Assembly: GCF_030499515.1 (NCBI RefSeq)
Contig: NZ_JASTWJ010000001.1
Span: 4,506,001-4,570,000, forward strand
Source of the DNA: Streptomyces sp. DT2A-34
GTDB taxonomy: Bacteria > Actinomycetota > Actinomycetes > Streptomycetales > Streptomycetaceae
Length of the DNA stretch: 64,000 nt
Direction: 5' to 3'
The stretch's first letter is position 1, and each line of letters begins with the position of its first letter. Positions 1-64,000 of the stretch are shown here, piece after piece. A model generated the notes under the pieces. The model was not told the DNA's origin. It worked only from the letters and a program-made list of their open reading frames with translations, and searched no databases. A program made the position numbers and the translations under genes.

Positions 1-566
1 TGTTCATCAGCTTCAGCACGCAGCAGCAGCTAGCCGTTTCGCACGGAGTGCCTGAGTGGCCGTCATACGCCGTGCCCGTGGCCATCGACCTGTTCCTAGT
101 CTGGGCTGTCCGGTCACGCCGTGACATTGCGCTGGCCGTGTCCGTAGCCGTGTCCGCGAACGTGGCTGGTGTCCTTTCCAGCGAAAGCCTGCACGCCGTA
201 GGCACTTGGGTGTCCGCAGCGCTGCACGCCGTATTCCCACTGACCGTCTGGCGAATGCACCGACCAGCGAAGCCGCGTACGCCCGCTGAGGCCCCTGAAG
301 GCGAGCCGCTGGCCATTCCCTTGCCCGAGCCCGCGCTAGCGCTTCCTGTGCCCGCCGAGAGCCTGCCGGACAGCTGGCCGGACGATGACCTGTGGGCGGA
401 CTTTGAAGCGGTCAGCGAGACGGCCACCCCGCCGAAGCCTGATGAAGTCCGGGCGGTCATCGCTGAGTTGAAGTCCACGCATGGCCGTGCAACCGGTCAG
501 ATGCTGGCCGACCACTACGGCGTGAGTCCGCGTACTGGCCGCCGCTATTTGACGCTGGCCGGTTGA
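1..566 (+). CDS. DUF2637/Spd-type membrane protein, 5' truncated by window edge
   Basis: The reading frame is open from base 3, so the gene starts outside the window. The visible part has two hydrophobic helices (around the residues encoded by 60-120 and 130-240), with the phrase VDLFLVWAVRSRRDI-like typical of DUF2637 proteins in actinomycete integrative elements, where such proteins are linked to intramycelial spreading or transfer. A Pro/Ala/Glu-rich linker and a short C-terminal helix-turn-helix-like segment (HYGVSPRTGRRYL) follow. The next gene starts 21 bp downstream. Family assignment is by resemblance; a role in transfer is inferred. The gene marks the first 2.6 kb as accessory DNA rather than core chromosome. 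Confidence 0.7.
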   Translation, partial: FISFSTQQQLAVSHGVPEWPSYAVPVAIDLFLVWAVRSRRDIALAVSVAVSANVAGVLSSESLHAVGTWVSAALHAVFPLTVWRMHRPAKPRTPAEAPEGEPLAIPLPEPALALPVPAESLPDSWPDDDLWADFEAVSETATPPKPDEVRAVIAELKSTHGRATGQMLADHYGVSPRTGRRYLTLAG

Positions 567-587
567 CCAACCCACTAAGGAGAACCC

Positions 588-740
588 GTGACCATCCGCC
601 GTATCCGAGTCCGACTCTGGGAATCCGAGTTCGAGACCCTTGCCCGCCTCGCCGAGGAATCCGGCCGGACCTTCAATGACGTAATGCGCGATGCGCTCCG
701 CCAGCACGCTGAGGAGTACGACAGCGACGAGAGCGCCTAG
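588..740 (+). CDS. Small ribbon-helix-helix-like protein (50 aa)
   Basis: GTG start at 588 with a clear AAGGAG ribosome binding site five bases upstream. The 50-residue product starts TIRRIRVRLWESEFETLARL, then has a second helix ending in an acidic tail (EEYDSDESA). The short beta strand followed by two helices with an 'R.FNDVMRDAL' segment fits small CopG/Arc-type DNA-binding proteins. It sits immediately after the DUF2637 gene in the same direction and probably shares its transcript. Function is not established; it may be a small regulator of the element. Confidence 0.6.
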   Translation: MTIRRIRVRLWESEFETLARLAEESGRTFNDVMRDALRQHAEEYDSDESA

Positions 741-806
741 CACATGGCCCCTGGCTTCGCCGACCCTGGATCACTCAGGGAGACGCGGAGTCGGGGGCTT
801 TCGTAT

Positions 807-1778
807 TCAACGTGCCGCCTGTGCCCGTTTCAGCGCGTCACGGTGTTCCCATGTCCAAGGAGCGTCACGTAGCTCCGCAGGAAGCCCGGCAAGTCCCGCC
901 GTGATGTGGTCGGCGGCATCCGCATGCCGTCCGAGTCCAAGGTTCGCGAGACCCATATTCAGCCGGTTGAACTCAGGCGTAAGCCAGTACGCCGTTTCCG
1001 GGGGAGGAATCGCCGCCGCTTTGTCGGTCAGTCGCTCCGCGTTTTCAACCATGCGCAGCGCATCGTCATGCGCCCCCAGTTCGGCCATGCCTGCGGCAGC
1101 CTGCAACATGTCGCCGAGTCGTTGCGCGGGATGAGCCCCTGGCGTGAATGCTGCTGCCGCGTACCAGCGTGCTACTCCGTCCGGCCTTGCCTGCTGTCGC
1201 GCGAGGTATCCCCGGAAGTTCAGTGCTTGCGCTGCCAGCGTGCCATTCCCGATTTCGTCGGCCAACTCCACAGCTTCGTTCAGCAGTCGCACGGCTTCGG
1301 TGTCTTGCCGATCCTGCGCCAACAGCCATCCGCCGAACTGAACGTATTCCGATGCAACTTCCGCGAGCCTGTCACGCTGCGGTCCCCTGGCGCCTTTCAG
1401 TAGCCGGAGTACTTCGTTCATTTGCGCTGTCGTCGCTGGAATAACGCTGCGAGGCTGCGCCGTGTCATCGAGTCGGCGGTAGGCGGCGAGCACACCAGCC
1501 AGCGCGTCAACGGTCCCGGCGTCCAAACGCGACGGATTCGCGGCACTTCGCTTCACGCGCTCGCTGTCGTCGTCATCAAGCACTGTTGCAGCAAGCGCGC
1601 CGTCTGCCCCTACAAGGGAATCCAGCGAGGATGCCAATTTTGCCGACGGCTTCTGTTTTCCGTTGAACACTCGGGATAGGTAGGCCACGTCGTAATTCAT
1701 GGCGCGAGCGGCAGCCTTCATCGAATATCCGCTGTCCCGTAGCGCCCGGCGGGCAAGATCAGCAAAGTTGTCACGCAT
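807..1778 (-). CDS. XRE-type helix-turn-helix regulator with TPR-like C-terminal domain
   Basis: The 323-aa protein starts at MRDNF, chosen because GAGG lies six bases upstream; an in-frame ATG 45 bases earlier lacks a site. The N-terminal 60 residues form an HTH (SMKAAARAMNYDVAYLSRV), followed by a long helical region with repeated A/L/E patterns resembling the tetratricopeptide-like ligand domain of Streptomyces XRE regulators. It is divergent from the small genes starting at 1900, and the intergenic region holds an inverted repeat. By family it probably represses its own promoter and the divergent genes, which is typical of an element's master control region. The target is inferred, not shown. 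Confidence 0.75.
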   Translation of the reverse strand: MRDNFADLARRALRDSGYSMKAAARAMNYDVAYLSRVFNGKQKPSAKLASSLDSLVGADGALAATVLDDDDSERVKRSAANPSRLDAGTVDALAGVLAAYRRLDDTAQPRSVIPATTAQMNEVLRLLKGARGPQRDRLAEVASEYVQFGGWLLAQDRQDTEAVRLLNEAVELADEIGNGTLAAQALNFRGYLARQQARPDGVARWYAAAAFTPGAHPAQRLGDMLQAAAGMAELGAHDDALRMVENAERLTDKAAAIPPPETAYWLTPEFNRLNMGLANLGLGRHADAADHITAGLAGLPAELRDAPWTWEHRDALKRAQAAR

Positions 1779-1791
1779 CGTGAACCTCGGC

Positions 1792-1826
1792 GGGTTGACT
1801 GGTGTTACTCCCATGGTAGTCAACCC
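1792..1826. promoter_or_regulatory. Operator-like inverted repeat between divergent genes
   Basis: A perfect 9-bp inverted repeat (GGGTTGACT at 1792-1800, AGTCAACCC at 1818-1826) with a 17-bp spacer is followed by a third half-site, GGTCAACTC, from 1827. It lies just upstream of the XRE regulator start and in the control region of the divergent small genes. The most likely role is a binding site for that regulator. The TTGACT hexamers also look like -35 boxes on both strands. Confidence 0.5.
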
Positions 1827-1899
1827 TGGTCAACTCCCGCGTAGCGCTTGCAGGTCGAAGCATGGACGTATGACGGGAGCCGACGAGGGGACAGCGACC

Positions 1900-2079
1900 A
1901 TGGCGAGCCAAACCACGGCGGATACGGACGCGCGACGGCATGAGTACACGACGTACAGCCCGCCCGGCGAGAAGTGCCGGAAGTGCCTTAAGCCGTTCAA
2001 GACGCTGGAGACGTGCCGCCGCGTGGCCAACGGTGGGTCGAATGCCGACCGGTACGAACACCGCGAGTGCCCGGCATGA
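1900..2079 (+). CDS. Small Cys-containing protein (59 aa)
   Basis: ATG at 1900, preceded by GAGGGG about nine bases upstream; an alternative ATG at 1870 would add ten residues. The product is basic and contains CRKC and two further Cys/His residues (ETCRR, HREC), a plausible small zinc ribbon. It is the first gene of three on the + strand joined by ATGA-type overlaps, opposite the XRE regulator. Such proteins are common and uncharacterised in Streptomyces phage-like elements. No function can be assigned. Confidence 0.55.
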   Translation: MASQTTADTDARRHEYTTYSPPGEKCRKCLKPFKTLETCRRVANGGSNADRYEHRECPA

Positions 2080-2318
2080 CCGCTCCCGCAAAACGCCGCT
2101 ACGTCCGAGTGAGCGCCTTACCGGACCCGGAGCTAGTGAGCCTCATAGATGAGTCGCCGTACGCGGATTCACCGGAAGGCTGGTGGACGGAACACGGCGG
2201 AGCGCTGGACACGCGTTCAGGGGTCGTCTATTTCCCGCCCGGTTCGAACCGGCCGCCGAGTCCGTTTCCCTGCCGTCTCTGCGACCGGTCGCGCCGTGCG
2301 AGAGAAGGTAAGGCGTGA
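2076..2318 (+). CDS. Hypothetical protein (80 aa), element-borne
   Basis: The ATG at 2076 overlaps the previous stop codon (ATGA), indicating translational coupling. The 80-aa product ends in a Cys-containing motif (FPCRLCDRSRR), a possible metal site. No family recognised. It forms the middle of a three-gene run with the genes at 1900 and 2315. Confidence 0.5.
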   Translation: MTAPAKRRYVRVSALPDPELVSLIDESPYADSPEGWWTEHGGALDTRSGVVYFPPGSNRPPSPFPCRLCDRSRRAREGKA

Positions 2319-2542
2319 TGCTGCCTGAGCCGCCCGTAGAGGATTTGATGATCCCGGACCTACGGACGCCCCGTGCCGGTCCCGTAGACCCGGAAACCTG
2401 CCCCACATGCGCCACGCTCAAGGGTCGTCTTGCATGTGCGCTTGACGCCCACCGTCCCAGTCAGGCATCCCACGTCATCCGCGCTATGTACGTGCACATG
2501 CGGCAAGGGCACCCGCGCGACAGCCGCAACGTAACTCTCTGA
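2315..2542 (+). CDS. Hypothetical protein (75 aa), element-borne
   Basis: GTG at 2315 (or the adjacent ATG at 2318) overlaps the stop of the preceding gene. The product has a CPTC motif, two His in a helix and a C-terminal H-rich part (HVIRAMYVHMRQGHP), which could be a small zinc finger. It is the last gene before the core chromosome resumes. A GC-rich hairpin with a TTT tail near 2582-2612 may end the transcript. Function unknown. Confidence 0.5.
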   Translation: MMLPEPPVEDLMIPDLRTPRAGPVDPETCPTCATLKGRLACALDAHRPSQASHVIRAMYVHMRQGHPRDSRNVTL

Positions 2543-2800
2543 CCCCGGACTCAGCGCGTCGGCTGCCCCCGTCTGTGTGCCCTCCCCCGTGGCGCATGGG
2601 CGGGGGCTTTGTGCTGCTCGCTTCCGCTGGTCAGGTAGCGCGCTGGTCATGCCATCGTTTGTGACGTAAGGTTTGCGTATTCCCACTTGGTCATGTGGCC
2701 GACTTTATCCGTTGCCCGCAGGGGTCCACGCGGCCGACCGCTGTCAGGTTGTCCACAGGCTGCCGCGTGACTCGCGCGGCGACTGGTTAGGCTCGAAGGC

Positions 2801-3778
2801 GTGAGCAGGCTCCAGGTCGTCAGCGGCAAGGGCGGGACCGGAAAGACCACGGTCGCCGCCGCGCTCGCGCTCGCCCTCGCCACCGAGGGGAAGCGGACGC
2901 TTCTCGTCGAGGTGGAGGGCAGGCAGGGCATCGCGCAGCTCTTCGAGACAGAGGCGCTGCCATATGAGGAGCGGAAGATCGCCGTCGCTCCAGGGGGCGG
3001 GGAGGTGTACGCCCTCGCCATCGACCCCGAACTGGCCCTTCTGGACTACCTCCAGATGTTCTACAAGATGGGCGGCGCCGGCCGGGCCCTGAAGAAGCTC
3101 GGCGCCATCGACTTCGCCACCACCATCGCGCCGGGGCTGAGGGACGTCCTTCTGACCGGCAAGGCGTGTGAGGCGGTGCGGCGCAAGGAGAAGAGCGGGC
3201 GGTTCGTCTACGACTACGTGGTCATGGACGCGCCCCCCACCGGGCGCATCACTCGCTTCCTCAACGTCAATGACGAGGTCGCCGGGCTCGCGAAGATCGG
3301 GCCGATACACAATCAGGCGCAGGCCGTGATGCGGGTGCTGAAGTCGGCGGAGACGGCCGTGCACCTGGTGACGTTGCTGGAGGAGATGCCCGTCCAGGAG
3401 ACCGCGGACGGGATCGCCGAGCTGCGGGCGGCGCGGCTGCCGGTGGGGCGGATCATCGTGAACATGGTGCGGCCCGAGGTGTTGGACGCGACCGACCTGG
3501 AACTCGTACGCAGTGTGCCGCGCGCCGCCATGGCCAAGTCGCTGTCCTCGGCCGGGCTGGGCGGGGCGCGGCGCGGCGGGAACGCCGAGCGACTGGTGGA
3601 CCCGCTGCTGGCGCAGGCCGGCGAGTACGCCGAGCGGCACGCGCTGGAGCACGAGCAGCGGGCGGTCCTGGAGGAGTTGGGGCTGCCGGTGCACGAACTG
3701 CCCCTGCTGGCCGAGGGCATGGATCTGGCGGGCCTGTACGAACTCGCGGGTGAGCTTCGGGAACAGGGCCTGTCATGA
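2801..3778 (+). CDS. ArsA-family P-loop ATPase (first of pair)
   Basis: A 325-aa protein with a GTG start and the deviant Walker A motif SGKGGTGKTT at residues 7-16, typical of the ArsA/GET3/MinD class of anion-transport-type ATPases. A switch region DAPPTGR lies near residue 145. It lacks the membrane-insertion and metal-site elements needed to claim arsenic export, and no arsB or arsR is nearby. A second ArsA-like gene follows 52 bp downstream in the same direction, and wblA lies opposite. This pair upstream of wblA is the conserved Streptomyces arrangement. Cellular role is not established; a heterodimeric ATPase is a reasonable inference. Confidence 0.85.
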   Translation: MSRLQVVSGKGGTGKTTVAAALALALATEGKRTLLVEVEGRQGIAQLFETEALPYEERKIAVAPGGGEVYALAIDPELALLDYLQMFYKMGGAGRALKKLGAIDFATTIAPGLRDVLLTGKACEAVRRKEKSGRFVYDYVVMDAPPTGRITRFLNVNDEVAGLAKIGPIHNQAQAVMRVLKSAETAVHLVTLLEEMPVQETADGIAELRAARLPVGRIIVNMVRPEVLDATDLELVRSVPRAAMAKSLSSAGLGGARRGGNAERLVDPLLAQAGEYAERHALEHEQRAVLEELGLPVHELPLLAEGMDLAGLYELAGELREQGLS

Positions 3779-3830
3779 GTTCGTTCACCTATCGGGAGCC
3801 GTACGCGGTACGTCGGAAGCAGGGGATGTC

Positions 3831-5231
3831 ATGAGTCCGGAACCCGCCCACGCGCACGACGCCGCCCGCCGGCCGCACCACCCCGCTCACCTCTCCCCCG
3901 CGCGCGTGCTCGACCTCGACCCGCTGCTCGACGACCCGAAGACCCGCATCGTGGTGTGCTGCGGCTCGGGCGGCGTCGGCAAGACCACGACCGCGGCGGC
4001 GCTGGGGCTGCGGGCCGCCGAGCGGGGGCGGAAAGTGGTCGTGCTGACCATCGACCCGGCCCGCCGGCTCGCCCAGTCCATGGGCATCGACTCGCTGGAC
4101 AACACCCCGCGCCGGGTGAAGGGCGTCGAGGGCGACGGCGAGCTGCACGCGATGATGCTCGACATGAAGCGCACCTTCGACGAGATCGTCGAGGCGCACG
4201 CGGACCCGGAGCGGGCGTCCGCGATCCTGGGCAACCCCTTCTACCAGTCGCTCTCGGCGGGCTTCGCGGGCACGCAGGAGTACATGGCGATGGAGAAGCT
4301 GGGCCAGCTGCGGGCCAGGGACGAGTGGGACCTCATCGTCGTCGACACGCCGCCGTCCCGCTCGGCGCTGGACTTCCTGGACGCGCCCAAGCGGCTCGGC
4401 TCGTTCCTGGACGGCAAGCTGATCCGCGTGCTGCTGGCCCCGGCGAAGGTCGGCGGGCGCGCGGGGATGAAGTTCCTGAACGTCGGCATGTCGATGATGA
4501 CGGGGGCGCTGGGCAAGCTGCTGGGCGGGCAGCTGCTGAAGGACGTCCAGACGTTCGTGGCCGCGATGGACTCGATGTTCGGGGGCTTTCGTACGCGCGC
4601 GGACGCGACGTACAAGCTGCTTCAGGCACCCGGGACGGCGTTCCTCGTCGTGGCGGCCCCGGAGCGGGACGCGCTGCGTGAGGCCGCGTACTTCGTGGAG
4701 CGGCTGGCCGCCGAGGACATGCCGCTCGCCGGTCTGGTGCTCAACCGGGTCCACGGCAGCGGCGCCGACCGGCTGTCCGCCGAGCGGGCGCTCGCCGCCG
4801 CGGAAAATCTTGAAGAGCCCCGCATTGTGGATCAGGAGGGCGGGAAAGCTGGACTTCGTAACTCCCCCGACACGTACGACAGTTCAGAATCGGCCGCTTC
4901 CGAGGCACCGGCTCCTGACGAAGGCTCCCCCGCCGTCACGGACATGGAGCGAACCGCGGCCACGGACGAGCCACAGGCCGCCACCCCGCATCTGGAGCGG
5001 TCCGTCGACCAGCTCACGGCAGGCCTGTTGAGGCTGCACGCCGAGCGGATGCAACTGCTCTCACGCGAGCAGCGCACGCGTGACCGCTTCACCGCGCTCC
5101 ACCCCGAGGTGGCGGTGGCCGAAGTGGCCGCGCTGCCCGGCGATGTGCATGACCTCGCCGGCCTGCGGGACATCGGACACCGGCTCGCGGCCAATCGGCC
5201 GGAGCTGCCTGATCCCGCGGTCGGCGCCTGA
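3831..5231 (+). CDS. ArsA-family P-loop ATPase (second of pair)
   Basis: A 466-aa product starting at ATG 3831, preceded by AGGGG. An N-terminal His/Pro/Ala-rich leader precedes the deviant Walker A motif GSGGVGKTTT near residue 43. DTPPSR, the ArsA-type switch II, is near residue 173, and LTIDPARRLAQSMG (switch I type) follows the P-loop. A poorly conserved, acidic insertion (about residues 325-390) interrupts the C-terminal half. It pairs with the ATPase upstream and runs convergent with wblA across an 87-bp gap. ATPase family is certain; substrate unknown. Confidence 0.85.
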   Translation: MSPEPAHAHDAARRPHHPAHLSPARVLDLDPLLDDPKTRIVVCCGSGGVGKTTTAAALGLRAAERGRKVVVLTIDPARRLAQSMGIDSLDNTPRRVKGVEGDGELHAMMLDMKRTFDEIVEAHADPERASAILGNPFYQSLSAGFAGTQEYMAMEKLGQLRARDEWDLIVVDTPPSRSALDFLDAPKRLGSFLDGKLIRVLLAPAKVGGRAGMKFLNVGMSMMTGALGKLLGGQLLKDVQTFVAAMDSMFGGFRTRADATYKLLQAPGTAFLVVAAPERDALREAAYFVERLAAEDMPLAGLVLNRVHGSGADRLSAERALAAAENLEEPRIVDQEGGKAGLRNSPDTYDSSESAASEAPAPDEGSPAVTDMERTAATDEPQAATPHLERSVDQLTAGLLRLHAERMQLLSREQRTRDRFTALHPEVAVAEVAALPGDVHDLAGLRDIGHRLAANRPELPDPAVGA

Positions 5232-5318
5232 GGGAGACCTGTTGGGCCCGCCCGAGGGCAGACCCTGTCCGCAGTGTGCGAGGAGGTCCGCAGTGTGCGA
5301 GGAGACCTCGTGGGCCCC

Positions 5319-5657
5319 TCAGCTCACCGCCGCGTAGTTCTCGTACACCTCGTCGTCGTCGAGCGGCAGGATGCCTGCCCCTCGCTCGTACTCCGTGCGC
5401 GCCGTCTCCAGCAGTCGGCGCCAGGAGGTCACCGTTGGTCGCCTGCGCAGCAGTGCGCGGCGCTCCCGCTCCGTCATGCCTCCCCACACGCCGAACTCGA
5501 CGCGATTGTCCAGCGCGTCCGCCAGGCACTCCGTGCGCACCGGGCATCCGGTGCACACCGCCTTGGCCCTGTTCTGCGCTGCTCCCTGAACGAACAGTTC
5601 ATCCGGATCGGTAGTGCGGCAGGCCGCCTGCGCACTCCAGTCGACTACCCAGCCCAT
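5319..5657 (-). CDS. wblA: WhiB-like Fe-S regulator WblA
   Basis: The start MGWVVDW gives 112 aa, the usual WblA length; an upstream in-frame ATG would add 19 residues. Four cysteines expected to hold a [4Fe-4S] cluster are visible: one in AACR, then CTGCPVRTEC. The WhiB turn FGVWGGMTERERR follows, with a basic C-terminal segment (RRRPTVTSW) for DNA binding. WblA is a global developmental regulator in Streptomyces that influences the switch to sporulation and antibiotic production. The flanking ArsA pair and class A PBP match the conserved wblA neighbourhood. A long upstream non-coding region suggests complex control. Confidence 0.95.
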   Translation of the reverse strand: MGWVVDWSAQAACRTTDPDELFVQGAAQNRAKAVCTGCPVRTECLADALDNRVEFGVWGGMTERERRALLRRRPTVTSWRRLLETARTEYERGAGILPLDDDEVYENYAAVS

Positions 5658-6192
5658 ACCGGCGCCGTCCTCTCCCGAATCGAGGCTCCCCCACGGCGGC
5701 AGCGGCATATTCACCGCCGCCAGTTGAGGACGTTACGGAAGGTGGGCACAGCGCAACACCCCCTTCGGGCCCAATCTTGAATGGCCCGAACGGACTATGC
5801 GTAAGCGGCAGATCACCCGGGGGAGTGAGCTGGCGACATGCGTGACTTTCCTGGCAAACCGGGACAGTTCAGTTGAGTCACAACGGACGCCGGATGACAC
5901 ACAAGGCGGATTCGGACACGCGCCCACCAAAAAAGTGGGGAACCTCCGCAACGATTCGGGGTCGCCGGACGTATTGATACGTGGCCGCACTGCTGTGACA
6001 GTTGAGAGCAGCTTAGGCCAAGGCCTGCACGCCTGTCCGGGAAATGCGAAGGTGGACGGCCGACTTTGCCGTGCCATGGCCTGCGTCAGCGCACGCCCCC
6101 TTCACAAGGCCATGGCCAACATCACCTCACCGTGCCCCGTTCAGGGGCCGTCGGCCCTTGGTTCGCTCATCTCTACGGTTTAGGCTGCCCCC
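5658..6192. promoter_or_regulatory. Long divergent control region wblA / PBP
   Basis: A 535-bp stretch without a convincing gene separates wblA from the divergent PBP gene. Open frames here lack plausible codon bias and are judged shadows. Base composition is visibly lower in GC than the flanks (for example around 5860-6010), as expected for promoter DNA. It should hold the wblA promoter and leader and the PBP promoter; no regulator site could be named with confidence by eye. Confidence 0.55.
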
Positions 6193-8484
6193 ATGCCAAA
6201 GAAGCGCTCAGGCGGTGGTCTGTCGCCCACGCAGCAGGCGGCCAAGTTCCTCGGTGTCAGTGTGCTCGCGGGAGCCGTGCTGGCCGGCATCGCACTGCCC
6301 GCCGTCGGCGCGCTGGGGCTTGCCGCCAAGGGATCGGTCGAGAGTTTCGACGAACTCCCGGCCAACCTCAAGACGCCGCCGCTGAGTCAGCGCACCACGA
6401 TCCTGGACGCCAAGGGCGGCACGATCGCCACGGTCTACTCGCGCGACCGTACGGTGGTCGACCTCAAGGACATCTCGCCGTACATGCAGAAGGCGATCGT
6501 CGCCATCGAGGACGCCCGCTTCTACCAGCACGGCGCGGTCGACCTGAAGGGCGTCCTGCGTGCCCTCAACCGCAACGCCCAGAGCGGCGGCGTCAGCGAG
6601 GGCGCGTCCACCCTCACCCAGCAGTACGTGAAGAACGTCTTCGTCGAGGAGGCCGGCGACGACGCGACGAAGGTCGCGCAGGCCACCCAGCAGACCATCG
6701 GCCGCAAGATCAAGGAGCTGAAGTACGCGATCCAGGTCGAGGAGGAGCTCGGCAAGAAGAAGATCCTCGAGAACTACCTGAACATCACGTTCTTCGGCCA
6801 GCAGGCGTACGGCGTCGAGGCCGCCGCCCAGCGCTACTTCTCCAAGTCCGCCAAGGACCTCAAGCTCCAGGAAGCGGCGCTGCTCGCCGGCATCGTCCAG
6901 TCGCCCAGCCGCTACGACCCGGTCAACGACGAGGCCGAGGCCACCAAGCGGCGCAACACCGTGCTGCAGCGCATGGCCGAGCTCGGCGACGTCTCCCAGG
7001 CGGAGGCCGACAAGGCCAAGGAGACCCCGCTCGGCCTGAAGGTCAGCAAGCCCAAGAACGGCTGCATCACCGCGGTCAAGGGCGCCAGCTTCTTCTGCAG
7101 GTACGTCGAGAAGGTCTTCCTCAGCGACCCGGTCTTCGGCAAGAACCGCGAGGCCCGCGCCAAGGTCTGGAACCAGGGCGGCCTGACCATCACGACCACC
7201 CTCGACCCCCAGGCCCAGGAGTCGGTCCAGGCCTCGCTCAAGGACCACGTCAACCAGACGGACAAGGTCGCGGCCGCGGCCACCCTGGTCGAGCCCGGCA
7301 CCGGCAAGATCCTCGGCATGGGCCAGTCGAAGCCGTTCGGCTACGGCAAGAACGAGACCGAGCTCAACTACTCGGTCGACTCGGCGTACGGCGGCTCCAA
7401 CTTCGGCTTCCCGACCGGTTCGACGTTCAAGCCGTTCGTGGCGGCGGCCGCGCTGGAGGAGGGGCGGCCCCCGACGCAGGAGTACCCCGCCCCGTACGAG
7501 ATGCCGTACCCGAAGACGGTGCGGGGCTGCGAGAAGCCCTGGGTCAACGACGGCGGCTACAAGCTGGAGAACGAGAACGAGTCCGAGGTCGGCCCCTACC
7601 GGCTCGAGGACGCCATGGCCAAGTCGGTCAACACGTACTTCGTGCAGATGATCGAGGACATCGGCATGTGCCCGGTGGTCAACATCACCGACAAGCTGCA
7701 CGTCCGGCAGGGCAACGGCGACAAGATCCCCGAGGTGCCGTCGTCGATGACGCTCGGCTCGACCGGTATCTCGCCGCTCACCATGGCGAGCGCGTACGCG
7801 GCCTTCGCCTCCCGCGGTATGTACTGCACCCCGATCGCCATCGAGTCGATCACGCAGAAGGTCGGCGGCCAGCAGAAGTCCCTGGAGGTGCCCAAGTCGA
7901 CCTGCTCGCGCGCGATGTCCGAGAAGACCGCGGACACCATCAACACCCTGCTGCGCGGTGTCGTCGACTCCGGTACGGGCCAGGAGGCCGGTCTCACCGA
8001 CCGCCAGAGCGCCGGTAAGACGGGTACGACGGACGAGCGCCGCAACGCCTGGTTCGTCGGCTACACGCCGAACCTCTCCGGCGCCGTCTGGGTCGGCAGC
8101 GCCACCCAGAAGGTCAAGATGCGCAACATCTACATCGGCGGCCAGTACCACGACCTGGTCTTCGGTGGCCGGGTCCCCGGCCCGATCTGGCGGGACGCCA
8201 TGGCCGGCGCCCTGGAGGGCAAGCCCGTGGACAGCTTCAACATCGTCGACATCCCGCGGGGTGACCCCCGGGACCGCGGTGACGGAGACGGCGACGAGGA
8301 CGGCAACGGGAACGGGAACGGCGACAACGACGGGGACAACGGCGACAACGTCATCGGCGGCCTGGTCAACGGCGGCAACACCGGCGGCACGGACGGCGGC
8401 GCCTTCCCGACACCGACCTTCTCGATCCCGGAGGGCTGGTGGCAGGGCCAGAGCAACGGCAACGGCAACGGGGGCCGCGACTGA
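6193..8484 (+). CDS. Class A penicillin-binding protein (glycosyltransferase/transpeptidase)
   Basis: A bifunctional peptidoglycan synthase of 763 aa. Residues 14-45 form an N-terminal membrane anchor after a basic start. The GT51 domain shows EDARFYQHGAVD and GASTLTQQYVKN. The transpeptidase domain has the SxxK motif STFK (near residue 412), the SxN motif SVN (near 478) and KTGT (near 612), so both activities look intact. The C terminus carries a Gly/Asp/Asn-rich low-complexity tail (from about residue 700), likely surface-exposed and flexible. It polymerises and crosslinks glycan outside the membrane. It is divergent from wblA and convergent with the YqeY gene, separated by a strong hairpin. 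Confidence 0.95.
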   Translation: MPKKRSGGGLSPTQQAAKFLGVSVLAGAVLAGIALPAVGALGLAAKGSVESFDELPANLKTPPLSQRTTILDAKGGTIATVYSRDRTVVDLKDISPYMQKAIVAIEDARFYQHGAVDLKGVLRALNRNAQSGGVSEGASTLTQQYVKNVFVEEAGDDATKVAQATQQTIGRKIKELKYAIQVEEELGKKKILENYLNITFFGQQAYGVEAAAQRYFSKSAKDLKLQEAALLAGIVQSPSRYDPVNDEAEATKRRNTVLQRMAELGDVSQAEADKAKETPLGLKVSKPKNGCITAVKGASFFCRYVEKVFLSDPVFGKNREARAKVWNQGGLTITTTLDPQAQESVQASLKDHVNQTDKVAAAATLVEPGTGKILGMGQSKPFGYGKNETELNYSVDSAYGGSNFGFPTGSTFKPFVAAAALEEGRPPTQEYPAPYEMPYPKTVRGCEKPWVNDGGYKLENENESEVGPYRLEDAMAKSVNTYFVQMIEDIGMCPVVNITDKLHVRQGNGDKIPEVPSSMTLGSTGISPLTMASAYAAFASRGMYCTPIAIESITQKVGGQQKSLEVPKSTCSRAMSEKTADTINTLLRGVVDSGTGQEAGLTDRQSAGKTGTTDERRNAWFVGYTPNLSGAVWVGSATQKVKMRNIYIGGQYHDLVFGGRVPGPIWRDAMAGALEGKPVDSFNIVDIPRGDPRDRGDGDGDEDGNGNGNGDNDGDNGDNVIGGLVNGGNTGGTDGGAFPTPTFSIPEGWWQGQSNGNGNGGRD

Positions 8485-8506
8485 CGCGGCCGGCCGGACC
8501 GAACGA

Positions 8507-8574
8507 GGGTCCTTGAGACGCCGGGGTCCTTGAGACGCCGGGGCCCTTGAGACACCGAGGTCCTTGAGACAGAG
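8507..8574. repeat. Four tandem 17-bp repeats downstream of PBP gene
   Basis: Four consecutive copies of a 17-bp unit built on GGTCCTTGAGACGCCGG, with CCTTGAG recurring at 8511, 8528, 8545 and 8562. Copies 1 and 2 are nearly identical; copies 3 and 4 carry substitutions. The array lies immediately before the terminator hairpin. Function unknown; likely slippage-generated. Confidence 0.85.
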
Positions 8575-8630
8575 ACGGCCCCTGTCCCTCCGTACGAGGT
8601 GTTCATGTCGTACGGAGGGACAGGGGCCGT
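8575..8630. terminator. Bidirectional terminator, 23-bp perfect hairpin
   Basis: Arms 8575-8597 and 8608-8630 are perfectly complementary over 23 bp with a 10-nt loop (GGTGTTCATG). It lies between the convergent PBP and YqeY genes. Streptomyces terminators often lack a long U tract, so a bidirectional intrinsic terminator is the natural reading. Confidence 0.85.
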
Positions 8631-8698
8631 AAGTCGTACGGGCCCTGGGGCCGGGGCCGAGGCCGGGGCCTGCGGTCCGGGCCGCGTGCCTGTGGGCG

Positions 8699-9163
8699 TC
8701 AGCCGGCCAGCAGCTTCTTGACCGCCGCCGCCACGCGGCCGCCCTCCGCCTGGCCCGCGACCTTCGGGTTCACGATCTTCATGACGGCGCCCATGGCGCG
8801 CGGGCCCTCGGCCCCGGCCGCCTTGGCCTCTTCCACGGCCTGGGTGACGATCTGGTTCAGCTCGTCGTCGCTGAGCTGCTTCGGCAGGTACGCGGCGAGG
8901 ACCTCTCCCTCCGCCTTCTCCCGCTCGGCGGACTCGGCACGACCACCCTGCGCGAAGGCGTCGGCCGCCTCGCGACGCTTCTTCGCCTCGCGGGTGATCA
9001 CCTTCTGCACCTCGTCGTCGGAGAGCTCGCGCTTCTCCTTGCCCGCGACCTCCTCCTTGGTGATCGCGGCGAGCGTCAGCCGGAGCGTCGAGGAGCGGAG
9101 CTCGTCGCGCTCCTTGATCGCGGCGTTGAGGTCTTCCTGCAGCTTCGACTTGAGCGTGGTCAT
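8699..9163 (-). CDS. GatB/YqeY domain protein
   Basis: Starts MTTLKSKLQEDLNAAIKERD (154 aa), the typical beginning of YqeY proteins. Conserved features include LRSSTLRLTLAAI, ITREAKKRREAADAF and MGAVMKIVNPKVAGQAEGG near the C terminus. The family shares the tRNA-binding tail domain of the GatB amidotransferase subunit; the precise role is unknown. A much longer open frame upstream of this ATG is not coding. It is convergent with the PBP gene and divergent from the phosphoesterase gene, 130 bp away. Confidence 0.9.
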   Translation of the reverse strand: MTTLKSKLQEDLNAAIKERDELRSSTLRLTLAAITKEEVAGKEKRELSDDEVQKVITREAKKRREAADAFAQGGRAESAEREKAEGEVLAAYLPKQLSDDELNQIVTQAVEEAKAAGAEGPRAMGAVMKIVNPKVAGQAEGGRVAAAVKKLLAG

Positions 9164-9293
9164 GACGTTGATTGTCGCAGGTGTGGGGTGCGGAACGCCC
9201 GTTGATTTCAAGGGGCCTGCGCGGAGGGTCGTACCGGAAACGGCGGAGGACGGCCGGGCACGGGGCGCTCCCGCGGTCTGACACGATGGTCGT

Positions 9294-10220
9294 ATGCGCG
9301 CGCGATACGGAGTACCCCTGGGAATCACGGCGGTTGGCGCCGCCGGTCTGCTGTACTCGGCGGGTTTCGAGGCCCGTTCCTTCCGCCTGCGACGGGTGAC
9401 GATCCCCGTCCTGCCCGCCGGCATGCGTCCACTGCGGGTGCTCCAGGTCTCCGACATCCACATGGTCGGCGGCCAGCGCAAGAAGCAGCGCTGGCTGCGC
9501 TCGCTGGCAGGCCTGCGCCCCGACTTCGTGATCAACACGGGCGACAACCTCTCCGACCCGGAGGGCGTGCCGGAGGTCCTGGACGCGCTGGGCCCGCTGA
9601 TGGAGTTCCCGGGCGCGTACATCTTCGGCTCGAACGACTACTACGGCCCGAAGCCGCGCAACCCCGCCCGCTATCTGCTGGAGAAGGTCCAGGGCCGCCA
9701 CGGCCTGAACGGCAACCCGCCCGTCGTCGGCGCGATCCACAACCCGTGGGAGGACCTGCGCGACGGCTTCGACGCCGCGGGCTGGCTCAACCTGACGAAC
9801 ACGCGGGGGACGCTCAAGGTCGAGGGCGTGTCCGTGGAGCTCACCGGCCTGGACGACCCGCACATCAAGAGGGACCGCTACGAGCAGGTGGCCGGTGGCC
9901 CGTCGGGCGCGGCCGACTTCGCGATGGGCGTGGTGCACGCGCCGTACCTGCGGGTGCTGGACGCGTACACGGCCGACGACTACCCCCTGATCCTGGCCGG
10001 CCACACCCACGGCGGCCAGGTCTGCATCCCCTTCTACGGCGCCCTGGTCACCAACTGCGACCTGGACACGGACCGCGTGAAGGGGCTGTCGACGCATACG
10101 GCGGAGGGTCGTACGGCGTATCTGCACGTCTCGGCGGGGTGCGGTGCGAACCGCTATACGCCGTTCCGCTTCGCTTGTCCGCCGGAGGCGACGTTGTTGA
10201 CGTTGGTGGGGCGGGAGTAG
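9294..10220 (+). CDS. Metallophosphoesterase, YkuE-like
   Basis: 308 aa. A hydrophobic N-terminal segment (residues 8-25) suggests membrane attachment. Metallophosphoesterase motifs are in order: SDIH (near residue 54), TGDN (near 82), GSND in place of GNHE, and GHTHGGQ (near 240), which bind the two metals. The enzyme hydrolyses phosphomonoesters or diesters; the natural substrate is not known for this branch. The gene is conserved downstream of wblA-PBP-yqeY in Streptomyces. Its stop codon lies inside a 32-bp tandem duplication. Confidence 0.88.
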   Translation: MRARYGVPLGITAVGAAGLLYSAGFEARSFRLRRVTIPVLPAGMRPLRVLQVSDIHMVGGQRKKQRWLRSLAGLRPDFVINTGDNLSDPEGVPEVLDALGPLMEFPGAYIFGSNDYYGPKPRNPARYLLEKVQGRHGLNGNPPVVGAIHNPWEDLRDGFDAAGWLNLTNTRGTLKVEGVSVELTGLDDPHIKRDRYEQVAGGPSGAADFAMGVVHAPYLRVLDAYTADDYPLILAGHTHGGQVCIPFYGALVTNCDLDTDRVKGLSTHTAEGRTAYLHVSAGCGANRYTPFRFACPPEATLLTLVGRE

Positions 10221-10272
10221 CCGGCAGGGCGCGTAGCTGGGGGCGGGAGTAGCCGACAGGGCGCGTAGCTGG
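10209..10272. repeat. 32-bp tandem duplication spanning a stop codon
   Basis: 10209-10240 and 10241-10272 are the same 32-bp sequence with one G/A difference (GTAGCCGGCAGG versus GTAGCCGACAGG). Copy one contains the last codons and TAG stop of the phosphoesterase gene; copy two lies downstream. A partial third copy (GGGGCGGGAA) follows. Confidence 0.85.
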
Positions 10273-10372
10273 GGGGCGGGAATCGGGGAGCGGCCGAAGT
10301 AGGGACGGCTCGGCGTAACCCGCACAGCCCACCCGCATCGCCCCTTTTGTCCGCCCTGCTTAGCGTGAGGGC

Positions 10373-11182
10373 ATGACCGCCCCGATACCCAGGGACATGC
10401 CGGACCTCCCCGCGATACCGGGCATGCCCGCGCTGCTGCCCTCCCACGTCCCCGCCACGGCGGTGATGCCCCCCGTACGCCGCCCCGTGGCCGCCGCGTA
10501 CCGCCTGCTGATCGCCCTGGCCGCGGCCGCGGCGGTCACCGTGGAACTTACCCTCGGCAGCCCCCTGCGCACCCTGAGCCACTTCGCGATCCAGGCCAAC
10601 GTCCTGCTGGCCCTGGTCTTCGCCCTGGCGGCCCGCCGCGCCTGGAGTGCCCGCCGCCCGCTCCCGTCCGCACTGACGGGCGCCACGCTGCTCTACGCCC
10701 TGGTCACGGGCCTGGTCTACCACCTGCTCCTGGCGAACCCGTCGAGCTCTTTCACGCTGCCCGGCGTCCTGACGGGCGAGGCCACCGACCCGACGGGCTG
10801 GCACGCGTTCACGACCCAGGTCCTGCACACGGTGACGCCCCTCGCGGCCCTGCTGGACTGGCTGCTTCTGACGGCCCCCGGCAACCTGCACCTGCGCCAG
10901 GCAACGACCTGGCTGGTCTACCCCCTCACCTACCTGGCGTTCACCCTCATCCGAGGCGAGCTCCTCGTCCCCGGCACGCCGGCCGGTTACCTCTACCCGT
11001 TCCTCGACGTGGGACGGCACGGCTACCGGAGCGTCCTGGCCAACGCCCTCCTCATCGGCCTCGCCATCTACGCCCTGGCCATCCTCCTAGTGGCCCTCGA
11101 CCACACCCGCCCCAACCCCCTCCGCCACCGCCTCCGTCACCGCGCGAAAACCGGATTTCGTCTCCAGCCACCGGTGGGCTAG
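10373..11182 (+). CDS. Pr6Pr-type multi-pass membrane protein
   Basis: 269 aa with about six hydrophobic helices: residues 45-62, 72-90, 100-118, 145-165, 180-195 and 225-245. A Pro-rich N-terminal region is presumably cytoplasmic. Patterns such as HFAIQANVLLALVF, VYHLLL and TWLVYPLTYLAFTLIRGEL match the bacterial Pr6Pr / FAR-17a-like family, whose function is unknown. It is the last core gene before tRNA-Pro, with which its 3' end is separated by only 33 bp. Confidence 0.8.
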   Translation: MTAPIPRDMPDLPAIPGMPALLPSHVPATAVMPPVRRPVAAAYRLLIALAAAAAVTVELTLGSPLRTLSHFAIQANVLLALVFALAARRAWSARRPLPSALTGATLLYALVTGLVYHLLLANPSSSFTLPGVLTGEATDPTGWHAFTTQVLHTVTPLAALLDWLLLTAPGNLHLRQATTWLVYPLTYLAFTLIRGELLVPGTPAGYLYPFLDVGRHGYRSVLANALLIGLAIYALAILLVALDHTRPNPLRHRLRHRAKTGFRLQPPVG

Positions 11183-11215
11183 AGTAAACGTCGTCGCCGC
11201 GACAAGCAGTGACAT

Positions 11216-11289
11216 CGGGGTGTAGCGCAGCTTGGCAGCGCGCTTCGTTCGGGACGAAGAGGTCGTGGGTTCAAATCCCGCCACCCCGA
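11216..11289 (+). tRNA. tRNA-Pro (anticodon CGG); attachment site
   Basis: A 74-nt cloverleaf: the acceptor stem CGGGGTG pairs with CACCCCG (11282-11288), discriminator A. The D stem is GCGC/GCGC, the anticodon arm CTTCG-TTCGGGA-CGAAG places CGG at positions 34-36, and the T arm is GTGGG-TTCAAAT-CCCGC. The 3' CCA is not encoded. Mobile-element DNA begins right after the gene, with integrase-arm-like repeats 75 bp downstream, so the 3' end is very likely the integration core. Confidence 0.97.
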
Positions 11290-11305
11290 CAGCTGAAACA
11301 CCAGG

Positions 11306-11341
11306 TCAGGCCCGGTGCTGAGAGATCAGCACCGGGCCTGA
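11306..11341 (+). terminator. Terminator after tRNA-Pro
   Basis: Perfect 16-bp inverted repeat (11306-11321 with 11326-11341) closed by a GAGA tetraloop and followed by TTTGCTTTG. It begins 17 bp after the tRNA end and should terminate the tRNA transcript. Confidence 0.85.
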
Positions 11342-11362
11342 TTTGCTTTGCGGGCCCAGTTT

Positions 11363-11411
11363 GGGAGCCATTTGGGAGCCGACCTCAGTGAGCGGCTCCC
11401 AAATGGCTCCC
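11363..11411. other. Integrase arm-type sites (attL arm candidate)
   Basis: A perfect 19-bp inverted repeat (11363-11381 and 11393-11411) is itself made of two direct copies of TTGGGAGCC per arm: 11361-11369, 11372-11380, and the inverted copies at 11394-11402 and 11405-11411 (partial). Clusters of short direct and inverted repeats beside the tRNA core are typical binding sites for the arm-binding domain of tyrosine integrases. A second terminator is a less likely reading. Confidence 0.6.
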
Positions 11412-11548
11412 CCGAGTCCTAGCGCCAGGGGAGAGACGAGCGTCCAGCCGACGTGGGCTTCCACCCCGCTTCAGACATCGTCGCCTCCGATTGTCAGTGG
11501 CAGTCCTTACTCTGAGACGTGCTCGGCCGCACATCTCCAGGAGCACCC

Positions 11549-12337
11549 GTGGACTACTTCTACAAAGACCTCGGCAACCTCAAGAGAGGTTCCACGGTCA
11601 TCGTCACCCTGCGCAACCAAGCCAACGTCCAGGTGATGACGCGCAGCGAGTACAGCAAATACAAGTCGGGGAAGAGATACAGGTACCTGGGCGGTCGCGT
11701 CACTCGCTCGCCTCACCAGATCACCATCCCCAGTAACGGACAGTGGGTCGTGGCCATCGACCTTGGCGGCTATTCCGGTCGCATCTCTGCGTCTGTCCAA
11801 GTCCAGCCACCTGCGCGGGGCTTCCTGCCCCCGGCCCGCGACCCGCAGGGCAGTCCGGCCCGCTCCGTCGCGGTCCATGAACCGGAGGAGCCTACTGGCG
11901 ACGTACTTGGTGGCCAGACCTGGGACGTCTTCATCTCCCACGCGTCCGAGGACAAAGGAGCTGTTGCGCGCCCCCTTCGAAACGCGCTTACCAAGCTTGG
12001 TGTGACTGTCTGGCTCGACGAAGCCCAGATGCGGATCGGCCACAGCCTCCGCCGCAAGATCGATGAAGGGATCAGGGCGAGCCGCTTCGGCATCGTCGTA
12101 CTCTCGGCCCCCTTCTTCGCCAAGGGTTGGACCAACCACGAACTCGACGGACTCGTCACCCGTAACGTGGCCGGGGAGCAATCACTCCTGCCAATCTGGC
12201 ACAACCTGAGTGCAGAAGACGTCCGGCGCTACAGCCCCTCCCTCGCAGACAAAGTGGCGATGAGCACCAGCGACTACTCCATCGAGGAGATCGCGCAGCA
12301 GATCGCTGACGTGGTTCAGGAGGAGAACGCCGCGTAG
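11549..12337 (+). CDS. DUF1883-TIR domain protein
   Basis: Start GTG at 11549 with AGGAG five bases upstream; 262 aa. Residues 1-90 (DYFYKDLGNLKRGSTVIVTL onward) match the beta-rich DUF1883 domain, which often precedes a TIR. After a Pro-rich linker, residues 127-250 form a TIR domain: WDVFISHASEDK (box 1), WLDEAQMRIG with a Glu/Asp region expected at the NADase site, and GIVVLSAPFFAKGW. Bacterial TIR proteins commonly act as NAD-degrading or signalling effectors in anti-phage defence. It is the first gene inside the element, beside the att arm sites, a typical cargo position. NADase activity is inferred. Confidence 0.85.
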   Translation: MDYFYKDLGNLKRGSTVIVTLRNQANVQVMTRSEYSKYKSGKRYRYLGGRVTRSPHQITIPSNGQWVVAIDLGGYSGRISASVQVQPPARGFLPPARDPQGSPARSVAVHEPEEPTGDVLGGQTWDVFISHASEDKGAVARPLRNALTKLGVTVWLDEAQMRIGHSLRRKIDEGIRASRFGIVVLSAPFFAKGWTNHELDGLVTRNVAGEQSLLPIWHNLSAEDVRRYSPSLADKVAMSTSDYSIEEIAQQIADVVQEENAA

Positions 12338-12429
12338 CTCCAGACCACCAGCACACCGCTTCGGTGTGCACCGGTTCCAGCGAGTCGTGGGCTTGTGCCG
12401 GGGAGACCACAGACGGTACGACGATCGCC

Positions 12430-14070
12430 ATGCACCCTTGGTCTCCATTAAATGACCGGCAGCTCGCACTCCTCACCCGCATCGGGGGCGGAACCGACCC
12501 CGTCGCTTCTGACAGTCCCGAGCTCGCCGTCACGGCTCGCGCGCTCAGGGACCGGGGCTTGGTGACCATGCCCAGGAAGAAGGGGAGGTGGCAGGCGGAG
12601 ATCACTGACGCTGGACGCTTCTACCTGGAGCACGGTCATCATCCCGACCGTCCGGAGCTGGCTCCACGCAAGCCTCGCGCGGCGGTATCTGAAGCCGAGG
12701 TGCCGGTTGCCTCTCGCCCTCAGCAGGATGCCGATCCCCCGACCGAGACGAAGCCCTCCCCGAAGCGTGCTGTGAAACCTCCGCGCCCGTCACCAGTGAC
12801 GGTCGGACCGGCACTCATCACCCAGGTGCAGGAAGCCGGACGATTCCTTCGGATCCCGGATCCCAGCGACGCGGAACGGGCTCGGTATCGCAGGGCTTTC
12901 GACGCGGCGCGGCAGTGCGCTCCGGAGGGGTATCACCTGAAGTACAGCGGGCGGGCGAAGGGCGACTTCTTCCTCGGCCTGCTCCGGGTGACTGGTGAGG
13001 ACGACACCGAGTGGAACCGCATCCGCCTGGCGCGGAGCCGCGTGATCACCGACGTCGAGGACGTGCTCGCTGCGGTCACCAAGGACCACAGCGCCTTCGA
13101 GATCTCCGAGGAGATCCTGCCGAGAGTCCTCGCGCTGCTCCGGCTGCTCGCCGAGCAGGCTCTCGCGCGGTACGGCGAGATCGCGGTGTCCAAGAAGCGC
13201 AAGCAACCGAGGCCGCTGCTCACCGTCCACGGCAGGACGTACGAGATCAGCTTCCGAGAGCGGCAGAAGCAGGTCAAGTACGTCCCCAAGCAGCCGGGCC
13301 GGCGCACGTACGACTGGCAACGGGTCGCCCCAGCCCACAAGTTCGAACCGTCCGGCGAACTGGAGCTACTGGTCAGCGAGAACTCGGGCTACAGCTACAA
13401 CTACGGCTGGAAGAAGGAATGGGCCGACACGACCAAAAAGCCGTTGGAGGAGCAGATCACCTCAATCTTCCGGGCGTTGAAGGCACGCGCGGAGGAGCAG
13501 GAGCGGGTCCGGCTGGAACGGGAGGCAGAGCAGCGGCGCCTGCGAGAGGAGCGGGAGGGTAAGGAGGACGAGCGCCGGCGGCTGGAGGCGGAGCGGGAGG
13601 AGCGCGCGCGGCGGGAGTGGGAAGCCGCGGTAAATGCGGCTTCGGGCAAGGCGGTTCATGCGGTACGGACCGAGCGCTTCGGCACGGCCCTGGAACAGTG
13701 GCGGGCCGCGGGTGAGATCCGGGCGTTCTGTGCCGCGCTGGATGAGGTCGCCGCGACATCAGAGGACGCCCTCGAAGCTGAGAGGCTGCGTGAGTGGTCA
13801 GCCTGGGGGAACGCAGAGGCCGATCAGCTCGACCCCACGACGAACGGCCAGGGCCTGGCCGCCCGTGACTTCCGCGCGAAGCCGACGAAGAAGCAACTGC
13901 GGCCCTTCCTCGACGGGTGGCACCCGGACCGGCCGGAGAAGGAGAAGCCCCAGGCTCAGCCAGCGCCTCCCAAGCCGGAGCCGGACCCATGGCGCGGCGT
14001 CATCGACGCACATCAGGATCAAGGGTGGCGATATGGACGCCCAGGTCGCGCTCAATGGTGGAGGCGATGA
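12430..14070 (+). CDS. Large hypothetical coiled-coil protein, element cargo
   Basis: 546 aa from ATG 12430; an upstream in-frame GTG exists, and neither start has a strong ribosome binding site. The N terminus (residues 5-65) resembles a small winged-helix unit (LNDRQLALLTRI). A Pro-rich linker, a globular middle (about 130-330) and a long charged coiled coil with ERVRLEREAEQRRLREER follow (about 350-410). The C terminus is basic with several W residues. No family recognised. Its last 71 bp overlap the convergent gene at 14000. It lies between the TIR gene and the integrase. Confidence 0.6.
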   Translation: MHPWSPLNDRQLALLTRIGGGTDPVASDSPELAVTARALRDRGLVTMPRKKGRWQAEITDAGRFYLEHGHHPDRPELAPRKPRAAVSEAEVPVASRPQQDADPPTETKPSPKRAVKPPRPSPVTVGPALITQVQEAGRFLRIPDPSDAERARYRRAFDAARQCAPEGYHLKYSGRAKGDFFLGLLRVTGEDDTEWNRIRLARSRVITDVEDVLAAVTKDHSAFEISEEILPRVLALLRLLAEQALARYGEIAVSKKRKQPRPLLTVHGRTYEISFRERQKQVKYVPKQPGRRTYDWQRVAPAHKFEPSGELELLVSENSGYSYNYGWKKEWADTTKKPLEEQITSIFRALKARAEEQERVRLEREAEQRRLREEREGKEDERRRLEAEREERARREWEAAVNAASGKAVHAVRTERFGTALEQWRAAGEIRAFCAALDEVAATSEDALEAERLREWSAWGNAEADQLDPTTNGQGLAARDFRAKPTKKQLRPFLDGWHPDRPEKEKPQAQPAPPKPEPDPWRGVIDAHQDQGWRYGRPGRAQWWRR

Positions 14071-14842
14071 CGCCATGACCTCGGTCGCGTAGGGCCTTGA
14101 CCGCCTTCTCGACGAGTTCCCCCAGCCTGATGACCTCGGCGCGCAGTGCGACCAACTCGTCGTAGCGGTCGGCTTTGTCTTCGCCGCACCAGGCCCGGAC
14201 GGTTCGCAGGACAGCTGCCTCCGCGTCCAGCTTCCGGTCGTCCCTCCGGCTGTAGGAGTACCAGGAGGACTGGGCACGCTCCTGCTCGATGCCCTGCTGC
14301 TTGCGGTCCACCTCCGGAAGGATCTCGTCGGCGAGGCGGCTGGCGACCTGGCGGGTGACGCGCTCAGTGACCGGCCACCCGGCCAGGCACATGCCGTGGC
14401 GGTTCTCGTACACCATGGCTTCGCTGCGGAGCTCTGCTGCATCCATGCCGATGAGCGGTGCCGTCTCGTCGAGGCGGCTCAGCTCCAGGGCCCCGGCGTC
14501 GGCCACCGTTCGGCGCAGGCGGAGCCTGTTCTTCGGACGGACGAAGCCCAGGATCATGCGGGCGGCCTCGAAATCCGTGCTGCCCCGGACGTGACGGGAG
14601 GACTCGGCCAGCGCCAGCTCCGCCGCGTCATCCGCGCGGAACGTATCAACATCCGCCCACGGTGCTACGAGAGAGCCGGAACTGACCCACTCCTGCAGGC
14701 CAGCAGCATCGCCTTCGAGGAACCGCACGTGGACCCAGCCAGACCTGCCGGAGCTGCCCACGCGTACGACCTCCACCTGGCGGACCTCGCTACCCAGATC
14801 CTTCGGCCTCGCGCGGTACGCCCAGTGCTCGCCAATCTCCAT
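14000..14842 (-). CDS. Hypothetical protein (280 aa), element cargo
   Basis: ATG at 14842. Residues 1-65 form a small beta-rich domain (GEHWAYRARPKDLGSEVRQV, then VHVRFLEGDAAGLQEWV) reminiscent of Tudor/SH3-like folds. A helical C-terminal half contains a Lys/Arg-rich stretch and heptads near 230-260. No enzymatic motif is visible. Its 3' end overlaps the convergent coiled-coil gene by 71 bp, so transcripts are antisense there. It is codirectional with the integrase, whose start lies beyond it. Function unknown. Confidence 0.6.
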   Translation of the reverse strand: MEIGEHWAYRARPKDLGSEVRQVEVVRVGSSGRSGWVHVRFLEGDAAGLQEWVSSGSLVAPWADVDTFRADDAAELALAESSRHVRGSTDFEAARMILGFVRPKNRLRLRRTVADAGALELSRLDETAPLIGMDAAELRSEAMVYENRHGMCLAGWPVTERVTRQVASRLADEILPEVDRKQQGIEQERAQSSWYSYSRRDDRKLDAEAAVLRTVRAWCGEDKADRYDELVALRAEVIRLGELVEKAVKALRDRGHGVIASTIERDLGVHIATLDPDVRR

Positions 14843-14954
14843 GTGCCTATTGAGCCAGGTCTGTTGGTCCTTTCACCGGGCGTTTGCCATAACCTCCGGA
14901 GCGAGGTGACCTCCACGAGGTTGACGCTGCCCCCGCAAGATGGCACAGCAGCAT

Positions 14955-16490
14955 TCACCGCAAGGACTCCACAGGCTTACGTGATTCCCTGCGCGCACGT
15001 AGGAGATCGCCGAGTACGCGCACTGGTGACGTAGGGCTCATCACCAGGCGGGTGTCGAGTGCCGTCTCCCACTGCTCTGTCAATCCGAGCATGAGGCGCT
15101 GGCGCATGCCGGGGGTGACATGGGCGTAGCGCGCCGAGACGGAGCCGTCGATGTGGCCCATGCGGTCGTCCATGAGGACCTTCTCGGTGCCGAGATCCTC
15201 CATCACGGTTCGGTGGGTGTGGCGGAGGCCGTGGGGTGTGAGGCCCTTGGCGATCGGGAGCCAACAGGCGTCGGCCCGGTCGCTGGCTCCGCGTCCTCGG
15301 GCCGGGACTCCGGGCCATGGTTCGCCAAGCAATGGTACGGGGCGGGTTTCCTGGGGTGCCTTCTTCGGGTACCAGCCGGAGACCGCCGGGGTGAACAGCC
15401 AGGTCGCGAAGCCGTTTCGGCGCCAATGGGCTGCGTTCTGAGCCACCGCGCCGCCCCGCACGAACCCAAGGTCCACGATGGCCTGCTCCACCCTCATCCG
15501 CTTGGCTTCGGTGACACGGTCGGGGTGGTTGAGGACGTTGGACACCGTGCCCGTGGAGACTTCGGCACGGCGTGCGACGTCGACGAGCTTCGCGCCTTGG
15601 TGGCCGCCTGTGCGGGCCGCGCCCTGACCACGGAAGACGTAGGTCTTGCCGTGGCACGGGCAGGGTTTCGGCTTCGTGCGGGTGACGTGGTTGGCGACCA
15701 GGGCCGACAGCCAGTCCATCGTGTCGATGGTGCGGTAGCTGTCGTCCTTGGGCGGGCAGCGCACGAGCTCGCCGGTGTCGAGTTCGTACAGCTGCCATTC
15801 GACGCGGACAACCCCGGGGCGGGCGAACTCTGTCTCCAAGCCGACGATTTCACCCCAGCGCATGCCGGTGTAACCCTTGAGGACGACGGCAACGAACTCG
15901 TCGTCACGGCCGGAGAGCAGCGCGGCGCGCTCCGCGGTCAGCAGGATGCCGAGCGGGTCGGTGACGACCTTCTCCGGGCCACGGTCACGGGAGCGTCCGG
16001 CGCGCTTGCCGCGTCCGCGCCGCCTGGCGGCCGGGTTCGAGGTGATCAGGCCCTCGTCGATCGCGTCCTCGAAGATCAGGTGGAGCGTCGAGCGCCAGGT
16101 CTTGACGCTGGAGGCCGCATAAACGGCCTTCTCCTTCTTCTCCCACAGGTCGACGTCCGTGCGCAGGATGCCGGCTAGCGCCTTGTCCTCGAAGTCGGGG
16201 AGCAGGTGCTCCTCGATGTGGCGCTTGTAGTTCTGCATGGTCGAGGCGGCCAGATCCTGGGTTTCGTACCAGCGGTTCGCGTACTCGCCGAAGGTCTCCT
16301 GGCCGAGTGCTGGGTCGCGCCAGTCGCCGCGCCGGTACTTGTTCTCTGCCTCGCTCGCGGCGCGCTGGGCCTCTCCCTTGGTGGCGAACCGGATCGCCTT
16401 GCCGTTGCCATCGACCACCGTGAGGTGCTTGCCGGGCTCGGTCTTGTACCGGCCGCGCCAGTAGTTTCCGCGCTTCTCCGCGAAACCCAA
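14955..16490 (-). CDS. int: Tyrosine integrase with embedded LacI-type HTH
   Basis: 511 aa with a TTG start; GGGAGG lies about ten bases upstream. The N terminus (to about 60) is an AP2-like arm-binding region (GNYWRGRYKTEPGK), then a SAM-like core-binding domain (YANRWYETQDL) and the catalytic domain: Arg in GYTGMRWGEIVGL (near 210), HGLRHTHRT (near 420), and Tyr in SVSARYAHVTPG (near 454). Between boxes I and II about 50 residues (roughly 298-347) form a LacI-type HTH: VDVARRAEVSTGTVSNVLNH. It presumably integrates the element into tRNA-Pro. It is unusual in lying 3.7 kb from the tRNA, with cargo between. Confidence 0.93.
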   Translation of the reverse strand: MGFAEKRGNYWRGRYKTEPGKHLTVVDGNGKAIRFATKGEAQRAASEAENKYRRGDWRDPALGQETFGEYANRWYETQDLAASTMQNYKRHIEEHLLPDFEDKALAGILRTDVDLWEKKEKAVYAASSVKTWRSTLHLIFEDAIDEGLITSNPAARRRGRGKRAGRSRDRGPEKVVTDPLGILLTAERAALLSGRDDEFVAVVLKGYTGMRWGEIVGLETEFARPGVVRVEWQLYELDTGELVRCPPKDDSYRTIDTMDWLSALVANHVTRTKPKPCPCHGKTYVFRGQGAARTGGHQGAKLVDVARRAEVSTGTVSNVLNHPDRVTEAKRMRVEQAIVDLGFVRGGAVAQNAAHWRRNGFATWLFTPAVSGWYPKKAPQETRPVPLLGEPWPGVPARGRGASDRADACWLPIAKGLTPHGLRHTHRTVMEDLGTEKVLMDDRMGHIDGSVSARYAHVTPGMRQRLMLGLTEQWETALDTRLVMSPTSPVRVLGDLLRARRESRKPVESLR

Positions 16491-16538
16491 CTTCCCTTTT
16501 CCTCCCCTGCTCTTGGCTTGTGACTGCGCGCGGGCGAG

Positions 16539-16964
16539 CTACGCGACGGTCTCGTACTGGGTACGGCGGGGCGGTCGAGCCCGCAGACGCCCTGGCGTCG
16601 AGGCCGTAGTCGGCCCAGGAGACCGGGTGGCACGAGTTCGTGCAGCGGGAGGACTTGTCACTGCCCGACTCGGCGATGTGCCAGTGACGGATCGCTGCGG
16701 GCGCTCCTCGTGGAGGCGAACGATCTCCGCGAGGTGCGCGGCGGTGAAGCGGTAGGCGCGGCCGACGCGGGTGTGCGGGATGAGTCCGCGTCGGGCCCGG
16801 TCCTTGACCCACCAGGCGGAACAGCCGAGGGCTTCGGCGATTTCTTCAGGACGATAGAGGCGGGGCAAGGGGGCTCCGCCCTCGCCGCCAGGAAGGCGTC
16901 GCACGGGGGCAGGGGGTATGTCGGAGTGGTGCAAGAAGGGCGGGTCCTTACTGGGTGGGGGCAC
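16539..16964 (-). CDS. xis: Excisionase-type HTH protein
   Basis: GTG at 16964 (the start is uncertain, since the Pro-rich N terminus may be too long). The core LYRPEEIAEALGCSAWWVKD, then RRGLIPHTRVGRAYRF, is the MerR/HTH-17 winged helix typical of excisionases in actinomycete elements. A basic, low-complexity tail follows. It lies 48 bp upstream of the integrase in the same direction, the standard xis-int order, and probably directs excision. Confidence in the fold is high, in the exact ends moderate. Confidence 0.8.
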   Translation of the reverse strand: MPPPSKDPPFLHHSDIPPAPVRRLPGGEGGAPLPRLYRPEEIAEALGCSAWWVKDRARRGLIPHTRVGRAYRFTAAHLAEIVRLHEERPQRSVTGTSPSRAVTSPPAARTRATRSPGPTTASTPGRLRARPPRRTQYETVA

Positions 16965-16993
16965 GCTCGGTCAGCGGTACTGAGCGTCCCTCG

Positions 16994-17272
16994 TCACGTG
17001 GCGGTCGGCCCATGCAGCAGCACGAGAGGCGAGACGAGGAGGGCTTCGGAGATCGCGACGAGGTCGTCGGCATCACATCGTCGTTGGGCGCGTTCGATGC
17101 GGGACAGCATGGTGTTGGACATCGGGTGGCCGAGGGCGGTCACGTGGCGAGCCAACTGGCTTTGTGACAGGCCGCGTTCGGTTCGGAGGATTTCGATGGT
17201 GCGGGCCGCCTGAATTCCTGCGGGCCCGACTTCCAGTGAGCGTGGGGGCATGGCTCCAATTGAAAGGTGCAT
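16994..17272 (-). CDS. Small XRE-family regulator
   Basis: 92 aa with a canonical XRE domain: IEILRTERGLSQSQLARHV, then MSNTMLSRIERAQRR, with DDLVAISEAL in the last helix. It lies just upstream of xis-int in the same direction and is divergent from rep across about 460 bp. Such regulators usually repress excision and replication genes. Two possible starts are eight codons apart. Confidence 0.8.
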   Translation of the reverse strand: MHLSIGAMPPRSLEVGPAGIQAARTIEILRTERGLSQSQLARHVTALGHPMSNTMLSRIERAQRRCDADDLVAISEALLVSPLVLLHGPTAT

Positions 17273-17736
17273 TCGCCGGTTTGGGTAACCGGCGATCGTG
17301 GTCTATGTTGCGCTCGCGTCGTTCGCCGAGATGCGGTTCCCGGAGGATCGGGAAGGGGCGCGGAACAGTGTGCCGATCATGGCTTTGACGTGGGGTGTTG
17401 TGTTGTAGCTTCCTCGCCTGCGGCTCGTCAACGGCCTGCCGATGTGATGCTTCTGGCTCTGCAGTCCGGGCAACTATTTGGTCAACAGCGGATCGTGCCT
17501 TACGGTTTTGCTCCCGCCCGCCACCGAGCCCCATTTCTCGCGGCCTTTCTGCCGTGAGAGATTGCGCCGGATAGGGCTGGACTTGCGCGACTGGGGTGTG
17601 GCTATGTTGACGACACCCCCGGAAACGCAATCGCTTCCCGGCGCGCGTCCGCGCCAACACCCCCTCGAATCCCGCCCCGACCGACGGTGAGCCGTGATGT
17701 CCACGCACAGGCCACCGAGTGAGGACCGCCCCGCAC
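17273..17736. promoter_or_regulatory. Divergent control region between xre-xis-int and rep
   Basis: 464 bp with no convincing gene; open frames on both strands have poor codon bias. By position it should contain the promoters of the xre-xis-int and rep-mob transcripts, and possibly the replication origin. I saw no iterons. Confidence 0.45.
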
Positions 17737-18657
17737 TTGGCACGAATCCGCACCATCAAGCCCGAAGCCTTCGTCTCCGAGTCCCTGGCCGCGGTCTCCC
17801 TGACTGCCGAGCGCACCTTCCTCGGCCTACTCACACAGGCCGACGACCAGGGCCGCCACCGCGACCACGCCGCGATCATCGCCGGGCAGTTGTGGGTGCT
17901 GCGCCCCGAGCACGCCCCGTCCGATGTCGAGACGGACCTCGCCCAGCTCGCCGACGCCGGACTGCTCTGCCGCTACAAGGGGCCGGATCACAAGCGGTAC
18001 CTGCACCTCGTGACCTGGCACCAGCATCAGAAGATCAACCGGCCCAGCAAGAGCCGCCTCCCTGGCTGCCCGATTCACGACGCTTCGGTCGCTACCGCTC
18101 CCGCCATGAGCGCCGGTGTCGCGGAGTCCTCACTGCCGTCTCACGAAGTCTTCGGTGAGGGCTCCGGCGAGGCCCGTGAGTCCGCACTGAATCCGAGGCG
18201 TGATAGCGAAACCGCAGGTGAGGAGCGCGTCACGGAGTCCTCCATGACGGATCAGGGAGCGCTCTATGAAGCAGCAGTGACGTCTCACCGTCCGGATCTA
18301 GGACCTAGGACCGTGGATCTAGGAGATATCCCTTCGGGGGGCGCAAGCGCCCACGCGCCCGACACCGTCTCAGCCAAGCAGCTCCTTGGCGAGTACGTCG
18401 CCGCTTGCAATCACCGCCCGCCGGGTGCCTTCCTGAACCATCTCGGCGGTCAGGTGCGCAAGCTGCTCGACGAGGGCATCGCTCCCGCCCACCTCCGGGC
18501 CGCCCTCGAACGCCACCGGGTCAAGGGCCTGTCCCCGGGCGTCCTGCCCAGCCTGGTCCACGAGGTCATGAACGCCGCATCCTCTGCCCCGCCCGCCGCC
18601 CACCGGGCGTGGACGAACCCCACCGACGTCGTCGCCGCCTACGGAGATGAGCTCTGA
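17737..18657 (+). CDS. Replication-initiation-type winged-helix protein
   Basis: TTG at 17737 gives the family's typical opening MARIRTIKPEAF; GAGGA lies 11 bases upstream (a GTG at 17719 would add six residues). 306 aa. The N-terminal 115 residues form a winged helix (FLGLLTQADDQGR, then RYLHLVTWHQHQKINRPSKS) shared with phage and element Rep/DnaD-like proteins. A long acidic, low-complexity linker with lower GC follows, then a DnaD-like C-terminal helical part (LLDEGIAPAHLRAALERH). Its stop overlaps the start of the DnaC-like gene. Together they likely load a helicase for the excised form. Confidence 0.75.
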   Translation: MARIRTIKPEAFVSESLAAVSLTAERTFLGLLTQADDQGRHRDHAAIIAGQLWVLRPEHAPSDVETDLAQLADAGLLCRYKGPDHKRYLHLVTWHQHQKINRPSKSRLPGCPIHDASVATAPAMSAGVAESSLPSHEVFGEGSGEARESALNPRRDSETAGEERVTESSMTDQGALYEAAVTSHRPDLGPRTVDLGDIPSGGASAHAPDTVSAKQLLGEYVAACNHRPPGAFLNHLGGQVRKLLDEGIAPAHLRAALERHRVKGLSPGVLPSLVHEVMNAASSAPPAAHRAWTNPTDVVAAYGDEL

Positions 18658-19352
18658 CCGCCGCCCTCACCCGCGCACCCCAGCCCGTCGGCGCGATCAC
18701 CGACCGGCTCAACACGATCCTCGCCAACCGCGGCATCGACCTCACCACCGCTGCTGCACACGAGCCGGCGCCCGAGACGATCACCGCCCTGGAACTCGCC
18801 GACGCCCGCATCCCCGCCCGCTACCGCCGCGCCCTGGCCGACCACCCCCAGATCACCGCCTGGGCCGACCAGATCGCCCGCGCCGGACGCCCCGGCCCGA
18901 CCGGACCCGGCATCGCCGAAGGCCCATCGCTGCTGATCGCCGGCCCCACCGGCACCGGCAAGACCCACCAGGCATACGGCGCCGTCCGCGCCCTCCTCAC
19001 CCGAGGCGTCCGCCTGCGCTGGGAAGCCACCACCTCCGCCGACCTCCACGCGCGCCTCCGCCCCCGCGTCGGCCACGACGGCGAACGGGAGCTGCAGACG
19101 CTGGCCCGCTGCCCACTGCTGCTCCTGGACGACCTCGGCGCGGCCAAGACCAGCGAATGGACCGAGGAGCTCACCTATCGGCTCATCAACCACCGGTACG
19201 AGCACATGCTCCCCACCCTCATCACCACCAACCTCCCCACCGCCGAGCTCCGCACCGCCCTCGGCGACCGCGTCGCCTCCCGCCTCGCCGAAATGACCGA
19301 ACGCGTCATCCTCACCGGCCCCGACCGACGCCGCACCGCGCCCACTGCCTGA
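18654..19352 (+). CDS. DnaC/IstB-type AAA+ ATPase with CTG start
   Basis: An open frame of 232 codons without ATG, GTG or TTG near its beginning. CTG at 18654 overlaps the previous stop (CTGA) and has GGAG seven bases upstream, so CTG is the best start. Walker A GPTGTGKTHQA is near residue 105, Walker B LLLLDDLGAAK near 165, sensor 1 LITTNLP near 195, and an arginine motif in DRVASRLAEM. This is the helicase-loader class. It is placed directly after the Rep protein, so it likely acts with it. Not recognised by a standard start-codon scan. Confidence 0.85.
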   Translation: MTAALTRAPQPVGAITDRLNTILANRGIDLTTAAAHEPAPETITALELADARIPARYRRALADHPQITAWADQIARAGRPGPTGPGIAEGPSLLIAGPTGTGKTHQAYGAVRALLTRGVRLRWEATTSADLHARLRPRVGHDGERELQTLARCPLLLLDDLGAAKTSEWTEELTYRLINHRYEHMLPTLITTNLPTAELRTALGDRVASRLAEMTERVILTGPDRRRTAPTA

Positions 19353-19436
19353 ACGGCGCGCGCTTCCTCCTCACCGCCCAGCCCGTCCGCGCTTCCGCAT
19401 GCCCTCGAACACGCGGACCCCTTGGAGAACCTCTGC

Positions 19437-20768
19437 ATGACACCTGGCACCACCACACTCATCAACGCCAACGGCCTCGGCATGCCCGCCTTGCCGCACT
19501 GGCTCCCAGCGCCTGCAGCCATGGCCGCCCTGTTCGTCGTCGCGCTGTCCGCCGCATGGTCCCTGCAGCGGTACCTACGGAAGCGGAGCGCTGAACAGCG
19601 CCGTAGCACCGCCGCGATCCCGGTCGCCGCCATCGCCGCGATCGGCTGCACCGCCTACAGCGCGGACACAAGCTGGCGCTTCGCCGCCGACTACCTCGAC
19701 ATGGGCAGCACCATCGAGCGCGCCGCGATGTTCGCCGCCGCCGAACTCGCTCTGTTCGCCACCGCGCTCATGGCCCGGCAGAACCTCAACGGCCCGAAGC
19801 AGGCGCCCGGCGCGCCCGGCACCCTCACCTGGGTAATCACCGGCGTGCAGATCGTGCCTGCCTACGCCGAGTCCGGCCTGGTCGGCGGGACTGTGCGGGC
19901 CGTCGTCGGCCCGGTCCTGGCGGCCGTGCTCTGGCACCTCGCCATGGGCATCGAACTGCGCCACCGCAGCCCGCACGCCGACTCCCACAGCCTGACCGCC
20001 GTCCTCACCCGACAGGCACGCGAACGGCTGCTGGCTCGTCTGGGGATTACCGACCGGGACGCGGATGCCGCCCGGATTATCCGCGACCGCGCCCTCGACC
20101 GGGCCGTCACCCTGATCCTCCGGGCAGAGATCATGCCGCCCGACAAGCGCACCAAGTGGCGAGGCCGGCGCCTCACTCGTCGCCTGCACCAGGCGCTGGA
20201 GCAGGCCGATGTCGACCGCGATGAACGCCAGGACGAGCTGCTGCTGCGCAAGCTCGCCACCCGCCAACAGGTCTCTGCCCTGGCCTCCAAGCCATTGCCC
20301 GCGCGGTGGCCCGAACCCGCCGCGCGTACGAGGGGCGGCTCCGCGACGGCCCGCCCGCGGGCCACGGCAAGAGAGCGGACAGAAATTTCGGGCCGCCCGC
20401 CCTCCAAGGTCGCGGGCGATGACGTCGCCGACCGGGCAGCCCGTCCCCAGCCCGAAAACCGCCCGCGACAGCCCGTCCACACCACCGTCGGCCCGGAACG
20501 AGAACCGGGCGATGAACTGCCGGGCAGCGACCAAAGCCCAGCCTGGCGGGCGGAGTCGAAGCGCCCAGCCTCCAAACCCCGCGCGACACAGGACCTCCTC
20601 AACAAGTACGCCCGTGACCTCTACCGCGAGCACGGCCGTCTCTCCCGTGACCTGCTGGAGGAAGCCGTGCGCAAGGACGGCTACAGCGTGGCCAGCGACA
20701 CCGCCGGCGAGGTGGTCCGCACCGTCAAGGCCGAGCTGCCGACGGCGCCCGTCGGCCACCCGCACTGA
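19437..20768 (+). CDS. DUF2637/SpdB-like membrane protein
   Basis: ATG at 19437 with GGAGA eight bases upstream; 443 aa. Four hydrophobic helices are visible (about residues 25-45, 65-85, 100-118, 135-175), followed by a conserved segment after the membrane part (RQARERLLARLGITDRDADA) seen in Streptomyces spread/transfer proteins. A long disordered Pro/Arg-rich region (about 290-390) and a C-terminal helical unit (LLNKYARDLYREHGRLSRDL) complete it. It sits between the replication genes and mobC-relaxase. A role in spreading the element within the mycelium is an inference from the family. Confidence 0.7.
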   Translation: MTPGTTTLINANGLGMPALPHWLPAPAAMAALFVVALSAAWSLQRYLRKRSAEQRRSTAAIPVAAIAAIGCTAYSADTSWRFAADYLDMGSTIERAAMFAAAELALFATALMARQNLNGPKQAPGAPGTLTWVITGVQIVPAYAESGLVGGTVRAVVGPVLAAVLWHLAMGIELRHRSPHADSHSLTAVLTRQARERLLARLGITDRDADAARIIRDRALDRAVTLILRAEIMPPDKRTKWRGRRLTRRLHQALEQADVDRDERQDELLLRKLATRQQVSALASKPLPARWPEPAARTRGGSATARPRATARERTEISGRPPSKVAGDDVADRAARPQPENRPRQPVHTTVGPEREPGDELPGSDQSPAWRAESKRPASKPRATQDLLNKYARDLYREHGRLSRDLLEEAVRKDGYSVASDTAGEVVRTVKAELPTAPVGHPH

Positions 20769-20800
20769 GACCACCCCCAACGCCCAAGGGAAACCACTCA

Positions 20801-21439
20801 ATGCACGACTCGCACAACGAACTCCCCACTCCCCAGGAGGAGATGATCACCGGCCTCGACAGCGCAGCAAGCAATGGCGATGGACCGTCCATAGGCCGGT
20901 CCATCGCGGACTCCTCCGCCCCGGGGGTGGCGGAGGAGCAGCTCCGGCACGAGGGCGTGCCGGAGCAGGAGCGGGTGGGTGCCGGCGAGCAGCCGCGCGA
21001 TCCCTCCGTTGGGGCCACGCAGCGTGCGCCGTACCGCCGCGCGAACCTCGATGCGCAGCGTTCCGAGCACGTCACCGCGCGCTTCGCACCGCACGAGAAG
21101 CACGACATCCAGTCGTCGGCGAAGACTGTTCACGTGACCATGGCCCGCTATATTGCCGACGCCACCATGGCCCGCGTCCGCGGTGAGATCACCGTCGCTG
21201 CCGAGCGCACGGTCTACGACGATGCGGTCGACGAGCTCGCCGCTATGCGGACGCAGATCGCCCGGATCGGCAACAACGTCAACCAGATCGCCCGCCGCCT
21301 CAATGCGGACGGCGATCCACACCCTGTGGACGCCGCGATCCTTCACCGGGCGGATCGTCTGCTCACCACCGCCCACGACACAGTCCGGGCGATCGACGAC
21401 GCCGCCTTCCGGGCAGCCGGGCAGAAGTGGGCGGTCTGA
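20801..21439 (+). CDS. mobC: MobC-like relaxosome accessory protein
   Basis: 212 aa. The N-terminal 85 residues are acidic and poorly conserved. The rest has a ribbon-helix-helix-like part (KTVHVTMARYIADATMARV) and the MobC signature AAMRTQIARIGNNVNQIARRLN. The relaxase gene starts one base after its stop, so the pair is translationally coupled. MobC proteins help the relaxase open DNA at oriT, which is probably just upstream. Confidence 0.85.
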   Translation: MHDSHNELPTPQEEMITGLDSAASNGDGPSIGRSIADSSAPGVAEEQLRHEGVPEQERVGAGEQPRDPSVGATQRAPYRRANLDAQRSEHVTARFAPHEKHDIQSSAKTVHVTMARYIADATMARVRGEITVAAERTVYDDAVDELAAMRTQIARIGNNVNQIARRLNADGDPHPVDAAILHRADRLLTTAHDTVRAIDDAAFRAAGQKWAV

Positions 21440-21440
21440 G

Positions 21441-23138
21441 GTGATCGCGAACATCGTCAAGCCGGGCAACAACACGTACGGCGTGCTGGCCTACCTCTTC
21501 GACAAAGGCCGCGCCAACGAACACACCGACCAGCACATCGTCGCCTCCTGGGACGACTTCGTCCCCGACCCCGGACCCTGGGATAGCCCTGGCCACAAAC
21601 AACGGCTCGGCCAGCTCACCCAGGCCCTAGATCTACGGGTCAAGCAAGCCGGCGACAAGGCACCTGAGGGACACGTGTGGCACTGCTCGATCCGCGCCGC
21701 GCCCGAGGACCGCACCCTCACCGACGCCGAGTGGGCCACCATCGCCCGGCGCGTGCTGCACGCGACCGGCATCGCACCCGATGGCGATCCGGACGGCTGC
21801 CGGTGGGTTGCTGTGCGTCACGCGGAGGACCACATCCACATCGTCGCCACCAAGGTGCGCGGTGATCTGCGCCCGCCGCGGAACTGGAACGACTACCACC
21901 GCGCCATGAACGAACTCAGAGCCGTCGAGGAAGACTTCGGCCTCACCCGGGTTGCACGTGGTCCCGAAGCTGCTGCTGGCACCTCGGCGGCAAAGCGCTC
22001 CACCCGGGCCGAGGAGGAGAAAGCCAAGCGGCAGGGCCACGACAAGACCGCGCGTGAGCGGCTGCGGCACGCCGTGCGTACCGCGCTGTCCCACGCGAAG
22101 GATCTGGATGAGTTCTTCAACCTGCTCGCCGATGCCGGCCTTCAGGTCGAGACCCGCACCCTGCCCTCAGGTGACCTTCAGGGCTACAAGGTCGCCCTGC
22201 CCGACGCCGGCACGCCCATCTGGTTCTCCGGCTCCAGCCTCGCCACCGACCTGTCCCTCCCCCAGGTCCGACAGCGCCTTGCCGCCTCCGAGGCACAGCC
22301 CACCGCAGCCTCATCAGCTCGCCCTCACCGCCCCAGCCCGTGGCACGTGGCCACCGCTGCCGCCGAACGTATCCCCCACCACCTCGCCCGCGCCGACGAC
22401 GGCGCCGTCCAAGCCCACCTGACCGTCTTCGGCGAAGTCCTCTACGCGCTGCCCGCCCATGCTCCTGTCCGGCTCCAGGCCGAACTCCACCGTGCGGCTG
22501 CCGCCTTCGAACACGCCGCCCACACCCGCGCCCGCGCCGACCACCAGCACGCCCGCGCACTGCGGGGCGCGCTGAAGGCCATGCGCTACCAGCCCGCGGA
22601 CCACACCGGGCTGGCCATGCTCTTGGACGCCGCGATCCTCGTCGTCCTCGCAGTCCAGCGCCACAGCGCACTGCACCACCACGACCGGCAGGTGGCCGCC
22701 GCCCGTCAGACGCTCACGCACCTGCAAGCCGCCTACGACCAGATAGCCCCCGCCAGCCTCGCCGCACTCGCCAGGCACAGTCCCTCCGACAACACGGTGC
22801 ACCGGTACGTCCGCACCCTGCACGAGGTCCTGCCCCGCCACGCCGAACAGATCCTCACCGAAAACGCTTGGCCCGCCCTCACCGCCACCCTCGCCGCCGC
22901 CGAAGCCGCTGGCCACAACCCGGCCACCGTCCTCCAGCAGGCAGCCCAGCACCGCCCCTTGGACGACGCCAAGTCAGCATCCGAAGTCCTCGTGTGGCGC
23001 ATCCAACGCCTCGGCGACCGGCGCGCACCCGGCCCCGGCGCACGAACCGCGCAGGCCCGCCGCCTTCGCACTCAGACCGATTCTGGTCTCCCGGGCGCCT
23101 ACACGCCGCCCACATCCCGCCCCGGACAGTCCCGCTGA
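21441..23138 (+). CDS. Relaxase (MobA/VirD2 type)
   Basis: GTG at 21441 directly after the mobC stop; 565 aa. The N-terminal relaxase domain shows a possible catalytic Tyr near the N terminus (NNTYGVLAYLF), the phrase GHVWHCSIRA, and the metal-binding triad RHAEDHIHIVATKV. The long C-terminal two thirds is Ala/His-rich and helical, without a visible helicase or primase motif. It would nick oriT and lead the strand during mobilization. No coupling or DNA-translocase protein is seen nearby, so transfer probably relies on another element's machinery. Confidence 0.88.
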   Translation: MIANIVKPGNNTYGVLAYLFDKGRANEHTDQHIVASWDDFVPDPGPWDSPGHKQRLGQLTQALDLRVKQAGDKAPEGHVWHCSIRAAPEDRTLTDAEWATIARRVLHATGIAPDGDPDGCRWVAVRHAEDHIHIVATKVRGDLRPPRNWNDYHRAMNELRAVEEDFGLTRVARGPEAAAGTSAAKRSTRAEEEKAKRQGHDKTARERLRHAVRTALSHAKDLDEFFNLLADAGLQVETRTLPSGDLQGYKVALPDAGTPIWFSGSSLATDLSLPQVRQRLAASEAQPTAASSARPHRPSPWHVATAAAERIPHHLARADDGAVQAHLTVFGEVLYALPAHAPVRLQAELHRAAAAFEHAAHTRARADHQHARALRGALKAMRYQPADHTGLAMLLDAAILVVLAVQRHSALHHHDRQVAAARQTLTHLQAAYDQIAPASLAALARHSPSDNTVHRYVRTLHEVLPRHAEQILTENAWPALTATLAAAEAAGHNPATVLQQAAQHRPLDDAKSASEVLVWRIQRLGDRRAPGPGARTAQARRLRTQTDSGLPGAYTPPTSRPGQSR

Positions 23139-23222
23139 GCAGGACCCCCTGGAGCGGAGGCGACGAGGCACGACACCACGCGCAGCCACGGACCGATACG
23201 CAGCGACGGATCGTCGCTGTCC

Positions 23223-23247
23223 ATCCCCGGTTACCGAAACCGGGGAT
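23223..23247. terminator. 10-bp hairpin downstream of relaxase
   Basis: ATCCCCGGTT (23223-23232) pairs with AACCGGGGAT (23238-23247) around a 5-nt loop. It lies 85 bp after the relaxase stop and before the next ribosome binding site; a terminator or processing site is the simplest reading. Confidence 0.5.
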
Positions 23248-23302
23248 TCTCCGGACCCTATGTGTTGCCCAACCGCCCCACCCCTCAACAAGGAGCACCC
23301 GC

Positions 23303-23683
23303 ATCCCCCTCATCGAACCCCGCCGACACGTCGTCGCCCAGCTGTGCGGCGCGTACTTCAAGTACTACTTCGGCACCAAGACCTGGTCCCACCACGATGG
23401 AGGCCCCTTCACCAAGGCGGAACAGGCCGCCGCCCTCGCGCCCACCATCGACGAGGTCAAAGAGGCGAAGGAGCAGATAGGCCGGTACCACGAGTACCTG
23501 CAGACCTGGCTCGAAGCCCCCGAGGTCCTGGACCGCTTCCTCACCTCCTTCCTGGACCAGCTCGACGAGAAGTCCTTTGGCAACGCCATCGACATCATGA
23601 ACGAGAACGAGCGGTTGAAGCTCCAGCGGCTGGTCAACGCGGCGGCCGAACCCGTCCGTCCGTTCACCCCGTACACCTTCTGA
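23303..23683 (+). CDS. Hypothetical helical protein with apparent ATC start
   Basis: The frame encodes a compact, well-biased 126-aa protein beginning IPLIEPRRHVVAQLCGAYFK and ending RPFTPYTF. There is no ATG/GTG/TTG near its beginning, but AAGGAG at 23290-23295 lies seven bases before ATC at 23303. Either ATC is the start, or a mutation changed the original start codon. The sequence is Asp/Glu/Lys-rich and helical, with a Trp- and Tyr-rich N-terminal part. No family recognised. It is the last + strand gene of the mobilization segment. Confidence 0.55.
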   Translation: MPLIEPRRHVVAQLCGAYFKYYFGTKTWSHHDGGPFTKAEQAAALAPTIDEVKEAKEQIGRYHEYLQTWLEAPEVLDRFLTSFLDQLDEKSFGNAIDIMNENERLKLQRLVNAAAEPVRPFTPYTF

Positions 23684-23714
23684 CAAACGGCGGCCCCCTT
23701 CGCGTCTCCCGGAG

Positions 23715-24345
23715 TCACCGTGTGCGCTGTACTTTGTCAACGGCCTGCGCCAGGTGCGCGTCAACAAGGCCCGGCGAGCCGGAAACGATCACCAGCACGT
23801 TGGCGATGCGGATCGCCGTCTGCTGGACAACGCTGCGCTGCGGGCCGACGGAGTAGGTGAGCAGCTGGCTCCACTGCTCGTCGCCGAGAGGCGGCGCGGC
23901 CATCCGCTCCGTGCCCATGTCGACGGAGGCGCTGCCGACGAGGATCTGGTACGTGGGGCAGGAGATCATCGCGTCGAAGATCCGGCTCACGCCCCTGGAG
24001 AGCTTCGCGGCGGTGTCACCGTACAGCTCCTCGGCCACCTCCGAGTCGCTGCCGCCCGTATAGGTGAAGGACGCCTTCGCCTTGCGGGGGGACCGCGTCG
24101 TCGATGACGAGCGGATGCAGCCAGCGCATCATCATTCCCTCGACGTCCTGCCGGGACAGTGCCCGCAGATCGGCTGGCGGGAAGTCCGGCCCGATGGTCT
24201 CCGAGGCCGATCTGGTCGGCGTTGACGCGTCGGCCCGGACAGAGTCGAACGGCAGAAGCTCTTGTGCGTGTATCTTCAGCAGCGCGAACGCCTCACGTTG
24301 GGTCTCACGGAACTCGCGGTCTGCGCGAGCACGTCGTCGGAACAT
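23715..24345 (-). pseudogene. Frameshifted hypothetical gene
   Basis: Two adjacent minus-strand frames together give one plausible protein of about 210 aa. The first half starts MFRRRARADREFRETQREAF at 24345 (GGAG five bases upstream) and runs to HPLVIDDAVPP. The second continues as PRKAKASFTYTGGSDSEVAEE to the stop at 23715. The switch falls at a run of six G (six C in coding sense) near 24088-24093, where loss of one base would restore the frame. The C-terminal half has ISCPTYQILVG and IRIANVLVIVSGS, loosely like secreted sensor domains. Either a genuine slippage mutation or a homopolymer sequencing error. Confidence 0.55.
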
Positions 24346-24446
24346 ACGGTCTCCATCTCTGTCATCTGACGGGCACAGGGGAACGAACCTGCAGCTCAAG
24401 GCAATTGGCGACGAACACCACAACAAGCGCTGCAGGGCGCGGATCG

Positions 24447-25145
24447 TCAGCTGCGGCGGACGACGTTGAGCCGGCCCTCTGCGCTCTTGGGCACGGTGCG
24501 GCGGGGCACCGGGACCGGTGAGGAGAGCGAGAAGGCGAATGCCGCGACCAGGTCATGGGGGACGCTGGCACTGAAGCTGGCGCACCACAGATATGGAGCG
24601 CCGAGAACGGGTTCCGCCCACGCCTGCCACCCCATCAAGTCAGGGTGCGGATCCGCGTCCTGGACAAGCGGCGGCTGCAGTCCCAGGGAGACGGTGGCGG
24701 AGAACCCGGGGTCCATGGCGGTGGTGTGGGGGCAGTCCACGTCACGGATCCAGCCTTGGGCACCGACTGCGTTGAGGACCGTCTCGGGCCCTTCGAAGCC
24801 AGCGTCCGGCACCTCACGGGCTTCGAGCGCGACAATGAGATCAGCGAGCGCCTCGTACGGGACGCCGGCAGTGAAGTACGCGTTCCACTCCGTCATCGCG
24901 GAGGCAGCATGCGGGCGGGCACTCAGTTGCCAAGCAACGGGCAGTCCGCCCAGCTCGAACGGGTAGGCCGCGAGGATCCACTCGGCGCCGCGCAGCCCGT
25001 CCGGGCTCACATACAGCAGGGTGTGGCGGGAGGTGGGCCACATGCGCCAGCCGAGGCCGGTCAGGGTGTCGCCGATCCGCTCGGCGAGCGCGCCGTCGTC
25101 ACCGGCCAGGTGGCGCGGAGTGACCCAGTACATCGGGTCTGGCAA
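24447..25145 (-). CDS. DUF317 protein
   Basis: 232 aa from TTG 25145 (ATG at 25133 is an alternative). The sequence VTPRHLAGDDGALAERIGD, then the repeated small-domain pattern with WxxF/W pairs and PYLWCASFSASVPHDLVAAF, matches DUF317, a Streptomyces-enriched family often found beside integrated elements and of unknown function. It follows the frameshifted gene in the same direction. I take it as the approximate right end of the mobilizable element. Confidence 0.75.
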   Translation of the reverse strand: MPDPMYWVTPRHLAGDDGALAERIGDTLTGLGWRMWPTSRHTLLYVSPDGLRGAEWILAAYPFELGGLPVAWQLSARPHAASAMTEWNAYFTAGVPYEALADLIVALEAREVPDAGFEGPETVLNAVGAQGWIRDVDCPHTTAMDPGFSATVSLGLQPPLVQDADPHPDLMGWQAWAEPVLGAPYLWCASFSASVPHDLVAAFAFSLSSPVPVPRRTVPKSAEGRLNVVRRS

Positions 25146-25437
25146 GTCGGAACGAGTAGGGTCACCGGGGTGGTGCGGGTGCAGGGGCGCCTCCTTGGGC
25201 TCGGACGTCAGTTCTTCCGGCAGGCGTTGTACGTTGACATGCCGTGCCGCAGCGCACCAGTCCTTTCAGGATCTTTCCTGTCTGCCCCCGGCGAACTGGT
25301 GTCTGTTGTCAACGGAGCCAGCCGCTTTGTCATCCAACCCAGTCGACTCACGGTGATCTCTCGGTGTCGCCGCACTGGACACCGCCGCCATGCCGTTACG
25401 CGTGAGCTGCACGCTCTCGGATGGGACACTTGGTCAC

Positions 25438-25794
25438 ATGAAAGAGGTGCGCTGCGAGCGATGCGACAACATCATCGGCATGGGGTGCGCCTGCCCTCCT
25501 GATGGCAGCGTGCCCAAGGCGCACCCGGAGGAAAGGTGTGTTCGACAGGAGTGGCGGCGGTTCCCCGGCAACGCCATCTTGATCAAACAGAATGGTAAGG
25601 CGCACGTTGCAGGCGCCTGCGATCACATGACAGAAGACGAGGTGCGGCCTCCGAAGTGGGGTTGGATTCTCGATCCGTCCCCCGGAGATTGGGGCCGTAT
25701 CAGCGAGAGCAGCCCAGCCATCGCCACTGAGGGGAACGCGCAGCTGCGGGCGACGAGCCGGTGCATGACGTGCATGGGGACTCTCGGCGGCTGA
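25438..25794 (+). CDS. Hypothetical Cys-rich protein (118 aa)
   Basis: ATG at 25438, chosen over an upstream in-frame ATG at 25390 because the residues from MKEVRCERCDNI look domain-like. CERCDN, GCAC, the later VAGACDH and CMTCMG suggest metal binding. Base composition is lower in GC than the neighbours. No family recognised; a short element-associated gene between the DUF317 gene and the next cluster. Confidence 0.5.
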   Translation: MKEVRCERCDNIIGMGCACPPDGSVPKAHPEERCVRQEWRRFPGNAILIKQNGKAHVAGACDHMTEDEVRPPKWGWILDPSPGDWGRISESSPAIATEGNAQLRATSRCMTCMGTLGG

Positions 25795-25975
25795 TGAGCT
25801 GCAGGGCGTGCTGTGCTGTGGGATAGCTGACCAGAGGACCGACGGCTTGCCGTCGGCCCTCGTTCATTTCGTGGTTCTGGGCACGCCGGATGCGGCACGA
25901 CTCGGTTCGATTGGAACAACTGGCGAAGGACAGATTTGCCCCGGTAAGCGGACTCGACTCACTGGAGGTCTTCCT

Positions 25976-26983
25976 TCAGATGCCCAGCTCTTCCTCGATC
26001 GCCATGGTCACGGCTGGCCATGGGACCTTCGGTTCACCGAACAGTCGCCAATAGCGGTACGACGCGCGAACCAGGGAGCTGACGCCCAGCCTCGCCGCAC
26101 CCGGGTCGATCGTTCCGATCACCCGGCGGGTGATCCCGCCGGCTCCGCGCGCTGCGGGACGGACACCGTGTGCAAGGAGGAGAGTGGCCGTGCGGACGGC
26201 GTCCAGGGTCGGCGGGGGCGCCAGGGACGCGAACTGGCCGAAGACGAGCTCCCTCCACCTCAGCCTCGTCCTCGCCCAGGCCAGCCGTTCCAGCCCGGTG
26301 CCGAGGTCTACGGCCATGCGTGCGGGGTTGTCGGCATTCCAAAGAAGGACGATGTCGCCGAGAGGCAGATCGAGGTGGTTGAAGCGAAGAGTGATGCCTT
26401 CGACTTGGCGGCGCCGCCATGCTGCCAGCTTGCCGTTGATGCTGATGTGGCGCGCGTGGAAACCCAGTCGCGACAGCACGCTGAGCCAGCCGTCCAGGAT
26501 CCTCCCGTACTCGTCGATGCACTGAATCGGCTGGACGCGGGAGACGTTGACGAACGAGGTCAGAAACCCTTCCCGGAGATCGCCCGTTGCGTCACGTTGC
26601 CCGGTGAAACGGACAACAGGCTGGGGCAGGAAGCCACTGCGGTAGGTCACCGGACGCCCGTCCTTGAGGAAGGGGTCAAGGGCTTGGACGGCCGAGATCG
26701 TCAGCTCGGTCTCGCGGCCCCACCGAATTGGCAGGCAGGCGTCCTGCGAGACGCCCTCGGCCGCGAAGCCCGCCTTGAGCCCTGCCAGTAGCTCTTCCCA
26801 CGACGGGGCCTGACGAGGGGGACAGTACGACGATCCTCTGTGCGCATGCTCAATCGCGATCCGTCCGTCGGAGACGGTGAACTCCCATTGCGCTCCGAGG
26901 ACTTGACGGAGGACCGCAGGCAAGCGGACCTCCGAACGGGCCGACGGCCCGAGTACGAGCTCTCTGGTACCGCTCGTCAGCAT
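25976..26983 (-). CDS. Class II aaRS-core-like protein (AlaRS type)
   Basis: 335 aa. The start ATG at 26983 overlaps the glycosyltransferase stop (ATGCTGA). The pattern QPVVRFTGQRDATGDLREGF followed by LTSFVNVS resembles motif 2 of the alanyl-tRNA synthetase core, and LPLGDIVLLWN then VDLGTGLERLA resembles its DTGMGLERL motif 3 region. The tRNA-recognition, editing and oligomerization domains of a true AlaRS are absent. It could be a stand-alone adenylating or tRNA-using enzyme. It is the last gene of the six-gene operon that includes a seryl-tRNA synthetase. Assignment is by motif resemblance only. Confidence 0.5.
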   Translation of the reverse strand: MLTSGTRELVLGPSARSEVRLPAVLRQVLGAQWEFTVSDGRIAIEHAHRGSSYCPPRQAPSWEELLAGLKAGFAAEGVSQDACLPIRWGRETELTISAVQALDPFLKDGRPVTYRSGFLPQPVVRFTGQRDATGDLREGFLTSFVNVSRVQPIQCIDEYGRILDGWLSVLSRLGFHARHISINGKLAAWRRRQVEGITLRFNHLDLPLGDIVLLWNADNPARMAVDLGTGLERLAWARTRLRWRELVFGQFASLAPPPTLDAVRTATLLLAHGVRPAARGAGGITRRVIGTIDPGAARLGVSSLVRASYRYWRLFGEPKVPWPAVTMAIEEELGI

Positions 26984-27999
26984 GACCGAGTCGACATCGC
27001 GGTGAAGTGGCGGGCCGGATCGAAGCGATGCATCCCGACCTCTTGGACCTCCGTGTGCTTGAGGCCCTCGGCCTGCTCGATCGCAAGGGCGAGAAGCTCC
27101 GCTGCTGTCTCGTCGTCCTCGTCGGGGTCGGCCACCGTGATCACGCCCGTCTGATCGCACAGGGCCGCCTCGGCGCAGGTTCCCCCACGCCAGGTGAGCG
27201 CGGCCAAGGGGGTGCCGGCGCGGAGGGACTCACCGAAGACGGCGGCGCCGGCCTCCACGTACGTACGGGCGTAGGTGTAGACGAAGACGGAGGCGTCGCG
27301 GATAGCGGCGGTCTTGGCGGGGCCGCCGAGTTCACCGACCCACTTCACGTGACCTGCGCTGAAGAGGCGTTCTTGGCTTCGCACGTATGCCTCGTCGAAG
27401 ACGGGGCCGACGATCTGTATCCGGCGGCCGAGGATCTGGGCGGCTCGGACGGCGATGTGGGGCGCCTTTTCCTCGTCTATGCGGCCGAGCCACACGAGGT
27501 CGTGCCCCGCGGCGGCAGGCGGCTCCTCCTCGTCCAGGCCAAGGTGTACAGCGAGTTCAGGAATCGGCTGATGGTCTGCGTACCGCTCGATCATCTCGGG
27601 CGAATAGCAGTAGAGCCGTGACTGTTTGCCGTCGAAGGCTGTGTCGGCGTGCTGGAAGACGGGCGAGTGCTGGAACGTGGCGACGTCGCAGTCCAGCTCG
27701 TTCCAGGTACGCGTCCAGGCTGGCAACGACGGGTACTCGTGCCCGACGACCAGGAGGTCGTATCCGGTGCTGCGGAGATCGCGCTCGGCGAGGGATCCCG
27801 TGGTGAGGTCCTCCAGGCGGACCGGCCGACGAACCCAGTCGTTCTCCAGGTCCGTGAGCCAGCCCGGCCCAAGAAGGTGTACGTCGGCGCCTGCGGCTCG
27901 GGCGCCTACGGCGACCGCCCACAGCCATCGTTCGATCCCGCCGTAGCCGGCGGGTGGGAAGGCGTAGCTACCAGGGAAGTCGCAGACGCCGACGAGCAC
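26977..27999 (-). CDS. GT-B glycosyltransferase (GT4-like)
   Basis: Start GTG at 27999, one base after the serS stop; 340 aa, MLVGVCDFPGSYAFPPAGYG. The glycine-rich N-terminal loop GYGGIERWLWA and the C-terminal donor-binding pattern LVWLGRIDEEKAPHIAVRAA and AAVFGESLRAGTP fit family 4 retaining glycosyltransferases. It shares seven bases with the next gene. It would transfer a nucleotide-activated sugar to an unknown acceptor made by this cluster. Confidence 0.85.
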   Translation of the reverse strand: MLVGVCDFPGSYAFPPAGYGGIERWLWAVAVGARAAGADVHLLGPGWLTDLENDWVRRPVRLEDLTTGSLAERDLRSTGYDLLVVGHEYPSLPAWTRTWNELDCDVATFQHSPVFQHADTAFDGKQSRLYCYSPEMIERYADHQPIPELAVHLGLDEEEPPAAAGHDLVWLGRIDEEKAPHIAVRAAQILGRRIQIVGPVFDEAYVRSQERLFSAGHVKWVGELGGPAKTAAIRDASVFVYTYARTYVEAGAAVFGESLRAGTPLAALTWRGGTCAEAALCDQTGVITVADPDEDDETAAELLALAIEQAEGLKHTEVQEVGMHRFDPARHFTAMSTRSC

Positions 28000-28000
28000 G

Positions 28001-29293
28001 TTATGCCTCCGGTGTTCCGTCCGCCGAGATCCGGCGGAAGCCAAGGTACGGGACGAGCGATTCGGGCAGGAGGATGGAACCGTCCTGCTGCTGGCACTGC
28101 TCAAGAAGAGCGGCCAGGGTGCGGCCGACGGGAAGGCCGGAGCCGTTGAGCGTGGCGACGAGCTTGGGCTTGCCGCCCTCGCCGCGGGTCCGGATGTTGG
28201 CCCGGCGGGCCTGGAAGGTGCCGAAGTTGGAGACCGAGGAGATCTCGCGGTACGTGTTCTGGCTCGGGATCCAGACCTCGATGTCGTAGGTGAGCTGGGC
28301 GGAGAAGCCCGTGTCACCGGCGGCCAGCTTGACGACGCGGTAGGCGAGGCCGAGTTCCTTCAGGCATGCCTCGGCGTGGCCGACCATCGTCTCCAGCGTT
28401 GCGTCCGCGTCCGCCGGGTCAACCATCTGGACGATCTCGACCTTGGCGAACTGATGCTGACGGATCAGCCCCCTGGTGTCGCGACCGTACGAGCCCGCTT
28501 CGGACCGGAAGCACGGCGTGTGCGCGGTGAGCGCCAGCGGCAGCTCGGCCGGAGGGATGATCTCGTCCGCGTAGAGGTTGGTCAGCGGCACCTCGGCCGT
28601 CGGGATCAGGAACAGCTCGCGGTCGGCGACGCCGGTCTTGAACAGGTCCTCCTCGAACTTCGGCAGCTGCCCCGTGCCGGTCATCGTCTTGCGGGTGACC
28701 AGGTACGGGACCGCGTGCTCGACGTATCCGTGCCGACGGGTGTGCAGGTCGAGGAAGAGCGTGGCCAGGGCACGCTCCAGCGCCGCTCCGGCGCCGCGCG
28801 AGACCGCAAAGCGCGGTCCGGACAGCTTCGTCGCCCGAGCGAAGTCGAGGATGCCGATGGCCTCACCGAGATCGACGTGGTCCTTCGGCTCGAACGGGAA
28901 GGCCGGCGGAGTGCCGACCCGCCGGATCTCGACCGCGAAGTCTTCGGAGTCGCCGTCCGGGGCCGCGTCGTCCGGCAGGTTCGGGATGCTCAGGAGGAGG
29001 TCGCGGAGCTGTTCCTCGACCTGCACCTGCCCGGCCTCGATGTCCCGGATCTGGTCCTTGAGCTCGCGGGCGCGCTCCTTCAGCTTGGAGATGTCGCCGC
29101 CCTGCTTGGCCGTCTGCTGGACCTCACTCGCCACCCGCTTGGACTCAGCCCGCAGCTCGTCGGCCGAGCGGATGTTCTGGTTACGCCGAGACTGGAGGGA
29201 CTCCAGCTCGGACAGGTCCAGAGAGTAACCGCGACGAGCGAGCCGACGAACTGCTTCGGCACCCATTTCGATTAGGGCGCGGGCATCATGCAT
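28001..29293 (-). CDS. serS: Seryl-tRNA synthetase, cluster-associated
   Basis: 430 aa, starting MHDARALIEMGAEAVRRLAR. The N-terminal coiled-coil tRNA arm covers about 30-105. Class II motifs: motif 2 FRSEAGSYGRDTRGLIRQHQF (near 260) and motif 3 LNGSGLPVGRTLAALLEQ (near 385); TAEVPLTN and EISSVSNFGTFQARR complete the serine site. The domains look complete and active. Its first 8 bases overlap the phosphatase gene upstream. As the gene lies in an accessory cluster, it is probably a second copy beside the housekeeping serS, for self-resistance or to supply Ser-tRNA to a biosynthetic enzyme (as in valanimycin biosynthesis). Confidence 0.93.
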   Translation of the reverse strand: MHDARALIEMGAEAVRRLARRGYSLDLSELESLQSRRNQNIRSADELRAESKRVASEVQQTAKQGGDISKLKERARELKDQIRDIEAGQVQVEEQLRDLLLSIPNLPDDAAPDGDSEDFAVEIRRVGTPPAFPFEPKDHVDLGEAIGILDFARATKLSGPRFAVSRGAGAALERALATLFLDLHTRRHGYVEHAVPYLVTRKTMTGTGQLPKFEEDLFKTGVADRELFLIPTAEVPLTNLYADEIIPPAELPLALTAHTPCFRSEAGSYGRDTRGLIRQHQFAKVEIVQMVDPADADATLETMVGHAEACLKELGLAYRVVKLAAGDTGFSAQLTYDIEVWIPSQNTYREISSVSNFGTFQARRANIRTRGEGGKPKLVATLNGSGLPVGRTLAALLEQCQQQDGSILLPESLVPYLGFRRISADGTPEA

Positions 29294-29996
29294 GAGGAAG
29301 ATCCTTTTGATCCGGCTGGTGGGATACGGAATCGACGGTAGCAACCGCCGAGCCCTCACCGACCCGGAATATGTCCGCGCCACCGCGGTCGGCGCGACCT
29401 CCGGGAACGTCCCTGTCGAGATCACTCATCAGCGCCGTGATCCAGTCCGGCAGCTCGTCGTCGGGTATGGCGATCGGCTCGACGTACGGCGCCTCGGGGA
29501 AGAAGAGCGGCATGGCCTCCTTCGGAGATCGGTTCTGATGCCAGAGGAGCACGGAGGCCAAAAGGCCGTGGCCTACGAGAACGCGGGGTCCGGGTCGCTC
29601 CAGGGTGGCGAGCAATCCGGTGAGCATCCTCCGGATGCCGGCGCGCTGGGACTCGGTGCCACCCGCAGGCCGCTCGTTCGGACCCTGGCCGTCAAGCCAG
29701 ACCGCGTACTCCAGGAACGGGCGGCCCTCGAACTCTCCGTAGTCGAGTTCATTCAGGCGAGGATCGATGACCAGCTTCGCCGCCGGCACTCCCATCAGCA
29801 GAGAAGCCGTCTGCTGGGCACGCGGGAACTCGCTGGTCAGCCACGTCCTCACGGTGTGGAGGGGGAGGGTGGACCAGCCCAGGCTCAGCGATTGCCGACC
29901 CTCCTCGGTCAGGTGGATGGGTTGGGACGGGTCGCCGTTGACGAGGTACCGCTTGCTGTAGTTCGTCTGGCCGTGGCGGAGGACGTAGGTGGTCAC
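29286..29996 (-). CDS. Histidine phosphatase family protein
   Basis: GTG at 29996 gives MTTYVLRHGQTNYS, 236 aa. The phosphatase motif RHGQT is at residues 7-11, with the second conserved elements in SEFPRAQQTA and the catalytic His in VLVGHGLLAS. Phosphoglycerate-mutase-like enzymes of this type usually act as small-molecule phosphatases. It overlaps the APH gene by four bases and serS by eight, so it is clearly co-translated. Its substrate may be a phosphorylated intermediate of the same pathway. Confidence 0.88.
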   Translation of the reverse strand: MTTYVLRHGQTNYSKRYLVNGDPSQPIHLTEEGRQSLSLGWSTLPLHTVRTWLTSEFPRAQQTASLLMGVPAAKLVIDPRLNELDYGEFEGRPFLEYAVWLDGQGPNERPAGGTESQRAGIRRMLTGLLATLERPGPRVLVGHGLLASVLLWHQNRSPKEAMPLFFPEAPYVEPIAIPDDELPDWITALMSDLDRDVPGGRADRGGADIFRVGEGSAVATVDSVSHQPDQKDLPHA

Positions 29997-30919
29997 GAGC
30001 CCCTCCTCGGGGTCGACGCGGAAAGGCCGACGAGCACTTCCGCCATCTGCGGTGCTCTCGGGTCCCCGGCCTCCAGGTAGTAGAGGAGTCCGTCGAGGGC
30101 CAGCGCTCTGCACCACAGCGCGAGTACGGGAACGGGGATCCGCGAGATCCGGGCGGCAGCAGCCAGCCGCCCGTCGGTCCCGTGCCCAAGGTCGTAGTAG
30201 ACGGACCAGAAGGCCCAGTCGAATGCCGCGTCGCCCAGCATGGGCAGCGGATCGAGCAGGCGAGGGTGCCCCAGCCAGTCGAACGGCACGTTCTCCCGAT
30301 ACAAGTCCGCGTGCAGGACAGTCGTCCTGCCTGCGTCTTCCCTCAGTCCGGCGAGCGCAGGGAGCGCGGTGTCGACGAGCAGACGCCATGCGTCGAGCTC
30401 GAGCGTCTCCATCCGTCGCCGGATCCGCGGCAGCATCTCCGTGCCGAGGTAGTCGGTGAGCAGCGGGAAGCTGTTCGGTCGCCTTCGGCGCTGGCCGAGT
30501 ATGTGCAGCCCCTGAAGGGCAGCCGCCACCATCTGAACCTCGCGCTCTGGCCGCTGGGCGCCACCAGGGCGCCCTCCCACCAGCTCCAGGGCGGCCACCG
30601 TCAGGTCGTCAGCGAACTCGATGACGTCCGCCGTCGGTCCGCCGGCCCACAGCCGCAGTGCACTCACTTCGTGGCGATACCGGGTGGGGTCGGTCCATGC
30701 TTTGAGGAGTAGCGGACGCCCGTCGAGGGCGGTCGCTGTCGCGATCACCGAGGCGTGTCCGGCGTCGTGGTAGTCGCCGAGGGACAACTGCCAGCGTTCG
30801 GCGGCCTGTTCCAGCAGGGTCGGTGCTGCGTCCAGCCACGCCTGGGCTTCCGGCCCGTAGTGCGCGAGTAGCCGCTGTCGGCACCCTGCGGGAACCTCTC
30901 CGAGCATCCGCGTCACCAT
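29993..30919 (-). CDS. APH-fold kinase, aminoglycoside/hydroxyurea (APH6-hur) type
   Basis: 308 aa. The N-terminal lobe GHASVIATATALDGRPLLLK shows the family's ATP-binding Lys. The catalytic loop VLHADLYRENV and the metal site LLDPLPMLGDAAFDWAFW match the streptomycin 6-kinase/hydroxyurea kinase family. In the reading direction it directly follows the SAM synthetase with a TGATG overlap. Proteins of this family phosphorylate small molecules, either for self-resistance or as a biosynthetic step; the pairing with a phosphatase suggests a protect-and-release or activation step. Confidence 0.85.
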   Translation of the reverse strand: MVTRMLGEVPAGCRQRLLAHYGPEAQAWLDAAPTLLEQAAERWQLSLGDYHDAGHASVIATATALDGRPLLLKAWTDPTRYRHEVSALRLWAGGPTADVIEFADDLTVAALELVGGRPGGAQRPEREVQMVAAALQGLHILGQRRRRPNSFPLLTDYLGTEMLPRIRRRMETLELDAWRLLVDTALPALAGLREDAGRTTVLHADLYRENVPFDWLGHPRLLDPLPMLGDAAFDWAFWSVYYDLGHGTDGRLAAAARISRIPVPVLALWCRALALDGLLYYLEAGDPRAPQMAEVLVGLSASTPRRGS

Positions 30920-32169
30920 CAGCTCAGCACGATCCCGTCGGAAACCAGCTCGTCCGTCAGGGCCGGGAACTCGCCGAGCGCCTCGGCGACCAGGGCCTGC
31001 ACCTTGTCCACCTCCGCGTCGGGAGAGGACAGGCGGACGAGGATGCGCCAGGGCTGATCGAGCCGCTGCCCGGTCGTGCTCACCAGGTGAACCTCGGCGT
31101 GCCCCTCGGTCGCCTCGTGGAGCCGGTTGGCGAGGCGCTGCGCGGCGACGTTGTACAGCTTGCCGACGTGGTAGACCGGGTTCTTGCCGTTGGCGCCTTC
31201 AAGATTCATCGGCCGCAGCGGTGTGATCAGCCCGTTGACCCTGTTGCCTCGCCCCACGACGCCTTCGTCACCCGACTCGATCGAGCTGCCGGTGTACGTC
31301 AGGTACAGCTCGTCCTTCTCCGGGACGTCGCGGGCGTTCAGTCGGAAGCGGGCCTCCGCTCCGGGCAGCCGGAGGGCGGCGAGGCGGTGGCACTCGGCGA
31401 GGACCATCTCCGCGTTGCGGACGTACTCCGCCCGGCTGGCGACGTGACGCGACTTCTGGGGGACGCACAACACGATGTCGGCCTGGGCTCCGTCCCAGTA
31501 GCCCATGAGTTTGACGTCCGAGCCGCACCAGGCGTGGGCGAGCGTGAACTCGCTCTTCCCGGAGAAGTGGTCCACCAGTTCCCGGACGAACGACTCGAAG
31601 GGGTTCTCCGGCGCCCAGCCGGTGCCGAGAGACGTGTCGTTGGAGAGCCGTACCCGCCGCTCGCGGAGATCCCCGACGGAGCGCGGGTTGAACCAACGGG
31701 TGCGGTCGGGCACCCCGTCGCCGGTGAGGACAGCACCCGGGCTCGAATTGCTGGTGATGTTGAAGACGATGTCGAGGTGGGCCGAGACCTCGGGCAGTCG
31801 CTCGTCGAAGAACGCCCGGACCTCTGCCTCCACTATCTCCTCGACTGGGATCCGCTCGCCGCCGCACAACGGCGCGGCCCTTCCATTGACCAGGACCCGC
31901 ACCGGCGACGTCATCTGACCGGCGCCGTACCGCACCTCGCTGGCTCCACCGAGGAGGGCGAGCTTGTCGAAGTTGTGGTGCAGTACGGCGCCGAAGTGCT
32001 GAACGGTGTACCGGCTGTAGGCGCGGGACAACCGCTCGGCGAGATGGTCGGCCAGGGTGTCCGGATGGCCGAGGCCCTTGCGTTCCACGATGGTTGTCGC
32101 GTCCGGCTGGGCCATGCCGGTGTCTATGACGATGTGGCTGTTGTCGATGGTCGTGCTCGTACGAGGCAT
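30919..32169 (-). CDS. Archaeal-type methionine adenosyltransferase
   Basis: 416 aa, MPRTSTTIDNSHIVIDTGMA, with GGGAG six bases upstream. The family motif KGLGHPDTLADHLAERLSR, the glycine-rich LLGGASEVRYGAGQM and the later RGNRVNGLITPLRP identify the archaeal-type SAM synthetase, unrelated in sequence to bacterial MetK. It makes S-adenosylmethionine from methionine and ATP. It heads the operon, so the pathway probably needs its own SAM pool. Streptomyces normally already have metK, so this is an accessory copy. Confidence 0.9.
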   Translation of the reverse strand: MPRTSTTIDNSHIVIDTGMAQPDATTIVERKGLGHPDTLADHLAERLSRAYSRYTVQHFGAVLHHNFDKLALLGGASEVRYGAGQMTSPVRVLVNGRAAPLCGGERIPVEEIVEAEVRAFFDERLPEVSAHLDIVFNITSNSSPGAVLTGDGVPDRTRWFNPRSVGDLRERRVRLSNDTSLGTGWAPENPFESFVRELVDHFSGKSEFTLAHAWCGSDVKLMGYWDGAQADIVLCVPQKSRHVASRAEYVRNAEMVLAECHRLAALRLPGAEARFRLNARDVPEKDELYLTYTGSSIESGDEGVVGRGNRVNGLITPLRPMNLEGANGKNPVYHVGKLYNVAAQRLANRLHEATEGHAEVHLVSTTGQRLDQPWRILVRLSSPDAEVDKVQALVAEALGEFPALTDELVSDGIVLS

Positions 32170-32249
32170 CACGAACTCCCGTTCAGGGGTGGGTAGAAGG
32201 GGATGAGCGCAGGCGTCAGCACGCCTGGACGAGCGGTGGAGCGGAGGAT

Positions 32250-33143
32250 TCAGCGAGGGACGTCGGCAGCGCGTAGGAGCGCGACCGACTGAGCAAGCGA
32301 CCGGTACGCGGAGGCAGCCTGTTCCTCGGCAGCGAGTCGATAGACGTCGTGGGCGGTGATGAGGTCGATGTCTTGCGTCCGACGGCGATCGAGCCAGAGG
32401 AGCAGGCGCCAGGCCAGGACCGGGCCACTGAACGGCAACCGGGTCAGGAGATCGACCGGGATGCGTCCGGGCGGCACGCCCCCGTACAGCAGGTCGCGTA
32501 CGAGGTGGAAGACCACATCGGTGTAGTCGAGGACGGCCGGTCCGCAGGCGCTCGCCTCCCAGTCGACGACGTGCAGGCACTCGCCGTCGACGAGGAGGTG
32601 CTCGGGCTTGAGATCACCATGCAGGCGAACCACCGGATGGGAATCGATCGGTTGGAGGGCCTCACTCAGCACCGCCCACCAGGGCAGCGACCGGCAGCGA
32701 GGAGAGAACTGATCGAGCAGGAACTGGTGCGCGGAAGCGACACTTGCTTGCCGTGCTTCCCAGCCGGAGCCGGGAGTGGCGCCAGCGATAGGCCGGTGCA
32801 GCCTGCCGCTCACAGCCACGACGTGACCGATGTACTCCTCAATCGCTGAGTGCGTGCTTACCGAGCACGGCGACCCATCCACCGTCCGGAATGCCGTCCA
32901 AGACTCGGTCTCATCGTTTCCCGTGGCTAGGACGGCCGGGACCGAGATACCCCACAGGGCAGCGCGCTCGACCGTCTCGACCTCACGCAGGCGCCGACCC
33001 TCGGGATCGATGCCCACGTAGATCTTCAGCAAGGAACTGCCGTCTGTGGCGAACCGCGTTCTGGAGTACGGCTTGAGGACCGCCGGGCCGAACGGGCCGA
33101 GACCCTGCTCGATCCACGACTCCGCCGTCTTCGTGCTGCGCAC
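32250..33143 (-). CDS. Aminoglycoside phosphotransferase-fold kinase (APH)
   Basis: GTG at 33143 has GGAGG eight bases upstream; a GTG at 33152 would add three residues. About 297 aa. Catalytic loop VRLHGDLKPEHLLVDG and metal motif VVDWEASACGPAVLDYTDV are both intact; the N-lobe Lys is in SSLLKIYVG. Family APH/choline-kinase type; substrate unknown. It is separate from the operon downstream by 80 bp but in the same direction, and is divergent from the XRE regulator. Confidence 0.85.
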   Translation of the reverse strand: MRSTKTAESWIEQGLGPFGPAVLKPYSRTRFATDGSSLLKIYVGIDPEGRRLREVETVERAALWGISVPAVLATGNDETESWTAFRTVDGSPCSVSTHSAIEEYIGHVVAVSGRLHRPIAGATPGSGWEARQASVASAHQFLLDQFSPRCRSLPWWAVLSEALQPIDSHPVVRLHGDLKPEHLLVDGECLHVVDWEASACGPAVLDYTDVVFHLVRDLLYGGVPPGRIPVDLLTRLPFSGPVLAWRLLLWLDRRRTQDIDLITAHDVYRLAAEEQAASAYRSLAQSVALLRAADVPR

Positions 33144-33295
33144 CCTCCACACCTCCGGTCCGTATCAGCGAGCCGTGCCCTGCTCCTATCCGAGAAGCAG
33201 GACCGATCGCCAAAGCCAGTCGAGGCCAAGGGAGTTGACCACTTGCCCCGCGGCTTTTTCGATCTGCTGCGACAGTAGGTACGGCACCCCGCAAC

Positions 33296-33318
33296 ACCCC
33301 GGAAAATCCTTCCGGGGT
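33296..33318. promoter_or_regulatory. Dyad in leader between APH and XRE regulator
   Basis: ACCCCGGAA (33296-33304) and TTCCGGGGT (33310-33318) form a perfect 9-bp dyad 30 bp upstream of the regulator start. With no U tract behind it, an operator for the XRE protein is as likely as a terminator. Confidence 0.4.
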
Positions 33319-33348
33319 CTATTCCGGCCACGAGGTGATGCTCAGGAC

Positions 33349-34578
33349 ATGCGAGGGATGACAGAGAACCTGACCATCGGCGAGCGCGTCGCCTGGTACC
33401 GGCGCCGACGCGGCCTCTCCCAAGAAGTCCTGGCCGGCCTTGTCGGGCGGACCACGGACTGGCTGAGCAAAGCGGAGAACAATCGGATCGAGCTCGACCG
33501 GCTCTCGGTGATCACCTCACTCGCCGAGGCCCTCGATGTCTCCCTCGGAGACCTGCTCGCCGAACCGACCCTCATGGAGTGGTCCAACGACAGCGGCCGC
33601 CGCACGGTCCCCGCCCTGCGCGAAGCCCTCATGGATTACAAGCAGCTCACGCCGCTGCTGGGACCTCCGCCCGATGACGAACCGCCCGCCCCGAAGGACC
33701 TTCGGGCCAACGTTAAGGAGATCCTCGACGCCTATCAGGCGTCCCGCTACGGCTTCGCCACGCGACGCCTTCCTCTCGTACTGGCCGATGCCCTCGCCGC
33801 ATCCCGCGCGTACTCGGGGCGTGAGAGGGAGGATGCTCATGCCCTGCTCGCCCTGACCTACCAAGGCGCGGCCATGGTGCTGGGCAAGGTCGGGGAGCCG
33901 GAGCTGGCATGGATCGCCGCCGACCGCGGCCTGGCGGCCGCGCAGCACAGCGGCCAGAGCGCGGTGACAGGCTCGCTCTTCCGGGCGGTCACACACTGCC
34001 TGCTGGCCACCGGCCGCTTCACTGCGGCGATTCAGCTGGTGAACGATGCGGCGGCCGTCATGGAGCCCGGCCTGGGCACCGCGAACGACGAGTACCTCTC
34101 GGTCTACGGCACGCTCTTCCTCGCTGGCGCCATGGCGTCTGCCAGAGCGGAGGACCGGGCGACGACTCAGACCTTCCTCCGGGAAGCCGACGCAGCCGCG
34201 CAGCGACTGGGCGCCGACGCCAATCACCTGTGGACGGCCTTCGGCCCGACCAACGTGGCCATCCACTGCGTAGCCACCGCCGGAGAGCTCGGAGACATCC
34301 AGATAGCCGCGGACCTCGGGCAACGCATCGACACCAGCGACCTGCCTGTGGAACGACGTGTGAGGCACAGCCTGGAAGTCGCCCGAGCACTCAGCGCCTG
34401 GAACCGGACCGACGAAGCCCTGGCCACCCTGCTGGACGCCGAGCAGGCTGCCCCCGAGCAGGTGCGCCACCACTACCTGAGCCGGGAACTGGTCATCGGC
34501 TGGATCCGCGGTACTCGCGGCCGGCCGTCCCAGCCAGTGGCAGACCTGGCACGCAGGCTCGGCGTCGTCGGCGGTTAG
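33349..34578 (+). CDS. XRE regulator with TPR-like domain
   Basis: ATG 33349 (ATG 33358 is the alternative); about 409 aa. Residues 10-70 form an XRE HTH: RVAWYRRRRGLSQEVLAGLV, then WLSKAENNRIELDRLSV. The remainder is all-helical with repeated alanine-rich pairs and matches the ligand-sensing TPR-like domain common in Streptomyces XRE proteins. The gene is divergent from the operon and followed 10 bp later by a Nudix gene. Probable pathway regulator of the cluster. Confidence 0.85.
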   Translation: MRGMTENLTIGERVAWYRRRRGLSQEVLAGLVGRTTDWLSKAENNRIELDRLSVITSLAEALDVSLGDLLAEPTLMEWSNDSGRRTVPALREALMDYKQLTPLLGPPPDDEPPAPKDLRANVKEILDAYQASRYGFATRRLPLVLADALAASRAYSGREREDAHALLALTYQGAAMVLGKVGEPELAWIAADRGLAAAQHSGQSAVTGSLFRAVTHCLLATGRFTAAIQLVNDAAAVMEPGLGTANDEYLSVYGTLFLAGAMASARAEDRATTQTFLREADAAAQRLGADANHLWTAFGPTNVAIHCVATAGELGDIQIAADLGQRIDTSDLPVERRVRHSLEVARALSAWNRTDEALATLLDAEQAAPEQVRHHYLSRELVIGWIRGTRGRPSQPVADLARRLGVVGG

Positions 34579-34588
34579 AGTCCGTCCC

Positions 34589-35071
34589 GTGAGCGAGAAC
34601 GAGCACGAAGCGAAGATGGCCCACCCGCGCATGGCAGCCGGCGCGCTCTTCTTCGACGACGCCGACCGGGTCCTGCTCGTCGAACCCTCGTACAAGGACT
34701 ACCGCGACATCCCTGGCGGATACGTCGAGCACGGGGAGTCTCCCCGACAAGCGTGTGTGCGCGAAGTCCAGGAGGAACTGGGCATCAAGCCGGACATCGG
34801 CCGCCTGCTCGTCGTGGACTGGGCACCGAATCCGGGAGAGGGAGACAAGGTCCTCTACCTTTTCGATGGCGGCCGTCTCAGCGCGGACCAGCGCCAGCAG
34901 ATCGCGCTGCAAGCCGACGAGCTCCGCACCTACGACTTCCATCACGCCGAGCGACTGCCAGAGCTCACGATCCCCCGCCTCGTACGACGAATCACCGCTG
35001 GCATCCAGGCGCGCGCAGACGGCCTGACCGCCTATCTGGAACATGGGGTGTCACCAGAAACACGGGCTTGA
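34589..35071 (+). CDS. Nudix hydrolase
   Basis: GTG at 34589, 160 aa. The Nudix box GGYVEHGESPRQACVREVQE and ELGI (residues about 47-70) is complete with all metal-binding Glu residues. AAGALFFDDADRVLLV is the typical first strand. The product hydrolyses nucleoside-diphosphate-X compounds; the exact substrate is unknown. Coupled to the XRE regulator. Confidence 0.9.
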   Translation: MSENEHEAKMAHPRMAAGALFFDDADRVLLVEPSYKDYRDIPGGYVEHGESPRQACVREVQEELGIKPDIGRLLVVDWAPNPGEGDKVLYLFDGGRLSADQRQQIALQADELRTYDFHHAERLPELTIPRLVRRITAGIQARADGLTAYLEHGVSPETRA

Positions 35072-35774
35072 CCAGATGCTCCTCGGCCCGTAACCACGCG
35101 AATTCCCCTGTTTCCACATGGACTTGAAATGAGCCTTCTGCGTCGGCGCGTGGTTTCCCGGCAGCGAGGGGCGAGACAATGACCTCGGTTGCCCGGCATT
35201 GCGTGCGCCGTTGTGAGAGGTGTGTTGCTTGGTTTCATCGCACCCGAGGGCAGGCTCCGGTTCGCAGAACACCGAGAAGGCCGAAGACACGATCAGCCGC
35301 ATCCTTGCCCAAGGCGCCCGCTGAGCAGAGACGGCTCAAGGACGGCCGTAAGACGGAGGCCGTCCTGATCGGGATGGTCCGCGAGTGAGAGCAGATACAC
35401 GCCGGCAGTTTCGAGTGCCGCCCTACCGGCAGCGGGGCCCATCTCTCCGACGACTCAAAGGCGATCGGCGACTTCCGGACCCTCGGACTGAGTACCGGCC
35501 TCTGCGCCATCAGTGACCACGCGATGGCCCGTACCTTCGCCTCGGGCTACCGAAAGTGGGGCGTCGGCAACTCACCGCCGGTGTCCTTCTGGAGCACCGT
35601 CACGATGCTGGAACCGAAAATGTGTGGCAGCGCGCCCTTGTGCGCCCTCGTGCAGCCGGGAGGCCCGGCTCCCGAAAGACGCGTCACCGCTACTGATCCA
35701 GTCGAGGACGAGGACACCCCCACCCCGATGGTGGAATATAGGTCGTCCGGGACTCGGCGGGGGGAAAGACGCGC
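35072..35774. other. Gene-poor junction, no supported gene
   Basis: About 700 bp with only short open frames of poor coding quality. One stretch (35406-35620) reads as a fragment (GAHLSDDSKAIGDFRTLGLS) that may be a decayed gene. It separates the tRNA-synthetase cluster from the defence island and is a likely insertion scar; no repeat or transposase was recognised. Confidence 0.5.
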
Positions 35775-38348
35775 GTGCACGCTCAGGAGACCACGTTCAA
35801 CGAGCTCGTCCAGGGCGAGAAGCAGTACCAAGTGCCGCTCTATCAGCGCACCTATAGCTGGCAGCGGGATGAACTGCGGCAACTCTGGGACGATGTTCAA
35901 GAGTTGGTCGAGGAGCAGTTGGAAGGGCGGCCCCCCGCGGCGCACTTCCTCGGCTCCGTGGTGCTGGCCCCGGGCCGGATCACCGCCGGCGGCATGCAGC
36001 GCTGGCTCGTTGTCGACGGCCAGCAGCGGCTCACCACTCTCATGCTCGCCTTCACGGCTTTGCGCGACCGCCACCGGGAACGCGGCGCGGAGCAGAAGGC
36101 CGAGCGCATCCACGACCTTGTGCTCGTCAACAAGTACCGAAGCGGCGACGACCACTACCGGCTTCTGCCCACGCAGGCGGACCGCGACGCCTTCACCGCC
36201 TGTGTTGAGAGTTCGCCAAGGGCTGGCGGCCCCGGCAACGTGGGCGCCGCCTACCGGTTCTTCCTGGGCGCCCTCGCAGAGGGCGAGGAAAATGCTGGTG
36301 AGACGTGGACGGACGCGGTGGAGACCGTGCTGAGCGGTCTGCTGTCGATCGTGGAGATCACCGCGTCGGAGGGTGACAACGTCTACCGGATCTTCGAGTC
36401 GATCAACAACACTGGGGTCGGACTCAGCCAGAGCGACCTGCTGCGCAACTACCTCTTCATGTGCCTGCCGACCCGAGGTGAGTCCGTCTACCAGAGTCTC
36501 TGGCTGCCCATGCAGGAACGGCTGGGCCCCGCCAACCTCGAACTCCTCGTCTGGCTCGACCTGGTGGTGGCCGGCAACAGCCGGGCGAAGCAGAGCGAGA
36601 TCTACCGGGACCAGAAGAAACGCCTGGAGCCTCTGAGCTCCGACGAAGCGGCCCTGGAGGCCGAGATCGCCTCCCTCGCCCGCCGGGCGGAACGTCTGAT
36701 GCGGATCCTGGAACCCGAGAGGGAGGCCGACTCGGAGCTGCGCGAAGTGCTGGAGAGGCTCTCCCGGTGGGGCGGTCAGACCCACTACCCGCTGGCACTT
36801 CATCTGCTCGACCGCGTGGACGACGGGCAGGCCACACCCCACCAGGCCGCCCGGGCACTGGCGTACGCCGAGAGTTACATGGTGCGGCGCCTGTTCACCG
36901 GACACTCCACCACGGGCAGCAACCGAGTGTTCATGGAGATGGAGAAGGACGACGACCCGGCCGAGGCCGTAAGCCGCTTCCTGTCGAAGAGCAAGACGGG
37001 TGCCCGTGTCTGGCCCGACGACGACGCCGTCCGCGAGGCGATCCGCACCCGGCCGTTCTACAAGGCGGGCCGCAGCAACCAGCGGTTCCAGGTGCTGCGG
37101 AGGCTGGAGGAGAGCTACGGAGCGAGCGAACCGGTCGACTACGCTAAGGCACGCCTGACCGTTGAGCACGTGCTGCCGCAGAGCCCCGCGCACCAGTGGC
37201 TGGACCTGCTGGCCGAGGAGACCGAGGACGGACAGGGCGCCGAGGAACTCCACGCCCTACTCGTCCACACGCTTGGCAATCTGACTCTTTCGGCTGACAA
37301 CGCGAAGCTCTCGAACCATCCGTTCCGCCGCAAGCAGGAGATCCTGGACTTCAGCTCCCTGCGGATGAACCAGGAGATCGCAGGGCGGGAACGTTGGGGG
37401 AAGGCGGAGATCCTCGACCGCGGCGCCGCCCTCGCCGACCGGGTGGTACGGCTGTGGCCCGGACCCGTCGCGGGCACGGTCCCGGTGGACGACGAGTGGT
37501 CCGGATGGAAGGAGCTGCGGGCCGCGCTTCTCGCCATGCCAGCCGGGACGTGGACGACGTACGGCGATGTCGCCGCGCTCATCGGCACCCACGCCGTTCC
37601 CGTCGGCCAGCATCTGGCGTCCAAGGTGGGCCTGCACGGCGCCTACCGGGTGCTGACGGCGGACGGCCGCGTCTCGGCGGGCTTCAGGTGGCCGGACGGC
37701 CAGGACCTCGGTGATGTGCGAACCCGTCTGGAGGCCGAGGGAGTTTCCTTCGATGACGCGGGCCGGGCCCGCCGATCCCACCGGCTGACCACCTCCGACC
37801 TGGCGGCCCTGCTGGGCAAGGATGTCGCCGATGAGACCGAGCCGTCACCGCGGGCCGACGGCGATGACCAGCAGTCGGCGGCCAGCCGGTTCGAAACGCA
37901 GCTACGCGACAACCAGACCGAGGAGACCGTCGACGGCGTCCTGGAAGCCCTGCGCTTCTGGGAGCAGCAGGGCGGTCATCTCGCCTACGGCCGAGCGAGC
38001 GAGACCAGTTGCTTCCCCACAGTGCGTTTCGGCAACGCCCCCGCCTCCCGAGAGCTGTGGCCCCTGGCCCTCTACCCGGTCTCCGGCACCGTCGAGGTCG
38101 TCTTCCAGTATCTGAAACGGCGCCCACCGTTCGACGACGAGCCTCTGCGGCGCGAGCTGATGAACCGCCTGAACAAGATCGAGGGCGTCGACCTGGCCGA
38201 GGCAAAACTGGACCTGCGCCCGTCCTTCGCGGTGGAGGTCTTCGCCGCGCACAGCGAGGAGATCTGCGCGGTGTTGGAGTGGTTCGCGCATACGGTGGCT
38301 CTCGCGGAGGCCCGCCGTATGGTGGACAAGGACCCCGGCACTCCCTGA
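35775..38348 (+). CDS. DUF262/DUF1524 (GmrSD-type) nuclease fused to alkyltransferase-like domain
   Basis: GTG at 35775, 857 aa. The DUF262 domain carries QYQVPLYQRTYSWQ and VVDGQQRLTTL (near residue 80), the nucleotide-dependent ParB/Srx-like fold. DUF1524 follows with the His-Me/HNH signature TVEHVLPQSP (near 462), NLTLS and LSNHPFRRKQEIL. Residues about 571-640 (WTTYGDVAALIGT, then LHGAYRVLTADG) look like an O6-alkylguanine alkyltransferase-like domain in which the PCHR site is GAYR, so no reactive Cys. An unassigned C-terminal domain of about 200 aa follows. Type IV-like restriction of modified phage DNA is inferred; the ATL could recognise altered bases. Confidence 0.88.
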   Translation: MHAQETTFNELVQGEKQYQVPLYQRTYSWQRDELRQLWDDVQELVEEQLEGRPPAAHFLGSVVLAPGRITAGGMQRWLVVDGQQRLTTLMLAFTALRDRHRERGAEQKAERIHDLVLVNKYRSGDDHYRLLPTQADRDAFTACVESSPRAGGPGNVGAAYRFFLGALAEGEENAGETWTDAVETVLSGLLSIVEITASEGDNVYRIFESINNTGVGLSQSDLLRNYLFMCLPTRGESVYQSLWLPMQERLGPANLELLVWLDLVVAGNSRAKQSEIYRDQKKRLEPLSSDEAALEAEIASLARRAERLMRILEPEREADSELREVLERLSRWGGQTHYPLALHLLDRVDDGQATPHQAARALAYAESYMVRRLFTGHSTTGSNRVFMEMEKDDDPAEAVSRFLSKSKTGARVWPDDDAVREAIRTRPFYKAGRSNQRFQVLRRLEESYGASEPVDYAKARLTVEHVLPQSPAHQWLDLLAEETEDGQGAEELHALLVHTLGNLTLSADNAKLSNHPFRRKQEILDFSSLRMNQEIAGRERWGKAEILDRGAALADRVVRLWPGPVAGTVPVDDEWSGWKELRAALLAMPAGTWTTYGDVAALIGTHAVPVGQHLASKVGLHGAYRVLTADGRVSAGFRWPDGQDLGDVRTRLEAEGVSFDDAGRARRSHRLTTSDLAALLGKDVADETEPSPRADGDDQQSAASRFETQLRDNQTEETVDGVLEALRFWEQQGGHLAYGRASETSCFPTVRFGNAPASRELWPLALYPVSGTVEVVFQYLKRRPPFDDEPLRRELMNRLNKIEGVDLAEAKLDLRPSFAVEVFAAHSEEICAVLEWFAHTVALAEARRMVDKDPGTP

Positions 38349-38361
38349 CCCCTCCGGTGGA

Positions 38362-38393
38362 GCGTGGGGCGACGGCATCCTGCGGCCCCACGC
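38362..38393. terminator. Hairpin between convergent nuclease and UvrD genes
   Basis: GCGTGGGGC (38362-38370) pairs with GCCCCACGC (38385-38393) in the 93-bp gap between two converging genes. It is a plausible shared terminator, without a strong T run. Confidence 0.5.
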
Positions 38394-38441
38394 CACGTCA
38401 CGCATGGGGCCTGTAGCAACGGCGTGCGGAGCCCATGGACA

Positions 38442-40592
38442 TCACGGGCGCGGGTTGACGACCGGCGCCAGGAATGGACTCGGCGCTCCGTGCCAGGACA
38501 CCCGCAGCGCCTCGCGCGCCCGCGTGCAGGCCACGAAGAGCAGGTTCAGCTCGCCGTTCAAGTCCTCCTGGTGCTGCTGGGCGTCGACGTCGACCGCGGT
38601 GACGGCCGACTTCATCGGTACGGTGCCGTCGTTCACTCCGGCCACGGCGACGCAGCGGAACTCCAGCCCCTTCATCCGGTGCATGGTGCCGATCCGGACA
38701 CCGGGGCCGCCGTGCCCGACGCCGAGCACGCACGCGGCAAGGCCAGCCTGCTCCAGGGCCTGGGCGATGTCCCGCCCCAGTTGGACGAAGCGCACCGCCA
38801 CCCCGATGTCCTCCGCCCGCACCCCTGCGCCGGTCCAGTCCCGCACCTGGGCCACCAGTGCCTCGATCTCCTCTGGTTTGGTGGCATACCCGGCTGTCTC
38901 CGGCCTCTCTCCGTGCATGGTGGAGCGGTATCCAGCCAGCGTCTCGTTCCCGCCGTCCATGTCGTCCGGCTCCTCACCGGTCAGCAGCGAGGCCGACCAG
39001 GCCAGGATCTCCTGTGTGGTGCGGTAGTTGATCCGCAGTCGGTGCGAGCGGCCGACGACCTGGACGCCGAGCGAGCGCAGCGACACCCGGTTCCCGTAGA
39101 TCCGCTGGTAGGTGTCCCCGGCGAGGAACAGATCGTCCTGACCGGGAGCGACCAGGGCTCGCAGGAACCGCCACTGCGCAGGGTGCAGGTCTTGTGCCTC
39201 GTCGATCACGACATGGTGGTACGGCCGCTGCTCCCGGCCGTCCAGGACACGTGCCGCCTCAGCACACACCTGAAGGAACGTCCACTCGCCGGCCTGGCGC
39301 AACTGTTCCTGGAAAGCGGAGACGGCCCGCCATACCTGAAGGCGTTTCAGCGGTGGGAGCGCGGTGCCGCGGCCGGTGCGCGGCGCCTTCAAGTACTCCT
39401 CCGGTTCGGTCAGGGCCTGCGCGAGGACGATCTGACGCCACTCCTGGTCGAGGAAGACGTCCGTGAAGTCGATCCCCAGCCGCCGCGCGATGCGCGTCCA
39501 GCGGGCGGTGATCTCCTTCTGGTCGACGACCAGTTTCAGCGGGGCGCCGCCGCGCTCCGCCCGTACGATCTCGTTGGCCAGGGCGTCGACGTTGACCACC
39601 CGGATCCTCGCCCGGACCTCCTCTTCCTCGACCAGCAGCGTCAGGCAGCGCTCCAGTTCGGCCGCGAGATCCCTGGTGAAAGTGGTGAGCAGGACGCACC
39701 CGTCGGGGGCGCCCTCGGGCAGTTGCCGCGCCAGGTGGTACGCCCGGTGCAGGGCGACCACCGTCTTCCCCGTGCCGGGCCCGCCTGTGACGCGGGCCGG
39801 CCCGGCGTAGCCCTCGTGGTATGCCACCCGGTACTGGCTCGGGTGCAGGAAGACCCGCCAGGCGTCGAACGGCCGCTCCAGGATTCCCTGCAGTTCGACG
39901 GGGCCCGACACGAGCGCGACCCGGCCGCGGGAGCGGGCCATCGCGGTGCCCAGCTCGTCACCGTCGTCGGCCGCGGGGGTCCGCGCGGCGGTCCGGGCGT
40001 ACGCCTGCACCAGTTCCCGGTCGATCGCCTCGGGCTTCATGCCGGTCGCGAGCCCCAGCAGTACGTCGTACTGATGCTCCGGCAGCACCTTGTGCAGTGC
40101 CTCCAGATGATCCTCGTCCGGGATCAGCCGGATGATCGGAAGGATCTCCTCGTCCACACCGAGGCTGCGCAGCACCTTGTCCGGGTAGTCGGAGGCGGGG
40201 AACAGGCGGGTCGGTTCCTCGGCGGCCAGCGCACGCAGCCCCGCCGTGGCCCGTTCCAGGGCCACGTCGTTGCGTATCTCGATGCCTTGCGTCGCCTCGT
40301 TCACCGACGCGCGGTGCTTGGCGGCCCAGTCGTTGGCCTTGTCATGGGGGAGCACCTTGAGCAGCAGGTAGCTGTCGCCCGACTCGCCCTTGAGGACGAC
40401 GCCGCGCCAGAAGCCGGTGATGCGGATGGTCCGCAGCCGCGGATCTTTCTGGTGAGTCAGCTTCTCCAGGTGCAGCCCAGTGTGCGTGGCTGCCGCGAAC
40501 TTCTCGAACACCTCGAAGACCCGCTTCTGCACTGGTTTCTCCAACGCCGCGAACTCCAGCAGGAAGTCCCGGTGCATCCCCAGCGTCGCCAT
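38442..40592 (-). CDS. UvrD-type SF1 helicase with RelE-like N-terminal domain
   Basis: 716 aa with GGAGGGG six bases before ATG. Residues 1-95 (MHRDFLLEFAALEKPVQKRV, then LRTIRITGFWRGVVLKG) have the length and pattern of a RelE/ParE toxin fold. The helicase core shows GGPGTGKTVVALHRAY (near 270), HHVVIDEAQDLHPAQW (near 460), LFLAGDTYQRIYG, and C-terminal motifs IGTMHRMKGLEFRCVAV and LLFVACTRAREAL. An ATP-dependent 3'-5' helicase is certain; the toxin-like module could be a nuclease or a binding domain. It follows the DISARM genes in the same direction; whether it belongs with them is open. Confidence 0.85.
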   Translation of the reverse strand: MATLGMHRDFLLEFAALEKPVQKRVFEVFEKFAAATHTGLHLEKLTHQKDPRLRTIRITGFWRGVVLKGESGDSYLLLKVLPHDKANDWAAKHRASVNEATQGIEIRNDVALERATAGLRALAAEEPTRLFPASDYPDKVLRSLGVDEEILPIIRLIPDEDHLEALHKVLPEHQYDVLLGLATGMKPEAIDRELVQAYARTAARTPAADDGDELGTAMARSRGRVALVSGPVELQGILERPFDAWRVFLHPSQYRVAYHEGYAGPARVTGGPGTGKTVVALHRAYHLARQLPEGAPDGCVLLTTFTRDLAAELERCLTLLVEEEEVRARIRVVNVDALANEIVRAERGGAPLKLVVDQKEITARWTRIARRLGIDFTDVFLDQEWRQIVLAQALTEPEEYLKAPRTGRGTALPPLKRLQVWRAVSAFQEQLRQAGEWTFLQVCAEAARVLDGREQRPYHHVVIDEAQDLHPAQWRFLRALVAPGQDDLFLAGDTYQRIYGNRVSLRSLGVQVVGRSHRLRINYRTTQEILAWSASLLTGEEPDDMDGGNETLAGYRSTMHGERPETAGYATKPEEIEALVAQVRDWTGAGVRAEDIGVAVRFVQLGRDIAQALEQAGLAACVLGVGHGGPGVRIGTMHRMKGLEFRCVAVAGVNDGTVPMKSAVTAVDVDAQQHQEDLNGELNLLFVACTRAREALRVSWHGAPSPFLAPVVNPRP

Positions 40593-40706
40593 CCGCGCCC
40601 CTCCAGAAGACTACGATCACCTTACTGACCGGCTCCGATTCGCGAGACCGGTCCGTACATGCCAGGGCAGCCGGATCGCCTCGATCGCCTCCGCCTGCGG
40701 CGCGGG

Positions 40707-42059
40707 TCAGTCGACTCGGCGGTTGCCGGGCGGAACCTCGCTCCGGTGCATCCCCACGACGACGGAGCCCGGCCCGCTGGCGGACAGGCTCTCGCGTATC
40801 AGGTCGATGACGTAGTCCCAGCCTGTGCCGCGCGTGCCGATCCATCCGTCCCTAAGCAGCGTGGTGAAGGTGGTGTTGTTGAGGTACCGGGGAACCGACT
40901 CCTCGACGATGCGTGTCCCGCCGGACGGCCCGTCGGCCTCGGGGCGTTGGAGCAGTTCCTGAAAGTGCTCCCGCGTCAGGTACATGCCGGGGATGAGGGC
41001 GGCGGAGTTCATCATGAAGGGAGTGGTTCGGCACAGTTTGACCATGCTGGGCGTGGGGACCAGACGTGGATCCCCCAGCGTCGTCGGCCTCTCCTGGCTG
41101 GTCCGAGTCCACTCGTTCTCGGCCTTGCACTGGTCGTCGACGGTCTCCATCCGCTTCAGCTCCCGCTCGCCGGTGGCATCGTGCCAGTACACCCAGCCGG
41201 GCCCGCTCTGACGCATCCGCTTGTACTGGAGCATGGCCACGCTTCGGGCGTGCTCGTTTACGTAGATCATGTCGACGCCCATGACGGTCTCGGCGTTCGT
41301 GCGGTTGGCGTTGTACACGAACAACCGATGGCGGGATTCAGAGTTACGACGGTAGATCCGCCAGCCGACCTGCACGGCGTCCTCGCCCTCCATGCCAGGG
41401 AAGCGCAGGTAGTCGTGGACGATCTGCTGGTCCTCGATCTGCCGGAGGGCGGGCATCCCTTCGATGAAGGGGACGGACCGGGAGCGGGGATCGTCGCCGC
41501 CGAGCGGCTGCTGCCACGCTTCGAGCTGATCGCGGTCCGCGCCGAATGTCTCCATGACGGTGCCCACCGCGTCCTTCTCAAAGCTCCGCTGTTCTCCCTC
41601 CCGACCTGTCGGAGGATTGGCCCCCAGGCTGTTCTCCAGGCCATCCAGCGTCTCGTTCAGTTCCGGCCGCAGATGCCGGATGGCGGCGAGCAGGTTGTCG
41701 CCGGCCGCGGGAGACAAACGACCGTCGTCCTTGAGGAACCGGCGGCTGGCCCCCATAGCGCCCTCAAGGTCGACGAGCGGCAGCGGAACCTGGAGTGCGG
41801 TGAAGTCACGGGCGAGCAGAGCACGTTCGTATGTACCCGACCGCCTGCCCGGGAAGACGCCGCCCACCCCGATGACCCTGCGCTGCTCATAGCGGGCGTG
41901 ACGGTCCGTGAAGAAGGCGAGACACCACACACGCGGCTTCCTCCAGTCCTTGTACGGGTACGCGAAGGTCCGCTCACCCCGGGTCAGCCATGCCGGAGGT
42001 TTCTCAGGGAGCCGCTCCGTCATCAGCGCGGTGCTGTGTACTAGAGCGACGGCGACCAT
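40707..42059 (-). CDS. Unrecognised 450-aa protein beside DISARM
   Basis: ATG at 42059 is supported by GGAGG six to seven bases upstream. 450 aa, without transmembrane or signal segments and with no motif I can name. Notable blocks are WCLAFFTDRHARYEQRRVIG, a His/Trp-containing middle (HDYLRFPGMEGEDAVQVGWR) and VGVDMIYVNEHARSVAM. Several sparsely conserved acidic residues would allow a nuclease-like fold, but this is not shown. It sits between drmC and the helicase in one direction, 120 bp from drmC. Such accessory genes at DISARM edges may be extra effectors. Confidence 0.65.
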   Translation of the reverse strand: MVAVALVHSTALMTERLPEKPPAWLTRGERTFAYPYKDWRKPRVWCLAFFTDRHARYEQRRVIGVGGVFPGRRSGTYERALLARDFTALQVPLPLVDLEGAMGASRRFLKDDGRLSPAAGDNLLAAIRHLRPELNETLDGLENSLGANPPTGREGEQRSFEKDAVGTVMETFGADRDQLEAWQQPLGGDDPRSRSVPFIEGMPALRQIEDQQIVHDYLRFPGMEGEDAVQVGWRIYRRNSESRHRLFVYNANRTNAETVMGVDMIYVNEHARSVAMLQYKRMRQSGPGWVYWHDATGERELKRMETVDDQCKAENEWTRTSQERPTTLGDPRLVPTPSMVKLCRTTPFMMNSAALIPGMYLTREHFQELLQRPEADGPSGGTRIVEESVPRYLNNTTFTTLLRDGWIGTRGTGWDYVIDLIRESLSASGPGSVVVGMHRSEVPPGNRRVD

Positions 42060-42179
42060 CAGCGACCTCCTGCATTTCGCGAAACTTGGAGGCTCAATTG
42101 TTGGTCAGTTTCCGGCTGTCCGGGCACAGTGGCTGTCAATCGGTCATGTGAATGGCGATCATTCGACGGTGGCGGTACC

Positions 42180-42950
42180 TCATGAAGCTCCTGGCCACCG
42201 CGCGAGAACCCCCCGACGCTGCAACTCCCGTATGTGGTCCGCCATTCGCCCCGGCATGGGACCGCCATTCAGCAGGACGCCCGCCTCGATGTTGCGCTCG
42301 GCGCCGGCCGCCGTGAGGTTGGCGCTGGAGAGGAAGAGGATCCGGTCGTCGGCCACCGCCAGTTTCGCGTGCAACCGGCTGCCGGGAGTGGGGCGTTGGC
42401 CCGTCGGCCAGTGCCAGAGCCGCAAGCCCGGTATACGGGAGAAAGCGTCGGCCGGTTCGCTCCCGGAGAGCAGCCCGCCCGCGCCTTTCAGCGTCTCCAC
42501 GACGATATCCACCGTGACGCCTCGGGCCACGGCCTCGGACAGCGCTGCGGTCAGCGGTGCGTACGAGCGGGCCGAGTAGGTCACGGCGACGAGCCGGTGT
42601 TCCGCGGCGCCGACCACCTCCGTCAGCACCTGGGCGGTGGCGCGGCCGGGTGTCCCAGGCGTGGAAGGGCCGCTCCACACCGCACGGGCCTCGGTGTCCT
42701 CGCGCCGCCGGGTCCAGGCCGCCGCGTAACCCCGCAGATACGCCGCCGCCTCCGCCGAGGGAACGCCGTCCTCCGTCATCGACGCCAGCAACGCCGATAC
42801 GGCTTCCAGCGCGGCCGGCGTCTGGAGCCTACCGAGGATGTACGCGGGCGAGCGGCCCTGGGAGAGGAGCGTGGCCAGCGCCTTGGTCCGTGTGGGCCCG
42901 AGCGAGGCGGCGGCCGTCGCTGCCGCCGCCTCGAATCGTCTGCGGCTCAC
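42180..42950 (-). CDS. drmC: DISARM phospholipase D-like protein DrmC
   Basis: GTG at 42950, 13 bp after the drmB stop; 256 aa. The C-terminal half carries the HKD motif RLHAKLAVADDRILFLSSAN, typical of phospholipase D-fold nucleases. TYSARSYAPLTAALSEAV supplies the first part of the fold. One HKD motif per chain suggests a dimeric active site. In described DISARM systems DrmC is the PLD-domain subunit and is not always essential for protection. It is the last gene of the drmA-drmB-drmC run. Confidence 0.9.
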   Translation of the reverse strand: MSRRRFEAAAATAAASLGPTRTKALATLLSQGRSPAYILGRLQTPAALEAVSALLASMTEDGVPSAEAAAYLRGYAAAWTRRREDTEARAVWSGPSTPGTPGRATAQVLTEVVGAAEHRLVAVTYSARSYAPLTAALSEAVARGVTVDIVVETLKGAGGLLSGSEPADAFSRIPGLRLWHWPTGQRPTPGSRLHAKLAVADDRILFLSSANLTAAGAERNIEAGVLLNGGPMPGRMADHIRELQRRGVLARWPGAS

Positions 42951-42963
42951 CGGGTCGATCCGC

Positions 42964-44898
42964 TCACCCGAAGTCCGGGATGAGGGCCAGCGTTTTCGGG
43001 TCGCCTGCCAGGTGGGTGATGAACCGCCGGTCCAGGAACCGGTTGCCGCGCTCGCACGTCGTCTCGGACACGAACAGACAGGAGTGGCAGGCGGCACCGT
43101 GCAGGAAGTCCTCCGGCGCCTTGGGAAGACGCTCGCCGCACAGCGGGTCCGAGGAGCACCGCCCTGCCTTGTACAGCGCCGTCCGTACGATCCTGGCCAG
43201 CCGGTTCTCCCCAGTGCTCGGATCCTGATCGGCGAGGGAGACCAGCCCGCCAAGCGTGCCCTCCGAGTCCGGGACGGCCGTGTAGATGAGGATGCCGGTC
43301 CGCCGTTCCTCGGCGTCGCCGCTATAGATCCGCTCGGCCAGACTCGCCGAGTTGTAGCCGCACTCCATCGCGATGGTGCGGATGAGTAGATGGGAGAGCG
43401 TGTGAAGGGCGATGTAGCGACTGCCCGGCCAGCCTTGCATCAGGTCGGAACCGTCCTGGATCCGTTCCGACCTGCGGTGCTCACGGAACCGGCCGAAAGC
43501 CGCGGCGTGTGCGGCGAGGGCGTCGCTCGACGCGACTCGCTGCTCCCACTGCTCGATCAGGTGATCGTCCACCCGCAGGAACAGCCCCTCGCCGCGCACC
43601 TCGCTGGCCGGCACCCAGCCGCGCTCGCGCCGCCCCAGGTCCACGCGGGTGACCAGGCCGGGGTCCTCCGGATCGGGGGCGTCGAGCCGGGTGAAGCCGA
43701 TGAGGGCCCGCACCTCGCGCAGTCGTTCCGCCTGCCGCACCTGGGAGAAGACAGTGGACAAGGGCCCGCTGAGCGAAGCGTCCACCAGCGCGAAGTCCTC
43801 AGTCGGGTCGGCGGTCTTTGCCGCGGACAGCACCTGCCATTCGGGGGTCAGTAGGTCCGGAGGGCCTGGAGGCTGCTCGGTCTCGCCCGCATCGCCCGAC
43901 AGGGCCGCGCGGTAGGCGGATATGGCCTGCCAGACCTGTCCGGGTTCGTAGTCGCGCAGGTAGCGGTGGTGCTTCGACTTCTTGGCGAACATGGCGATCT
44001 CCGCCTCGTCCTCGAAGTCCTCCAGGTCCGGCCAGCGTTCCTCGACGAGCTTACGCAGCGAGTCGGTCCCGGTGTCGGGCAGTGCCAGTGCGCTGAGCGT
44101 CACGGGGAACCACTGGTTGGACGCGCCCACGACCAGCAGATACGGCGTCTCGTCGCAGGTGTCGTAGACGCCGTCGAACTGCGGGTGTCGGCCACGGCAA
44201 CGGGGCAGGTTCTCGCGGCCCTTGTCGCCCATCGCGTCCCGGATGTTGCGCTTCGCCTTCTTGCACACCAGGCATTCGAGGGAGACGTTGGCCGCAAGGT
44301 TGCCCCCGTTGTCGCGCATCCGCAGCGTCGGGTACGTCGTGTCGGGGCAGGAGCGGCCCTCGTGCACGAACTCCGTGTACGGGAACTCGTCGAGGTGACC
44401 CTTGGTGCAGGCGAGCGCGAAGCGGGCGGCCACGGCGAGGGGCTTGCGGCCCTTCTTCTTCCGGTAGCAGTTCTCGTGGTAGAACCGCGCCTCGTCAGGG
44501 CGGCGAGCGTTGTTGTTCTCGAACCCCCACTTGCCCGAGCCCAGGGAGGCCAGCTCATTGCACGCTGTGCAGCGCAGCCACTGCGGGAAAGGGGTCACGG
44601 GCACGCCGATCCGTGCCGCGTTCCCCTTCGGGTCGGTGTCGGTACCGGGGATCCATGGGGCGGCGCGCAGTTCGCCCACCTGGTTCGGGCCGTAGCGCCG
44701 CAGGGCCCGGTTGACGGCCCCACGGAGGCGGGGCTCCTCGATTACCGGATCGGGCACACCGGCGTAACTCCAGTGGTCGAGGCCCTTGACCATGACGGAG
44801 AAGTTGGGCAGGTCGACGAGGGCGCCGACGCCGCCGGTGAACATGAGGTGGCTCGGCCGTACCGCCCCCACCCGCCTGAAGTATCCGCCGCCGCTCAT
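42964..44898 (-). CDS. drmB: DISARM protein DrmB (DUF1998)
   Basis: 644 aa; its ATG overlaps the drmA stop (ATGA). N-terminal pattern MSGGGYFRRVGAVRPSHLMF and the metal-binding cysteines in LRCTACNELASLG and the later GAACHSCLFVSETTCERGNR are those of DUF1998. DrmB partners with the DrmA helicase in blocking phage DNA in characterised DISARM systems. Spacing and overlap with drmA and drmC show one transcription unit. Confidence 0.93.
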   Translation of the reverse strand: MSGGGYFRRVGAVRPSHLMFTGGVGALVDLPNFSVMVKGLDHWSYAGVPDPVIEEPRLRGAVNRALRRYGPNQVGELRAAPWIPGTDTDPKGNAARIGVPVTPFPQWLRCTACNELASLGSGKWGFENNNARRPDEARFYHENCYRKKKGRKPLAVAARFALACTKGHLDEFPYTEFVHEGRSCPDTTYPTLRMRDNGGNLAANVSLECLVCKKAKRNIRDAMGDKGRENLPRCRGRHPQFDGVYDTCDETPYLLVVGASNQWFPVTLSALALPDTGTDSLRKLVEERWPDLEDFEDEAEIAMFAKKSKHHRYLRDYEPGQVWQAISAYRAALSGDAGETEQPPGPPDLLTPEWQVLSAAKTADPTEDFALVDASLSGPLSTVFSQVRQAERLREVRALIGFTRLDAPDPEDPGLVTRVDLGRRERGWVPASEVRGEGLFLRVDDHLIEQWEQRVASSDALAAHAAAFGRFREHRRSERIQDGSDLMQGWPGSRYIALHTLSHLLIRTIAMECGYNSASLAERIYSGDAEERRTGILIYTAVPDSEGTLGGLVSLADQDPSTGENRLARIVRTALYKAGRCSSDPLCGERLPKAPEDFLHGAACHSCLFVSETTCERGNRFLDRRFITHLAGDPKTLALIPDFG

Positions 44899-47800
44899 GA
44901 CCGCTGCCCCCTGGCCGTGCCGTTGTCGTCGCCGTTCCCGTCCGGGTCCCGCACCTCGCCGAGTTCGTCGCCGCTCGTCGTATCCAGGCCGTCGCCGTTC
45001 TCGGCGGGTGGTCCGAACTCCCAGGCGTTGCCAGCCGGGGCCGACAGCACGGTGTCGGCGGACAACAGCATGTTGATCTCGTTCTCCGTCTCGCGCATCG
45101 ACTGCGGGACGGTGAGCACGTCCCATCCGCTGCCGTCCGCGTTGCGCAGCAGGCCCAGCACCGTCTGCTTCTGCCGGGTCTGGCCCCGGTAGCCGAGCCT
45201 GCCCTGTTCACCCTTCTTGGCCGTCCAGGCGTCACGCAGGGCGTCGATGCGCTCGGCAAGGTAGCCGCGCGCCCGGTCCCCGTCCACGGCCTCCGCGCGC
45301 GCCAGCAGCCGTCGCTCGACGTCCTGCACCCGAGGGTCGTCGAGGTCCACCCCCTCCGCGTCCACGTTGTCGGAGAACTCGTCGCACGCCTGCCGCACGG
45401 CGGAGACATATGTGGCGGTGGTGCCCCGGTCGAGCGCCCGCCGCGTGAACGGAGTCACCGACAGCGCCTCGACTTGCCGGTAGAACGTCGCGTGGTAGTG
45501 CTCGAAGTCCTCGAAATGGGCAAGGTCCCGGGGCCGCGCCCAGTTGTAGAGCGTGATCACGATGCCGGGCCGCTTGGCCTGACGTCCGACACGGGAGGAT
45601 GCCTGAATGTATTCGGCGGTGTTCTTCGGCTGCCCGGTGACGACCATCAGGCCGAAGCGGGAGACGTCCACGCCCACCTGGAGCATCGACGTGGCCAGTA
45701 CGTGGTCGACCGGCCTGCGGTGCAGTGGGGCGGGCAGGACCCGGGGCTGACGGGCCCTTCCGGCGTCCCGGAGCTCGTCGACGATCGCCTTCTTGCGCTC
45801 CGATGTGTCGTGCTCCGGGTTGAACCCGATCTCCAGCCGCTTGAGGGTGGCGCTGATCTCCGCCGACGAGATACGGGAGGTCAGCTCCTGGAGGTTGAGC
45901 ATGTCGGTGTCGCGCAGCAGCCGGTTGGCGATTCCCCGGCGGCGTCCGTTGGCCCGGAGTCGGCTAGGCACGTCGTCGTCCAGGACGCGCCGCATACCGG
46001 CGAGTTCCTTGGTCGCGTTGAAGTACCCGACCACCGTCATGTACGGATCGGCGGGAGCACCGTAGAGGTCGAACATGTGCTGCCCGGCGAGCAACAGGAT
46101 CTCCGCGACACGGATCTCGGCGGCCTTCATGCGCACCCCGTGCGCGCAGACGCCGTAGTAGCGCCGCCCAGGGTTGTCCCGGGTGACGTCGACCTGCTGG
46201 GAGAAGAAGGTGTCGCTGACGTCGACCACCTGTGGCGGGAAGATCGCCAGGTCCCGGGCGAACACGCCAAGCACCTGCGCACGGGCGTTGCGGGTGGTGG
46301 CCGTCGACGCGACGATCTTCGGCCCGGTGTCCCGGAGCTGCCCGTGGGAGTCCTTCGCCCGCCAGGTGCACAGCTGGTCGACGGCCGACTCGAACAGCCC
46401 CACTGTGGTGCCCAGCGCCCCGGAGATCAGGTGTAGCTCGTCTTGGATGATGAGGTCCGGAGGCCGCAGCCGCCGTGGCATCGGCCGGCTGGTCACGGCC
46501 TTGTGCCGGTCCTTGGCGTTGTGTCGGGACCCGCAGCCGATCTCCTCGTCGAGGTCGTCGTGGCGGTAGCCATGCCGATCGCAGTAGGCACTCACGCGCC
46601 CGAACAACATTCCCGCATAGCCGCGCCACGGCAACTGGGCGAGCTTGTCCACGGTCGCGATCAGCAGGCTCGGCACCAGCCGGTAGATCTCCTCGTCGAC
46701 TGTGAGGATCGGCAGCCCCTCACCCCGCGCCTGCATCCGGGAGAACGGACAGGGCTCCGCGTCCTCCCCACGCGGGCAGTACACGACGACGCTCCGCCGT
46801 ACGTCGTCCGGTGCCACGTCACGCCACGCGCGCAGTTCCTCGCCGCACCACGGGCAGGACAGCACCTGTAGGACGTTCGCATGACGCCCGGAGGCGGACT
46901 CGTTGGCCTCGGCGATCTGCTGCGCCGCGTCCCCGTACCAGTTCGGCGAGACACCGGCACCGACCCACAGCCCGATACGGAACGGCCTGCTGCCCCAGAC
47001 CGCCTCGTCCTCCCTGCGCAGCACCTCCGTCGCGCACACCAGGGCGGAGGCTCGCTGGAACTGCTGGGCCGTCAGCAGCCGCAGCGTGTACCGCATCAGT
47101 ACGGCGACGCCGTCCCGCCCCTCGCGGGCGTCCTCGCCCTCCCCGACAACCTTCTGCAGCCGCCGGATGGCGAACGTGTAGGCCGTGAGACCGAGATACG
47201 CCTCTGTCTTACCGCCACCAGTCGGGAAGAACAGGAGGTCAACCGTGGCGGTGCTGTCCGCCCTGCGCTCCTTGTGTGCGGGGTCGCTGAGGGAGCACAG
47301 GTTGAGCAGCACGAACGCCAGCTGGAAGGGGTACCAGCTCGCGGCCAAGGGACCGCGTGCATCGACCTCGGCGTAGGCCGCCGCGTACGTGGGCGGCTTC
47401 TCACCGCCCTCGGCCCGCAGAGCGGCAGTCGCCGTGGCCCGGCGCTGCATGGCCATGGCCCGGTTGGCGAACCGGAACGCCCGCAGCGCGTCACGGTCGG
47501 TGTGCAGCAGCTCGATACCGAGGGCGATCCGGCCGCACGCGTCGCGGGCCTCGTCGACCGCCCGTAGCGCGGTGGTCCGCAGTTCGCCCGACAGCGACTC
47601 CGCCTTGGCGGCCTGCTGTTGCAACCAGCCGTCGTAGCCGTCGGCCAGCGGCTGCAGGGCCTTCAGTAGCTCGTCGCGCCGCTCCCAGACAGCCAGTTCG
47701 GCGAGCTTGTCCATGCTCACCTCAAGACCGGCGAGCAGCGGCTGCCGAGCCGTGTTCGGAGCGACCGTGGCCGGTACGTCCTTCACCGGCAGCCAGGTCG

Positions 47801-48740
47801 TCTCCAACCTGACCGCGCGCCGCCCCTTCGGCAGGACACTCGCGTGCACGGCGACGTTCCGTCCATGCGCGTGCTTCAACTCCTGCCGGTACAGCAGCCG
47901 CAGATGCTGTTCCTCGGGGTTCTCCAGGATGTGGCCGGGCTCGTCGTCGGACAACGGGTCGTCGATCGGCAGGAAGACGCTGGACTGCCCGTCGAAGGAG
48001 GTGACTTCCAACTTCGTCTGGAACAGCCACTGCCCGTCCCGCAGTTCACGGGACTCCTCCAGCGCGTTGATCAGCGACACGTCGACGAAGCGCAGGTTGT
48101 TCGCGCCGTCGACCGTGCCGGGGCGCTCCCGCACGTGCACGTCGAGCCGGATGCAGGGGAGGTCCGGGTCGGTGTCGTCGACGCCCTCCAGAACCTTGCG
48201 GACGGTGCCCGGCGAGTCGACGTGAATGTCCACCGCGTACCGGACGGGCTCGCGCGACCACGCCCGCACAGCCCGGCCGTCGTCGGTCTTATTGTCGCTC
48301 TGCCGGTACCGGCCCCAGGACGCGACAACGCTGAGAATGCCCACATCGGCCGGCACCAGGAAGCTCAGCCCCATGGACGACGCCCACAGCCGTCCGGCGG
48401 CCTGTGGGGTGAGTCGCTCTGCGAGCTCAGGGTCCCGCCCGTCCCCCTCAGCGCTGACCTCGGTCTCCGCCTGGCCCGCCGCGACGTTCACGGGCGCGTC
48501 GGTCGGTGCGGGCCGGGGCCCAAGTAGCCCAACGAGGTAGCGGTCACGGGGCCCCGCACTGTGCGGCGCCAGCGCCTCGGTCTCGTCCGCCCACGGCCCC
48601 AGCAGATCCCGTGAGATCAGATCGCCGAGCTCCTCCCTGACGTCGTACGACGTCCCGGACCGAAAGGTCTGCGGGACCTCGTCCACGGGGTGGGGAACGC
48701 CCGGCTCCGGAACGGGGGCGTTCTGTGGTGACGACGGCAT
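44895..48740 (-). CDS. drmA: DISARM helicase-like protein DrmA
   Basis: 1281 aa from MPSSPQNAPVPEP (GGGAGGG upstream). Walker A LLFFPTGGGKTEAYLGL near residue 510, the DEAH-like box IIQDELHLISGALG near 765, and C-terminal helicase motifs ATSMLQVGVDVSRFGLMVV and QASSRVGRQAKRPGIV. This is the hallmark DISARM helicase. It overlaps drmB, and 188 bp separate its start from the tyrosine recombinase upstream. The unusual separation from drmMI is caused by the inserted recombinase and inverted cassette. Confidence 0.93.
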   Translation of the reverse strand: MPSSPQNAPVPEPGVPHPVDEVPQTFRSGTSYDVREELGDLISRDLLGPWADETEALAPHSAGPRDRYLVGLLGPRPAPTDAPVNVAAGQAETEVSAEGDGRDPELAERLTPQAAGRLWASSMGLSFLVPADVGILSVVASWGRYRQSDNKTDDGRAVRAWSREPVRYAVDIHVDSPGTVRKVLEGVDDTDPDLPCIRLDVHVRERPGTVDGANNLRFVDVSLINALEESRELRDGQWLFQTKLEVTSFDGQSSVFLPIDDPLSDDEPGHILENPEEQHLRLLYRQELKHAHGRNVAVHASVLPKGRRAVRLETTWLPVKDVPATVAPNTARQPLLAGLEVSMDKLAELAVWERRDELLKALQPLADGYDGWLQQQAAKAESLSGELRTTALRAVDEARDACGRIALGIELLHTDRDALRAFRFANRAMAMQRRATATAALRAEGGEKPPTYAAAYAEVDARGPLAASWYPFQLAFVLLNLCSLSDPAHKERRADSTATVDLLFFPTGGGKTEAYLGLTAYTFAIRRLQKVVGEGEDAREGRDGVAVLMRYTLRLLTAQQFQRASALVCATEVLRREDEAVWGSRPFRIGLWVGAGVSPNWYGDAAQQIAEANESASGRHANVLQVLSCPWCGEELRAWRDVAPDDVRRSVVVYCPRGEDAEPCPFSRMQARGEGLPILTVDEEIYRLVPSLLIATVDKLAQLPWRGYAGMLFGRVSAYCDRHGYRHDDLDEEIGCGSRHNAKDRHKAVTSRPMPRRLRPPDLIIQDELHLISGALGTTVGLFESAVDQLCTWRAKDSHGQLRDTGPKIVASTATTRNARAQVLGVFARDLAIFPPQVVDVSDTFFSQQVDVTRDNPGRRYYGVCAHGVRMKAAEIRVAEILLLAGQHMFDLYGAPADPYMTVVGYFNATKELAGMRRVLDDDVPSRLRANGRRRGIANRLLRDTDMLNLQELTSRISSAEISATLKRLEIGFNPEHDTSERKKAIVDELRDAGRARQPRVLPAPLHRRPVDHVLATSMLQVGVDVSRFGLMVVTGQPKNTAEYIQASSRVGRQAKRPGIVITLYNWARPRDLAHFEDFEHYHATFYRQVEALSVTPFTRRALDRGTTATYVSAVRQACDEFSDNVDAEGVDLDDPRVQDVERRLLARAEAVDGDRARGYLAERIDALRDAWTAKKGEQGRLGYRGQTRQKQTVLGLLRNADGSGWDVLTVPQSMRETENEINMLLSADTVLSAPAGNAWEFGPPAENGDGLDTTSGDELGEVRDPDGNGDDNGTARGQRS

Positions 48741-48928
48741 GCGCGTATCCCTCCCTGGGCGCGAACCAGCACCCGCGAACAACGATAGGGGGACCCACTG
48801 ACATTGGTGGGGTCCCGGTGAGCCGCACAGGGCCGTGCCGGTTCGGCAACGACTCAAAGCCGCCTCGAGGGCCCAGCTGGTTTCGTGGACTCGCCGAGCT
48901 ACCGCAAGCCCCGCGGTGGGACACCACT

Positions 48929-49792
48929 TCAGACTCGGGCTTCATGGCGGCACGACAGGCATTGGTGCGAGCTTGTTCTCCGCCCCTTTGGCCGTGATGC
49001 GCCCGGGTCAGCTCCTGGAAGATCAAGCACGACCACGTGAACACGGTCGTCCGCGACGGCTGCGTACCCAGCTGTGGTCGCTGGAGACGCGTGGCGCATC
49101 AGGCGTTGCGTCATGAGCAGGTCTCTGCCGGAAGAGCGGTAGACCATCGTTCCGTATCGGTGTCTCAGCTGGTGGTAGCGCATGCGGATGCCGATCTTTG
49201 CAGCGATCCCGGCGACAGTTCGGGAGACGGATTCGGCACGCGTTCCTTCCCAGAATCTGCCGCTTCCCGTCAGGTCGAGTGTCTTCATGACGACCGGTGG
49301 CACCGGGATGGTGTCCGTGCGTCCACCCTTGCCTGTCACGCGGAGTATCGCTGTGCCGTCATCGAGAGTTGATAGGTCTTCCCTGGCAAGTTTGGCCGTT
49401 TCGTGCGCGCGGAGGCCACAGAAGGCCCCTAGCAGGACCCAGGTCTTGTGCGCTCCACGTGTGACTGCGGTAAGCCGCTTGAGTTCATCTTCTGGGAGCG
49501 GATGAGGTGTTGACCGGGGTGCTGCGGGCTTGCGTATGCCCTCTATGAGGTCCACTCCCAGCCACTTTCCAAACGCCTGGAGATGGTTTAGGTAGGTTCT
49601 GCGTGACCATGGGCGTAAGGGGCGTGCGGCGAAGTACGCGATGACATGATCGACCTTGAGCTGGCCTGCGGTTACGCCGGCAGAGCGGGCTATGGCCTTG
49701 ATGCAACGTACTCGGGCTCCGATGGTGTTGGTCGAGTAGCCGTCCGCTCGCTGAGCCTCAGTGAACTTGTCGAGTGTCATGAGGAACGTCAT
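48929..49792 (-). CDS. Tyrosine recombinase embedded in DISARM
   Basis: 287 aa. N-terminal SAM-like core-binding domain (RADGYSTNTIGARVRCIKAI; YLNHLQAFGKWL), then a catalytic domain with Arg in GAFCGLRAHETAKL (near 127), Lys in VTGKGGR, HQLRHRYGT (near 209), the His in LMRHASPATT and the Tyr in AGYAAV (near 236). All catalytic residues are present, so it should be active. It has no arm-binding domain, so it resembles Xer/invertase-type enzymes rather than element integrases. It lies in the DISARM operon between drmA and an inverted specificity cassette, pointing to a role in cassette inversion. Confidence 0.92.
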   Translation of the reverse strand: MTFLMTLDKFTEAQRADGYSTNTIGARVRCIKAIARSAGVTAGQLKVDHVIAYFAARPLRPWSRRTYLNHLQAFGKWLGVDLIEGIRKPAAPRSTPHPLPEDELKRLTAVTRGAHKTWVLLGAFCGLRAHETAKLAREDLSTLDDGTAILRVTGKGGRTDTIPVPPVVMKTLDLTGSGRFWEGTRAESVSRTVAGIAAKIGIRMRYHQLRHRYGTMVYRSSGRDLLMTQRLMRHASPATTAGYAAVADDRVHVVVLDLPGADPGASRPKGRRTSSHQCLSCRHEARV

Positions 49793-49869
49793 GTGCCTGG
49801 CCGTGGAGCCCTTACCGTGGCGCGATGAGTTTGGCGGGATCCGCCCCTAAATCGTCCTGACCTGCACTC

Positions 49870-50922
49870 TTGGCAATCGGCAATCGTCTGGTAGCGGTGT
49901 GGGGGTCTGACGTGCCTGATGACAAGGCAGTTGCGAGGCCACCGGCGTTCATCGGGTCTTACGTGCTGGGGAAGGGCTTCATCCTCGCCCCCGAACAGGC
50001 CCACGACCTCATCCAGCGCGACCCCCGCAACAAGGACGTCCTCTTCCCCTACCTCAACGGCGAGGACCTCAACTCCCGCCCAGACTGCTCAGCCAGCCGC
50101 TGGGTGATCAACTTCCATGACTGGAGCGAGGAACGGGCCCGGGGATACCCCGAAGTATTCGCCATCGTCGAAAGAGACGTGAAGCCCGAACGACTCAAGA
50201 ACAACCGCAAAGTATATCGGGACTATTGGTGGCAATACGCAGAAAAGCGGCCAGCAATGATTAACGCCATCAAGGGGCTTGATCGCGTCTTGGTGGTAGC
50301 AAGGGTAAGCCGGACGGCCATGGCGACCATCGTGCCCACAAGTCAGGTACTGAACGAAAAGATCGTTCTCTTTGCCTGTGACGGTGTTGATGTAATGGCC
50401 CTGCTGAACTCAAGCATTCACGTGCTATGGGCATGGAAATATTCGGCGACACTGAAATCTGACCTGCAGTACACTCCATCCGATTGCTTTGAAACATTTC
50501 CCATGCCGCAACACCTCCCCCTCTTGGAGACCCCCGGGAAGAGCCTGAGTGAAACCCGCACCGCAGCCATGCGGAGCCGAGAATGCGGTCTTACGAAACT
50601 TTACAATCTAGTCAATAATCCACAGGTTTCTGATAGTGATATAAGCAAGCTCCGTGAATGCCATAAAGTTCTCGATGAGAAGGTGGCTGAAGCTTACGAA
50701 TGGGGCGACCTTGACCTCAGTCACGGATTCCATGAAACCCGAAATGGGGTCCGCTTCACTGTCCCTCCAGTTACACAAAATGAGATCCTGGACAGGCTTC
50801 TTGAGCTCAATCACGCACGATTCAATCGAGTAGCAGACGCGGCAAGCCATGAAGGACTGGAGCGATCACCCGTGCGCGACAATGAAGGAGTCGCCGCACC
50901 CCGTGGGGATACCCTGTTCTGA
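49870..50922 (+). pseudogene. Silent inverted drmMI specificity cassette
   Basis: A + strand open frame with only TTG (49870) or GTG (49912) as possible starts and no methyltransferase core. From codon 32 it is identical to drmMI residues 1117-1196, then continues as a diverged homologue of its C terminus. Shared landmarks in order: LDRVLVVA, VSRT, WAW, Y.PSD..ETFP, GLTKLYN, EILDRLLELNHA and the ending GDTLF. It lies opposite and tail to tail with drmMI, eight bases between stops. Best read as an alternative DNA-recognition cassette without its own promoter. The segment upstream (RLVAVWGSDVPDDKAVARPP) also resembles drmMI (RLVANKGK) but is longer. Confidence 0.85.
49963..50202 (+). repeat. 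240-bp inverted repeat, left copy
   Basis: Perfectly identical in reverse complement to 51672-51911; I compared every base. The match stops sharply at both ends. It covers the conserved hinge of the methyltransferase just before the specificity domain. Confidence 0.97.
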
Positions 50923-50948
50923 GATACCCCTCAGAACAGGGTATCCCC
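50905..50948. terminator. Palindrome ending both drmMI and the cassette
   Basis: Arms GGGGATACCCTGTTCTGAG at 50905-50923 and its exact complement at 50930-50948, with a 6-nt loop (ATACCC). Each arm encodes the final GDTLF and stop of one gene, so both reading frames end inside the same hairpin. It acts as a plausible bidirectional terminator and as a second, inner inverted repeat near the centre of the invertible segment. Confidence 0.9.
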
Positions 50949-53900
50949 GCCGCATTCCGGAGTGAGATGTTCCTGATCATGAACTGCCGATCCGGTAGCA
51001 ATGGTATGCCGATCCATTACTTGGGGGGAGTTTTTTGGTGAGTTATTTCTATGCTGAGCATGGTTAAGCTCAAGGAGTCTGTCTAGGATTTCAATCTGAG
51101 CCGAGGGCGCGACCGCGAATCGCGTACCCTGTCGATTTGGATAGAAATCGTGAGCGAGGTCGACGTCTTGCCAATTGTAGGACTCAAGTACAGACTGGTC
51201 GATCTTCCGGTGATTTTCACGCAGAGACTCGATGTCGCTATCCTTCACTGTAGGGTCATGGGTCATGTTATATAGCTTTGTGAGCCCTACGCTTCTGTCA
51301 ATCATTACATCAAACCTCAGCCTGTCGAGAGTTTCTCCATTCCTTCGGACTTCGGCAGTGGTGACAGGTCGAGGGAATGTTTCGTAAACATCAGACGGGG
51401 AGTAATTAAGATCCGCCTTCATCGTTGATGAATTGCGCCATGCCCAAATCGAGTGGAATGAACTCGAAAGCAGGGCGAGGTCGTTATCCTCGGCCGTAGC
51501 GAAGACTCCCAACTTGTGAGAGAGGACTTGGCGGCTAGGCACACGAGCTGGCATGACCGTTCGGCTGACAAGCGCTACCACCAGAACACGGTCCAAGTTG
51601 GAGATGGCACGGTAAAGATCCATTGCAGGACGGGTGAAGCGCCACCAGATCTCGCGACGTTGACGGTTGGCGTTCTTGAGTCGTTCGGGCTTCACGTCTC
51701 TTTCGACGATGGCGAATACTTCGGGGTATCCCCGGGCCCGTTCCTCGCTCCAGTCATGGAAGTTGATCACCCAGCGGCTGGCTGAGCAGTCTGGGCGGGA
51801 GTTGAGGTCCTCGCCGTTGAGGTAGGGGAAGAGGACGTCCTTGTTGCGGGGGTCGCGCTGGATGAGGTCGTGGGCCTGTTCGGGGGCGAGGATGAAGCCC
51901 TTCCCCAGCACATTGGATCCCTGGAACGACTTGCCCTTGTTCGCTACCAGACGGTATGGCCGCCCGGAAACCCGAGACCGCGGATCAAGCGACGAAGTGA
52001 TACCCCGGACCGCGACATCGTCCAGTACCCGAGTGGCTTCCGCACCCAAACCCGGCTTGGTGGTCCACACAGCGCAGTACTCCAGCGCCGCAGACCGCGA
52101 AGGCCAGCGAGCGCTCTTTACTGCTCGGCGTACCTCGATGCCGTCGTCGAGTAGCTGGTCCAGCCCGACCTCCCGAGTGTCGCCCTGGGCAAGGGTGTTG
52201 GTAGCGATCAGGCCCGTCTGGCCGCGCTCGCTGAGCAACTGGTGGGCCCGGAGCTCGAAGTACGCGACGAGGTCCGCGCTACCCCGCTGCCCCCGCCCCA
52301 GCCCCAGCACGAGGTACTCGCGGTACGCCTGCCCCAGCGCCCCCGTCAGCTTCTGGCCGCCGAGGAAAGGAGGATTGCCGATGATCGCATCGAAGCCGCT
52401 CTGCTCCGGCTCGAAGACCTCGGGGAAGACGAGAGGCCAGTGCACGGGGAGGCGAACGAAGCCGTCTGCGGGGAGATCCTTGCTCAGCCAGTCCAGGGCG
52501 CGCCTTCGCGCATCGTGAATCACGGGATCGGAGTCGCGGACCGACTCCGAGGCAACCATTCCGGCCAGTTCCGCAGCCTGGATGTAGGTAGCGTTTTGCA
52601 GCGAGTCCCCGCCGCTGGCAGAAGCCAGGCCAGCCCCGGTCGTGAGGTCGCCGATCAGCCTCAGGCGTTGCAGGTGTTCGTTGGTGGCCGCGAGCAGACG
52701 TCGCTTCTCATTGAGGTCGGCGATCGTGTCGCTGTGGATTCCGGCGATGGCCTGCCGGGTGTCTGCGGCGCCTTGGACGCGAGCGCGCGCTCGCGCGGTC
52801 CACCCCTCGTCGAAGGCTCCTCGGTGGAGTTTGCGGCCCGCCTTCGGATCCAGATGCACACTCTCGATCTGCTCCAGATTAGCGATACCCAGCAGCGAGT
52901 CCCCCGCCACCAAGCGGTCATCCAGGAACGTGAACGGCCGTTCCGGGTCCATGGAGATCAGCCACAGCGACAGCTTGGCCATCTCCACCGCCATGGGATT
53001 GATGTCCACCCCGTACAGGCAGTGCTCGATGATCAGGCGCCGGGCGCGGACCATCACCGGGTCGCTCTCCGCGTCCGCCGCCGTCATCGCGCCCGCTTGG
53101 TCGCGGTGGCTGCCGCGGAACGCAAGGGCCTCCTCGTCCTCTGCCTCGACCCAGGCGTCGACCAGACGGTCCGCGAGGTAGCGGCAGGCGGCGACTAGGA
53201 AGGCGGCCGAACCCATCGCGATGTCGGCGACCTTGAGCTTCAGGATGTCGTCCGCGCCGATGAGCTTCCACTGCTTGTCGTCCCCCGTCTGGAGCGGGCC
53301 CGGACGGTAGACGAGTGGCTCCAGTGCTCCCACGGCGACCTGCTGGGCCAGGACACGCGGCGTGTAGTGGGTGCCGGTGTTCTTGCGGAGGCGGGACTCC
53401 GTGACGTACAAGCCATCCTCCGGGATCACCACCGGCAGACCGCGAAGGTCGTCGCGGAGGAGGCCGTGGAAAGGGAGGATGCGCTCGGCCAGGTCGCGGT
53501 CGTTCTCGGTGACCGCGAGCAGGCGGTGGACGGCCTTGCCCCGCGCCTGATCGTCGCCAGGGGCGAGCAGCTTCTCCATCTTCGACGCCGCGGCCGGCGG
53601 CCTGGGGTCCTTCAAGTGCTCGTACAGCTTCTTCGACAGGCCAGGGAGGTTGGGCTTCTGACCGGAGACGGCGCGTGCGCCCACTCCGAACGGGGCGGCC
53701 AGTTCCTCCAGTTCGGTCAGGCTCACCTCGTGTTCCAGGCCGGGCTTGCCGATGAGCCCGAGCACGGTGTCCTGGGCGCGCTTGCCGTCGTACGAGAGGA
53801 GGCCCTCGTAGACGTAGCCGATCTGCTCGACGTCGAGGGCGCGGAAGGTCAGCCGGCGCCGCTCCCTGTTGACGACGACGAACTGCACCGAGTCGAGGAC

Positions 53901-55259
53901 GTGCAAGACGGTGCGGTCGTCGATCGGGAGGAGGGAGGTGTGGCCGTCAGCAGCCCGCGTGGCGTCGTCGCCCGTGGCGTCCGCGCCCTCCGGGACTGCC
54001 TCCAACCAGGGGAAGCGCTTCGGGTCGAAGATCGAGCCGTCATACGCGGGCAATGTGAGCAGCGGGTGGTCCACTCCGCCGTGGACGGCGTGGAAGAGGG
54101 CGATCAGCCGGTGCCAGGCGGCGGTGGTGTGGTCCAGGGAGTCCTCGCCGTCCGCGCGGCGGCGTTTGTCCAGCGTCTCGTACAGCCGGCCGGCCGAGTA
54201 CGCCTCCGCGTAAAGCTCGTTGTCAGCGGGCAGCAGGCCCCGTTCCTCGGCGAAGAGGAGGAAGACGACGCGCATCATGACCGCAACGGCGCCCCGGTAG
54301 ACCTCGCTCGCCGGTACGCCTGACAATCCCTTGCCGCCGCGTTTGACCATCCGGGCCTCGGCGCGGCCGATAGAGTCCACCAGGAGTTCGACGGCTTGAC
54401 GGACCTGGATGCCGAGCGCCTCGGTGACGTCTTCCTGACCGTCCAGGCTCTCGCGCAGCAGCGCAGGGAGCAGTTCGTCCACCGGGCGTCCGAAGAACCG
54501 GCCGCGGCGGAGGAGGGACACCCAGGCGCGGACCGCCACCAGGTCGGCCGCCTCGTTCCAGGCGATGGTGTCGAAGGTGGCGCTCGTCGTGACGCCGCCG
54601 GGCGGTGCCCAGACCAGGGACCACCAACGGCCGTCGGTGACCAGGCCCAGCTCGACGCCATGGTGGCGCAGGACGTGGGCGAGCCGGTCGACTCCGCTCG
54701 CCGCCCAGGAGTCGTCCCTGATACGGCGGGTCGGCACGGTGTCGGGCGGGAGGACCAGGCCGAGGATCGGTACGTGCTGGGCGGTGCCAGCAGTATCCGG
54801 TTCGGCGGTGGGGTCGGTTCCGGGACGGACGAGGGCGAAGTCGGGGCGGACGGTGGTGTCGGACCCGGGCGGGCTGACGGCGAACCGGTCCAGCAGCGTG
54901 TCGTCCTCGGCCAGGCTTTCGCCGTTGTCGCCGAACTGTCCGGCGCCCTCCCGCAGATGCAGGGCGTCGTCCCATTCCAGCAGGGTGCGCAGCTGGAAGC
55001 CGATCCAGCCGAGGCGGCCGGCGCCCTTGCGGTCGTCCTGCCAGATGCCGTGGTGGAGGCGGATGTCGGCGCGGCGCCCGCTGGGCACGCCTTCCAGCTG
55101 TGGCCAGCTGCGCAGCAGGACCGGCAAGGTGAGGAACGGGCCGGACACCTCGACGAGGTTCAGCCAGTCCAGATGCTGCTGCTTGCCGTCGGACGCCTTC
55201 GCGGCACGGATTGCGGCGGCGGAGGGACGGCGGCTTCCGGAGCGCGGCGCGGAGCTCAT
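50931..55259 (-). CDS. drmMI: DISARM adenine methyltransferase DrmMI
   Basis: 1442 aa from MSSAPRSGSRRPS; its ATG overlaps the drmD stop (TGATG). SAM-binding part: VADIAMGSAAFLVAACRYLA (motif I variant), VDINPMAVEMAKLSLWL and the adenine N6 motif FDAIIGNPPFLGGQ near residue 960, the Eco57I/PglX type. A Lys/Arg-rich helical region precedes the C-terminal specificity domain (about 1197-1442), coded by visibly AT-richer DNA. Residues 1117-1196 lie in a perfect inverted repeat shared with the silent cassette. It methylates host DNA to protect it from the system. Strand inversion would replace its last 246 residues by the cassette's 239. Confidence 0.93.
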   Translation of the reverse strand: MSSAPRSGSRRPSAAAIRAAKASDGKQQHLDWLNLVEVSGPFLTLPVLLRSWPQLEGVPSGRRADIRLHHGIWQDDRKGAGRLGWIGFQLRTLLEWDDALHLREGAGQFGDNGESLAEDDTLLDRFAVSPPGSDTTVRPDFALVRPGTDPTAEPDTAGTAQHVPILGLVLPPDTVPTRRIRDDSWAASGVDRLAHVLRHHGVELGLVTDGRWWSLVWAPPGGVTTSATFDTIAWNEAADLVAVRAWVSLLRRGRFFGRPVDELLPALLRESLDGQEDVTEALGIQVRQAVELLVDSIGRAEARMVKRGGKGLSGVPASEVYRGAVAVMMRVVFLLFAEERGLLPADNELYAEAYSAGRLYETLDKRRRADGEDSLDHTTAAWHRLIALFHAVHGGVDHPLLTLPAYDGSIFDPKRFPWLEAVPEGADATGDDATRAADGHTSLLPIDDRTVLHVLDSVQFVVVNRERRRLTFRALDVEQIGYVYEGLLSYDGKRAQDTVLGLIGKPGLEHEVSLTELEELAAPFGVGARAVSGQKPNLPGLSKKLYEHLKDPRPPAAASKMEKLLAPGDDQARGKAVHRLLAVTENDRDLAERILPFHGLLRDDLRGLPVVIPEDGLYVTESRLRKNTGTHYTPRVLAQQVAVGALEPLVYRPGPLQTGDDKQWKLIGADDILKLKVADIAMGSAAFLVAACRYLADRLVDAWVEAEDEEALAFRGSHRDQAGAMTAADAESDPVMVRARRLIIEHCLYGVDINPMAVEMAKLSLWLISMDPERPFTFLDDRLVAGDSLLGIANLEQIESVHLDPKAGRKLHRGAFDEGWTARARARVQGAADTRQAIAGIHSDTIADLNEKRRLLAATNEHLQRLRLIGDLTTGAGLASASGGDSLQNATYIQAAELAGMVASESVRDSDPVIHDARRRALDWLSKDLPADGFVRLPVHWPLVFPEVFEPEQSGFDAIIGNPPFLGGQKLTGALGQAYREYLVLGLGRGQRGSADLVAYFELRAHQLLSERGQTGLIATNTLAQGDTREVGLDQLLDDGIEVRRAVKSARWPSRSAALEYCAVWTTKPGLGAEATRVLDDVAVRGITSSLDPRSRVSGRPYRLVANKGKSFQGSNVLGKGFILAPEQAHDLIQRDPRNKDVLFPYLNGEDLNSRPDCSASRWVINFHDWSEERARGYPEVFAIVERDVKPERLKNANRQRREIWWRFTRPAMDLYRAISNLDRVLVVALVSRTVMPARVPSRQVLSHKLGVFATAEDNDLALLSSSFHSIWAWRNSSTMKADLNYSPSDVYETFPRPVTTAEVRRNGETLDRLRFDVMIDRSVGLTKLYNMTHDPTVKDSDIESLRENHRKIDQSVLESYNWQDVDLAHDFYPNRQGTRFAVAPSAQIEILDRLLELNHAQHRNNSPKNSPQVMDRHTIATGSAVHDQEHLTPECGGDTLF
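51672..51911 (-). repeat. 240-bp inverted repeat, right copy (within drmMI)
   Basis: Codes for drmMI residues 1117-1196 exactly, starting and ending at codon boundaries. Perfect reverse complement of 49963-50202. The 12-bp stretch at 51942-51953 is also matched inversely at 49885-49896, outside the main repeat. Confidence 0.97.
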
Positions 55260-58200
55260 CAGTATGCCTCCTTGGCGGGGATGACGAAGACGACGGCGAC
55301 AGGGAAGAGATGGTCCTGCGGCTCGCGGTAGCGGGCGGCGATCGCGGCGAGTTCGCGCTGGCGTTCGTCCTCCACACCGTCGAGCCGGGCCCGCCAACGT
55401 TTGCGGTCGTCGGCGAGCTGGCGGCGTTCGTCGGGATCCTTCAGCTCGTCCAGGCCGAAGAGCGTGTCCATCCCGCCCGTCGGGGAGGCCGCCGTGGCGG
55501 AGGAGGTCTCCCCGAGCCGGTTCCGCAGAGTGCGCTGGAGACGGTTGAGGGTGGCGTTGATGCGCTGCTCCTCATCGGCCTGGCGCTCGGCCAGCCGGTC
55601 CATCAGGGACACCTTGCGTTCCTTGCCGCGCGCGTCGACAGACTGGGTGAGGCCCTCGTACGTCTTCGGCCAGCTCTGCTGGAGCCGGTGGAGCAGGCGC
55701 TCCTTGGCGGGACGGCCCTCGGTGAGCGCTCGGTCCAGGATCGAGGCGACCGCCTCTACTCCGCGCAGCCGACGCTGCCAGCCGTTGTCGCCGAGCCAGC
55801 CACCCGCGTGCAGGATCTCCTCATGGAGGCGCTGCCCGTCCGTGCCGACCAGCACGAAGCGGGCGTACGCGCCGACGAACGTGGTCTCCAGGGCGGGGTC
55901 GTCGCTGACGACGGCCGTGATCCGGCGCAGGTCGACGTTGTCCGCGTTCCAGACGGCCGCGCGCAGCAGCCGCGTCGACATGGCTACCAGCGGATGGTTC
56001 AGATGGGCCAGCACGATGTCGGGGCGCCCCGAAGCTGCCCGCGCATCGAAGGTGACCGGGCGAAGGACGTCGGGGCGAAGCTTGTCGGGCAGGCCGCGGG
56101 TGGCGCGCTCCCACGAGCCGGTCAGCGGGGGCACGGTGTACAGGCCCTGCCGGAAGTCGTCCTCGGACGGCGCGTTCTCGTCGAGGCACGGTACGAGCGG
56201 CTGCTGGCGGGCCAGGTTCAGCGCGGTGTTCACCACGCGGGCGACCCGGTCCGGGGTGATGCCGAGCTCCACGGTCGTCTGCTTCAGCTGGGCGCTGAGC
56301 CGCCGCACCTGGTCGGTGACGTTCTGTTCGGCGTCCACCTTGCCGCCCGTGGGGCGCCCCTTGATCTTCTTCGCGCGGGCGTGCTCGATGTCGAAGTCGC
56401 TGAGCTGGCCCGTCATCCGCAGCTGGACCTTCTCCGCGAGTACGGCGTTGACCTCGCCGAGGTCCTCCTCCATCTGCGCGACTTTCCTCGCGATACGGGC
56501 GAGGAACTCCAGGTCGGCCTCGTACACGTCCGTCCTGGCTTTGTCCCAGGCGGCGCCGACGAAGTGCATGATCTGCGGGTTGTGGCGCTGGCCGTAGCGG
56601 TCGATGCGGCCGATGCGCTGTTCGAGCTTGTTGGGGTTGAACGGGATGTCGTAGTTGATCAGGTGTCGGCAATGATCTTGGAGGTCAATTCCTTCGCTGG
56701 CGGCGTCAGTCGCGATGAGGATGCGGACCGTGCCCTCGGGGCTGGTGGGCTGTTCCTGGAAGGCGAGCCGGATCTGCTCGCGCTCTTCGGCATTCTTCCC
56801 GCCGTGGAGGGTGAGGACGCGGCCCTCCTGGGCCAGCCCCTCCTGCTGGAGCAGGTTTAGCAGCCAGTCCTGGGTGTCGCGGTACTCGGTGAACACGACG
56901 ACCCGCTCGTTTCCCCAGGTCCCGCCGGTGAGGCAGATGGCCTTGAGGGTCTTGACGAGCTCCTTGGCCTTGGCGTCAGGGGACGCCTGGTGGGCCTGGC
57001 CCCAGCGGGCCATCCGCTCCAGCAGCTCGGCCTCTTCCTCGGAAGATCCCGGGGTGACCGTGGCTGCGCGGGTGATCGCGTCGTGCTCGGCCTCGGCCAG
57101 CTCCTCGTCGTCGAGCTCGGCGGCGTAGTCCTCGTACTGCGTGATCCACAGCGGGGTCTCGACCGGGGCCGGAACCTCCTTTTTTCCGCCTGACTTCGCC
57201 TTGGCGCGTACCGATTCGAGGTGGACGCCGACGGTGTGCGCGAAGGCGGCGGGAGAGGAGAACAGCCGCTTCTTCAGCAGCAGGGTGACCAGGTCGACGG
57301 CCTTCCGGCCGCCGCGCCGGTCGGGCGTGACCCGCTTCCTGCGCAGTTCTGCGTAGCGGGTGAGGAGGGCGTGGATCTCGCGCTCGGTGTCGGGGTACTC
57401 GACAGGCAGCGCCTTCGACTCGCGGACGTGGAAGCGGGGGTTGCCCTCCTCGTCGGTCACGGAGGTCTTCAGACGTCGTACGACGGTGTCGTCGAGGGCG
57501 GCCTTGTCCGGCTCGCCGCCGCGGAAGAAGCGCTGGTTGTCGATGAGTTCCAGCAGGGCGGTGTACGACTCCTGGTAGCCGTTGTGCGGGGTGGCGGAGA
57601 GGAAGAGCCGGTGCTCGAAGTGGGGGGCGAGACGCCGGATCAGCTTGGTCTGCTGGGAGTCGACGGCGTAGATCTGCTTGGGCGCGCTCGGGGCGACATG
57701 GTGTGCCTCGTCCAGGATCAGCAGATCGAAGGTACGGCGCCCGGGGCGGCCCGGCAGCTCCGTCGCCCCTCCCGGGGGTAGCACCTCGTCGACAAGCCGC
57801 TGCGCCTTGGGCGTGCGCAACCAGGGGAGGCTGACGATGGTCAAGGGGAACACTCGGAACGGGTTGGCGGCGCTGCTGTGCGTGCGGCGCAGTTCGGCGC
57901 AGCAGGCAGAGTCGACCACGGTGAAGTCGAGGCCGAACTTGTCGGCCATCTCGTCGCGCCACTTGAGGGTGAGCCCCGCTGGGCAGACAACCATGACGCG
58001 ATGGGCCCGGCCGCGCAGCCGCAGCTCCTCGGCGACCAGTCCGGCCTCCACGGTCTTGCCGAGACCGACATCGTCGGCGAGCAGCAGATTGACGCGGGGG
58101 GCGCCGACGGCGCGAGCGACCGGTTCCAGCTGGTACGGCTCGATGGCCACCCCTGACCGGAAGGGGGCCTGGAGCGTCTTCACGTCAGCGGAAGCGACGG

Positions 58201-58507
58201 CGGACCAGCGGACGGCGTCGAGGAAGGCCGCGAGCTGCTCCGGCGGGTCGAACGCTCCGGTGGAGGCGTCCGGAAGGGAGCCGGCGGGGAGGACGCGGCG
58301 TCCCGGCTCGACCTCCCATATCACGGAGAGGGTGTCGCCGTAGCGGCCATCGGCAACGGACTGTAGATGCACCACGGTGGCATCGCCGGCCGGGGCGGCT
58401 TCGACTCCGGACACCACCCAGTTCTGGCCGCGTACCTGGACGAGAGCATTCTCCTTCGGCGGCGCGACGATTGCGGAGGCTTCGGAAGTACGGGTGGTTC
58501 CGGGCAT
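55259..58507 (-). CDS. drmD: DISARM SNF2-type helicase DrmD
   Basis: 1082 aa from ATG 58507, chosen for GGAGG eight bases upstream (GTG 58528 adds seven residues). Motifs: LLADDVGLGKTVEAGLVAEE (I), LLILDEAHHVAP (II), FLSATPHNGY (III), and the C-terminal ATDAASEGIDLQ then RIGRIDRYGQR (VI). This RapA/SNF2-like ATPase defines class 1 DISARM. Translation is coupled to drmMI. A near-palindrome upstream may regulate the operon. Confidence 0.93.
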   Translation of the reverse strand: MPGTTRTSEASAIVAPPKENALVQVRGQNWVVSGVEAAPAGDATVVHLQSVADGRYGDTLSVIWEVEPGRRVLPAGSLPDASTGAFDPPEQLAAFLDAVRWSAVASADVKTLQAPFRSGVAIEPYQLEPVARAVGAPRVNLLLADDVGLGKTVEAGLVAEELRLRGRAHRVMVVCPAGLTLKWRDEMADKFGLDFTVVDSACCAELRRTHSSAANPFRVFPLTIVSLPWLRTPKAQRLVDEVLPPGGATELPGRPGRRTFDLLILDEAHHVAPSAPKQIYAVDSQQTKLIRRLAPHFEHRLFLSATPHNGYQESYTALLELIDNQRFFRGGEPDKAALDDTVVRRLKTSVTDEEGNPRFHVRESKALPVEYPDTEREIHALLTRYAELRRKRVTPDRRGGRKAVDLVTLLLKKRLFSSPAAFAHTVGVHLESVRAKAKSGGKKEVPAPVETPLWITQYEDYAAELDDEELAEAEHDAITRAATVTPGSSEEEAELLERMARWGQAHQASPDAKAKELVKTLKAICLTGGTWGNERVVVFTEYRDTQDWLLNLLQQEGLAQEGRVLTLHGGKNAEEREQIRLAFQEQPTSPEGTVRILIATDAASEGIDLQDHCRHLINYDIPFNPNKLEQRIGRIDRYGQRHNPQIMHFVGAAWDKARTDVYEADLEFLARIARKVAQMEEDLGEVNAVLAEKVQLRMTGQLSDFDIEHARAKKIKGRPTGGKVDAEQNVTDQVRRLSAQLKQTTVELGITPDRVARVVNTALNLARQQPLVPCLDENAPSEDDFRQGLYTVPPLTGSWERATRGLPDKLRPDVLRPVTFDARAASGRPDIVLAHLNHPLVAMSTRLLRAAVWNADNVDLRRITAVVSDDPALETTFVGAYARFVLVGTDGQRLHEEILHAGGWLGDNGWQRRLRGVEAVASILDRALTEGRPAKERLLHRLQQSWPKTYEGLTQSVDARGKERKVSLMDRLAERQADEEQRINATLNRLQRTLRNRLGETSSATAASPTGGMDTLFGLDELKDPDERRQLADDRKRWRARLDGVEDERQRELAAIAARYREPQDHLFPVAVVFVIPAKEAY

Positions 58508-58569
58508 GCGGACATCCTCCACTATCACTACCGGCGAGACGGCGGTGCCTACCGGAGTGCCTCATATTG

Positions 58570-58586
58570 ACGAGCGATTCGTTCGT
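58570..58586. promoter_or_regulatory. Near-palindrome upstream of drmD
   Basis: ACGAGCGA-T-TCGTTCGT, symmetric except for one base pair, in AT-rich DNA about 65 bp before the drmD start. A regulator operator is the likely reading; the drmD promoter should lie here. Confidence 0.45.
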
Positions 58587-58637
58587 TGACCTAGATCACA
58601 TACTTTCTCTCCTGGTTGTGGACGGGGCGTCGGCGGG

Positions 58638-60293
58638 TCACTGCGGGAGGCGGAGCGCGCGGGTCAGTCTGCCCAGGCGGCTGACCAGACGCTCCACCTC
58701 GGCGTGGGCCTGATGGTCGGGAGGCAGCGCGGTCCGTTGGTCGTCGGCGAGGTGGCGCAGAGCCTCCAGGGCTTCACCAGCCGAGCCTGAGCCCGCCAGG
58801 AGGGTGGCGATGTCCCGGCGGGTCTCCAACACCTCCGGATCCAGCGGGGGAAGCACCTCCTTCTGGAGATCGAGTGCCTCGCGAAGCTCCAGGAGGGCGG
58901 CGGAGTTGTGCCCGAGCCGGCCAAGGCAGCGGGCCGCCATCACCCGGCAAGCCGCGAGGTCCGCGTCCGGCGCGGAACGGGTCGACACGAGGGTTTCCGC
59001 GAGCTCCAGGCAGCCCTCGCGTGCCGCTTGCAGTTCCTGCCCTTCGAACTGCAACCGGAGGATGGCCAGTCGGCGGGAGACGACCTCCGGATGGGAGGAG
59101 TCGAAACGGGGCAGCACCTCGTTGAGATCCCTGCCCAGCAGCTCCAGTGCCTGTGACAACCGTCCCTCTGCCGCAAGGCGTTGCGCGCGCTCGCGTAGGT
59201 CCGCCGATTCCGCGGGTGACCCGGCCCCGGAGGTGGACGGCGGTTGCGCTGGCCGAACGGAAGGTTGTGCAGTTGCGAGCGGGGCCGGGGCGTGCTCCGG
59301 AACGGATGCGTGCGCTTTGTCCGAAGGAGGATCGTTCGGAAGGTCGCTGCCATCGTGCGGCGGGCGCGCGGTGGCCTTGCCGGGCCTCGGCGTTCCGGCG
59401 CGGGCGGCCTTCGGCACCGCCTGCTCGGCCCAGGGCGCGAGGGCCTCCCGGACTTCGGCTGCGTCCGCCGGCCGGTCCTCCGGGCGCTTCGCAAGTAAGC
59501 GGGAGACCAGGTCGCACAGTTCGGCTGGTGCGTCGTCACGCAGCCGTTCCAGTGGTACTGGAGTATCGGCGATGTGCTGGACCACCAGGGCCAGCGGCTC
59601 GTCGGCCGTGAACGGCGGTCGTCCGCCCAGTATCTCGTACAGCACGCACCCCAGTGCGTACAGATCACTGAGGGGAGTGGCCGCCTGCCCCTTGCCTTGC
59701 TCTGGAGAGATGAAGCCCGGAGTTCCGGCCACCATGCCCGCGTCGGTCAACCGTGGCCTGTCCGGTGGTTGCAGGGCGGTGGCGATACCGAAGTCGAGGA
59801 CGCGTACCGTGCCGTCTGTCGTGAGCATCACGTTGCGGGGCGTCAGATCCCGGTGGACGAAGCCGCGTCCGTGAGCCTGGACCAGCACGGAGCACACCTG
59901 GGCGCCCACCGCGGCGGCCCACTCCACGGGAAAGGGTCCGCGCTGGGCCACCAACCGGTCCAGCGTGTGTCCGTACACGCGCTGCATGACCAGATAGAGC
60001 CGACTCGCTCGATGGGTGCCTGCATCATGGATGACCGGTACGTACGGATGCTCCAGCTTGGCCATCAGTCGTGCTTCTCTGGTGAAGCGGACGACGGCGG
60101 GGTCCTGCGGATCGAGCCTGCGCGGCATCCTGGAGACAGCCGTCCGTGGCGTCAGCAGTTTCACCGCCACAGACCGGTCCAGCCGCTGATCGTACGCCGC
60201 CCACACCTCGCCCATGCCACCTCTGCCGAGCAGCTCCGCCAGCTCGTAGCGGCCGTCGATCAGTTCGCCCCTCGTCAGGTGCTGGTCCCTCAT
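58638..60293 (-). CDS. Soluble Ser/Thr protein kinase with TPR-like C terminus
   Basis: 551 aa from MRDQHLTRGELIDGRYELAE. Hanks-type kinase domain: LLGRGGMGEVWAAYD (P-loop), VAVKLL (Lys), HRDLTPRNVML (catalytic loop near 144) and LDFGIATAL (near 167), then GTPGFISPEQ. A Pro-rich linker (about 290-370) leads to a helical repeat region (from about 370 to the end). No transmembrane segment, unlike most PknB-type kinases. It lies 130 bp upstream of drmD in the same direction, so read-through into DISARM is possible. BREX/Pgl systems also use a kinase, but membership in DISARM is not shown. Confidence 0.9.
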   Translation of the reverse strand: MRDQHLTRGELIDGRYELAELLGRGGMGEVWAAYDQRLDRSVAVKLLTPRTAVSRMPRRLDPQDPAVVRFTREARLMAKLEHPYVPVIHDAGTHRASRLYLVMQRVYGHTLDRLVAQRGPFPVEWAAAVGAQVCSVLVQAHGRGFVHRDLTPRNVMLTTDGTVRVLDFGIATALQPPDRPRLTDAGMVAGTPGFISPEQGKGQAATPLSDLYALGCVLYEILGGRPPFTADEPLALVVQHIADTPVPLERLRDDAPAELCDLVSRLLAKRPEDRPADAAEVREALAPWAEQAVPKAARAGTPRPGKATARPPHDGSDLPNDPPSDKAHASVPEHAPAPLATAQPSVRPAQPPSTSGAGSPAESADLRERAQRLAAEGRLSQALELLGRDLNEVLPRFDSSHPEVVSRRLAILRLQFEGQELQAAREGCLELAETLVSTRSAPDADLAACRVMAARCLGRLGHNSAALLELREALDLQKEVLPPLDPEVLETRRDIATLLAGSGSAGEALEALRHLADDQRTALPPDHQAHAEVERLVSRLGRLTRALRLPQ

Positions 60294-60887
60294 CGTCTTC
60301 CCCGCGCCCTTTTGTCGCCCCGGGTTGCCGGTGGTCGCGGAGAGGCCGAGCCATACGGGGCCTCCCCAAGGTGTGTACGCACCCGGTCCGCCTCGAACCA
60401 TCACGGTGGGTGCATGGTCGCTAACGATCCTAGGTCAGCACGAGAGGACCGGGGAGCGGACGGGTAAACCGAGGGTCTCGAAGCTACCGAAATCCTTCAC
60501 CGGCGCCCCGCTCCACGAGAGTTCCCTGCACTCAGGAGCGGTGTACGACTCACGGTGCTACGCCTCAAGGGGACGGGACAGAGTGCTGGGGACTTTCACA
60601 GACGCGCCGCATGTACGGGTTCGGGGCAGGTCGCGGGCTGGCGAGATTGGCCCTTGCGTCGTGTGCCCTGTTGTCCGTGCTCTCTACCGTGCGGCTCCTG
60701 ACCACGTATCAAATCGGGAACCTCCGGCTGTCCGCTCCAGACGACACCAGTCGTCTGAAGGCCGCTTGCGGTCCAGGTCCGGTCACAAGTCGTCATCCGG
60801 CACACGGGCAGCCGGCACACGGGGCGGCCACGCCAGCATGGATTCCACAGTCGTGCACGAGAACACGGTGCAGCGAAGGGTGAAGCC
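60294..60887. other. Gene-poor region between kinase and Cys-rich gene
   Basis: About 590 bp with no convincing gene; short open frames have poor codon bias. It presumably contains the divergent promoters of the kinase and the gene at 60888. Confidence 0.5.
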
Positions 60888-61640
60888 ATGGCCAAGCTCA
60901 CGGAGGAGCAGAAGCGGCAACGAGCCGCCAAGCGTGCTCTGCGCTCGGCCCTCGAAGCCGAAGCGGATGACCGGCGACGCCACGAGCGGGATGAGCAGTG
61001 GGAGCGAGAAGGTACACGCCTCAGCTGGGCGGAGTACGTGGCTGGTGAGCCCTGCCGCGGTTGCGGACTGCCCATGACGGATGAGCTGGGGAGCTGGCCA
61101 CCCCTCCTGAAGTTGTCCGAGGCGGAGAAGCTCGAATACGAGGAAGCCAACCAGAAGTTCCGGGAGCGGCACGTCGACTGCCGGGACGCCCGGTGGACCG
61201 TCAGCGGTTCTCGGGTAACCCACTGCTGTTTCTGCTGCCCGCCACCGCCGATGGGACCGAAGCAGGTGGATAAGCTCGCCAAGCTGTTCGCTTCCTGGCC
61301 CTCACGGGAGGAACGCAAGAAGGACCTCGATAGTTGGGATCTCACTCTTCGTTGCGACCACGTGGTGCCTTACATTCAGCATCGCGAGAACACCCGCGTC
61401 TCCGCCCGCGTCGTCGACTGTCCAGAGTGCGGAGAGCGTCGCGGCGTAGTGAGCAGTGAGCGAGTAGGGCCCGCGTACCGCGATGACGGGACCATCCGTG
61501 AGCGGGCGGCAGCTGATCGGGAGCGGCTCGCCCGGGAACTGGCAGCCGTCGAGGCGAAGCTGACCCGTCAGCAGAAGAACGCGGCGGCAACCCAACAACG
61601 CATCGCCGAGCTCCAGGAAGAGCTCGGCAGTGAGTCTTGA
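60888..61640 (+). CDS. Hypothetical Cys-rich, coiled-coil protein
   Basis: 250 aa, starting MAKLTEEQKRQRAAKRALRS. Cysteine pairs CRGCG, HCCFCC and CPECGERRG indicate at least one zinc ribbon in the middle third, flanked by an N-terminal basic helix and a C-terminal coiled coil (about 205-250, LARELAAVEAKLTRQQ). No family recognised. Such proteins occur in Streptomyces accessory regions; a DNA- or RNA-binding role is only a guess. Confidence 0.65.
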   Translation: MAKLTEEQKRQRAAKRALRSALEAEADDRRRHERDEQWEREGTRLSWAEYVAGEPCRGCGLPMTDELGSWPPLLKLSEAEKLEYEEANQKFRERHVDCRDARWTVSGSRVTHCCFCCPPPPMGPKQVDKLAKLFASWPSREERKKDLDSWDLTLRCDHVVPYIQHRENTRVSARVVDCPECGERRGVVSSERVGPAYRDDGTIRERAAADRERLARELAAVEAKLTRQQKNAAATQQRIAELQEELGSES

Positions 61641-61727
61641 TGAGACGAAGCGCAGGCAGCGATGCCAGGTCATTCCCCGCATCGATTCCGATGGGTTACT
61701 GGCCGGGAGCCCTCGTGTATCGAGGTG

Positions 61728-62198
61728 TCAGGACTCAGCGGTCGAATCGCGCCCCGGCCAGTGCTTCGGCGGGGCGACGGCCGGGTCCGTGATCTGGAGG
61801 CGCTTCTGCCGGGTCGGGTCGATCGACGTCAGAGAGACGAGACGCTGGCCGTCAGCTGCTTCGAGTTCGGACAGGGCGTGAGGAAGGGCCGCGCAGACAG
61901 TGGCGATCGCCGTGCCCAGGCCCACCAGGCCACCGTGCTTGTTGTTCTGGCGGTACTCGATGCGATGCAGGCCCGACTGTGCGATGGCCGCCACTTCGAG
62001 TGGCCGGCTGAGCTGCTTGGTGTCGTTGGTGATGACGACCTCGAAGCCGTCGGTCTTGGCCTTGGCGTACAGCTCGATGTCCTTCGTGCCCGTCCAGCCC
62101 TTGAGCTCGTGGACGTGGACGACTTCATGCGCCTTCAGCAAGATGCGCACGATCTCGGCCATGGGACGGGGCACGTTCTCGTCAAGCAGCAGTTTCAA
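61728..62198 (-). CDS. DUF5615 PIN-like toxin
   Basis: TTG at 62198 overlaps the upstream stop by four bases; 156 aa. MKLLLDENVPRPMAEIVRIL and the later DGFEVVITNDTKQLSRPLE give the PIN-like acidic residues (Asp-6, Glu-7 and the D of TND). DUF5615 proteins are the RNase-type partners of DUF433 antitoxins. Toxicity is inferred from the family. Confidence 0.85.
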   Translation of the reverse strand: MKLLLDENVPRPMAEIVRILLKAHEVVHVHELKGWTGTKDIELYAKAKTDGFEVVITNDTKQLSRPLEVAAIAQSGLHRIEYRQNNKHGGLVGLGTAIATVCAALPHALSELEAADGQRLVSLTSIDPTRQKRLQITDPAVAPPKHWPGRDSTAES

Positions 62199-62839
62199 GC
62201 GACGACCTGCCGGGGCTCGCTGCTGCCATAGCTGTCGACGTACTCACTGAAGTCGGCGGCGTCCCGGGCGGCCTCGGCCGTCACGCCTGGGTAGAACTCA
62301 CCGATCTGATCCGGCGGGATGCCGTCTCTTACGAGGGCGGCGACATCTGACGCCGGGATCCTGGTGCCTTGGATGACCGGTTCGCCACCTCGGACCGACT
62401 CGTCGACCGCGACGTGCTCACGGGGGGTGAGCAGAGCGGGAATGCTGCGGCCGTCCTTATAGAAGGGCGCGAGAACATCCACCATCTGGTGGATGACCAC
62501 GTTGCCTCCCTTGATCAGGTCTACGGCATGGTCGGGTTCAGCCAGATAGATCGTGTCCGGGCCCGCGACGAGTTTGTACGAGGAGAGGTGCTCCCACTCG
62601 CCGAGGTCCTCCCGGAGCGTGTTCAGCGCACGGCGGATCTTCTGCAACGAAGCCTCTTCGCGCAGCTGCACACAGATGCGGAGTGCGACAACGTCGCGGA
62701 ACGAGTAGAGGATCGGCCTCTCGCTGGAGATCTCGGGCACGAGCACGGCGCCCTTGGGCCCAGAGGCTCGGCGCCAGTGGGACAGCTGGCGCAGCGTCGC
62801 GCCGGAAAGAGCCGCGGCGAGTTTGGGTTCGTACGACAC
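62195..62839 (-). CDS. DUF433 antitoxin
   Basis: GTG at 62839 with GGAGG six bases upstream; 214 aa. An N-terminal MerR-like winged helix (LSGATLRQLSHWRRA) is followed by the C-terminal DUF433 domain: GGEPVIQGTRIPASDVAALV and YPGVTAEAARDA. It is coupled to the DUF5615 gene, forming a toxin-antitoxin pair within the defence island. It probably represses its own promoter. Confidence 0.87.
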   Translation of the reverse strand: MSYEPKLAAALSGATLRQLSHWRRASGPKGAVLVPEISSERPILYSFRDVVALRICVQLREEASLQKIRRALNTLREDLGEWEHLSSYKLVAGPDTIYLAEPDHAVDLIKGGNVVIHQMVDVLAPFYKDGRSIPALLTPREHVAVDESVRGGEPVIQGTRIPASDVAALVRDGIPPDQIGEFYPGVTAEAARDAADFSEYVDSYGSSEPRQVVA

Positions 62840-63071
62840 CGCGTGCCTCCTTCCGTCTTCCGCCCCCATCGATATCGGCCTGAACGTACCCCATTCTCCT
62901 GGAGGCCACTCAGCACAGAAACCGAAGGGCCCATTCAGGGTGAGCCGGGACGCCGGACGCCTACATGCCGCACATGCCGCTCCCGCGGGATTCGCCACAG
63001 GCCGGCACACGTCCGTGGCATTTTCGGCCACCCACCGGCGGCGCCCGTATGCGCCGCGTAACCTCACAGGC

Positions 63072-64000
63072 ATGGGGGCATCAGCATCCGGTGCAGGTCA
63101 GGACGCCGACGAGGAGGCGCGGCGGCGGCTGAACGCGTACACGTACCTCAGCGCGCCCGAACGGCTGGAGCACGTCGCGATCATGCGGGTCTTCTGCGGA
63201 ACGCTGCTGGCGGATCTCGCCGTCCCGGACATCATGGCGAAATTGCGCCAGACCGGCGCTTCCGCCGCAGGACTCGACGCCGACACCCTCACGGTCCGAC
63301 TGGAACAGCTGGTCCAGTGGGGAAACCTGCTCCGCAGCAGCCACACGGTGAACGCGTCCAGCATCAGTGAGTACCAGCGATCCCGCTCGCGCTACCAGCT
63401 GTCGAAACTGGGCGAACGTATCCAGCGGGACGCCGACGGAGTCCTGGCCGAGGCCGACGCCGCCCGCGAGGTGAGCAACGAACTGCTGGCACTGGTCGAG
63501 CGCGGACTACGGGAGCTGGCCGACCTCGTGACCGCGCCGGGCGGCGTCGAGCCGCAGGACGGACTGGAGCGGATCAGCACGCTGTTCGTGCAGTTCACCG
63601 AGTTCGCGGACTCCATACGCGACTTCTATGCCTATCTCGGCCAGGTGCTGTCCCGCTACGACCTGGACAGCGCCGAGTACCAGGGCTTCAAGGAGCTGCT
63701 CCTGGACTACGTCGAGGCAATCACGGAGGACGTGGCGTTCCGCGCGCCCCGGATCTCGGCGGCGTTGGACACCCTGTGGACGCACATCCCGGCTCTGCTG
63801 GACCGGCTGGACTCTCATGCCCAGGGGCTCACCGGGCTCTCGGCGCAGGCGCAGGGCGAAAGCCGCCCAGACGTCCGGATCCAGCGCAGCCGCGGCCGCG
63901 AATTCGCGGACTGGGAGGGCCTGCGCGGCTGGTTCAGCAACACCGACGGCCAAGGCAGCCAGGTCGACCAGCTACGCGATGCCACCCTGCGCGCGTTGCA
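63072..64000 (+). CDS. DUF2397 (TIGR02677) protein, first Wadjet-type gene, cut by window end
   Basis: ATG at 63072; 309 codons are visible and the frame runs off the window. The sequence RRLNAYTYLSAPERLEHVAI, then ISEYQRSRSRYQLSKLGERI, and SRGREFADWEGLRGWF fit the DUF2397/TIGR02677 family, the first gene of the four-gene DUF2397-DUF2398-DUF2399-SMC cassette described as a Wadjet variant that restricts plasmids. The remaining genes should follow outside the window. Assignment is from family features recalled, not searched. Confidence 0.82.
   Translation, partial: MGASASGAGQDADEEARRRLNAYTYLSAPERLEHVAIMRVFCGTLLADLAVPDIMAKLRQTGASAAGLDADTLTVRLEQLVQWGNLLRSSHTVNASSISEYQRSRSRYQLSKLGERIQRDADGVLAEADAAREVSNELLALVERGLRELADLVTAPGGVEPQDGLERISTLFVQFTEFADSIRDFYAYLGQVLSRYDLDSAEYQGFKELLLDYVEAITEDVAFRAPRISAALDTLWTHIPALLDRLDSHAQGLTGLSAQAQGESRPDVRIQRSRGREFADWEGLRGWFSNTDGQGSQVDQLRDATLRAL

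Follow-up and report, generated by a model that had tools for sequence, protein, structure and literature searches.

The recognition domain of the DISARM methyltransferase DrmMI in Streptomyces sp. DT2A-34 is likely switched by a dedicated tyrosine recombinase, which would invert a 2069-bp segment (49885-51953) and is predicted to replace this domain and change the methylated sequence. All coordinates refer to the window, the whole stretch of 64,000 nucleotides that was analysed. An inverted, different second copy and a recombinase gene adjoin the C-terminal segment of DrmMI, and close relatives carry the ends swapped, from which we conclude that the segment likely flips. We propose that the recombinase acts at two short sites, A and B. 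With exchange at A the recognition domain would be replaced entirely, with exchange at B only in its C-terminal half (TRD-C and tail). The long repeat lying between A and B would be kept near-identical by recombination and may itself hold a crossover. The two orientations are predicted to give different methylated motifs, and a population to be a mix of cells with different self marks but unchanged drmA, drmB and drmC.

By PADLOC profiles, the locus is a complete class 1 DISARM, with all genes on the minus strand. It comprises drmD, an SNF2-type helicase gene and marker of class 1 (55259-58528, E=0, 1378.8 bits), the active methyltransferase gene drmMI (50931-55259, E=0, 1722.9 bits), encoding 1442 AA from an ATG at 55259 and carrying recognition domain alpha, and the core genes drmA (helicase; 44895-48857, E=1.5e-287), drmB (42964-45126, E=1.3e-63; Pfam MZB) and drmC (42180-43253, E=3e-110, match on residues 103-354), the core genes being given as longest open reading frames. 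Pfam profile search found Eco57I, MmeI_Mtase and MmeI_TRD domains in DrmMI, as expected of the class 1 adenine methyltransferase. The PADLOC gene set and the DrmMI profile bear out the assignment of the methyltransferase to DISARM, made earlier from the letters and reading frames (the sequence-only reading).

The same reading had described a perfect 240-bp inverted repeat followed by two tail-to-tail C-termini of 246 and 239 residues, and both points were confirmed. Exact comparison showed that the silent arm (49963-50202, plus strand) is the reverse complement of the active arm (51672-51911, minus strand) at 240 of 240 positions; about 2e-123 such repeats would be expected by chance in 64 kb. 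Beyond the repeat, the active drmMI frame runs for 246 codons to its end at 50931 on the minus strand, and the silent frame for 239 codons to 50922 on the plus strand. The active variable part (50931-51671, minus strand; 246 codons and stop) consists of a Y segment, site B, TRD-C alpha and a helical tail; the silent cassette (49885-50922, plus strand) is composed of site A, an X block, the repeat arm, a Y segment, site B and TRD-C beta. The alpha and beta C-terminal types share 46-48% AA identity. Pfam assigns the duplicated part to the target-recognition domain of MmeI (PF20466), with both cassettes matching positions 29 to 205 or 206 of 207. The open reading frame of the silent cassette (from 49870) matches PADLOC DrmMI (E=7e-123) and Pfam MmeI_TRD, and a Pfam profile search of this frame gave no match to methyltransferase domains.

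Inversion in silico of the predicted A-to-A' segment (49885-51953) kept the frame and joined drmMI to the silent domain, giving a product of 1447 AA (1442 before inversion) that is unchanged over its first 1106 residues; the locus hence holds an expressed and a silent cassette in inverted orientation that can be joined to the gene in frame. This agrees with the joining foreseen in the sequence-only reading, but the interval is 2069 bp rather than roughly 1.95 kb because the two copies share a 12-bp site outside the 240-bp repeat. When the whole genome was searched with 49900-52000, no match at E ≤ 0.001 lay beyond the locus, which ruled out a further copy of the repeat element elsewhere in the genome. 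An inverted repeat at 50905-50948, with 19-bp arms around a 6-nt spacer, links the two gene tails. It is predicted to form a hairpin in the RNA fold of 50890-50965 (-48.3 kcal/mol, z -7.5, none of 200 shuffles as good) and is probably a two-way terminator.

The tyrosine recombinase gene (48929-49792, minus strand; 287 AA; Pfam Phage_integrase PF00589, E=4.8e-9) is located between the silent cassette and drmA, its start 92 bp from the silent site A; the sequence-only reading had made no mention of it. Residues R128, K155, H207, R210, H234 and Y243 are invariant in all three aligned sequences, and we take them to be the candidate catalytic residues, a full set by sequence. The recombinase was found in 3 of 394 family genomes, own genome counted, and a search of relatives (395 genomes) returned the same two matches besides the own genome as a genus search (392 genomes). 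Outside the family but within the class, three weak matches (E 8e-31 to 2e-32) contain in-frame stops and were not counted as support. Among viral contigs, 51 pattern matches included no relative of the recombinase; plasmids gave four matches at 30-32% identity, and none came close to 48800-55259 at the DNA level; the matches in 239 phage records were all below 60% identity.

Site A (12 bp, common to both copies) lies at 51942-51953 on the minus strand in the active copy (CGTCTGGTAGCG, coding R-L-V-A) and at 49885-49896 on the plus strand in the silent one. Site B lies at 51573-51587 on the minus strand in the active copy (GTTCTGGTGGTAGCG, coding V-L-V-V-A) and at 50287-50301 on the plus strand in the silent copy (GTCTTGGTGGTAGCA), delimiting a predicted inner invertible segment of 1301 bp (50287-51587). 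By homology to MmeI, site A precedes the recognition domain and site B falls at its inner subdomain boundary. The mapping of base contacts from MmeI onto alpha and beta was kept at block level because placement by sequence search differs from that by multiple alignment by about two residues; a mapping of single base-contact residues was dropped on the same ground.

In the window, both candidate sites end in TGGTAGC. The variable third base in site A (CGT, CGA or CGG; the codons are CGT CTG GTA in locus L017) agrees between the two copies in all 7 loci in which both were found. In the DISARM genes of the window, GTA accounts for 7.5% of valine codons (29 of 387). Of 54 valine columns common to six active genes, only two, those at sites A and B, have GTA in 6/6; random placement of two columns would pick this pair with a probability of 1 in 1431, though the six genes represent about three lineages and are thus non-independent; two more columns have GTA in 5/6. 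At the aligned valine codon of DrmMI-like loci without the recombinase, GTA was seen in 0 of 27 at site A and 0 of 26 at site B, these control loci being 43-59% identical, often lacking valine at these positions, and having had no more than 1.5 kb of their flanks read. The sites also vary. The bases after TGGTA at site A are GC or TC depending on the locus, site B of L014 reads CGGTAGC, GTAGC at site B is absent in two of eight silent copies examined (L015, GTGGC; L049, GTATC), and the active and silent site B of the window share a core of only 10 bases. Inspection of the flanks by eye gave no convincing half-site arms for A or B. A and B are strong candidates for short crossover sites, but one swap between relatives lies in the repeat and no site A was found in L049. 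Nested at the TRD start (A) and the TRD-N/TRD-C boundary (B), they could flip independently and re-pair half-domains, so that one locus might yield as many as four DrmMI specificities; we give such a small shufflon even chances.

Relatives carry the mirror image of the window, where alpha is active and beta silent. In L048, beta is active and alpha silent, with 98.5% identity to the window in DrmD, 98.1% in the methyltransferase part, 98.6% in the recombinase, 97.3% in DrmA, 97.5% in DrmB and 94.6% in DrmC. Active copies of the two loci are 95% identical in DNA over the fixed flank; over the 300 columns after B, identity is 92% and 89% when compared crosswise vs. 50% and 47% at the same position. 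Proteins labelled NPDC087851, both listed on a contig of 1,147,242 bases, show the same swap (P0121, active beta, 91%; P0246, silent alpha, 92%). Beta is accordingly active in L048, P0121 and P0122, and alpha silent in L048 and P0246, and by sequence both arrangements occur in nature, between strains. In a wider TRD-C comparison, from which 96 of 204 entries were omitted as TRD-C could not be delimited and where silent means a protein below 400 AA (61 rows, part of all such rows), alpha at ≥80% identity comprised two active and four silent entries, two of the silent ones (L048 and P0262) probably representing the same locus, and beta three active and three silent entries.

The edges of these swaps between relatives fall at A, within the 240-bp repeat, or at B. 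Compared at the protein level, P0122 and P0219 have 6 differences over the first 1200 columns and then different domains right after LDRVLVVA, that is, at site B. Between the window and NPDC087851 the block right of A is kept and everything beyond the repeat is exchanged, which places that crossover inside the repeat. In L049, whose recombinase is 66% identical, similarity begins inside the usual repeat; site B is present in the active copy and no site A was found. The swapped-domain relatives and the co-occurring recombinase support the inversion originally read from the sequence, but edges at A and B rule out the 240-bp repeat as the sole site of crossover.

The inverted cassette accompanies the recombinase. 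It was present in 9 of 10 recombinase-bearing loci read, the tenth being on a cut-off contig, and in none of 27 recombinase-free DrmMI-like loci. In the family sample used for the recombinase count, 44 of 394 genomes have a DrmMI-like match, and only the 3 recombinase genomes among them gave an opposite-strand match to the recognition domain, with two candidates scored per genome. Among 30 loci fetched, 3/3 with the recombinase and 0/27 without it showed either an inverted cassette or inverted repeats of at least 40 bp. L046 and L047 are the same places as the longer reads L048 and L049; L046 gave no open reading frame in the codon comparison and L047 was left out. In L013 the recognition domains are masked (1205 N), and only the repeat and site A were counted. 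L011 and L012 begin at a contig end inside the cassettes, L012 giving the silent A and both B, and L011 neither site.

The same specificity switching, rare and unregulated, could arise if the long repeats flipped the segment by general homologous recombination and the recombinase gene were a passenger. The NPDC087851 swap within the repeat fits this, as do pneumococcal data: PsrA is required for inversion at the 15-bp IR1 of Spn556II (cod) but not at the 298-bp IR2 or 85-bp IR3 (PMC4948785), and spnIII recombination is, by the title of another paper, independent of all known site-specific recombinases (PMC6620402). We nevertheless regard this explanation as unlikely in view of the association of cassette and recombinase (3/3 vs. 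0/27), the confinement of all-GTA valine columns to A and B, and the P0122/P0219 swap at B. General recombination would have little to use at B: in the related L048 the core common to both copies is 11 bases long at this site, and the adjoining Y segments are just 48% identical.

A static store of domains, or a separately expressed recognition subunit, would explain why annotation treats many silent frames as genes in their own right (type IIL restriction-modification enzyme MmeI), and horizontal domain exchange instead of inversion would suit the high diversity of recognition domains (70 clusters among 108 TRD-C segments). Systems that are otherwise about 97-98% identical, however, carry the same domain pair in either arrangement, so that horizontal exchange would need a reciprocal swap of both cassettes; together with the lack of a methyltransferase-domain match in the silent frame of the window, this makes such a scheme very improbable. 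We give equally little credence to an on/off switch, in which one joined form would not be a working methyltransferase and a flip would turn DISARM modification off with the motif unchanged. Both domain types are probably under selection to work, since both match the MmeI recognition domain and occur in active position in other strains.

Several known systems come close to this one. In invertible BREX pglX genes, too, inversion switches the recognition part of an anti-phage methyltransferase. The DrmMI-like loci without the recombinase (27 from the family sample) belong to the same DrmMI profile family but have no inverted cassette or inverted repeat of at least 40 bp in the stretch read. MmeI (PDB 5hr4), a type IIL restriction-modification enzyme, differs in standing alone, and inversion of its recognition domain is not described in the portion of the record available. 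Spn556II is alike in switching recognition domains by inversion between an expressed gene and silent ones, in harbouring a gene for a tyrosine recombinase, and in its several repeats of unequal length (PMC4948785). Its domains reside in a separate type I specificity subunit with three hsdS genes, whereas here the domain is inside a single-chain MmeI-like methyltransferase of DISARM. A literature search, with incomplete and poor coverage of subscription papers, found no report of such inversion in DISARM, in line with the earlier remark that none was known.

DISARM has been proposed to separate self from non-self by methylation, with a DrmAB effector requiring no particular DNA sequence, and it also restricts phage without target sites, class 2 DISARM acting on modified phage (PMC9142583). 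The effect of a switch on restriction must therefore be measured. If the switch is real, a motif-changing DrmMI would mark self differently in each cell line, the effector staying the same. Phage carrying the modification of one variant might be open to restriction by the other, and siblings might be limited in exchanging genes. A shufflon, if present, would rewrite the self mark of a system whose DrmAB is proposed to sense methylation independently of sequence. The switch also raises the question of how cells survive while new sites await methylation. The strains of the window and of L048 form a natural mirror pair and a ready-made test case.

Matches to the PADLOC defence-system profiles revealed a complete class 1 DISARM in the window, whose strain has a genome of 10.3 Mb. 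The profiles identified drmD (55259-58528), drmMI (50931-55259) and drmA, drmB and drmC, all on the minus strand. Between drmMI and drmA lie a second drmMI C-terminus on the plus strand and, 92 bp from this silent copy, a tyrosine recombinase of 287 aa encoded on the minus strand. The perfect 240-bp inverted repeat described in the sequence-only reading was recovered as an exact match. Its further claim that inversion would join the other domain in frame also held, as the segment inverted in silico encoded a 1447-aa protein with residues 1-1106 the same as before. For the inverted repeat at the junction of the two 3′ ends an RNA fold of -48.3 kcal/mol (z -7.5) was obtained.

The recombinase accompanies the arrangement of inverted cassettes, i.e., copies of the DrmMI recognition domain (in the window of the types alpha and beta) that are either active (joined to drmMI) or silent. 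It was encoded (E <= 1e-20) in 3 of 394 family genomes, own included, while a DrmMI-like match (E <= 1e-30) was present in 44 genomes of the same draw; with two candidates scored per genome, an opposite-strand recognition-domain match was seen solely in the 3 recombinase genomes. Among 30 loci fetched from this search with flanks of at most 1.5 kb each, 3/3 with the recombinase vs. 0/27 without it had a cassette in inverted orientation or an inverted repeat (>= 40 bp). A pattern derived from the recombinase alignment retrieved 6 named loci from the species-genome collection, including that of G275 (L015), a family-sample genome labelled as the same genus as the window genome, and a genus search (3 of 392 genomes, own included) added two loci. 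Ten recombinase-bearing loci were read (window, L008, L010-L015, L048, L049). Nine contained both cassettes, whole or partial, in opposite orientation; among these, L013 has masked domains and L012 breaks off at the active copy. The remaining locus, L011, is truncated by the start of its contig. Of 61 silent-type frames from the protein collection, 14 (one labelled Nocardiopsis) were on contigs equal in size to one of 57 recombinase contigs, equal size serving only as a stand-in for contig identity.

Sequence comparisons show domain swaps between strains. In the window alpha is joined to DrmMI and beta is silent, and in the relative L048 beta is joined and alpha silent. These loci share 97.3-98.6% identity in drmD, the methyltransferase part, the recombinase, drmA and drmB, and 94.6% in drmC. 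In the DNA to the left of the cassette, identity followed position (active/active 95%); over the 300 columns after site B, a candidate recombination site at the inner subdomain boundary, identity was 92% and 89% crosswise and 50% and 47% by position. For the relative NPDC087851, beta sits in the active protein P0121 (91% identity, with 96.7% in the methyltransferase part) and alpha in the silent frame P0246 (92%). The closest pair, P0122 and P0219, compared as proteins only, is 99.5% identical over 1200 residues, with 6 differences in the first 1200 columns, and then continues into beta (P0122) or alpha (P0219). When TRD-C, the subdomain beyond site B, was clustered at 80%, the alpha cluster comprised 2 active plus 4 silent entries, the beta cluster 3 of each; active and silent entries were mixed in three further clusters.

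Site A, the candidate site before the recognition domain, bounds the fixed flank on its right; it reads CGNCTGGTA, codes R-L-V and is followed 3′ by GC or TC. Its variable base was the same in both copies at 7/7 loci where both were found, giving CGT in the window, L008, L010 and L048, CGA in L013 and L015, and CGG in L014. The silent site A of L012, the active copy of which is cut off, has CGT, and no site A was found in L049. The block right of site A is of two kinds, ANKG-like and FIGSY-like; at the six loci with differing copies, the active copy carries the ANKG-like block in the window, NPDC087851 and L014, and the silent copy carries it in L008, L010 and L015. In the window, site B is found 84 bp past the repeat; it encodes V-L-V-V-A or a similar peptide. 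Islands of active/silent identity stop at its GGTAGC in L008, L010 and L014, and this motif was present at B in 8/8 active and 6/8 silent copies examined (exceptions L015 and L049).

GTA accounts for 29 of 387 valine codons in the DISARM genes of the window. Across 54 valine columns shared by six active genes (window, L008, L010, L048, L014, L015), GTA was absent in 40, and exactly two columns, A and B, were all-GTA. The recombinase-free genes are only distantly related, and valine is often missing from them at these positions. GTA was the codon aligned with the third of A in 0/27 of them and with the fourth of B in 0/26 alignable genes; in L040, L043 and L044 it stands elsewhere in B.

The window/NPDC087851 swap falls within the 240-bp repeat, so a further site or else homologous recombination is at work as well. 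In L049 (7640-7700 and 9220-9270) the silent copy begins at CCCGGAAGTATTCGCC, within the usual repeat, possibly marking a third point of exchange; GTA encodes the valine at this place in 5/6 other genes. The silent TRD-C of L008 (9649-10686) is close to alpha in its first half and diverges past SDVYET, so the recognition domains are mosaic beyond site B too.

In BREX, pglX is invertible. The literature searched, with incomplete coverage, contained no report of such a switch for DISARM. The closest mechanistic counterpart is found at the pneumococcal Spn556II hsdS locus, in which inversion at the 15-bp IR1 needs the tyrosine recombinase PsrA and that at the 298-bp IR2 and 85-bp IR3 does not (PMC4948785), a close parallel to the short sites and long repeat in the window. 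In a DISARM structure paper, methylation status is proposed to be sensed by DrmAB without reliance on a given sequence, and phage without target sites are noted to be open to restriction by DISARM as well (PMC9142583).

The gap between recombinase and drmA may accept cargo: it holds a WD40-repeat protein and an esterase-like protein in L009 (2972-9103), a 979-aa frame in L011 (1472-4411) and extra frames in L013 (10855-17136). In the window, a UvrD-type helicase with partial GajB-like PADLOC matches (38442-40592, minus strand) adjoins the DISARM genes. Immediately upstream of drmD lies a serine/threonine kinase-like protein, its family named by eye, with a long C-terminal part (58638-60404, minus strand), and a frame at 62195-63073 (minus strand) has a DUF433 domain at its C-terminus.
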